Below, piece after piece: positions 1 to 23,700 of a stretch of DNA of 23,700 bases (its first letter is position 1; the number at the start of each line of letters is the position of its first letter). This DNA is from a virus, in IMG/VR virus record IMGVR_UViG_3300027816_000409, positions 1-23,700 of that record, one strand, 5' to 3'. Made by a program: the position numbers and the translations under genes. Below the pieces are notes generated by a model, which was given only the letters and a program-made list of their open reading frames with translations, was not told the origin of the DNA and ran no database searches.

Positions 1-1
1 A

Positions 2-265
2 TTTGCAGCATTCTGGATGCACAATCCAATTCAGCTAAATGAACGTGCCACACTATCTCCACAGATATTTATTCTGGGCTCACCAGTATCATATAATGAT
101 ATGACCAAGTTTACCTTTAGTGATCAGTTAAGTGCTATGGTCGGTAACTCGGTTGATTACAAAATTACCAAAAGATTTGGTCTAACGGGTGCACATCGTG
201 TAATGGTCCCATCAACAGGCAAGCCGTTACATTTCTTACTTATCGGTTCACGAGTAACACTATAG
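2..265 (+). CDS. C-terminal end of an unidentified phage protein (partial)
   Basis: The reading frame is open from the first complete codon of the window (base 2) to a TAG at 263-265, so this is the last 87 codons of a gene that begins upstream. A Met at base 17 has no ribosome binding site, so I do not treat it as the start. The stretch is rich in Thr, Ser and Gly and alternates hydrophobic and polar residues, as in beta-rich virion proteins, but no motif is recognisable. It lies next to the lipase and amidase genes, so a structural role is plausible but is inference only. The next gene begins 8 bases after the stop. Confidence 0.6.
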   Translation, partial: FAAFWMHNPIQLNERATLSPQIFILGSPVSYNDMTKFTFSDQLSAMVGNSVDYKITKRFGLTGAHRVMVPSTGKPLHFLLIGSRVTL

Positions 266-273
266 GAGTAGTT

Positions 274-1047
274 ATGATTAAGAATTTAAGTTTTGCAGAA
301 CAAAGTGCATTATTTGCACGCTTTAGTAATTTAGCATATGAAAAACCAGAAGATGCAAAGAAGTTATTTGTTAAAGCTGGGTTTGATGGTGTAACGTATT
401 ATGGTAATGATGGTAGTAATGCATATGTAGTAGAAAGTAAAGATGATGTAGTAGTCATTTGTCGTGGAACCGAAGTGAAGGAATGGAATGATATTAAGGC
501 TGACCTCAGTATTGCATTAACACCATCACGCACTGGTATTGGTCGTGTACATCGTGGGTTCCGTACATATACGGACAAGATATGGGAACCAATTAAAATA
601 CATATTAGTCCAATCAAGAACAAAGATATTTGGTTTACTGGACATAGTTTAGGTGCGGCAATGGCAACCTTAATGGCTCGTCGTTGTGTATTAGATATTA
701 GTATGAGAGTTCCTACCTTATTTACTTATGGTAGTCCACGTGTTGGTGACCGTGATTACATTGATGAATTCAACGGACACATCACACATCATCGTTGGGT
801 CAATGATGGTGATATTGTAACCAAAGTTCCATTTGCTCCACTTTATTATCATTGCGGTACTATGCATCATATTAGTAAAGATGGTAAGGTAACCGTAGAA
901 TACGATAGAAAAATTAGTTGGGCTCGCGTTTTATCATTGCTTCTTCCACACGGTATCTTTAAGCTGATTGCGGGAGACGCACAGGACCACTCATCAGTAG
1001 GATACACAGAAAAATTATTATTTTGGTCAATTAACGATATAAAGTAA
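274..1047 (+). CDS. Class 3 lipase (alpha/beta hydrolase)
   Basis: A 257-residue protein of the lipase class 3 family (Pfam Lipase_3), predicted to hydrolyse ester bonds of acylglycerols or phospholipids. The nucleophile elbow GHSLG lies at residues 123-127, with Ser125 as nucleophile. Asp180 in VNDGDIVTKVPF and His239 in DHSSVGY sit where the rest of the triad falls in this family. The fold starts with the usual 'YVVES..DVVVICRGTE' strand near residues 50-67. There is no signal peptide or membrane helix. An AGGAG site precedes the ATG. It is followed by a terminator and then by the endolysin-type amidase, so it may help break the host membrane at lysis, or be carried in the virion to help entry. 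The family call is firm; the role is inference. Confidence 0.88.
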   Translation: MIKNLSFAEQSALFARFSNLAYEKPEDAKKLFVKAGFDGVTYYGNDGSNAYVVESKDDVVVICRGTEVKEWNDIKADLSIALTPSRTGIGRVHRGFRTYTDKIWEPIKIHISPIKNKDIWFTGHSLGAAMATLMARRCVLDISMRVPTLFTYGSPRVGDRDYIDEFNGHITHHRWVNDGDIVTKVPFAPLYYHCGTMHHISKDGKVTVEYDRKISWARVLSLLLPHGIFKLIAGDAQDHSSVGYTEKLLFWSINDIK

Positions 1048-1069
1048 TATTTATTATTAGTTGTTAAAG

Positions 1070-1108
1070 ACGGGGGTTGACTTTTGTTGACCTCCGTTTT
1101 ACTTTTGT
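1070..1108 (+). terminator. Rho-independent terminator after the lipase gene
   Basis: Bases 1070-1081 (ACGGGGGTTGAC) pair with 1086-1097 (GTTGACCTCCGT) across a TTTT loop, giving a 12-bp stem with a few G-U pairs, followed by TTTACTTTT. This closes the lipase transcript 23 bases after its stop. The TTGACT inside the stem resembles a -35 box, but a -10 box 17 bases on would put the RNA start inside the amidase ribosome binding site. Confidence 0.75.
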
Positions 1109-1122
1109 ATAGGAGGGGTAGT

Positions 1123-1635
1123 ATGTTTAAACCTTTTATTATGTTAGTTGCGATGATGTCGTTCCAGCAACTAAAGATTAATAAGATGCCACTTCCACCA
1201 CGAGGGATACGAGATAGCACGCAAAACTATATCGTGATACACAATGATGGTACTAATATGACTGCAAGACAAACGCACGGTGTATTACGCAGACGTAGAT
1301 TGTCGTATCATTACTTTGTGGCACGTGACGGAAAGATATATGAATATGTAAATCCAAAGTATATTGCTCGTCACGCTGGGATATCGTTGTTCGATGGTAT
1401 TAAACTCTGGAACAACTTTAGTATTGGTATCTGTTTACAAGGTATGAATGGATTGATGTATAGCGACCAACAATATGAAAGTTTGAGTAAGTTAGTACAA
1501 CAACTTCACAATAGATACCCAGATAGTAAGACACGACCGATACTGACACATGCACAAGTTGCGTTTCCATTTGGTCGTAAGAAAGACCCTGGTGAAACGT
1601 TCGATTTAACAAGAATAAAACTTGATAGTATTTAA
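1123..1635 (+). CDS. N-acetylmuramoyl-L-alanine amidase (endolysin type, Amidase_2/PGRP)
   Basis: A 170-residue zinc amidase predicted to cut the bond between muramic acid and the stem peptide of peptidoglycan. The Amidase_2 core runs from about residue 35 to 160. His40 (IVIHN), His143 (LTHAQVA) and Asp155 (KKDPG) match the three zinc ligands, and 'SYHYFVARDGKIYEYV' matches the substrate-groove strand. The ATG at 1123 is chosen because AGGAGGGG lies 5 bases before it; an earlier in-frame codon at 1084 lies inside the terminator. The first 14 residues are hydrophobic (MFKPFIMLVAMMSF) and could be a signal-arrest-release anchor or signal peptide, allowing export without a classical holin. It may pair with the upstream lipase in lysis (inference). 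Confidence 0.9.
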   Translation: MFKPFIMLVAMMSFQQLKINKMPLPPRGIRDSTQNYIVIHNDGTNMTARQTHGVLRRRRLSYHYFVARDGKIYEYVNPKYIARHAGISLFDGIKLWNNFSIGICLQGMNGLMYSDQQYESLSKLVQQLHNRYPDSKTRPILTHAQVAFPFGRKKDPGETFDLTRIKLDSI

Positions 1636-1650
1636 ACGAGGATAAAGGTT

Positions 1651-2664
1651 ATGATTAGATACGCTGATGTAATTGTAGATTTACAGGCGGGTGATACTGG
1701 TAAGGGGAAAGTTGCCCATGCACTCGCTAACAACTATGATTTAATCCTTCGATATAATGGTGGTTCTAACGCAGGTCACACAGTCTATCACCATGGAAAG
1801 AAGGTTGTGACGCATCTTGTTCCTATTGGTGTGTTGTTTGGTATTCCAAGTGTGATTGGATTTGGATGTGTTGTGAATCTTAAAAAGTTAGAAGAAGAAA
1901 TTAAAGATTTAAATAAAGCAGGATTCAACACCGATGGGCTAATATTTGTTGATGAACGATGCCACCTGGTATTAGATAAACATATTGAAGAAGATAGTTC
2001 CGATAGTAAAATTGGAACCACTCGACAAGGAATTGGTCCAACCTATCGTGATAAGTATAACCGCACAGGTATGCGGATGAAGGATTTGGGTATCCAACCT
2101 TCTTCACTATTCTCTGTTATTGATACTTATGAGTTATTCCATAACAAGCATAACGACTGGCGTATCTTATGTGAAGGTGCACAGGGATTTCAAATTGATG
2201 TTGATTGGGGTGATTACCCATACGTGACCAGCTCGCATTGCACGATTGGGTCAGCGGTTCTGAATGGAATTCCTCCACAAAAAATACAGAAGGTTATTGG
2301 GACGATGAAAGCGTATGAAACATATTCTGGTTTCAAGACTACATTTCAAGATGAGAACGACCCGATATTACAGAAGATACAAGAAGTAGGTGGTGAGGTA
2401 GGCGCAACCACAGGTCGTAAACGTAAGGTTCGTTGGTTGGATTTAGATGGTGTCATTAAAGCAATCAATATCAATGGTGTGACAGACCTCATCATTAACA
2501 AAGCTGATATTTTAGAGCAGGTTGGTGTGTTTCGTTATGTGTATGAAGGTGAGTTGCGTGAATGTAATACACTAAATCAAATGATATCAGAGGTACGGAA
2601 TATATTGTATGACGTTACCCAAGTAAAAAATATTGTTTGGTCAATGACGCCTAATGGGATCTAA
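1651..2664 (+). CDS. Adenylosuccinate synthetase-like enzyme, PurZ/PurA family
   Basis: A 337-residue member of the adenylosuccinate synthetase family. The P-loop-like GDTGKGK is at about residues 15-21, GGSNAGHT (IMP-site Asn and His) at 38-45, GTTRQGIGPTY further on, EGAQGFQIDVDWGDYPYVTSS in the middle, the aspartate-binding loop GATTGRKRKVRWLD, and NKAD for guanine recognition. PurA has about 430 residues, whereas this length fits phage PurZ, which makes the precursor of 2-aminoadenine (Z) from dGMP. The N-terminal VDLQxGxTGKG also resembles PurZ as I remember it, rather than the PurA form WGDEGKGK. However, the catalytic Asp of PurA is kept (GDT), where many PurZ enzymes have Ser. It could be a PurZ with Asp retained or a shortened PurA. 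It stands alone here: no MazZ, DatZ or DpoZ is visible. Confidence 0.87.
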   Translation: MIRYADVIVDLQAGDTGKGKVAHALANNYDLILRYNGGSNAGHTVYHHGKKVVTHLVPIGVLFGIPSVIGFGCVVNLKKLEEEIKDLNKAGFNTDGLIFVDERCHLVLDKHIEEDSSDSKIGTTRQGIGPTYRDKYNRTGMRMKDLGIQPSSLFSVIDTYELFHNKHNDWRILCEGAQGFQIDVDWGDYPYVTSSHCTIGSAVLNGIPPQKIQKVIGTMKAYETYSGFKTTFQDENDPILQKIQEVGGEVGATTGRKRKVRWLDLDGVIKAININGVTDLIINKADILEQVGVFRYVYEGELRECNTLNQMISEVRNILYDVTQVKNIVWSMTPNGI

Positions 2665-2684
2665 CTACTATTTACTATAGTAGT
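2664..2684 (+). other. Hairpin in the spacer before the acidic protein gene
   Basis: ACTACTA at 2664-2670 pairs perfectly with TAGTAGT at 2678-2684 across a 7-base loop, starting at the stop codon of the synthetase gene. No T-run follows directly, so it may be a weak terminator or an RNA-stabilising 3' hairpin. A TTGACA follows at 2687-2692. Its 17-base-spaced -10 match (TAAGAT, 2710-2715) would overlap the next start codon, so I do not call a promoter. Confidence 0.4.
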
Positions 2685-2713
2685 ACTTGACAAAATTTTA
2701 ACCGAGAGTTAAG

Positions 2714-2926
2714 ATGAAGAAGTTAGATAAGTTTGTAGTACCTGTAAATGTTATTGTTTATGGGGAAGATGCGGAGGATGCGGTATCATATGTAGAAGAA
2801 GCATTGGATGTTAGCTCGTTTATCACAGAAGATGGTCTAATCGGAGCAGAGATTATGACCGATGATGTCGAACTTTTTGACGAGGGTTACGAAGATGATG
2901 ATGCAGACTATGAGGACGAAGATTAA
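2714..2926 (+). CDS. Small acidic protein of unknown function
   Basis: A 70-residue protein. The first 40 residues look like a small beta-alpha fold with a hydrophobic core, and the last 20 are almost entirely Asp and Glu (DEGYEDDDADYEDED). Such acidic tails occur in DNA mimics and in partners of basic proteins, but nothing here identifies a target. The ribosome binding site (CCGAGAG) is modest. The next gene starts inside its 3' end in another frame. Phage small-gene regions often encode host-takeover proteins; that is only a possibility here. Confidence 0.7.
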   Translation: MKKLDKFVVPVNVIVYGEDAEDAVSYVEEALDVSSFITEDGLIGAEIMTDDVELFDEGYEDDDADYEDED

Positions 2927-3134
2927 TTGGTCGAATGTGAAGTTTTGGACGTTGATTGTAGGAATTGCAGCATTCACGTTGTGGAATATGAACAACGATA
3001 TAAAGTCCGCAGAGCAGTATAAAAGTATAGCGTGTCCATCACTATTCAGTATCGCACGTTCTTCTCGTGATACCTTGATTGTGATGAAGAATGTAGATGT
3101 ATGTAATGACTTTATGATGGAAAATCTAAAGTGA
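2895..3134 (+). CDS. Small single-pass membrane protein
   Basis: About 79 residues. I chose the ATG at 2895 because GAGGG lies 8 bases upstream; the ATG at 2910 (MRTKINW) is the main alternative. It overlaps the acidic protein gene by about 30 bases in another frame. One transmembrane helix is clear (FWTLIVGIAAFTLWNM), with basic residues before it, predicting an N-in, C-out topology. The outer part has two Cys about 25 residues apart that could form a disulphide. The function is not recognised; a holin, antiholin or superinfection-immunity role cannot be told apart by sequence. Confidence 0.65.
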   Translation: MMMQTMRTKINWSNVKFWTLIVGIAAFTLWNMNNDIKSAEQYKSIACPSLFSIARSSRDTLIVMKNVDVCNDFMMENLK

Positions 3135-3141
3135 GGTTTTT

Positions 3142-3339
3142 ATGGACGCGATAGATTATGAAAAAACTGGATTTATCAAAGGTGCTAATGCACGAATGAA
3201 AAACTCTGGATATAAAGTTTTATTGGTATCCAACCCAAAAACGGACGAGGTAGATGGAAAAACTCGTGCTTGGGTTGCTATGGAGTTTGACACGCATGTT
3301 AGATATTTAGCTATAATGGATGATTTAGAATTAATTTAA
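3142..3339 (+). CDS. Hypothetical protein, 65 residues
   Basis: A short soluble protein. GTGAGG precedes the ATG by a few bases, and the gene starts 7 bases after the previous stop. It has a helical first part (YEKTGFIKGANARMKNSGY), then strands typical of a small alpha/beta fold. There are no cysteines, membrane segments or known motifs. It is the third of a run of small co-directional genes and is probably co-transcribed with them. Confidence 0.65.
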   Translation: MDAIDYEKTGFIKGANARMKNSGYKVLLVSNPKTDEVDGKTRAWVAMEFDTHVRYLAIMDDLELI

Positions 3340-3370
3340 TTGGTTATGTCCACTAATAATCAGTTGTAGT

Positions 3371-3574
3371 ATGAAACATAAAGCAGCAATCAATATAGTA
3401 ATTACAATTGTGTTTATGTTGGGTGTATTGGTTGGAACACTAATGCACGGACACGTAATGTGGCATGATGTGGTTGCCGCAATGATTGCTGGTATTATAT
3501 TCGGTGGTATTTTATTCACCCAATTTAGACTAATTATACGAAAGGTTCTGCAACTATTTACTAAGAAGAAATAA
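3371..3574 (+). CDS. Small two-helix membrane protein
   Basis: A 67-residue protein with two predicted transmembrane segments (about residues 8-26 and 33-52), separated by a short His-containing turn (MHGHVMWHD), and a strongly basic tail ending KKK. This size and layout fit a class II holin or another phage inner-membrane protein. The amidase and lipase lie 2 kb upstream, and the next gene starts in a one-base TAATG overlap, so the two are translationally coupled. A holin role is plausible but unproven. Confidence 0.65.
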   Translation: MKHKAAINIVITIVFMLGVLVGTLMHGHVMWHDVVAAMIAGIIFGGILFTQFRLIIRKVLQLFTKKK

Positions 3575-3903
3575 TGGCAGATCCAACTATACTTTCACCA
3601 GAAGCCACAACCGCAGGTGTAGCAGCGATTGTTGGTGGTGTCGTTCTAAAACTGATAGAAAAACTATGGTTAAGTAAAACTGTAGTTGATGAACATGCTG
3701 TTCTTCGCAAGGAACTTCGTGAAGAGCTTGACGCAGTAAAGGATGAAATTGCGTGTCTCCGTGAAGAGGTTGACGAATGGCGTGAGAAGTATTATAGTCA
3801 AGTAGAAACAACAAACGAATTATTGTTTGAGGTCAGTGTATTAAAAACTCGTCTACGCAAATATGAATCAGATTCAGGCGAGTTTTCTAAAGATGATTTC
3901 TAA
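3574..3903 (+). CDS. Membrane-anchored coiled-coil protein
   Basis: A 109-residue protein whose ATG overlaps the previous stop (TAATG). An N-terminal hydrophobic segment (about residues 13-33, AGVAAIVGGVVLKLIEKLWL) is followed by a long, highly charged coiled coil (about 38-102) rich in Glu, Lys, Arg and Leu heptads. This architecture, coupled to a two-helix membrane protein, resembles holin/antiholin or spanin-like pairs, but there is no lipobox here and no specific family is recognised. I would expect it to oligomerise at the inner membrane. Confidence 0.65.
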   Translation: MADPTILSPEATTAGVAAIVGGVVLKLIEKLWLSKTVVDEHAVLRKELREELDAVKDEIACLREEVDEWREKYYSQVETTNELLFEVSVLKTRLRKYESDSGEFSKDDF

Positions 3904-4207
3904 GGTATACACTGTGACTGTGGTTGACCTCCGTAATCTCTTACCTTTAGGGATACGACGAACACCACTTATATGTACAGAACTTGAAGATGCAATATAC
4001 GCAGTAAAAAACAATATGCAGGATTTGGCGGACGGGGCAACATATCAGTATGCAGTTGTCGAACAAACTATATTGAATGTAGTTCGTCCTAACATCGAAG
4101 GTAGTGGAACCAGACTTTGGTACAAGTATAACTCAGTAATAGATGAGTTTGAACCATGCGATGTACCTATCGCACTTCGTAATCAAACTGGGTTCGGTAT
4201 CGGATAA
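3893..4207 (+). CDS. Hypothetical protein, 104 residues
   Basis: I use the ATG at 3893, which has AGGCGAG about 11 bases upstream and overlaps the previous gene by 11 bases; an ATG at 3863 is possible but lies deep in that gene. The protein is soluble and has mixed alpha/beta character, starting with a strand (KVYTVTVVDL) and ending with an aromatic, acidic section (TRLWYKYNSVIDEFEP). No motif or signal is recognised. It sits between two membrane protein genes and may be co-transcribed with them. Confidence 0.6.
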   Translation: MISKVYTVTVVDLRNLLPLGIRRTPLICTELEDAIYAVKNNMQDLADGATYQYAVVEQTILNVVRPNIEGSGTRLWYKYNSVIDEFEPCDVPIALRNQTGFGIG

Positions 4208-4220
4208 CTAAGAGGTGTAT

Positions 4221-4682
4221 GTGAGTAATTTTATATTAGGTTTATTGGCAGGTGCGTTTGTAATTGGAACAACCACAACAATTATATTGATGGTTAAAGC
4301 AGTCGCTATATTAGCAGAGACACTAACCATTATTAAAACCATCTATATAGAAGGGAATAAAACACAGCAGATGGTTCAAGCTACTATGGAAGCATCAGAG
4401 AACTTTGTTGATGCATTGAACTCCGCAACCGTAGAAATGGAAAAGCAGCAGCAACAACAGATGCAACAGCAAGGATTTTTCCAAGTGTTTAAGACACAAG
4501 ATGGTAAGCACATAGCACCATCCTTCGAAAAACTAATAGAGAAAATGAAAAACGATCCTGACTATCGTAAGATAAGTGAAAAGGATATGGATGAACTTCG
4601 TCGTTTATTTGAAGATAATTCAAACGATGAAGAAGATGATAGTGATGAACCACAAGAACCCTGGAAAGGGGAGGATAAATGA
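4221..4682 (+). CDS. Membrane-anchored protein with Gln-rich and acidic regions
   Basis: I call the GTG at 4221 the start, since AGAGG lies 5 bases before it; an ATG at 4219 runs straight into TGA. The protein has 153 residues: a transmembrane segment at about 2-30 (FILGLLAGAFVIGTTTTIIL), a helical stalk, a poly-Gln stretch (KQQQQQMQQQ), then a charged helical domain and a very acidic C-terminus (DNSNDEEDDSDEP). The topology is probably a small membrane anchor with a cytoplasmic tail. It has no known family. Its TGA overlaps the ATG of the next small gene, so the two are coupled. Confidence 0.65.
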   Translation: MSNFILGLLAGAFVIGTTTTIILMVKAVAILAETLTIIKTIYIEGNKTQQMVQATMEASENFVDALNSATVEMEKQQQQQMQQQGFFQVFKTQDGKHIAPSFEKLIEKMKNDPDYRKISEKDMDELRRLFEDNSNDEEDDSDEPQEPWKGEDK

Positions 4683-4849
4683 TACCTTCTGATAAAGAAA
4701 TCGAAAGGTTGGTCAAGAAATTAAGTGGAAAACATCCACCAAAGCAACAAAAAATAAAGATGGAAAAAGAGGAACACGATGAGGAAATTCGTCGTGCATC
4801 AGCAGACGATATTTTTCGTGAAATGAAGAAGCTGCCGTTTTCTGGCTGA
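4679..4849 (+). CDS. Small charged helical protein, 56 residues
   Basis: A short ORF starting MIPSDKEIERLVKKL and ending KKLPFSG. The ATGA overlap with the preceding stop, with GGGGAGG just upstream, argues that it is really translated. It is almost wholly helical and highly charged (Lys, Glu, Arg, Asp), with no cysteines or membrane segment. It resembles the acidic tail region of the protein before it in composition, and the two may interact. The function is unknown. Confidence 0.6.
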   Translation: MIPSDKEIERLVKKLSGKHPPKQQKIKMEKEEHDEEIRRASADDIFREMKKLPFSG

Positions 4850-5006
4850 ACCTCACTACATATAATACACATCCCGCATGAGCTCGTGTGGGCAATCAAA
4901 TACAATTTAAAAACTGCATACTAAGTTTTTAGGGGCTTTCTCCTGCCCGCACGTGCATTATAAGAAAGAAAAGAAAAAGAAGCAAAAAGAAAAGAAAGAA
5001 AAAAAT
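4850..5006 (+). promoter_or_regulatory. Structured leader ahead of the zinc-ribbon gene
   Basis: A TATAAT at 4861-4866 could be a -10 box, but the -35 position is poor. CCCGCATG (4873-4880) pairs with CGTGTGGG (4885-4892) over an AGCT loop. The right arm can instead pair with GCCCGCACG at 4945-4953, so two mutually exclusive folds are possible. The last 45 bases before the ATG are almost pure A and G (AAGAAA repeats) in place of a normal ribosome binding site. Confidence 0.35.
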
Positions 5007-5366
5007 ATGAATAAAGAAAAAGCTAAAGAAATAATAAAACCAGGATGGCATAAGCTAATAGATAAAGCTTATGCTATAACTGATATACTATCATTTGCGC
5101 AAATAGTAGATGTTAGTACGAATCATTCTATGCTGCAAATTCATTTCACTTCAGCCCTTGACAAGTCACAGCAGTACGTGTTAGATTGTATCTCATACAA
5201 GATAGAAAGAGAATCGGCAAAGATATGTGAAGAATGTGGACTGAATGGTTTTAGAAGAAAAGATATACCGCATTCACCTTGTTTATGTACAGCGTGTTAT
5301 ACTATTCAGTATAATGAAAAGATGGAGTCCGTGTCACCACAGGTGACGAATCAAGAACCTCAATAA
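5007..5366 (+). CDS. Zinc-ribbon protein of unknown function
   Basis: A 119-residue protein from the ATG at 5007. An earlier ATG at 4953 would add an implausible 18-residue Lys tail read from the purine tract. The N-terminal 70 residues form a helical and strand-rich domain. Residues from about 80 on hold CEEC and, after a 14-residue spacer, CLCTAC, giving two Cys pairs that suit one zinc knuckle. The tail is Gln, Thr and Pro-rich. A nucleic-acid or protein-binding role is likely for the ribbon, but the target is not evident. It has an unusual structured and purine-rich leader, which suggests control of its translation. Confidence 0.65.
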   Translation: MNKEKAKEIIKPGWHKLIDKAYAITDILSFAQIVDVSTNHSMLQIHFTSALDKSQQYVLDCISYKIERESAKICEECGLNGFRRKDIPHSPCLCTACYTIQYNEKMESVSPQVTNQEPQ

Positions 5367-5376
5367 CGAGGTATAT

Positions 5377-5628
5377 ATGTTCTACACAGCAGAAGATGTA
5401 CAACCCGCAGTAAACGCAGCAGTTAAGATGTTTGGTCGTCAGGGACGTATGGACACAGGAAAGAATGTTTTCTACAATGTGTCTGTATTCACCAGAGAGT
5501 ACGGCAAGTTGTGGTACGGAGACATCAGTAAAGATGGAATTGAGGAAAAGCTTAAGATGCTTTCAGCCTCCATCAATATGAATGTCTCGTTGGTAGATGA
5601 ACATTTCGAAATCATCTCTACTAACTAA
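5377..5628 (+). CDS. Hypothetical protein, 83 residues
   Basis: A small soluble protein whose ATG follows an ACGAGG site. It mixes helices and strands (for example NVFYNVSVFTREYGKLWYGDIS), has no cysteines and shows no recognised motif. It starts 10 bases after the zinc-ribbon gene and probably shares its transcript. The strong promoter at 5664 lies just downstream, so this is likely the last gene of its operon. Confidence 0.6.
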   Translation: MFYTAEDVQPAVNAAVKMFGRQGRMDTGKNVFYNVSVFTREYGKLWYGDISKDGIEEKLKMLSASINMNVSLVDEHFEIISTN

Positions 5629-5663
5629 AAAATATTTAATATCCAACAATCTTTTCAAGGGTA

Positions 5664-5692
5664 TTGACAACGTGGTGAAGATGTTGTATGTT
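5664..5692 (+). promoter_or_regulatory. Sigma70-like promoter for the GC-rich gene
   Basis: TTGACA at 5664-5669, a 17-base spacer and TATGTT at 5687-5692. Transcription would start near 5699, giving a leader of about 100 bases. The gene downstream has its own terminator, so this promoter defines a single-gene unit. Confidence 0.7.
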
Positions 5693-5698
5693 TAACGT

Positions 5699-5796
5699 GT
5701 ACTGAGTGAGACAGTTCCGAAGCCCACGCACTATGGCGATGACGCTCGAACAAATATCGGATATCTTACAAAACTTTTTATAAAGAGGTTATTTTT
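5699..5796 (+). promoter_or_regulatory. Leader of the GC-rich gene, with a possible 16-codon ORF
   Basis: A roughly 100-base untranslated leader. It contains an ATG at 5733 that opens a 16-codon frame (MAMTLEQISDILQNFL) ending in TAA at 5781-5783, 13 bases before the main ATG, but with no clear ribosome binding site of its own. AAAGAGG at 5782-5788 serves the main gene. The short frame could be a regulatory leader peptide or chance. Confidence 0.35.
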
Positions 5797-6117
5797 ATGG
5801 CAAAGCGCAACAGCAAGACCCGTAGCGACTTCTCGATGAACCGCTACTTCAACACGACCGAGTTCGAGGCTACCGCTCGTCGGATGACTTCGTACCTCCG
5901 CTCACTTTCGAACCGCCGTTCGTCGGGTATCGTCACCGCTGACGATGTGAACGCCTACCTCACCCGTGAGGGTGTCCACCAGAAGCAGGTTCGTACCCGC
6001 CTTTCGTTCATCAACGCTGTCCTCGCTGGCAGTGGTGAGTTCGAGCAGAACGGCACGGTCGCTTCGGCCCGTCCCGCTGCTAAGGGTCGCACCATCACGG
6101 CTTGGACCGCTGCGTAA
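5797..6117 (+). CDS. GC-rich, probably very highly expressed small basic protein
   Basis: A 106-residue basic protein rich in Arg, Ser, Thr and Ala. Its codons differ sharply from all neighbours: Lys is always AAG after the second codon, Glu always GAG, Phe TTC, Tyr TAC, Asn AAC, and most other codons end in C or G, while nearby genes prefer A and T. It has its own promoter, leader and a 12-bp terminator. This pattern points to codon use tuned to a GC-rich host for high output, or to recent acquisition. The part from about residue 40 (SSGIVTADDVNAYLTREGV, then RLSFINAVL and a beta-hairpin-like end) looks like a winged-helix DNA-binding fold, so a nucleoid-like or takeover protein is possible. 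No family is recognised. Confidence 0.8.
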   Translation: MAKRNSKTRSDFSMNRYFNTTEFEATARRMTSYLRSLSNRRSSGIVTADDVNAYLTREGVHQKQVRTRLSFINAVLAGSGEFEQNGTVASARPAAKGRTITAWTAA

Positions 6118-6140
6118 TCTACGCTAAATCCAAAAAACTT

Positions 6141-6176
6141 AAACGGAAGGGCTAACGCTCTTCCGTTTTTGTTTTA
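6141..6176 (+). terminator. Strong Rho-independent terminator
   Basis: AAACGGAAG (6141-6149) pairs with CTTCCGTTT (6160-6168), extended inward by G-T, G-C and C-G to a 12-bp stem with a TAAC loop, followed by TTTTTGTTTT. It ends the transcript of the GC-rich gene. Confidence 0.9.
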
Positions 6177-6222
6177 TTGCTTGATATTTATATTAGTAAG
6201 GTTATTCACAAGGAGTTAGGTT

Positions 6223-6369
6223 ATGGCATCACAATTTCATGGTAATGAAGTATTTCTACGCTCGTTGACCACTGAACAACTAGAGCAAATTAAACAAGAA
6301 GCTGCGACCTTATCTAAAGGACACGAAGCAGCCATCAAAGAACAATTAGAACGTTTAAATATTAAGTAA
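6223..6369 (+). CDS. Small helical protein, 48 residues
   Basis: A short ORF with AAGGAG upstream of ATGGCATCACAATTTC. It encodes a soluble, mostly helical protein (SLTTEQLEQIKQEAATLSKG, then EAAIKEQLERLNIK) with an amphipathic pattern. It stops 2 bases before the glycosyltransferase ATG, which has no ribosome binding site of its own, so translation of this ORF probably feeds the next gene. The function is unknown. Confidence 0.65.
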   Translation: MASQFHGNEVFLRSLTTEQLEQIKQEAATLSKGHEAAIKEQLERLNIK

Positions 6370-6371
6370 TT

Positions 6372-7508
6372 ATGCGATTACATCTACTAGGTATTCCGCA
6401 TACTCAAACTACTTACGAGTTCAGCCATTGTGCGTTTACTGGTAAGGTAAAACGGTTTGCCCCAATGATGCAATCGGTAGGATATGACGTTATTCATTAC
6501 GGGGTAGAGGGAGCACATAGTGGGGCAACCTATGATGTGAATCTAATGTCGTTTGATGAATGGGCGGGAATTAGAACAAAATTATTTAATGAAATATACG
6601 GTAATCGTGATGCCATGCCATCCGACTTTATCGGTGATTTAGCGAATACTGGTAATGAATTGTATCAAACGTTCAATGCACGCTTAAAGATACAATTAGG
6701 AAGAAATCTTGACACACACGATATTATTTGTTTACCCTTCGGATTTGCCCACGATACGGCTATTAAAGATTTTCCAAATCCAAAAGTAGAAACTGGTATC
6801 GGTTACCCAAACTCATACCAAGACTTCAGAATATTTGAAAGTAATGCGTGGTATCATTACGAGATAGGTCGTGAAGGTAGAAGTGGTCACGATTATCATT
6901 GGGTCATTCCAAACTACTTTAAGGTTGACGATTGGGACTTCAATCCAAACCCAGAAGGATATGTCGCATACTTTGGTAGATTATCAAATATTAAGGGAGT
7001 GCATTTTATATCAGAAATAGCCAAAGTTCGTCCTGATTTAAAGTTTAAAATTTGTGGACAAGGTGACCCAACTCCATATTTAACTTCACCAAATATTGAG
7101 TATGTTCCACCTATTCACGGACGAGAGCGTTCAAAGTTTTTGGGTAACGCAATGGCAGTTATAATGCCAACACGTTATGTAGAACCATTTGGTGGAGTTA
7201 CCGTAGAAGCAGAACTCTGCGGAACACCAGTATTGGGTTCTTCATACGGAAGTTTTACAGAAACGGTTGAACACGGAAAAACTGGATATCAATGTAGAAC
7301 ACTTGGTGATTTCTTAGCAGGATTAGAGCAAATTGAAAATGGTGCAATCGACAGAGCATATGTCCGTAATTTTGCAGTAGAACATTTTGATATGTACAAG
7401 TTGGCTCACAAATATGATGGTGCATTTAGACAAATTAATGATATATCAACTGATAAGGGATGGTATAGTAGACGTTCAATGATTGGACCAATCACGAGGG
7501 TCGTATGA
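6372..7508 (+). CDS. GT-B glycosyltransferase (GT4/Glycos_transf_1 type)
   Basis: A 378-residue retaining-type glycosyltransferase. The C-terminal Rossmann half begins at about residue 197 (GYVAYFGRLSNIKGVH). It carries the EX7E motif at Glu271-Glu279 (EPFGGVTVE) and the GTPVLGSSYGSFTETVEHGKTGY segment that binds the nucleotide-sugar diphosphate. The N-terminal acceptor half is less conserved. It would move a sugar from a nucleotide-sugar donor to a phage or host acceptor such as modified DNA, a virion protein or a surface glycan. The next gene, a nucleotide-sugar dehydrogenase, overlaps by 4 bases, so the donor may be a uronic acid (inference). Confidence 0.88.
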   Translation: MRLHLLGIPHTQTTYEFSHCAFTGKVKRFAPMMQSVGYDVIHYGVEGAHSGATYDVNLMSFDEWAGIRTKLFNEIYGNRDAMPSDFIGDLANTGNELYQTFNARLKIQLGRNLDTHDIICLPFGFAHDTAIKDFPNPKVETGIGYPNSYQDFRIFESNAWYHYEIGREGRSGHDYHWVIPNYFKVDDWDFNPNPEGYVAYFGRLSNIKGVHFISEIAKVRPDLKFKICGQGDPTPYLTSPNIEYVPPIHGRERSKFLGNAMAVIMPTRYVEPFGGVTVEAELCGTPVLGSSYGSFTETVEHGKTGYQCRTLGDFLAGLEQIENGAIDRAYVRNFAVEHFDMYKLAHKYDGAFRQINDISTDKGWYSRRSMIGPITRVV

Positions 7509-8350
7509 ATAAAATTGGTGTAGTAGGATTGGGTTATGTGGGAACAGCGGTGCAGAAAGGTTTTGAATCTACACACACCGTCCTAACATACGATATCGCA
7601 AAAGAATGCACAGAAGATTCTGTTTCTAGTTTAGCAAACAAAGTTGGTATTATTTTTATATGTGTCCCGACACCAATGAATCTAGATGGAACATGTAATA
7701 CGGATATAGTAGAATCTGTGTTAAAAGAAATATCAACACGTAACGAATCCGAAAGTTCGGCACCAATATGTGTTCTTAAATCTACAGTCACACCAGGAAC
7801 AACAAACAGACTAGCAGAAAAATTTATTAATTTGACTATCTGCTTCAACCCAGAATTCCTAACCGAAAAAAACTATATCAACGATTTTGTATCTCAGGTT
7901 GATATTATTTTAGGATATACTCACAATAGTAGACAAGTAAAAATGGTTGATGATGCATATTGGCAACGGTTCCCAAATTCCAGTATTCGTCACACAACGG
8001 CAAAAGAAGCAGAGATGATTAAGTATGTGGCAAATACTATGCTGTCTGCAAAGGTTGCATATCTCAACGAAATATATCAGATATGTCAAAAGGTTGGTAT
8101 AGAGTATAGTAACATCGCAAAAACTTTAAAGTGTGATACACGACTAGGAACATCACACTGGGAAGTTCCAGGACCAGATGGGCACTTTGGATTCGGTGGA
8201 ACGTGTTTTCCAAAAGATATAAATGCTTTGATTCAATTTGCAAAGGAAAATAGTCAAGACGTTCCTTTACTAGAAGCTGTCTGGAATAAAAATCTTGAAG
8301 TACGACCTGAAAAAGATTGGGAACTTGATAAAGGTAGAGCAGTAGTATAA
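7505..8350 (+). CDS. UDP-glucose/GDP-mannose 6-dehydrogenase-like enzyme, C-terminally short
   Basis: A 281-residue protein of the nucleotide-sugar dehydrogenase family, which oxidises the 6-OH of a UDP- or GDP-sugar to a uronic acid using two NAD+. It has the NAD-binding GLGYVG at residues 8-13, VPTP near 54-57, STVTPGTT, FNPEFLTE (114-121), the catalytic-region Lys173 and Asn177, and the catalytic Cys234 in FGFGGTCFPKD. Family members usually have 390-450 residues. This one stops soon after the central domain and lacks the C-terminal UDP-binding Rossmann domain, which normally completes the sugar-nucleotide site. It may act on another substrate, need a partner, or be a natural minimal form. 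It overlaps the glycosyltransferase gene (ATGA) and ends at a terminator. Confidence 0.87.
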   Translation: MNKIGVVGLGYVGTAVQKGFESTHTVLTYDIAKECTEDSVSSLANKVGIIFICVPTPMNLDGTCNTDIVESVLKEISTRNESESSAPICVLKSTVTPGTTNRLAEKFINLTICFNPEFLTEKNYINDFVSQVDIILGYTHNSRQVKMVDDAYWQRFPNSSIRHTTAKEAEMIKYVANTMLSAKVAYLNEIYQICQKVGIEYSNIAKTLKCDTRLGTSHWEVPGPDGHFGFGGTCFPKDINALIQFAKENSQDVPLLEAVWNKNLEVRPEKDWELDKGRAVV

Positions 8351-8373
8351 AATATTATTGAATACTATATATT

Positions 8374-8405
8374 AAGACCGACTTGACAAATGAGTTCGGT
8401 CTTTT
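8374..8405 (+). terminator. Terminator after the dehydrogenase gene
   Basis: AAGACCGA (8374-8381) pairs with TCGGTCTT (8396-8403), extendable by CT/AG, and is followed by TTTATATTT. Its loop contains the TTGACA of the promoter that follows. Confidence 0.8.
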
Positions 8406-8411
8406 TATATT
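8383..8411 (+). promoter_or_regulatory. Promoter of the tmRNA gene
   Basis: TTGACA (8383-8388), 17 bases, TATATT (8406-8411). The start would be near 8418, about 22 bases before the mature tmRNA 5' end. The -35 box sits in the loop of the upstream terminator and the spacer holds its T-run, so ending one transcript and starting the next use the same 40 bases. Confidence 0.8.
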
Positions 8412-8439
8412 TAAGTGTAGATATTTATAGTAGTTAGAA

Positions 8440-8791
8440 GGGCCTGTCATGGTTTCGACGGGATGTAGATGACTAAGCTTTGTATCCAGTTTGGTAATAC
8501 TGGTGAAACAGACCACAAATTTCAACTGGCAACTCATACAGCCAACCTCTCGCCCTCGCTGCGTAAGCAGTAGAGCCGAAGGACCGATGACCTGACCCAT
8601 ATAAGGGTAATCGGACTTATCATATGGTGTAGTGTTAGTAACGGGTAGTAGCTAACATCAAACACAACTACCCTACGTCCGACTTATGTTTGTTCCTTGT
8701 CAAGAGGCGGATGAAACTAAACAAGGAACTATGTGCATAAACGCTTAGTAGGAAGCAGTCTCGGACGAGGGTTCGACTCCCTCCAGGTCCA
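8440..8791 (+). ncRNA. ssrA: Transfer-messenger RNA (tmRNA)
   Basis: A 352-base tmRNA, which rescues ribosomes stalled on broken mRNA and tags the peptide for degradation. The 5' part begins GGGCCTGTCATGGTTTCGACGGG, of the form shared by bacterial tmRNAs. The 3' part has a T-arm (GAGGGTTCGACTCCCTC) and CAGGTCC plus A, which closes the acceptor stem with GGGCCTG. The third pair is G-U, the alanine identity signal. All seven acceptor pairs are identical to those of this phage's own tRNA-Ala (19768-19840). CCA is not encoded. The middle holds a tag frame at 8528-8566, and the sequence after it is rich in possible pseudoknot stems. Its own promoter lies upstream. Confidence 0.93.
8528..8566 (+). 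other. tmRNA tag-peptide reading frame
   Basis: Inside the tmRNA, the frame GGC-AAC-TCA ... GCT-GCG-TAA encodes GNSYSQPLALAA. The ending ALAA is the classical degradation signal recognised by ClpXP-type proteases. GGC is my best guess for the resume codon (Gly is used in some bacterial groups, Ala in most); the frame is open further upstream, so the first residue is uncertain. Confidence 0.75.
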
Positions 8792-8832
8792 TTAAAATTG
8801 ACGGTTGTGTTAATAATTTGAAGGAGGTAGAG

Positions 8833-9117
8833 ATGTATGTGTTCAAAATTATTCAACGCATCTTCAATCAAATATTTCCTCCTATGTCAGTAGAAACTAC
8901 AACCTTGTTGTTAGAAGAAGCAGACATAATAATGAAGGAAATAAAAGAAGCAAGAAAGTTGGCAGATTTACTAAGAATTAAAGAAATTTTAAGAAAGTTT
9001 CGTGGTGCAGTAGAACTAGCAGGATCACCAAGAGAAGTAAAACAAAAATTGGTTTTTTTAGAAGCACAGTGGAACAGGCAATTTAGACTGTGGAAAGCAA
9101 ATGGTAATCGGTTCTAA
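8833..9117 (+). CDS. Hypothetical helical protein, 94 residues
   Basis: The ATG at 8833 follows a perfect AAGGAGG. The protein is almost entirely helical: a hydrophobic start (MYVFKIIQRIFNQIFPP), then a charged helix rich in Glu and Lys (LLLEEADIIMKEIKEARK) and another amphipathic segment. There are no cysteines and no known motif. Its last 17 bases overlap the start of the sulfotransferase-like gene, which points to coupled translation. It begins just after the tmRNA and may be on the same transcript. Confidence 0.65.
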   Translation: MYVFKIIQRIFNQIFPPMSVETTTLLLEEADIIMKEIKEARKLADLLRIKEILRKFRGAVELAGSPREVKQKLVFLEAQWNRQFRLWKANGNRF

Positions 9118-9736
9118 AGTTTCTAGTAAAAGATATATCTGGTTACGAGTTCCAAGAACGGCAACAGTAGCATACGGAAAGATATTTTTTCCAGACGGAA
9201 ATTACGAACATACTCATAGTAACTACTTTTATGAAAGAGATAGATACGGTGAACTACCAGCGTTTTCTGTTGTAAGAAATCCGTATGATAGGTTTGTATC
9301 CTCAGTAAAGCACATATATAAACAGCAGTTGGTAAATGGTACATCTGGGAAATACAAGTTCACAATACCATTTACCGATACAAAAACACTGTATACCTTT
9401 TTTGAAACTAATTTGAAAGTACTACGAGATATAGACAACAACGTAGAACACAAAAGAATTTTTCAAACAGAGGATTTAAGTTTTGTAAAGATGTTTTTTA
9501 GGTTACAAAAAAATTTTGTAGGGTATTCACAAGTAAAAGTGTTCAAGTACGAAGAGCTAGAGGAATTCAATTACTGGATACAAACTGAGTTGGGATTAGA
9601 CACAGGTAAAGTGAGCATACTTAACAGCTCATCTGAAGAGTTGTCTCATATTAACTTCTCATCGGATGAATTCAAAGAACTTACATATAAGTTATTTGAA
9701 GAAGATTATAAATTTTTTGGTTACGTTCAACATTAA
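9101..9736 (+). CDS. Sulfotransferase-like protein (first of four)
   Basis: A 211-residue protein resembling the P-loop sulfotransferase superfamily (Sulfotransfer_2 type), which moves sulfate from PAPS to a hydroxyl or amine of sugars, proteins or small molecules. The 5'-phosphosulfate loop is VPRTATVAYGKIFF (about residues 17-30) and the 3'-phosphate motif is VVRNPYDRFVSS (57-68). A late 'VKVFKYEELEEF' segment matches the usual C-terminal helix start. There is no signal or membrane segment. It overlaps the previous gene by 17 bases. A similar protein lies at 11605-12300, and two more distant ones at 20805 and 21517. The acceptor is unknown. Confidence 0.72.
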   Translation: MVIGSKVSSKRYIWLRVPRTATVAYGKIFFPDGNYEHTHSNYFYERDRYGELPAFSVVRNPYDRFVSSVKHIYKQQLVNGTSGKYKFTIPFTDTKTLYTFFETNLKVLRDIDNNVEHKRIFQTEDLSFVKMFFRLQKNFVGYSQVKVFKYEELEEFNYWIQTELGLDTGKVSILNSSSEELSHINFSSDEFKELTYKLFEEDYKFFGYVQH

Positions 9737-9748
9737 CTAGGAGGCACT

Positions 9749-9931
9749 ATGGACGAAAATAATATCCCCACGGGTGAGTTCGTCAGTGAAGGCACTCCCG
9801 CAAGACCAGGTGAAGAACACTTACCGGCAGAGTTGAGAACCTATGGTATTATGGACTCTAACGGATATAAGATTCTTACAAATATGGGTATTCACGGCGG
9901 TGGTGGTATCACTTCAGAAGGCTTCGACTGA
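9749..9931 (+). CDS. Small protein, 60 residues, ending at a possibly leaky UGA
   Basis: It begins after a strong AGGAGG. The protein is Gly-, Pro- and Glu-rich with no known motif (ending IHGGGGITSEGFD). Its TGA is followed by C, a context known to be leaky, and the next ORF begins 3 bases later in the same frame with no good ribosome binding site. Readthrough would fuse the two into about 208 residues. It may equally be a simple coupled pair, or one gene split by a mutation. Confidence 0.6.
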   Translation: MDENNIPTGEFVSEGTPARPGEEHLPAELRTYGIMDSNGYKILTNMGIHGGGGITSEGFD

Positions 9932-9934
9932 CCC

Positions 9935-10375
9935 ATGTTACGTAATTGGGTAGTCCAGTTTGGACACGCCCCAGGTGACAGAGCAGGAGATGAACGTGTA
10001 TCTCCTGAAGATAGAGGAAAGTATATTTCACAAGTAGGCTACTATTTTGGATGGCAACCTCCTCCCGGAATGAGTTGGATTGTTGAAGTTACCAAAGATT
10101 TACACGGTAAGCATCCTGGTAGATACATAGCTTGTTTTATGAGATATATGACAGATGGTGAAGCAGAAAAGATGCTTGGAACTAACTACGAAAAGTATCA
10201 AGCACCAGTAGTAAAACCAGCGGCAACGCACGAAGAATTCTTACGTGGACAACTAGAAGCAATTCAAAAACAACTCACTCAATATGAGCAACAAACTCAA
10301 ACCACAGAAGTTTCAGAGAATTGTGAAGTATGTCCAATAGAAGAAACAACTAACGAAACACAACCAGAAACGTAA
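9935..10375 (+). CDS. Hypothetical protein, 146 residues, in frame with the preceding ORF
   Basis: It has no close ribosome binding site (a weak AGAAGG lies 14 bases back) and sits 3 bases after the UGA of the previous ORF in the same frame. The N-terminal 95 residues are compact and aromatic (GYYFGWQPPPGMSWIVEV, RYIACFMRYM), with a Pro/Ala linker (APVVKPAAT), then a helical Gln-rich stretch (EFLRGQLEAIQKQLTQYEQQ) and an acidic Thr-rich tail with two Cys. No family is recognised. It could be the C-terminal part of a readthrough product. Confidence 0.65.
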   Translation: MLRNWVVQFGHAPGDRAGDERVSPEDRGKYISQVGYYFGWQPPPGMSWIVEVTKDLHGKHPGRYIACFMRYMTDGEAEKMLGTNYEKYQAPVVKPAATHEEFLRGQLEAIQKQLTQYEQQTQTTEVSENCEVCPIEETTNETQPET

Positions 10376-10384
10376 GAGGTATGT

Positions 10385-10729
10385 ATGTTAAAGAAAAAGG
10401 TTACGAAGTTTACTGGTAGTAAGTTAAATGTGATGGAACGTAAGGCACTTGTTTGTCAAGAGTGCAATATTGTCACGGTTACGGTAGCAAACGATATCGC
10501 TGCCGTAACCTGTGCATATTGCGTACAAAAGTCTATTGAACCACCAAAGTTTTATACACCGAAACCAGAGGGTGAAAAGTTTCCTCGTGGGTGGCATTTT
10601 AAACAACGATATGTGCATACAGATGGTCGTGTGTTCTGTAAAGGTGTAGAAACTGGTGAGACTGATACACCAGAAGTACCAAAGAAGAAAAAGGTAGTTA
10701 AGAAAAAGACACCTAAAAAGAGGAAGTAA
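10385..10729 (+). CDS. Zinc-ribbon protein with a lysine-rich tail
   Basis: A 114-residue protein. Cys24/Cys27 and Cys43/Cys46 form two CxxC knuckles of a compact zinc ribbon (CQECNIVTVTV...VTCAYC). The last 25 residues are nearly all Lys and Arg with a few Pro and Val (KKKKVVKKKTPKKRK), so the protein is expected to bind nucleic acid. The middle (PRGWHFKQRYVHTDGRVFCKG) is aromatic and basic. It could be a transcription or translation modulator or a packaging factor. AAGAGG lies before the ATG. The next gene starts directly at the base after the stop. Confidence 0.72.
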   Translation: MLKKKVTKFTGSKLNVMERKALVCQECNIVTVTVANDIAAVTCAYCVQKSIEPPKFYTPKPEGEKFPRGWHFKQRYVHTDGRVFCKGVETGETDTPEVPKKKKVVKKKTPKKRK

Positions 10730-11065
10730 ATGTTAAATCTACCATCGAAACCATTTCCAGTAATACAAAAGTTTTTGCATGAAAACAAACTTGTAGTTTA
10801 CAAATATTTGGTAAAACAAGTACGAAAGGGTATTCGTGAAGATTTAGATAAAGTAGAACTATTTCAGATTACGCCGATGCACTCACACCAAAAACACACA
10901 GCAGTAGTGAAAAAAGAAGATTATGAAAATGTTTTACAAGATGCGATGAAACAAGCGATTAAAGAAGAAGATTATGAAACAGCAGCAAAAGTAAGAGATA
11001 CAATACAGTTCTACAAAGAAAAAAGTATTACTAAACTCTTAAACGATACAAAACCAGAGGAATAA
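10730..11065 (+). CDS. Small protein with a UVR-type helical hairpin
   Basis: A 111-residue protein. Residues 79-92 (EEDYETAAKVRDTI) match the UVR motif found in UvrB, UvrC, ClpC and McsA, where a two-helix hairpin binds a partner. A related, weaker copy (KKEDYENVLQDAMKQAI) lies just before, so the two together may form the hairpin. The N-terminal half is basic and helical. In bacteria, UVR domains pair UvrB with UvrC, and zinc-binding McsA with its kinase. Here the preceding gene is a zinc-ribbon protein, so together they echo the parts of McsA (inference). There is no spacer after the previous stop. Confidence 0.65.
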   Translation: MLNLPSKPFPVIQKFLHENKLVVYKYLVKQVRKGIREDLDKVELFQITPMHSHQKHTAVVKKEDYENVLQDAMKQAIKEEDYETAAKVRDTIQFYKEKSITKLLNDTKPEE

Positions 11066-11068
11066 AAT

Positions 11069-11602
11069 ATGGCTATGGCGTTGGATTCAACTAAATGTGT
11101 TGTCCTAAATGCCACGTATGAGCCCATAACAGTTGTGACTTCGAAGCGAGCACTATTGTTATTTTTGGAAGGAAAAGCTATCATAGTCGAGGAACATCCA
11201 GAGTTGGTGGTGCGGTCACCAAGACAGACATTCCCTGTACCATTGATGATTGCGTTGGTACGCTATATCAAGGGCCGCCGTGTATTTAAGACACCAGCTT
11301 TACTCACACAGAAAAACCTATTCGTTCGTGATGCATACACTTGCCAATATTGTAATCGGCATAAGAGTGCGTTCCGTCCTAGTGAATTTTTGACTCGTGA
11401 CCACGTACATCCTGTTGCAAAGGGTGGTCAAGACAAGTGGGAAAATGTGGTGACGAGTTGTAGTACCTGTAACAATAAGAAAGCAGACAAGTTGTTAGAA
11501 ATGACTACGATGAAACTGGCAAAACAACCTGTCACACCTACAATTTTTGAGCTGTGGACAAAACAACAGGCACGAACTAACCGAGCAATAATGGTTGCAT
11601 AA
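11069..11602 (+). CDS. HNH endonuclease
   Basis: A 177-residue protein of a widespread HNH family. The N-terminal region (VVLNATYEPITVVTSKRALLLFLEGKA) is typical of the bacterial and phage group with a strand-rich lead domain. The nuclease core has CQYC (92-95), DH-x-HP (Asp111, His112, His114), Asn126 and CSTC with a following Asn (131-136), so both zinc pairs and the catalytic His are intact. It may be a homing or DNA-processing nuclease; free-standing HNH genes are common in large phages. AGAGGA precedes the ATG. A second in-frame ATG lies 6 bases later. The sulfotransferase-like gene follows 2 bases after the stop. Confidence 0.9.
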   Translation: MAMALDSTKCVVLNATYEPITVVTSKRALLLFLEGKAIIVEEHPELVVRSPRQTFPVPLMIALVRYIKGRRVFKTPALLTQKNLFVRDAYTCQYCNRHKSAFRPSEFLTRDHVHPVAKGGQDKWENVVTSCSTCNNKKADKLLEMTTMKLAKQPVTPTIFELWTKQQARTNRAIMVA

Positions 11603-11604
11603 CT

Positions 11605-12300
11605 ATGCTGATAACATCTAAAATTGATGATACAAAATGGTTATGGGTCAACGTTCCCAAGACTGCTTCTACGGCAGTAATGAGAACGTTTTTCCCATTA
11701 AAGGAAATAAACGAGCAAGAACATCAAACGTATAATCATTTGATAGACATTCACGGAAGTTTTGATGCTTTCACTACTGTTAGAAATCCCATTACACGCT
11801 TTAAGTCCGCTCTCAATCACACATTGAATGTTTGTGTATGTGGAAAATGTAAAATATCGGACAGACCTGTTGATAAAATAGATATTATACATTTCGTAAG
11901 TGATATGCTAAAACTAAAAAGTCAGAAAACAGATTTTTTTAGAGCCGTTTATATGAACGGAGAAAGTGATTATCAAATGAATGTCGCTAGAAGTATGGAA
12001 AACAGGTTTAGTAAGTATCTTATACCAAGTGGAGTAAATTGTTTACGAATTCCAGCATATGTTTCACAAACATTTATATTGAATGGTCCGCAAAATAAAT
12101 TGCATATATTTAAGTATGAAAACCTACAAGAATTGTCGGAATTCATACAAAATAAATTGGGATATACATTTAATAATATTATTTATCGAAAATACACCGA
12201 TAAATTGGGGGTTGACTTTTTAGACCCTACCCTGTTAGATTTACTCCACGAGCTGTATCGTGAAGATTATGATAACTTTAACTACGGGAAACGGTTATGA
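11605..12300 (+). CDS. Sulfotransferase-like protein (second of four)
   Basis: A 231-residue relative of the protein at 9101. The PAPS loop is VPKTASTAVMRTFF (about 17-30) and the 3'-phosphate motif is TTVRNPITRFKSAL (57-70). The later segment LHIFKYENLQELSEFIQNKLGY aligns with 'VKVFKYEELEEFNYWIQTELGL' of the first copy. A small Cys cluster (CVCGKCK) near residues 76-82 is absent from the first copy and could hold a metal. It has no ribosome binding site of its own and starts 2 bases after the HNH stop, so it is probably coupled. Its end overlaps the HD gene (ATGA). The acceptor is unknown. Confidence 0.72.
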   Translation: MLITSKIDDTKWLWVNVPKTASTAVMRTFFPLKEINEQEHQTYNHLIDIHGSFDAFTTVRNPITRFKSALNHTLNVCVCGKCKISDRPVDKIDIIHFVSDMLKLKSQKTDFFRAVYMNGESDYQMNVARSMENRFSKYLIPSGVNCLRIPAYVSQTFILNGPQNKLHIFKYENLQELSEFIQNKLGYTFNNIIYRKYTDKLGVDFLDPTLLDLLHELYREDYDNFNYGKRL

Positions 12301-12920
12301 TGGATTACGAAGAGAAGGCTAAGAAAAACTTGGAAAAGTTCAACGCATTTCTTGCTGACGATCCTCGTGTTGAAAAGTTGAATGAAATGTACGAAGTTTT
12401 CGGTGAACAACTACTTTCCGCACCCGCATCTGGTAAGATTCACTACCACAATGCATTTCCTGGGGGGTATCTCGATCACGTAGTTCATGTCGCGGAGACT
12501 TCTATGAAGGTGGCTACCGCGTATAAGGCTATTGGTGGCGAAATTGACTTCACCAAGCAAGAAATGATTTTTGCAGCACTTCATCACGACCTTGGAAAGC
12601 TCGGTAATGAGACAGGTCCATATTACCTTGACCAAGATAGTGATTGGCATCGTAAGCGCGGTGAAATGTATACGTACAATGATAATATTCAGTTTATGAC
12701 AGTCACAGATAGAGCATTGTATCTTTTACAGAAGTTTGAAGTTCCTATCACAGAAAAGGAATGGTTAGCAATCAAGATGTCCGATGGTTTGTATGATGAT
12801 GGAAATAAGCCATACTATAAGCCGTATCAAAAGTATGCGATGAAAACAAATCTTCCGTATGTCATCCATTGGTCTGACCACATGGCTTGTACGGCAGAAC
12901 GTGACGCAGGAATGTTTTAA
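12297..12920 (+). CDS. HD-domain phosphohydrolase
   Basis: A 207-residue metal-dependent phosphohydrolase. It carries the His-Asp signature HHDLGK at residues 96-101, His51 and His61 in 'HNAFPGGYLDHVVHV', and a late 'HWSDHMA' Asp. The spacing 'H..FPGGYLDH' resembles YhaM-like HD nucleases and related HD proteins rather than the short DatZ-type dATPases. Possible substrates are nucleotides or RNA ends. The nearby PurA/PurZ-like gene makes a nucleotide role attractive, but they are 10 kb apart. The start ATG overlaps the previous TGA; another ATG lies 3 bases later. It is the last protein gene before the tRNA region. Confidence 0.85.
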   Translation: MMDYEEKAKKNLEKFNAFLADDPRVEKLNEMYEVFGEQLLSAPASGKIHYHNAFPGGYLDHVVHVAETSMKVATAYKAIGGEIDFTKQEMIFAALHHDLGKLGNETGPYYLDQDSDWHRKRGEMYTYNDNIQFMTVTDRALYLLQKFEVPITEKEWLAIKMSDGLYDDGNKPYYKPYQKYAMKTNLPYVIHWSDHMACTAERDAGMF

Positions 12921-12928
12921 TAGTTGAT

Positions 12929-13010
12929 GCACTTGTGGCGGAATTGGGAGACGCACCAGCCTTAGGAGCTGGCGCCGTGAGGCGTGTGGGTTCGACCCCC
13001 ACCGAGTGCA
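12929..13010 (+). tRNA. tRNA-Leu (anticodon TAG)
   Basis: Class II tRNA. Acceptor GCACTTG/CGAGTGC, anticodon loop CTTAGGA on the stem CCAGC/GCTGG, a variable arm GGCGCCGTGAGGCG, T-loop TTCGACC, discriminator A. It reads CUA. It lies 8 bases after the HD gene and starts the tRNA region. Confidence 0.95.
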
Positions 13011-13015
13011 TTTGT

Positions 13016-13090
13016 GGTGATTGTAGCTCAGCTGGCAGAGCAGCGGATTGTGGTTCCGCGGGTCGCGGGTTCGAGCCCCGTCAGTCACCC
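13016..13090 (+). tRNA. tRNA-His (anticodon GTG)
   Basis: Acceptor GGTGATT/AGTCACC, anticodon loop TTGTGGT on GCGGA/TCCGC, T-loop TTCGAGC, discriminator C as expected for His. The base before the acceptor is T, so the usual G-1 is not encoded. Confidence 0.93.
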
Positions 13091-13110
13091 GTACAAAAAG
13101 GAGAATTGTT

Positions 13111-13296
13111 ATGGCAAAACAAAAAATAAATGAAAATTGGAATGTCCAGTATTATTCACGTGATTCTCAATCAAACGAAGATATTTTAAATTTAAATATG
13201 TCGTGGGAAAATCGTGATATTGATGGAGTGAAGAAAAATTTAAATATCTGGTTGTCTGCAATAGGCATACCACTCCAAGTGACAGATAAAAAGTAA
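13111..13296 (+). CDS. Hypothetical protein, 61 residues
   Basis: A small protein starting MAKQKINENW after AAAGGAGA. It contains Asn- and Trp-rich polar stretches (SWENRDIDGVKKNLNIWLSAIGI) and a helical C-terminal part. It lies between tRNA-His and tRNA-Thr, with 2 bases between its stop and the next tRNA, so it is almost certainly in the same transcript. 'VKKNLNIWLSAIGIPL' may be a protein-contact helix. The function is unknown. Confidence 0.6.
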   Translation: MAKQKINENWNVQYYSRDSQSNEDILNLNMSWENRDIDGVKKNLNIWLSAIGIPLQVTDKK

Positions 13297-13298
13297 TC

Positions 13299-13371
13299 GC
13301 TGACATAGCTCAGTTGGTAGAGCACCACTTTGGTAAAGTGGAGGTCACCAGTTCAATCCTGGTTGTCAGCT
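13299..13371 (+). tRNA. tRNA-Thr (anticodon GGT)
   Basis: Acceptor GCTGACA/TGTCAGC, anticodon loop TTGGTAA on CCACT/AGTGG, T-loop TTCAATC, discriminator T. It reads ACC and ACU. It begins 2 bases after a stop codon. Confidence 0.94.
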
Positions 13372-13373
13372 CT

Positions 13374-13447
13374 GCCTCAATAGCTCAACTGGATAGAGCA
13401 CCTGACTTCGGATCAGGGGGTTGTGGGTTCGAATCCTTCTTGGGGCG
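13374..13447 (+). tRNA. tRNA-Arg (anticodon TCG)
   Basis: Acceptor GCCTCAA/TTGGGGC with one G-U, anticodon loop CTTCGGA on CCTGA/TCAGG, T-loop TTCGAAT, discriminator G. It reads CGA and possibly other CGN codons. Confidence 0.94.
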
Positions 13448-13451
13448 TTAT

Positions 13452-13525
13452 ACCCGCGTAGCTCAGTTGGATAGAGCAACAGCCTTCTAAGCTGTGGGTC
13501 AGAGGTTCGAATCCTCTCGCGGGTG
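13452..13525 (+). tRNA. tRNA-Arg (anticodon TCT)
   Basis: Acceptor ACCCGCG/CGCGGGT, anticodon loop CTTCTAA on ACAGC/GCTGT, T-loop TTCGAAT, discriminator G. It reads AGA and AGG, codons frequent in AT-rich phage genes and usually rare in GC-rich hosts. Confidence 0.95.
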
Positions 13526-13543
13526 CTAATCTATGGAGGTTGT

Positions 13544-14149
13544 ATGTCGTATCCGTTGACAACAAGAGTACATAGTATAAAAAAGGACATGCTTCCTTAC
13601 ACATTTATTGATGATGTATTTACAAACGAAGAATTAAACCAAGTAATAAATTATTGTAATACTTTAAGTTTGGGTGATGCAACGGTAGGTGAAGGACGAA
13701 TTGCACCAAACTATAGAAAGTCTAAAGTAAACCAGTTTAAGGTAAATAATCAAAATAATTGGATATTTGATAGATTACAAACAGCGGCAACTTATGTAAA
13801 TAACGAATTTTTTAGATTTGACTTGATTGGATTTGACAAAATTCAATACACAGAGTACAGAGATCAAAATGATTTATATGATTTTCACGTAGATTGTTGG
13901 ATGGGCGAGAATACACCAGCTGACCATATGTTTCCGAGAAAGTTATCGTGCAGTCTCATACTGTCAGATTCAAACGAATATGAAGGTGGTCAGTTTGAAG
14001 TTATGTACACCAAACAACCAGAAGAAGTAAAACAAATAAAAAATAGACTAATTACATTTCCGTCATACATGCTACATAGAGTAAAACCAGTAGTAAAAGG
14101 AACACGTAAATCATTAGTATTTTGGGTCATTGGCCCTAAATTTAAATAA
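13544..14149 (+). CDS. 2OG-Fe(II) oxygenase (prolyl 4-hydroxylase-like)
   Basis: A 201-residue dioxygenase of the 2-oxoglutarate/Fe(II) superfamily, with the prolyl-hydroxylase arrangement. Iron ligands are His115 and Asp117 (YDFHVDCW) and His178 (YMLHRVKPV). Arg188 (GTRKSLVFWV) is placed to bind 2-oxoglutarate. The core strands (KLSCSLILSD..EGGQFEV) are typical of the PKHD-type group. It would hydroxylate a side chain of a protein, perhaps host or virion. The ATG at 13544 is chosen for GGAGG 5 bases upstream. It ends one base before tRNA-Cys. Such oxygenases are common in large aquatic phages; the substrates are rarely known. Confidence 0.85.
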   Translation: MSYPLTTRVHSIKKDMLPYTFIDDVFTNEELNQVINYCNTLSLGDATVGEGRIAPNYRKSKVNQFKVNNQNNWIFDRLQTAATYVNNEFFRFDLIGFDKIQYTEYRDQNDLYDFHVDCWMGENTPADHMFPRKLSCSLILSDSNEYEGGQFEVMYTKQPEEVKQIKNRLITFPSYMLHRVKPVVKGTRKSLVFWVIGPKFK

Positions 14150-14235
14150 GGTGCGATGGCCGAGAGGCTGAAGGCACGGGTCTGCAAAACCCTTGGACTA
14201 AACATCCCGCGTCAGTTCGAATCTGACTCGCACCT
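14150..14235 (+). tRNA. tRNA-Cys (anticodon GCA), with a long variable arm
   Basis: Acceptor GGTGCGA/TCGCACC, anticodon loop CTGCAAA, T-arm GTCAG-TTCGAAT-CTGAC, discriminator T as expected for Cys. About 17 bases separate the anticodon and T stems, with GGA and TCC able to pair, so this is a class II body carrying a Cys anticodon. The D-arm (GGCCGAGAGGCTGAAGGC) also looks like that of Ser or Leu tRNAs. Confidence 0.88.
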
Positions 14236-14251
14236 CTTTTCAGGAGAAACT

Positions 14252-14416
14252 ATGACAAGACTAACACCAGAAATTGTAAAGAATACAATTGTTACGGTTA
14301 TTTGTGTTCTCACCATAGTTATGTTAGCCACCGCACTGATAGTTGGTGAAGTTAACAAACCAGAAGTGCTACAAGGTGGTGATATTCAACACGCTATGGA
14401 GACAGGACAATTTTAA
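14252..14416 (+). CDS. Small single-pass membrane protein, 54 residues
   Basis: It starts after AGGAGA. One transmembrane helix (TIVTVICVLTIVMLATALIV) follows a short basic N-terminus; a hydrophilic tail of about 20 residues follows. The final A of its TAA is the first base of the next ATG, so translation is coupled to another membrane protein. The function is unknown; both may form one membrane complex. Confidence 0.6.
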   Translation: MTRLTPEIVKNTIVTVICVLTIVMLATALIVGEVNKPEVLQGGDIQHAMETGQF

Positions 14417-14697
14417 TGAAGAAACTTTTATTTACGAAACCGATTACATTGTCGGACACCGCAGAACATAGAATTCATACTCGTAAGTGGTGGGCGATAC
14501 TGATTTTGGTTGTAGGTGGTTTATTGTTAGCAGGACGAGTACCCGTCCCGATGTCGTTAAGTTATACTTTACTGTTCTTCGGTCATGCTGGAATGTTGCA
14601 TAGTTTCTGGGAGAAACGAGATTATCCTATGGTTATCGTCAACCTTGTTTGGCTTGGTGTTGATGCCTTAGGATTCATACGATGGTGGAATATGTAA
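14416..14697 (+). CDS. Small multi-helix membrane protein, 93 residues
   Basis: Three hydrophobic segments are likely: about residues 25-42 (WWAILILVVGGLLLAG), 45-60 (PMSLSYTLLFFGHAGM) and 72-90 (PMVIVNLVWLGVDALGFIRWW), with basic residues between them. The topology probably places the N-terminus in the cytoplasm. It starts in a TAATG overlap with the previous gene. It has no known family. It may alter the host membrane, transport or sense, but nothing is diagnostic. Confidence 0.65.
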   Translation: MKKLLFTKPITLSDTAEHRIHTRKWWAILILVVGGLLLAGRVPVPMSLSYTLLFFGHAGMLHSFWEKRDYPMVIVNLVWLGVDALGFIRWWNM

Positions 14698-14700
14698 CAA

Positions 14701-15126
14701 ATGACAAGACAATGTGGAAGTTGTACCAAATGTTGTGATGGTTGGTTAACCGCCGATGTATACGGACACAAAATGGAACCAGGCAAACCCTGTCCATTTG
14801 TTGGTGACCATAAATGTACAATATACAATAAGCGACCACAATTATGTAGTGATTTTAAGTGTGGGTGGTTAAAAGATGATGGAACCTTGTTTGATGAATG
14901 GCTGCGTCCTAACAATACTAATGTTATATTCGTTCATTTCAAAATTGATGATATCGTGTGGTATCGTTTGGCCGAAGCAGGTGCAAAAGTAAACACAATA
15001 CTGTTAAGTTATATAATTCAAATATTTACAAAAAATAATGTAAATTTAGAATATTGGATAAACGGAGCGCAGTTTCTTATAGGTACGCAAAAGTTCAAAG
15101 ACTTGGTTAAAACACACCACAACTAA
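14701..15126 (+). CDS. YkgJ-type CxxCC cysteine-cluster protein
   Basis: A 141-residue protein with the N-terminal pattern CGSCTKCC (Cys5, Cys8, Cys11, Cys12), then CPFVGDHKCTIYNKRPQLCSDFKCGW. This is the zinc/iron-binding CxxCC family (YkgJ, PF03692), thought to hold a metal or Fe-S cluster. The second half (WYRLAEAGAKVNTILLSYIIQIF) is helical. The biochemical role of the family is poorly known; phage members are seen in large genomes. It starts 3 bases after the previous stop, with no good ribosome binding site, so it is likely coupled. Confidence 0.8.
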   Translation: MTRQCGSCTKCCDGWLTADVYGHKMEPGKPCPFVGDHKCTIYNKRPQLCSDFKCGWLKDDGTLFDEWLRPNNTNVIFVHFKIDDIVWYRLAEAGAKVNTILLSYIIQIFTKNNVNLEYWINGAQFLIGTQKFKDLVKTHHN

Positions 15127-15135
15127 TTTGTAAAC

Positions 15136-15209
15136 GGCAGGGTAGCTCAGTTGGTGAGAGCGCACGACTCATAATCGTGAGGTCGAGGGTTCGAATCCCT
15201 CCCCCGCTA
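15136..15209 (+). tRNA. tRNA-Met (anticodon CAT)
   Basis: Anticodon loop CTCATAA on CACGA/TCGTG, T-arm GAGGG-TTCGAAT-CCCTC, discriminator A. The acceptor GGCAGGG/CCCCGCT has a G-U first pair and an A-C mismatch at pair 4. The anticodon stem lacks the GGG/CCC of initiators, so it is an elongator. An Ile2-type (lysidine) use is possible but less likely because a TAT tRNA-Ile is present. Confidence 0.85.
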
Positions 15210-15224
15210 TAACACGGAGAATGT

Positions 15225-15401
15225 ATGTTTATTATTAAGTTCAACGATATTGAAACACCAACACAGTATGCAACACGTGAAGATGCGGTACGAGAATTAA
15301 TAGGTATGTTTGGTGATATTGAATTGGATGAAATGAATATTGCGTTCTGGCCTAGTGTATCGGCACGAGGATACACAAAGATAGAGATAGTAGAACAATA
15401 A
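15225..15401 (+). CDS. Hypothetical protein, 58 residues
   Basis: It follows CGGAGA and starts at the second ATG of ATGTATG; the first leads to an early stop. The sequence begins MFIIKFNDIETPTQY and ends YTKIEIVEQ. It looks like a small beta-alpha-beta protein with an acidic centre. Another small protein with the same kind of beginning (MIKYLVKIYF) lies at 18954. Its stop abuts tRNA-Tyr directly. Confidence 0.6.
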   Translation: MFIIKFNDIETPTQYATREDAVRELIGMFGDIELDEMNIAFWPSVSARGYTKIEIVEQ

Positions 15402-15485
15402 GGGAGTGCCGCAGAGTTGGAGGACTGCAACAGACTGTAAATCTGTCGCCAATAGGCCTAGTAGGTTCGAATCCTTCCACTCCCA
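15402..15485 (+). tRNA. tRNA-Tyr (anticodon GTA)
   Basis: Class II tRNA. Acceptor GGGAGTG/CACTCCC, anticodon loop CTGTAAA on ACAGA/TCTGT, a long variable arm (CGCCAATAGGCCTAG), T-loop TTCGAAT, discriminator A. It starts at the base after the preceding stop codon. Confidence 0.95.
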
Positions 15486-15488
15486 TAT

Positions 15489-15562
15489 AGGCGCGTAGCT
15501 CAGGTGGTTAGAGCACTGACCTGATAAGTCAGGGGTCGCTGGTTCAACTCCAGCCGTGCCTA
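15489..15562 (+). tRNA. tRNA-Ile (anticodon GAT)
   Basis: Acceptor AGGCGCG/CGTGCCT, anticodon loop CTGATAA on CTGAC/GTCAG, T-arm GCTGG-TTCAACT-CCAGC, discriminator A. It reads AUU and AUC. Confidence 0.94.
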
Positions 15563-15566
15563 CTTT

Positions 15567-15639
15567 GCACCGTTAGCTCAACTGGTAGAGCATTCGCCTC
15601 TTAAGCGACAGGTTGTAGGATCGTCCCCTACACGGTGCA
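15567..15639 (+). tRNA. tRNA-Lys (anticodon CTT), odd T-loop
   Basis: Acceptor GCACCGT/ACGGTGC, anticodon loop CTCTTAA on TTCGC/GCGAC (outer pair mismatched), discriminator A. The T-loop is ATCGTCC on GTAGG/CCTAC, so T54 and A58 of the normal loop are replaced by A and T. It reads AAG. Confidence 0.85.
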
Positions 15640-15642
15640 TAC

Positions 15643-15715
15643 GCCAAGATAGCTCAGTTGGTAGAGCGCCAGCCTGAAGAGCTGGGCGTCGGGGGTTCGA
15701 CTCCCTCTCTTGGCA
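15643..15715 (+). tRNA. tRNA-Phe (anticodon GAA)
   Basis: Acceptor GCCAAGA/TCTTGGC, anticodon loop CTGAAGA on CCAGC/GCTGG, T-loop TTCGACT, discriminator A. It reads UUU and UUC. Confidence 0.95.
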
Positions 15716-15732
15716 TTACATAGGAGAACGTT

Positions 15733-15846
15733 ATGTTTAATGCAGCATTATTATTTTTTATTGTATTCGTCGCATACCGATGGGTAAAAGGTATAGAAAA
15801 TATGAAAAATCTTCACCCAGACTACAAAGGTGAGGACTTCCCGTGA
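15733..15846 (+). CDS. Tiny membrane protein, 37 residues
   Basis: It starts after AGGAGA. A hydrophobic N-terminal helix (FNAALLFFIVFVAYRW) is followed by a polar tail (KNLHPDYKGEDFP). It overlaps the next tiny ORF by GTGA. Size and layout fit small phage membrane peptides. The function is unknown. Confidence 0.5.
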   Translation: MFNAALLFFIVFVAYRWVKGIENMKNLHPDYKGEDFP

Positions 15847-15938
15847 TATACGCTATTATTACATTTTTAATAATAGCTATTACTATAAGCTTGACAACGG
15901 CTTGGATAGCAGTTATATTAGAAAAGGACGAGTTTTAG
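15843..15938 (+). CDS. Possible tiny membrane protein, 31 residues (GTG start)
   Basis: A GTG start in a four-base overlap with the stop of the previous ORF, with GTGAGG upstream. The peptide is nearly all hydrophobic (IYAIITFLIIAITISLTTAWIAVIL) and ends EKDEF. A good promoter lies inside it, and its stop overlaps the first base of tRNA-Trp, so either the region does double duty or the ORF is fortuitous. Confidence 0.4.
   Translation: MIYAIITFLIIAITISLTTAWIAVILEKDEF
15891..15919 (+). promoter_or_regulatory. Promoter for tRNA-Trp and tRNA-Asn
   Basis: TTGACA (15891-15896), 17 bases, TATATT (15914-15919), the same two boxes and spacing as before the tmRNA and tRNA-Lys(TTT). The RNA would start near 15926, about 12 bases before the tRNA. 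Confidence 0.7.
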
Positions 15939-16009
15939 GGTCTATGGTGTAATTGGCAGCACAATGCTCTCCAAAAGCATTAGTCAAGGTTCGAGTCCTT
16001 GTGGGCCTG
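15938..16009 (+). tRNA. tRNA-Trp (anticodon CCA)
   Basis: Acceptor GGGTCTA/TGGGCCT with several G-U pairs, anticodon loop CTCCAAA on ATGCT/AGCAT, T-arm CAAGG-TTCGAGT-CCTTG, discriminator G as expected for Trp. Its first base is the last base of the preceding TAG. Confidence 0.9.
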
Positions 16010-16015
16010 TTTCAT

Positions 16016-16089
16016 TCCCAGTTAGCTCAGTTGGTTAGAGCATCTGACTGTTAATCAGAGGGTCGGGGGTTCAAGTCCCTCACTGGGAG
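16016..16089 (+). tRNA. tRNA-Asn (anticodon GTT)
   Basis: Acceptor TCCCAGT/ACTGGGA, anticodon loop CTGTTAA on TCTGA/TCAGA, T-loop TTCAAGT, discriminator G. It reads AAU and AAC, codons very common in this phage. Confidence 0.95.
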
Positions 16090-16115
16090 CTTTACAAAAC
16101 AACAATGAGGTTATT

Positions 16116-16373
16116 ATGAATTTGACACCGAATGATAAGTTGAAGTTAGAAGCAGCATTAAAAGATATGGCAACGTCTATGACCCGTGTTGCCGCAGAAC
16201 GTGACTTGCAAAAGAATGTGATTGGAGACATCTGTGAAGAACTCCAACTCAACAAGAAGGTATTCCGTAAGTTAGCACGTGTATATTACAAGCAGAACTT
16301 TGATGATGAAGTTGCAACGCACCAAGAGTTTGAAACCCTTTACGAGACGGTAACGCAAACCACTAAGCCCTAA
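16116..16373 (+). CDS. dsbA: DsbA-like double-stranded DNA-binding protein, late transcription
   Basis: An 85-residue protein close in size to T4 DsbA (89 residues), a small dsDNA-binding protein that affects late transcription. The C-terminal half matches well: here LNKKVFRKLARVYYKQNF then DDEVATHQEFETLYETV; T4 has a parallel 'GKMFNRLLALYHKDN ... EEVVELYDAVF'. The N-terminus (LKLEAALKDMATSMTRVAAERD) is helical. This is the best hint that the phage belongs to the T4-like superfamily. ATGAGG serves as the ribosome binding site. It lies between tRNA-Asn and a lipoprotein gene. The assignment rests on remembered T4 sequence. Confidence 0.75.
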   Translation: MNLTPNDKLKLEAALKDMATSMTRVAAERDLQKNVIGDICEELQLNKKVFRKLARVYYKQNFDDEVATHQEFETLYETVTQTTKP

Positions 16374-16383
16374 GAGGTGACGT

Positions 16384-16833
16384 ATGAATCGGTTATGGAT
16401 GTTGTTGTTCGTTCTAGTAGGATGTTCATCACCAACGCAACCGCAAGTTGTACAAAATTATGAACTTAACTTTGTAAAAGATATAGATACTATTTTTGTA
16501 GATGTATCTGGTGGACAAGTAGTTAAACATCTAGGTGCGTTTACCAATGTTCGTAGTCGCAGAATGGTTTTAATCAGTAGTAATATTTTTGTTCAAGCAA
16601 CGGCAGGTTTTGGTCAGATTGATACCGTGTCTACTGTGAATGGTATATCACATACTAACAATGGATATGTTGGAACTGCATTTGGCGCATTTCCAAATAT
16701 GATTGGTATGACCGCAACGATTATAGCTAAAGTAGTTGACGATAGTAAAACACCAGAGGAGTTTAGATATCCACATTTACGAAAAGTTTTAGCAGTGGAT
16801 ACTATGCGAGTATTGATACTTCCTCGAAAATAG
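16384..16833 (+). CDS. Predicted lipoprotein, 149 residues
   Basis: A signal peptide with a lipobox, MNRLWMLLFVLVGC, predicts cleavage before Cys14 and lipid attachment, followed by SSPTQPQ. The mature part is about 135 residues, rich in beta strands (NYELNFVKDIDTIFVDV, MTATIIAKVV), with no known family. It starts after AAGAGG. Phage lipoproteins often block adsorption or DNA entry by a second phage, or act as spanin partners; neither can be decided from sequence. A second phage lipoprotein occurs at 22821. Confidence 0.75.
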   Translation: MNRLWMLLFVLVGCSSPTQPQVVQNYELNFVKDIDTIFVDVSGGQVVKHLGAFTNVRSRRMVLISSNIFVQATAGFGQIDTVSTVNGISHTNNGYVGTAFGAFPNMIGMTATIIAKVVDDSKTPEEFRYPHLRKVLAVDTMRVLILPRK

Positions 16834-16839
16834 TAGGTT

Positions 16840-16913
16840 GGGGTGGTAGCTCAATCGGTTAGAGCACTGCACTGTCACTGCAGAGGTTGCGGGTTCGATT
16901 CCCGTCCATCCCG
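16840..16913 (+). tRNA. tRNA-Asp (anticodon GTC)
   Basis: Acceptor GGGGTGG/CCATCCC, anticodon loop CTGTCAC on CTGCA/TGCAG, T-arm GCGGG-TTCGATT-CCCGT, discriminator G as expected for Asp. It reads GAU and GAC. Confidence 0.95.
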
Positions 16914-16937
16914 TGTCACACCACAAAGGAGTGTATT

Positions 16938-17135
16938 ATGAAACGTATATATTTGAGTAGTAAAGAAAACAAAATCGCTGGAGTCTGTGGTGGGTTTGCG
17001 GAGTCATTAAATATTGACCCAACCCTCATCAGACTTTTGTTTATTGCGGCATTTCTTTCACCACTCCCGGCAGTCATTTTTTATCTTCTATGCTGGATAG
17101 CAATTCCAAAAGACCCAGGATACGAGAAGGAGTAA
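16938..17135 (+). CDS. PspC-domain membrane protein
   Basis: A 65-residue protein that is a single PspC domain (PF04024). The family signature is complete: IYLSSKENKIAGVCGGFAESLNIDPTLIRLLFI, followed by a hydrophobic helix (AAFLSPLPAVIFYLLCWIAIP). In bacteria PspC sits in the inner membrane and signals envelope stress to PspA, the phage-shock system named for its induction by phage secretin. Full PspC is usually longer; this minimal form may mimic or block the host sensor, or steady the membrane during infection (inference). AAAGGAG precedes the ATG at 16938. The glycosyltransferase gene follows 3 bases after the stop. Confidence 0.87.
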   Translation: MKRIYLSSKENKIAGVCGGFAESLNIDPTLIRLLFIAAFLSPLPAVIFYLLCWIAIPKDPGYEKE

Positions 17136-17138
17136 GTT

Positions 17139-18260
17139 GTGAAGCTATTATTTTTATCCGCATGTGGAAAAACAAAAGAAGCAGAAGATAATGGATATAT
17201 CAATTTGTATCTTGCATCACTGAAACAATATATCGTTCCACATTTCGATGTGAAAGTTATTTTGTTTAACAACGCACTTAATCAAAACTCCAGCGAAAGT
17301 CAAACATTTCAACGAGTAAAAGAGTTTGGGTTGGAACATATAGTAGAAGTAAAGAATATGTACGAAATGGGACTACCACAGGAATCTGTAAACTTTCTTG
17401 ATAATTTGCATTGGTTTGGTAAAATTGGTATCAATATGAATATGTTATTCGATTATGCCAAGATGAATAATTTTTTTGATGCGGATTGGGTTTTCCACTT
17501 CGATACAGATTTAGAGTTTTTACCAAACTTTAAAGATGTGTTAATGAGTATTGATGAAGTTAGAAAAGTAAATAATGAAGTTATGATAACAGCTGGTGGT
17601 GACACCTACCCATACAATATACGATACAAGGATACAGAATTTATTTTCGATGAACCATCACGAATAAATATTTATGATGCATCCACTCTTAGCCATCACT
17701 TTAATTTACGCAAGCTGAAGGTTAATAAACGCAATGAGGGATCAGACACATCCGCCTATATGAACAACGAAAGGTTGGTATTCAACCTACAGCAACAAAA
17801 AATACGTAATGATTTTGTTGGGTACTCCAAAGACGCTGCAAGGTCTAATTTATTTAATTGGATTGGTTGTCACTATTCAAGTAACTTTGAGGCTCTCGGA
17901 CATTTGAAAGACGATGAAGAAGCAAAGTATTTACAACAACTGTGGGAAGAAAAGGGAAGTCCAAATCTTCAACTTACAATAAGTCACGATAAGGGTTCGT
18001 TACCACAATTTTTCTTACAAGGATCAAGTCATAACGTAATAAAAATACAAGTTCGTGGATATTCGGATATGGCTAAACATTTTAGTTCCGGGTATTATGA
18101 GGAAACACCATACAGAAAATATTCAGAACAACGATTGAAAGAACATTACACCGACACACAACACATCTGGGAAAAAGATTATTTGACAAAAGAAGAAATA
18201 GAATCTAGAATTTTTAATTTACAAAACGAAATCCAACGATTACAACAAATGTTAAATTAG
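17139..18260 (+). CDS. GT-A-like glycosyltransferase, 373 residues
   Basis: The start is a GTG (AAGGAG upstream). The first 120 residues suggest a nucleotide-sugar fold: MKLLFLSACGKTKE, then YLASLKQYIVPHFDVKVILFNN. The motif WVFHFDTDLEFLPNFKD near residue 125 has the DxD that binds the metal and sugar diphosphate in GT-A enzymes. Later parts (FNWIGCHYSSNFEALG, LTISHDKGSLPQFFLQGSSHN) look like an acceptor domain of the kind seen in phage and LPS glycosyltransferases. The last 30 residues form a coiled coil (SRIFNLQNEIQRLQQML). It follows the PspC gene. The substrate is unknown. Confidence 0.7.
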   Translation: MKLLFLSACGKTKEAEDNGYINLYLASLKQYIVPHFDVKVILFNNALNQNSSESQTFQRVKEFGLEHIVEVKNMYEMGLPQESVNFLDNLHWFGKIGINMNMLFDYAKMNNFFDADWVFHFDTDLEFLPNFKDVLMSIDEVRKVNNEVMITAGGDTYPYNIRYKDTEFIFDEPSRINIYDASTLSHHFNLRKLKVNKRNEGSDTSAYMNNERLVFNLQQQKIRNDFVGYSKDAARSNLFNWIGCHYSSNFEALGHLKDDEEAKYLQQLWEEKGSPNLQLTISHDKGSLPQFFLQGSSHNVIKIQVRGYSDMAKHFSSGYYEETPYRKYSEQRLKEHYTDTQHIWEKDYLTKEEIESRIFNLQNEIQRLQQMLN

Positions 18261-18266
18261 CAGTAG

Positions 18267-18351
18267 GGACAGTTGGCTGAGTGGTCTAAAGCAGGAGATT
18301 ACTAATCTCTCGTACCGAAAGGTACCGTGGGTTCGAATCCTACACTGTCCG
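18267..18351 (+). tRNA. tRNA-Ser (anticodon ACT)
   Basis: Class II tRNA. Acceptor GGACAGT/ACTGTCC, anticodon loop TTACTAA on GGAGA/TCTCT, a variable arm GTACC-GAAA-GGTAC capped by a GNRA loop, T-loop TTCGAAT, discriminator G. The anticodon ACT is very unusual; GCT is normal for AGU and AGC. It is the only Ser tRNA in the window. A possible promoter (TTGACA, 17 bases, TAGAAT, 18183-18211) lies within the gene upstream. Confidence 0.88.
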
Positions 18352-18369
18352 TTTTAAATGGAGTATACA

Positions 18370-18480
18370 ATGGCTACACATAAAAGAAAAGGACATACTA
18401 GAAAACCAAGAAAATCTTGGCAAGCTAGTATAAAAGTAAAATCAACAACTGTTAAAAATCCGCGTAGAAAACGTAAATAA
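18370..18480 (+). CDS. Tiny, very basic protein, 36 residues
   Basis: MATHKRKGHTRKPRKSW at the start and NPRRKRK at the end; about half the residues are Lys or Arg. It follows a GGAG site and lies between tRNA-Ser and tRNA-Lys. Such small basic proteins bind RNA or DNA; the composition resembles ribosomal proteins like L34, but no match is clear. A second of similar style is at 22392. Too short for a family call. Confidence 0.6.
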   Translation: MATHKRKGHTRKPRKSWQASIKVKSTTVKNPRRKRK

Positions 18481-18502
18481 TTAGTATTTATTTAGATGGG
18501 GG

Positions 18503-18531
18503 TTGACAATTAGCAGTCCCCTAGTTATATT
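18503..18531 (+). promoter_or_regulatory. Promoter for tRNA-Lys(TTT) and the RNA region behind it
   Basis: TTGACA (18503-18508), 17 bases, TATATT (18526-18531). TGGGGG at 18497-18502 can pair with CCCCTA at 18518-18523, leaving TTGACA in the hairpin loop, as with the tmRNA promoter. The start would be near 18538, 11 bases before the tRNA. Confidence 0.75.
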
Positions 18532-18548
18532 ACTGGTGTAGGGTAAAC

Positions 18549-18622
18549 GCCTCCATAACTCAATTGGTCAGAGTAGCTGGCTTTTAACCAGTAAGTTCTA
18601 GGTTCGAGTCCTAGTGGGGGCA
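18549..18622 (+). tRNA. tRNA-Lys (anticodon TTT)
   Basis: Acceptor GCCTCCA/TGGGGGC, anticodon loop CTTTTAA on CTGG/CCAG, T-arm CTAGG-TTCGAGT-CCTAG, discriminator A. It reads AAA, the favoured Lys codon of most genes here. Confidence 0.95.
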
Positions 18623-18644
18623 CTGTTGATTAAAAATTGAAAGT

Positions 18645-18850
18645 TAGTTGTAGAGCTTATCCGCGGTAGGAAAACCCCGCGCTACACGATTTAAGCGACC
18701 CTTACGTGAGACACCACTACAACGGTGCAGGGGAAGTTTCCGTAAGTAGTAGTCCTCGTATGTAGACAAACGTTCGGTGAGGATGGCACCAACGATGATA
18801 GATAAGTTCTTCTCTATAAAATGAGAGGATACTATAACAACTCATCCATA
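18645..18850 (+). ncRNA. Candidate structured noncoding RNA
   Basis: About 205 bases without a credible ORF between two tRNAs. TGTAG (18649-18653) pairs with CTACA (18682-18686) around a CGCGG/CCGCG stem (18662-18666 with 18677-18681) and an 8-base bulge. CTTACG (18701-18706) pairs with CGTAAG (18741-18746) around CACC/GGTG (18712-18715 with 18724-18727). TCCTC (18753-18757) pairs with GAGGA (18779-18783), with CGT/ACG inside. GGATG (18781-18785) may pair with CATCC (18843-18847). It is probably transcribed from the promoter at 18503 with the neighbouring tRNAs. No known family is recognised. Confidence 0.55.
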
Positions 18851-18851
18851 C

Positions 18852-18934
18852 GCCCTGGTGGTGGAATGGTATACACAGCAGACTTAAAATCTGCCGGCCT
18901 CACGGTCTTGCGAGTTCGAGTCTCGCCCTGGGCA
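18852..18934 (+). tRNA. tRNA-Leu (anticodon TAA)
   Basis: Class II tRNA. Acceptor GCCCTGG/CCTGGGC with one T-T mismatch, anticodon loop CTTAAAA on GCAGA/TCTGC, variable arm CGGCCTCACGGTCTT, T-arm GCGAG-TTCGAGT-CTCGC, discriminator A. It reads UUA, a codon frequent in the phage. Confidence 0.93.
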
Positions 18935-18953
18935 TTAGTCTGTAGGAGAATGT

Positions 18954-19118
18954 ATGATTAAGTATTTAGTAAAGATATATTTTGAAGGTGGTGTAACATC
19001 CTTCACATATTACGCAGCAGAAGCAACCGAGGCTATTACACAGTTTCGTAATGACCCAGATGCACAAAAGTTGTTAGAAGGAAAAGTATTGACGCATTAT
19101 GAAGTAGGACCTGTTTGA
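18954..19118 (+). CDS. Hypothetical protein, 54 residues
   Basis: It starts after AGGAGA at the ATG of MIKYLVKIYF. A strand-turn-strand start (KIYFEGGVTSFTYYAAEA) leads to a helix (EAITQFRNDPDAQKLLEG) and a last strand, the pattern of a small alpha/beta protein. It is similar in size and start to the protein at 15225 (MFIIKFNDIETPTQYATREDAVREL), and may be a distant paralogue. It lies 19 bases after tRNA-Leu and 5 bases before tRNA-Gly. The function is unknown. Confidence 0.65.
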   Translation: MIKYLVKIYFEGGVTSFTYYAAEATEAITQFRNDPDAQKLLEGKVLTHYEVGPV

Positions 19119-19123
19119 TAGTT

Positions 19124-19195
19124 GCGGGTGTAGCTCAGTGGTAGAGTCCGTGCTTGCCAAGCACGTTGTCGTGGGTTCGAATCCCATCGCCCGCT
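19124..19195 (+). tRNA. tRNA-Gly (anticodon GCC)
   Basis: Acceptor GCGGGTG/CGCCCGC, anticodon loop TTGCCAA on CGTGC/GCACG, T-arm GTGGG-TTCGAAT-CCCAT, discriminator T. It reads GGU and GGC. Confidence 0.95.
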
Positions 19196-19207
19196 CTTGG
19201 AGAATTT

Positions 19208-19777
19208 ATGTTTGATATGTTTAATAGAGTAATCTCACAACGAGGTTACACAAGATACCTAGAAATCGGTGTTAGTAATGGTGGAACATTCTACAACATA
19301 GAATGTCAAGTAAAGCATGGTGTGGATCCTAATAATAAGGATATGCTTTACCCCATTACATCCGATGAGTTTTTTGAAAACTGTAATCAAACATATGATA
19401 TAGTTTTTATTGATGGTGACCACGAGTGTAATCAAGTCTTACGAGACATTGATAATAGTATTAAACACTTGTCACCAAATGGTATTATCTTTATTCACGA
19501 TACAAAGCCGCACACGGAGTTGATGCAACAATCACCGATGCCCAACAATCTTTGTGAAAGAGGATTGTGGACTGGTGATGTGTGGAAAGCTATCGCAAAG
19601 TTTAGAAACACAAGAAAAGATTTTACAGTTAGAACATTTGACATAGAACTTGGATTGACTATATTAGAACGTGGTGAGGGAACGCTGATAGAAATACCAG
19701 ATGAACTCACTTATGATTGGTACTTGACAAATCAAGATTATGTGTTAAATTTAATTCCGTACAATACGGGCCTGTAG
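19208..19777 (+). CDS. Class I SAM-dependent methyltransferase
   Basis: A 189-residue protein of the Methyltransf_24 type. The SAM-binding glycine loop is YLEIGVSNGGTF (about residues 17-28), followed by the acidic loop VDPNN and the DxxFIDGDHE segment around residue 70, then LSPNGIIFIHDTKPH. These enzymes often methylate sugars in phage and bacterial glycan clusters, which would fit the other glycosyltransferases and sulfotransferase-like proteins (inference). The ATG at 19208 follows TTGGAGAA. The last 10 bases, including the stop, are also the first 10 of tRNA-Ala, so the two products overlap. Confidence 0.87.
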   Translation: MFDMFNRVISQRGYTRYLEIGVSNGGTFYNIECQVKHGVDPNNKDMLYPITSDEFFENCNQTYDIVFIDGDHECNQVLRDIDNSIKHLSPNGIIFIHDTKPHTELMQQSPMPNNLCERGLWTGDVWKAIAKFRNTRKDFTVRTFDIELGLTILERGEGTLIEIPDELTYDWYLTNQDYVLNLIPYNTGL

Positions 19778-19840
19778 CTCAGCTGGGAGAGCGCCTGATT
19801 TGCATTCAGGAGGTCATCGGTTCGATCCCGTTCAGGTCCA
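19768..19840 (+). tRNA. tRNA-Ala (anticodon TGC)
   Basis: Acceptor GGGCCTG/CAGGTCC with the G3-U70 pair, anticodon loop TTTGCAT on CCTGA/TCAGG, T-loop TTCGATC, discriminator A. The acceptor stem is identical to that of the tmRNA. The gene overlaps the methyltransferase end by 10 bases. Confidence 0.95.
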
Positions 19841-19845
19841 TAGTT

Positions 19846-19919
19846 GGGTGGTTAGCTCAGTTGGTTAGAGCATCTCGTTTACACCGAGAGGGTCGGGGGT
19901 TCGAGTCCCTCACTACCCA
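19846..19919 (+). tRNA. tRNA-Val (anticodon TAC)
   Basis: Acceptor GGGTGGT/ACTACCC, anticodon loop TTTACAC on TCTCG/CGAGA, T-loop TTCGAGT, discriminator A. It reads GUA and GUG, perhaps all GUN. Confidence 0.94.
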
Positions 19920-19939
19920 TTTACCATAAGGAGGTTATT

Positions 19940-20164
19940 ATGAAAGCACGTGTAGTTGAAATGTTACGAACACAAGCGGAAGCAGAACGCCAGAAGGCGT
20001 TACTTTCACTCGAATTGTTGATGGATTATTCCGCTGGTATTGGTGACCATTCCACCGGCGATTTTTATAAGAACGCAGAAGAAGCATTACAAATGCTTGT
20101 TGATGCAGACGATAAGTTAGAAGCTCTTGACCGTTACTTTGGTGGTGACGTAATCGCAGAATAA
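19940..20164 (+). CDS. Hypothetical helical protein, 74 residues
   Basis: It starts after AAGGAGG. The whole protein is helical (KARVVEMLRTQAEAERQKALLSLELLMDY, then FYKNAEEALQMLVDADDKLEALDRY), with an acidic second half, suggesting a small helix bundle. There are no cysteines or membrane segments. It lies between tRNA-Val and tRNA-Gly(TCC) and is likely co-transcribed. No family is recognised. Confidence 0.65.
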   Translation: MKARVVEMLRTQAEAERQKALLSLELLMDYSAGIGDHSTGDFYKNAEEALQMLVDADDKLEALDRYFGGDVIAE

Positions 20165-20172
20165 AAGTAGTC

Positions 20173-20244
20173 GCGGGTGTCGTATAACGGCTATTACCCC
20201 AGCCTTCCAAGCTGGTGACGAGGGTTCGACTCCCTCTACCCGCT
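20173..20244 (+). tRNA. tRNA-Gly (anticodon TCC)
   Basis: Acceptor GCGGGTG/TACCCGC, anticodon loop CTTCCAA on CCAGC/GCTGG, T-arm GAGGG-TTCGACT-CCCTC, discriminator T. It reads GGA and GGG. It is a well-formed tRNA, in contrast to the degenerate Gly(TCC)-like gene at 23094. Confidence 0.93.
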
Positions 20245-20248
20245 CTTT

Positions 20249-20332
20249 GCTCTTGTGACGGAACCGGCAGACGTAGCGGACTCAAAATCCGCCGCCCTCA
20301 AAGGCGTGTGGGTTCGACTCCCACCGAGAGCA
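20249..20332 (+). tRNA. tRNA-Leu (anticodon CAA)
   Basis: Class II tRNA. Acceptor GCTCTTG/CGAGAGC, anticodon loop CTCAAAA on GCGGA/TCCGC, variable arm GCCCTCAAAGGC, T-loop TTCGACT, discriminator A. It reads UUG. Confidence 0.95.
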
Positions 20333-20335
20333 TAA

Positions 20336-20408
20336 CGGGGAGTAGCTCAGTTGGTAGAGTGCACGCTTTGGGAGCGTGATGTCGCAGGTTCGAGTCCTGT
20401 CTCCCCGA
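20336..20408 (+). tRNA. tRNA-Pro (anticodon TGG)
   Basis: Acceptor CGGGGAG/CTCCCCG, anticodon loop TTTGGGA on CACGC/GCGTG, T-arm GCAGG-TTCGAGT-CCTGT, discriminator A. It reads CCA and CCG, perhaps all CCN. Confidence 0.95.
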
Positions 20409-20424
20409 CTAACAAGGAGAATAT

Positions 20425-20745
20425 ATGAAAGTGGTAGAAGAATATTTTGATGCATTCGTCAATAAAGATTTAATAAGACTATCAGAACTTTATAGTGATG
20501 ATATTGTCTTATCTGAATGGGATGAAAATGTTTTCGCTGGTAAAGAAGCCGTATTACAAGCCAACGCAGATTTATTCAATAAGTTTGAGAAAATTGGTAT
20601 ACTTGTAAAAGCACGTGGAGAAAGTGGAAATATTTCATTAAACGAAATAATCGTAAATCTAGACGATGTATCAGTAAAAGTGGTTGATAGCATAACTGTT
20701 GTAGATGAAAAAATAGTTTATATAATGGCATATCGTGGATTCTAA
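20425..20745 (+). CDS. NTF2-like (SnoaL-type) protein
   Basis: A 106-residue protein with the SnoaL/ketosteroid-isomerase-like (NTF2) pattern: helix VVEEYFDAFVNKDLIRLSELYSDDIVLSEW, then FAGKEAVLQANADLFNKF, then strands ending in DEKIVYIMAYRGF. The family forms cone-shaped dimers around a pocket and includes isomerases and binding proteins, so a specific reaction cannot be named. AAGGAGA precedes the ATG. It follows tRNA-Pro and precedes a spacer with a TATTTATA motif and the sulfotransferase-like pair. Confidence 0.78.
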   Translation: MKVVEEYFDAFVNKDLIRLSELYSDDIVLSEWDENVFAGKEAVLQANADLFNKFEKIGILVKARGESGNISLNEIIVNLDDVSVKVVDSITVVDEKIVYIMAYRGF

Positions 20746-20804
20746 TACCAAAAAGATATTTATATTGTAATACGGTTCTGTAAATTTACACAAGAGAAAA
20801 ATAT

Positions 20805-21497
20805 ATGAAATATGCAGTTTTTTCAACTTACAGAACAGCTAGTACTCTTATGCATGAAATAATAAGAAATCATTTCAGCATAACAGATTTGGGTGAGTTA
20901 ACAGGTCATATTCCTGCCGATAAGAGAAGTGATGAAACACTTCGTCACGGATGGTTAGCTGAACAACTAGCTTTAGAAGATTACGTTGTAAAATTATTTT
21001 CATATGATTTTACAATCTCTGGATATTATTTTAATAGATCAACTTTTGATTGGTCTATATTTGATAAAATAGTACTTAGTACAAGAGCAAATGTAACTGA
21101 CCAAATGTGCAGTGTCTATTATATGAAACCATGGTTACCACCGTCTGACCAAACACATCCGTTTCCAGCAGACCCTACACCAGAAGCTATAGATTTTACA
21201 AATGCGGGTTGGAATGCTCAACTTGAAAGACAAAGAAATGGACTACTCAGATTTCACGAAATAAAAACTGAATTGTTAAATAATTTTCCAACAAAAGTCT
21301 GTATTGTCCCATCAGAAATATTTAGTGATCCACAAGAAACTTACTTACCAATATTAAATTCATTGACTGGTATAGAATTTATTGCATCTGACTTTTCACC
21401 TATATCACCAAACACAACTGGATTAAATTATAGAGAAAAGTATACAAACTATGATGACTTAAAGTACATCACAGATTCTTGGGGATTGCCAACATAA
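20805..21497 (+). CDS. Sulfotransferase-like P-loop protein (third of four)
   Basis: A 230-residue protein. The first strand and loop, YAVFSTYRTASTLMHEIIRNHF (residues 3-24), look like the PAPS-binding loop, and VLSTRANVTDQMCSVYYM around residue 90 occupies the place of the 3'-phosphate motif, though the usual RNPxDR is altered to TRANVTDQ. The end (INPSEIFSDPQ-like, YREKYTNYDDLKYITDSWGL) matches the next gene's YKQYFTNYNELKLFVESWNL, so the two are paralogues. The ribosome binding site is only AGAG. These are more distant from the pair at 9101 and 11605, so activity is less certain. Confidence 0.62.
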   Translation: MKYAVFSTYRTASTLMHEIIRNHFSITDLGELTGHIPADKRSDETLRHGWLAEQLALEDYVVKLFSYDFTISGYYFNRSTFDWSIFDKIVLSTRANVTDQMCSVYYMKPWLPPSDQTHPFPADPTPEAIDFTNAGWNAQLERQRNGLLRFHEIKTELLNNFPTKVCIVPSEIFSDPQETYLPILNSLTGIEFIASDFSPISPNTTGLNYREKYTNYDDLKYITDSWGLPT

Positions 21498-21516
21498 GTT
21501 AGTGTGAAGATTACGT

Positions 21517-22152
21517 ATGAGAGTAGCAGTATTTTCTACACCAAGAACTTGTAGTAGTTTGATGTGTTATATAACATCACGAAGATTTGAAATACACAAT
21601 CATCGTGAAGATGTGTATACACATTTTACACAAGGAATGCAAGAAGAAAAACTTGAATTCTTAAAAACAACAGATGGTTATGTTGTTAAATTATTTTCTA
21701 GATATTTTCATAATGATAGAAATATAAGACTGAACGATATGAACTGGAATATGTTTGACTACGTTTTTATTACTGAACGAGTCAATTTGGTAGACCAGAT
21801 GGCTAGTTTGTATCGTAGAATTTATGAAAACACAACATATATAAATTTACAAAGTAGTGAAGTATTAGAATTTTATTTACAACATAAAGAATATCTCAAA
21901 CTGTTCTACAATATAAAGACGGATATACTATCTTTACATAAGAATGCATATGTAGTAACATATGAAGGGTTACAAAATAATCCAATAAAATATTTAAATT
22001 CTGTAACAAATTTAAATTTTATAGATAGTAATATTCCACTACCAAAAGTATTTCCTGCTGTTACTCAAACCTTAATAGATTATAAACAATATTTTACAAA
22101 TTATAATGAGTTAAAATTATTTGTAGAGTCTTGGAATTTAATAAAAGATTAA
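21517..22152 (+). CDS. Sulfotransferase-like P-loop protein (fourth of four)
   Basis: A 211-residue paralogue of the gene before it: VAVFSTPRTCSSLMCYITSRRF (residues 3-24), VVKLFSRYF, FITERVNLVDQMASLYRRI and the ending YFTNYNELKLFVESWNL all align with the previous protein. The STPRTCSSL loop is a good match to sulfotransferase PAPS loops. The base composition is very AT-rich. It begins 19 bases after its neighbour. The acceptor is unknown. It is followed by the tRNA-Glu promoter. Confidence 0.65.
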   Translation: MRVAVFSTPRTCSSLMCYITSRRFEIHNHREDVYTHFTQGMQEEKLEFLKTTDGYVVKLFSRYFHNDRNIRLNDMNWNMFDYVFITERVNLVDQMASLYRRIYENTTYINLQSSEVLEFYLQHKEYLKLFYNIKTDILSLHKNAYVVTYEGLQNNPIKYLNSVTNLNFIDSNIPLPKVFPAVTQTLIDYKQYFTNYNELKLFVESWNLIKD

Positions 22153-22161
22153 TGTTGGGGC

Positions 22162-22190
22162 TTGACAAACTCAACTACCGATGTTAGATT
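22162..22190 (+). promoter_or_regulatory. Promoter for tRNA-Glu and tRNA-Ile(TAT)
   Basis: TTGACA (22162-22167), 17 bases, TAGATT (22185-22190). The start would be near 22197, 11 bases before tRNA-Glu, the same distance as at the tRNA-Lys and tRNA-Trp promoters. Confidence 0.7.
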
Positions 22191-22207
22191 ACTAGTATAA
22201 TGGTTAC

Positions 22208-22279
22208 GCCGCGTTCGTCTATCGGTTAGGACATAGCCCTTTCAAGGCTAGAAGGCGGGTTCGATTCCCGCACGCGGTA
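22208..22279 (+). tRNA. tRNA-Glu (anticodon TTC)
   Basis: Acceptor GCCGCGT/ACGCGGT, anticodon loop CTTTCAA on TAGCC/GGCTA, T-arm GCGGG-TTCGATT-CCCGC, discriminator A rather than the common G. It reads GAA and GAG. Confidence 0.94.
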
Positions 22280-22296
22280 TGAGTCAAAGGTATTAC

Positions 22297-22370
22297 CCGC
22301 GAGTAGCTAAATGGTGAAGGCAGCGGTCTTATATACCGAAGATATGGGGGTTCAAGTCCCTCCTCGCGGA
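22297..22370 (+). tRNA. tRNA-Ile (anticodon TAT)
   Basis: Acceptor CCGCGAG/CTCGCGG, anticodon loop CTTATAT on GCGGT/ACCGA (outer pair G-A), T-arm GGGGG-TTCAAGT-CCCTC, discriminator A. It reads AUA directly. Most bacteria use a CAT tRNA with lysidine for AUA, so a TAT anticodon is unusual. The D-stem is short (GCT/GGC). Confidence 0.85.
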
Positions 22371-22391
22371 CTGCTTAATTAGGAGATTTAA

Positions 22392-22484
22392 ATGCCACAT
22401 CCAAAAAAGTGCGGAAAGGGTCGTCGTAAGATTGGCTCAAAGAAACGCAACAATCGTTGGAAAAATAGAAAGCGTAAACATTAG
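22392..22484 (+). CDS. Tiny, very basic protein, 30 residues
   Basis: It starts after TAGGAGA. The protein MPHPKKCGKGRRKIGSKKRN... ends RKRKH: about half of it is Lys or Arg, with one Cys. It resembles the 36-residue protein at 18370 in style, though not in detail, and both stand next to structured RNA regions and tRNAs. An RNA-binding or ribosome-binding role is possible. Too short for a family call. Confidence 0.6.
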   Translation: MPHPKKCGKGRRKIGSKKRNNRWKNRKRKH

Positions 22485-22489
22485 TACTA

Positions 22490-22671
22490 TCCGAGGCCTT
22501 TTCCCTACCTTTCACCTCGTAAATAGCCTTCGGGCGAATGGAAAGACTTTTAAAATGATAGGGCGGGTTCTAGGGTCGTTAGGCCTAGAGACTTTTTGGC
22601 TAGTTTAGTATGGAAACTAGCAGGCGGTTTGGGGAAGCTTGACGAAGTGGTGTGTCCGCCTATATATTTTT
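22490..22671 (+). ncRNA. Candidate structured noncoding RNA, with terminator
   Basis: About 180 bases without an ORF. Stems: CGAGG (22492-22496) with CCTCG (22515-22519); alternatively CTTTC (22509-22513) with GAAAG (22541-22545) enclosing GCC-TTCG-GGC (22526-22535, a UUCG tetraloop); TCTAGG (22569-22574) with CCTAGA (22584-22589); a perfect 8-bp stem GCTAGTTT (22599-22606) with AAACTAGC (22614-22621) and a 7-base loop; and AGGCGG (22622-22627) with CCGCCT (22656-22661), followed by ATATATTTTT as a likely terminator. So many consecutive GC-rich or perfect stems suggest a functional RNA. The family is unknown. Confidence 0.6.
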
Positions 22672-22709
22672 AATGAGTGAGCTGATATCTCACAACACAT
22701 CCCCCGCAT

Positions 22710-22780
22710 TGCCCTCTCGTTCAATGGCAGGACTGCGGACTTTGGATCCGCTAATCGTGGTTCGAATCCACGGGGGGCAA
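22710..22780 (+). tRNA. tRNA-Gln (anticodon TTG)
   Basis: Acceptor TGCCCTC/GGGGGCA, anticodon loop CTTTGGA on GCGGA/TCCGC, T-arm CGTGG-TTCGAAT-CCACG, discriminator A. It reads CAA and CAG. The 40 bases before it hold only a small GTGAG/CTCAC hairpin (22676-22692). Confidence 0.94.
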
Positions 22781-22820
22781 CTCGAAGTAGGTTACATTAA
22801 CTTTTTATGGAGCGTACACA

Positions 22821-23009
22821 ATGTACAAGTTCATTCTCGCAGTCGCAGTAATCAGTCTTTCAGCATGTGCAGCAAAGGAAACACAAGGCGAAGTTGCAGC
22901 AGATAGCACTGCCGCACCGATTGTAATTACCGATTCGACTGCAAAGCTTGACACCGATTCAATCAAGTCAGCAGAAGTAAAGCCAGCAGAAGGCGAAGCA
23001 GCTAAGTAA
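22821..23009 (+). CDS. Small predicted lipoprotein, 62 residues
   Basis: A signal peptide with lipobox: MYKFILAVAVISLSAC, so cleavage is expected before Cys16. The mature part is short, Ala-, Ser-, Thr- and Asp-rich and unstructured (DSTAAPIVITDSTAKLDTDS, then KPAEGEAAK). Short lipoproteins with repeated DST motifs are common in some bacterial phyla, so this may have come from a host gene; that is inference. TGGAGCG precedes the ATG. It is followed by a structured region ending in a terminator. It may act at the outer face of the membrane in exclusion or lysis, but no direct evidence exists. Confidence 0.72.
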   Translation: MYKFILAVAVISLSACAAKETQGEVAADSTAAPIVITDSTAKLDTDSIKSAEVKPAEGEAAK

Positions 23010-23019
23010 TTTTTTAAGG

Positions 23020-23092
23020 TTTCCCACGGCGAATCTAGAAAACGGGGAAATTAAAATGGGACATACTCTTGAACGCCGGTCCCTACCTTTTT
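23020..23092 (+). ncRNA. Pair of hairpins with complementary loops, ending in a T-run
   Basis: TTTCCC (23020-23025) pairs with GGGAAA (23045-23050); GGGAC (23058-23062) pairs with GTCCC (23079-23083). The first loop has CGGCG (23027-23031) and the second CGCCG (23074-23078), which can form a five-pair all-GC loop-loop contact. The second hairpin is followed by TACCTTTTTT, so it can also act as the terminator of the lipoprotein gene. Confidence 0.5.
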
Positions 23093-23093
23093 T

Positions 23094-23164
23094 GCGGTTC
23101 TAGTGTAATAGATAGCACGGTTGGCGTCCAGCTAACAGGTCCGGTGCAACTCCGTGGAACCGCT
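23094..23164 (+). tRNA. Degenerate tRNA-like gene, nearest to tRNA-Gly (TCC)
   Basis: The acceptor GCGGTTC/GAACCGC is perfect, with T as discriminator, and the anticodon stem GTTGG/CTAAC holds loop CGTCCAG, which places TCC as anticodon. However, base 33 is G, not T. The D-loop (TAATAGATAG) lacks the GG pair. The T-loop TGCAACT has G at position 55, and its stem has a mismatch. The bases that normally lock the D- and T-loops together are therefore altered on both sides. It could be a decayed tRNA or one reshaped for another role. Confidence 0.5.
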
Positions 23165-23167
23165 CTT

Positions 23168-23203
23168 AAAGGGATTCTGTCACTTTGATGGAATCCCTTT
23201 TTA
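23168..23203 (+). terminator. Rho-independent terminator
   Basis: AAAGGGATTC (23168-23177) pairs perfectly with GAATCCCTTT (23191-23200) across a 13-base loop and is followed by TT. It ends the last tRNA transcript and lies just before the next ribosome binding site. Confidence 0.85.
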
Positions 23204-23219
23204 CCTAAAAGGAGGGTTT

Positions 23220-23351
23220 ATGCATCCAAATGAATTAAATGTATTACAAAACACCGAATTGTTTATGGAAGAAGCAACAAAGCTCGGAGAACAGTATATT
23301 GAAGCATTAAAAGAACAGATTTCTCGTCAAAAGGAAAGAAAACAGAAGTAA
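23220..23351 (+). CDS. Small helical protein, 43 residues
   Basis: It starts after AAAGGAGGG at the ATG of MHPNELNVLQNTELFMEEATKL. The rest (LGEQYIEALKEQISRQKERKQK) continues as one long amphipathic helix with a basic end, likely a coiled coil. A longer in-frame reading from 23154 would begin inside the tRNA-like gene and terminator and is rejected. The function is unknown. Confidence 0.6.
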   Translation: MHPNELNVLQNTELFMEEATKLGEQYIEALKEQISRQKERKQK

Positions 23352-23387
23352 TCTGATATTTAAGTAAGTCTATATTTTGGAGAGGTT

Positions 23388-23700
23388 ATGCAGAAACCAA
23401 CTAAATATGTAAAAGCAACATTGACAAATAGTTGTGTCCCTGCGTGTCTCGCAATGGTCACGGGTAAAACACTCACACGGGTCATCAAAGAAATTTACGA
23501 GCACTGGGAAAACGAAGGACGGTATTCGGGGATTGAAGATAATATCGTTGACCAGTATCTTTCTAAAAACGGATATGCAGTTCAACGAATCGGCCACGAA
23601 TACGAACCGAATAAGTTGTTAATTCCAAAATGGCCGGTCAAACCATTCGCTCCAATTCATATTGTAGACGTTTGGTCAAGTAATCCACCAGGAATGCACG
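23388..23700 (+). CDS. C39-like cysteine peptidase (partial, runs off the window)
   Basis: The first 104 codons of a gene with AGAGG upstream of its ATG; the end lies beyond the window. Residues 13-20 (NSCVPACL) with MVTGKTL resemble the active-site Cys region of peptidase C39-like and related papain-fold proteins (CxPACxAM). A His near the window end (PPGMH) is placed where the catalytic His follows a strand (APIHIVDVW). The region between (HWENEGRYSGIEDNIVDQYLSKNGYAVQRI) is a typical helical insert. It may process a phage protein or a peptide, but the rest of the gene is needed. Confidence 0.65.
   Translation, partial: MQKPTKYVKATLTNSCVPACLAMVTGKTLTRVIKEIYEHWENEGRYSGIEDNIVDQYLSKNGYAVQRIGHEYEPNKLLIPKWPVKPFAPIHIVDVWSSNPPGMH

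Follow-up and report, generated by a model that had tools for sequence, protein, structure and literature searches.

A one-piece tmRNA gene with a variable tag in a group of T4-related phages

Introduction

In one survey, tmRNA was found in 402 of 18,146 phage genomes (given as 2.3%), and 53 of the 133 unique molecules were two-piece (PMC9004378), in agreement with the remark in the first-pass annotation of the DNA studied here that few phages carry a tmRNA. Ten phages with a tmRNA have been listed, one of which has an RNA that barely extends beyond the tRNA-like domain (PMC4131195), and in cluster C mycobacteriophages about 30 tRNAs occur together with one tmRNA (PMC4131195 and abstracts). 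Huge phages with a tmRNA and SmpB have been described (PMC7162821), as has a tmRNA together with ClpX in the Sinorhizobium jumbo phage AP-J-162 (PMC11242549).

The tmRNA gene described here lies in a 23,700-nt stretch of DNA, referred to as the window, from a bacterial virus for which environmental DNA is the only source. It belongs to a known kind of phage gene, since phage tmRNAs are already documented (PMC9004378, PMC4131195, PMC7162821, PMC11242549). Its contribution is a natural series of four tags on one-piece tmRNAs within a single T4-related phage group, whose members have up to 29 tRNAs; a ClpP-like peptidase is encoded in two of the records.

As in cluster C mycobacteriophages (Bxz1 type) and Bacillus phage G, the tmRNA is found in a large phage (PMC4131195). 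Those phages belong to another lineage, the head protein and polymerase being T4-related here, and have another tag. The Bxz1 tag is reportedly of another type. Methylophage Melnitz and the pelagimyophage ssrA also represent tmRNAs of aquatic tailed phages (PMC9004378). However, the tmRNA of Melnitz is two-piece and accompanied by a glutamine riboswitch (PMC9004378), whereas the window tmRNA is one-piece; no riboswitch family reached threshold in the window (Rfam cmscan). Huge phages and AP-J-162 carry their tmRNA beside translation or Clp genes, as here (PMC7162821, PMC11242549), but in the records of the present group that we searched we found no SmpB or ClpX zinc finger and, instead, a ClpP-like peptidase. 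The annotated ssrA of Crassvirales phage cr10_1 shares 29 bases of the T-arm and 3' end with the window gene at 96.6% identity; it had no further blastn match to the window and scored 18.7 bits with RF00023, below the cut-off.

Results

Identification of the tmRNA gene

ARAGORN called a one-piece tmRNA on the plus strand of the window (Table 1). Cmscan with RF00023, the search proposed in the first-pass annotation, placed it at 8440-8794 with a score of 122.7 bits (E 7e-48; gathering cut-off 47), the match covering the whole model (1-374 of 374). A two-piece (permuted) gene was rejected because this match was full-length and colinear. The tRNA-like domain comprises a 7-bp acceptor stem, the G3-U70 pair and a T-arm. 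Together with the tag frame, the two programs confirmed that this is a phage-encoded tmRNA, as had been proposed from its ends, T-arm, tag and alanine signal. As judged from the sequences, the gene looks intact, and it is retained in related viruses.

Table 1. Position of the tmRNA gene, its elements and neighboring features in the window
Feature	Position	Strand	Remarks
Sigma-70-like promoter, TTGACA-17-TATATT	8383-8411	+	11/12; overlaps a hairpin followed by a T-run
tmRNA (ssrA), one-piece	8440-8791	+	ARAGORN, RF00023; TTA follows, CCA not encoded
Acceptor 5' arm, GGGCCTG	8440-8446	+	paired with 8784-8790 (CAGGTCC); G3-U70
Pseudoknot 1	8486-8515	+	8486-8490/8499-8503 and 8492-8495/8512-8515; two-sided changes in stem 1, stem 2 invariant
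Tag frame, GNSYSQPLALAA and TAA	8528-8566	+	resume codon GGC; A at -4 is 8524
Hairpin H5	8558-8571	+	from the fold; stop codon in loop; alone not above shuffles in the window
Pseudoknot 2	8584-8627	+	8584-8588/8610-8614 and 8597-8602/8622-8627
Pseudoknot 3	8633-8673	+	8633-8638/8652-8657 and 8643-8649/8667-8673
Pseudoknot 4	8677-8729	+	8677-8681/8708-8712 and 8692-8700/8721-8729
T-arm	8767-8783	+	RF00023 match, named pairs
Acceptor 3' arm, CAGGTCC	8784-8790	+	discriminator A is 8791
94-aa ORF	8833-9117	+	directly 3' of the tmRNA; no PHROG match
tRNA-Ala(UGC)	19768-19840	+	ARAGORN; acceptor stem same as in the tmRNA

The phage and its relatives

Over 23,010 bases, the window was nearly identical to a 148,340-base T4-related phage record (IMG/VR 3300031963_000020, called G002 here): a stretch of 17,973 bases was 99.99% identical and the 5,056 bases after it 98.3%. 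The last 690 bases (23011-23700) had no match in G002 at E 1e-3, and 609 of them matched another record, G007, at 89%. Because this end matches G007 instead, the window and G002 are either near-identical strains diverging at 23,010, through strain exchange, or one of the assemblies is mixed. PHROGs matched on 10 ORFs of G002 included the major head protein, portal, baseplate wedge subunit, DNA polymerase, ribonucleotide reductase and helicase. Flavobacterium phages immuto and Microcystis phage Mel-JY01 have head proteins 51-52% identical to that of G002, and the polymerase is 44% identical to its Mel-JY01 counterpart; the best head-protein matches were Flavobacterium phages, an uncultured phage and the Microcystis phage, Rhodothermus phage RM378 being a weaker one. 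No tmRNA above the cut-off was found in immuto 3-5A or Mel-JY01.

We collected seven IMG/VR records through the tag pattern or a PurA-like protein, and six of them had a tmRNA above the cut-off (all but G006, 19 kb). Another 20 records were searched, one chosen for the ORF found downstream of the tmRNA and the others for a ClpP relative; among these, only G181 (131 kb) had a tmRNA above the cut-off, and the remaining 19 are mostly fragments. Thus, seven other records carry a tmRNA of the window type, in two of them (G001 and G002) with identical sequence, which leaves six distinct tmRNAs (window, G003, G004, G005, G007 and G181) in two gene contexts. Those of G004, G005 and G007 were 78-87% identical to that of the window. 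In record G199, a T-arm-like match (model positions 346-363) lies about 50 bases upstream of its downstream ORF, and this record may be cut within its tmRNA.

The window contains 26 tRNA genes (12928-22781), which cover all 20 amino acids, and G002 contains 29. None of the 26 encodes CCA, nor does the tmRNA. A tRNA-Ile(UAU) and a tRNA-Ser with anticodon ACU were called in the window, and both were also called in G003 and G007.

The tag reading frame

The predicted ALAA-ending tag frame was indeed present: it runs from GGC to GCG TAA and translates as GNSYSQPLALAA, the stop codon being placed in the loop of hairpin H5 in the fold of the window tmRNA. All six distinct tmRNAs have an A at -4 of the resume codon and an open tag frame with a stop. 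In E. coli tmRNA, A86 sets the frame, and every mutation of it cuts activity dramatically or destroys it (PMC2481249). The A at -4 occupies the equivalent position, which supports a functional ssrA.

Four distinct tags were read, those of G005 and G181 by eye: GNSYSQPLALAA (window and G004), GNYNSPALALAA (G003 and G007), GNQLALAA (G005) and GTQEFALAA (G181). The first G and the final ALAA are constant in all four, and the body varies among relatives. The set is thus a natural experiment that separates the part kept by the phages (ALAA) from the parts free to vary. The tag reported by ARAGORN itself for the window tmRNA is another one, a frame of 29 aa that lies farther downstream. This is most likely a mis-call, because the tag that ARAGORN gave for G003, GNYNSPALALAA, starts at gene nucleotide 89, the same place as the window frame; tag lists relying on the program's window tag would carry over the error.

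The fold is under constraint

We defined 71 pairs, which cover the acceptor, a single long-range helix, H5, the T-arm and the two stems of each of the four pseudoknots, and counted them in a MAFFT alignment of the six distinct tmRNAs, with 500 shuffles as a control that ignores relatedness. By this kinship-blind comparison, pairing was observed in 92.3% of 415 cells (85.0 in shuffles), two-sided changes in 20 of the 71 pairs (9.7 in shuffles) and a covariation of 0.282 (0.138 in shuffles), each value being reached in none of the 500 shuffles. The number of further pair types in the same alignment was not above shuffles (32 compared with 31.2; 216 of 500). When partners were shifted by 1-3 columns, pairing dropped to 33-46%. 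The pseudoknot fold around the tag frame that had been anticipated is therefore present: both stems of the four pseudoknots can be drawn in the window, and across the six tmRNAs two-sided changes occur in one or both stems of every pseudoknot.

Not all pairs behaved equally well. In the long-range helix the terminal pair failed in four of the six rows, and in pseudoknot 1 stem 1 the last pair failed in three. The counts are lowered by the alignment, which shifts the G003 acceptor by one column and misaligns H5 in G005 and G181. When each sequence was searched separately, the acceptor, pseudoknot 1 stem 1, pseudoknot 2 stem 2 and pseudoknot 3 stem 1 were recovered in all six, and no more than about 7% of the shuffles did as well. 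By the same search, pseudoknot 1 stem 2 and pseudoknot 4 stem 1 were above shuffles in none of the six and H5 was unclear; pseudoknot 3 stem 2 in G003 and pseudoknot 4 stem 2 in G181 did not exceed shuffles, and pseudoknot 4 stem 2 in G003 was weak.

The acceptor stem and tRNA-Ala

The first-pass annotation had stated that all seven acceptor pairs, including the G-U alanine signal, match those of the phage tRNA-Ala. This was correct, the arms GGGCCTG and CAGGTCC, with G3-U70, being found in both window RNAs. The further suggestion that the acceptor is a copy of the tRNA-Ala in some special sense found no support and was rejected. The 73-nt tRNA-Ala is identical in the window, G002, G003, G007 and G181, and the G003 tmRNA (arms GGGCCCG and CGGGTCC) is one pair off its tRNA-Ala through a compensated change. 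Furthermore, a script found the first seven bases of the tmRNA to equal those of a tRNA-Ala of the same genome in 4 of the 12 bacterial genomes compared, or in 5 of 12 if we count by hand one genome (G015) in which ARAGORN starts the tRNA-Ala one base early; by eye, the 3' arms agree as well.

These 12 genomes come from 26 that were hand-picked, and thus not random, from the tag scan described below. A strict tRNA-Ala pattern matched in 2 of the 26 and a looser one in 19, some of these matches being other tRNAs; 30 matches were retained as loci, and in those of 12 genomes a tRNA-Ala was called by ARAGORN, whereas the 14 genomes without a called tRNA-Ala were dropped. Each genome's tRNA-Ala set was only partly seen. 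Since both tmRNA and tRNA-Ala must be substrates of AlaRS, we regard identity of their acceptors as frequent and not as an indication of copying.

Search for SmpB, ClpX and ClpP

The first-pass annotation had also proposed to look for a phage SmpB or ClpX elsewhere. No SmpB (PF01668) was found in seven records, the window being represented by G002, nor in a second search of three (G002 and G003 repeated, G181 new), any of these records possibly being incomplete; the control for this search was positive in 10 of 14 genomes. The function of the tmRNA would therefore depend on a host protein. A ClpX zinc finger was found in none of four records searched.

What we found instead was a ClpP-like peptidase, in one of the four tmRNA-bearing records searched (G002, 145481-146047; PF00574, 94.4 bits, at 145,529-146,038); it was not found in G003, G004 and G007, which are fragments. 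The G002 protein matched solved ClpP chains (best E 4e-15) and has, by eye, S, H and D at the places aligned with the catalytic triad. Relatives 57% and 48% identical occur in Sinorhizobium phage Phosso and in Synechococcus phage BUCT-ZZ01 (annotated as hypothetical), respectively, and G181, which carries a tmRNA, also has a ClpP-like peptidase. The best PHROG of the G002 protein was a head maturation protease family. Its gene neighbors are presumably, from their translations, the clamp-loader and sliding-clamp genes, and the head gene is about 67 kb away in the linear record; this location makes a role as head protease less likely.

IMG/VR contains many relatives of ClpP: 103 of the 105 candidate stretches proved to be such, and 80 were kept. 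Besides G002, only G181 had a tmRNA above the cut-off among 19 ClpP-bearing records, mostly fragments, which indicates that the ClpP and tmRNA genes are not tightly linked. The case for ClpP as a specific partner of the tmRNA is weak on this count, and we did not retain it.

The host

We scanned bacterial genomes for GN...[LFY]ALAA tags and obtained at least 118 stretches. Among the matches listed, 10 of 118 tags ended in LALAA, 8 being Chloroflexi, Dehalococcoidia or Ca. Aquidulcis by title, one Acidobacteria and one an unnamed bacterium. In a sample of the class to which the Aquidulcis genome belongs, 121 of 151 genomes had a tmRNA match above the cut-off. We read 70 loci of this class (the 30 best-scoring and 40 picked by hand, small genomes first), which yielded 61 tags, 11 of them GNRQPALALAA; in six rows the tag appears as TNSYALAA, where reading probably began a codon too late and the tag is GTNSYALAA. 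No exact copy of a phage tag occurred among these bacterial tags, which come from the scan and the class loci, two non-exhaustive sets. By their endings, the phage tags point to Chloroflexi as the putative host.

Other features point, weakly, rather to a Bacteroidota host, namely the missing CCA, the tmRNA tree and the kinship of the head protein. None of the six distinct phage tmRNAs encodes CCA. Among the scan matches listed, and with groups made from titles after 10 of the 118 loci without an ARAGORN tmRNA had been dropped, CCA was encoded by all 6 Deinococcota, by 8 of the 10 Chloroflexi and by 4 of the 87 Bacteroidota; among the other taxa the count was 3 of 5. The tree comprised 164 rows (6 phage, 108 scan and 50 class tmRNAs, 22 of 72 class candidates having been left out for unclean ends) and was midpoint-rooted. 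In it, the phage clade (support 1.0) sat on a very long branch inside a 93-leaf clade with a support of 0.755, of which the 25 names listed were Bacteroidota by title. Rows of Planctomycetota and Thermaceae were also among the nearest to the phage clade by branch length, and the best pairwise identity between phage and bacterial tmRNAs in the tree was 49%.

Flanking sequence

The sigma-70-like site upstream of the tmRNA (Table 1) is only a lead, because 10 promoter-like sites were counted in 7400-9800 for 8.5 expected. Identical hexamers with the same spacing precede the tmRNA in G003 and, by eye, in G181; the site is missing upstream of the tmRNA in G004, G005 and G007, where other sequence is found. 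No terminator was detected in 7400-9800 by the rule of the tool used. An ORF similar to that downstream of the window tmRNA (91-97 aa) occupies the same place in G003, G004, G005 and G007, in both gene contexts.

Discussion

We consider it very probable that the window contains a functional phage ssrA gene, whose RNA rescues stalled ribosomes and tags the stubs for ClpXP-type proteolysis via the AlaRS and SmpB of the host. The data bear directly on the integrity of the gene, its frame, a fold under constraint and conservation; expression, maturation, charging, use of host SmpB and a benefit to the phage are what we infer. The tmRNA would be transcribed during infection, its 5' end would be made by RNase P, and a host enzyme would add CCA. 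Host AlaRS would then charge it with alanine via G3-U70, and host SmpB would bind it. After entry into ribosomes stalled on broken or cleaved messages, translation would resume at GGC (8528) and (A)GNSYSQPLALAA would be appended, whereby the ribosome would be freed and the stub delivered to ClpXP-type proteolysis through its ALAA end. The likely gain for the phage would be that ribosomes are kept free during message degradation, and the large tRNA set (26 in the window, 29 in G002) points in the same direction.

The RNA could alternatively be a decoy or regulator that, instead of tagging, would bind SmpB or the ribosome in competition with the host tmRNA. The RNA of phage DS6A barely extends beyond the tRNA-like domain, and a similar molecule strongly inhibits tmRNA (PMC4131195). 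In the present group, however, the whole molecule is kept, with an open tag and stop in all six tmRNAs and two-sided changes in the pseudoknot stems; as an intact tag is unnecessary for a decoy, we regard this as quite unlikely. Hardly credible is the passive carriage of a functionless or decaying host ssrA: phages can acquire this gene, which is a known integration site (PMC9004378), but the helices show two-sided changes between tmRNAs 78-87% identical to that of the window, and no integrase was found among 20 ORFs scanned (10 of the window and 10 of G002).

The proposal in the first-pass annotation that the tag may steer tagged peptides elsewhere concerns the fate of the tagged protein and is compatible with our preferred reading as far as rescue is concerned. 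On this view, tagged proteins would escape host proteolysis or be handed to a protease under phage control, formed by phage ClpP and host ClpX, as could be suggested by the ClpP-like peptidase of G002, which is near-identical to the window, and of tmRNA-bearing G181, and by the differing tag bodies. Steering elsewhere nevertheless found no support, as all four tags retain the ALAA end, which is an ordinary degron end. Moreover, ClpP was missing from three of four tmRNA-bearing records (the fragments G003, G004 and G007), the ClpX zinc finger from all four, and a tmRNA from all but G181 of the 19 other ClpP-bearing records, mostly fragments. Redirection thus seems unlikely to us. We are very doubtful of a phage tag-and-destroy line, in which the tmRNA would tag the products of cut messages and phage ClpP, acting on host ClpX, would degrade them and feed phage synthesis; if it existed, the changing tag body could be an escape from, or a choice among, host adaptors.

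Other genes of the window

The segment 1651-2664 encodes a short (337 aa) adenylosuccinate-synthetase-like protein with GDTGKG where the aligned PurA has GDEGKG. We rejected its assignment to PurZ (Z-DNA): it scored 273 bits with the PurA model versus 121 with PurZ, below all their cut-offs, and solved PurA chains outranked PurZ chains. Glycosyltransferase and UDP-glucose dehydrogenase genes are present at 6372-8350, and two sulfotransferase-like genes (PF03567; PHROG galactose-3-O-sulfotransferase) at 9101-9736 and 11605-12300.
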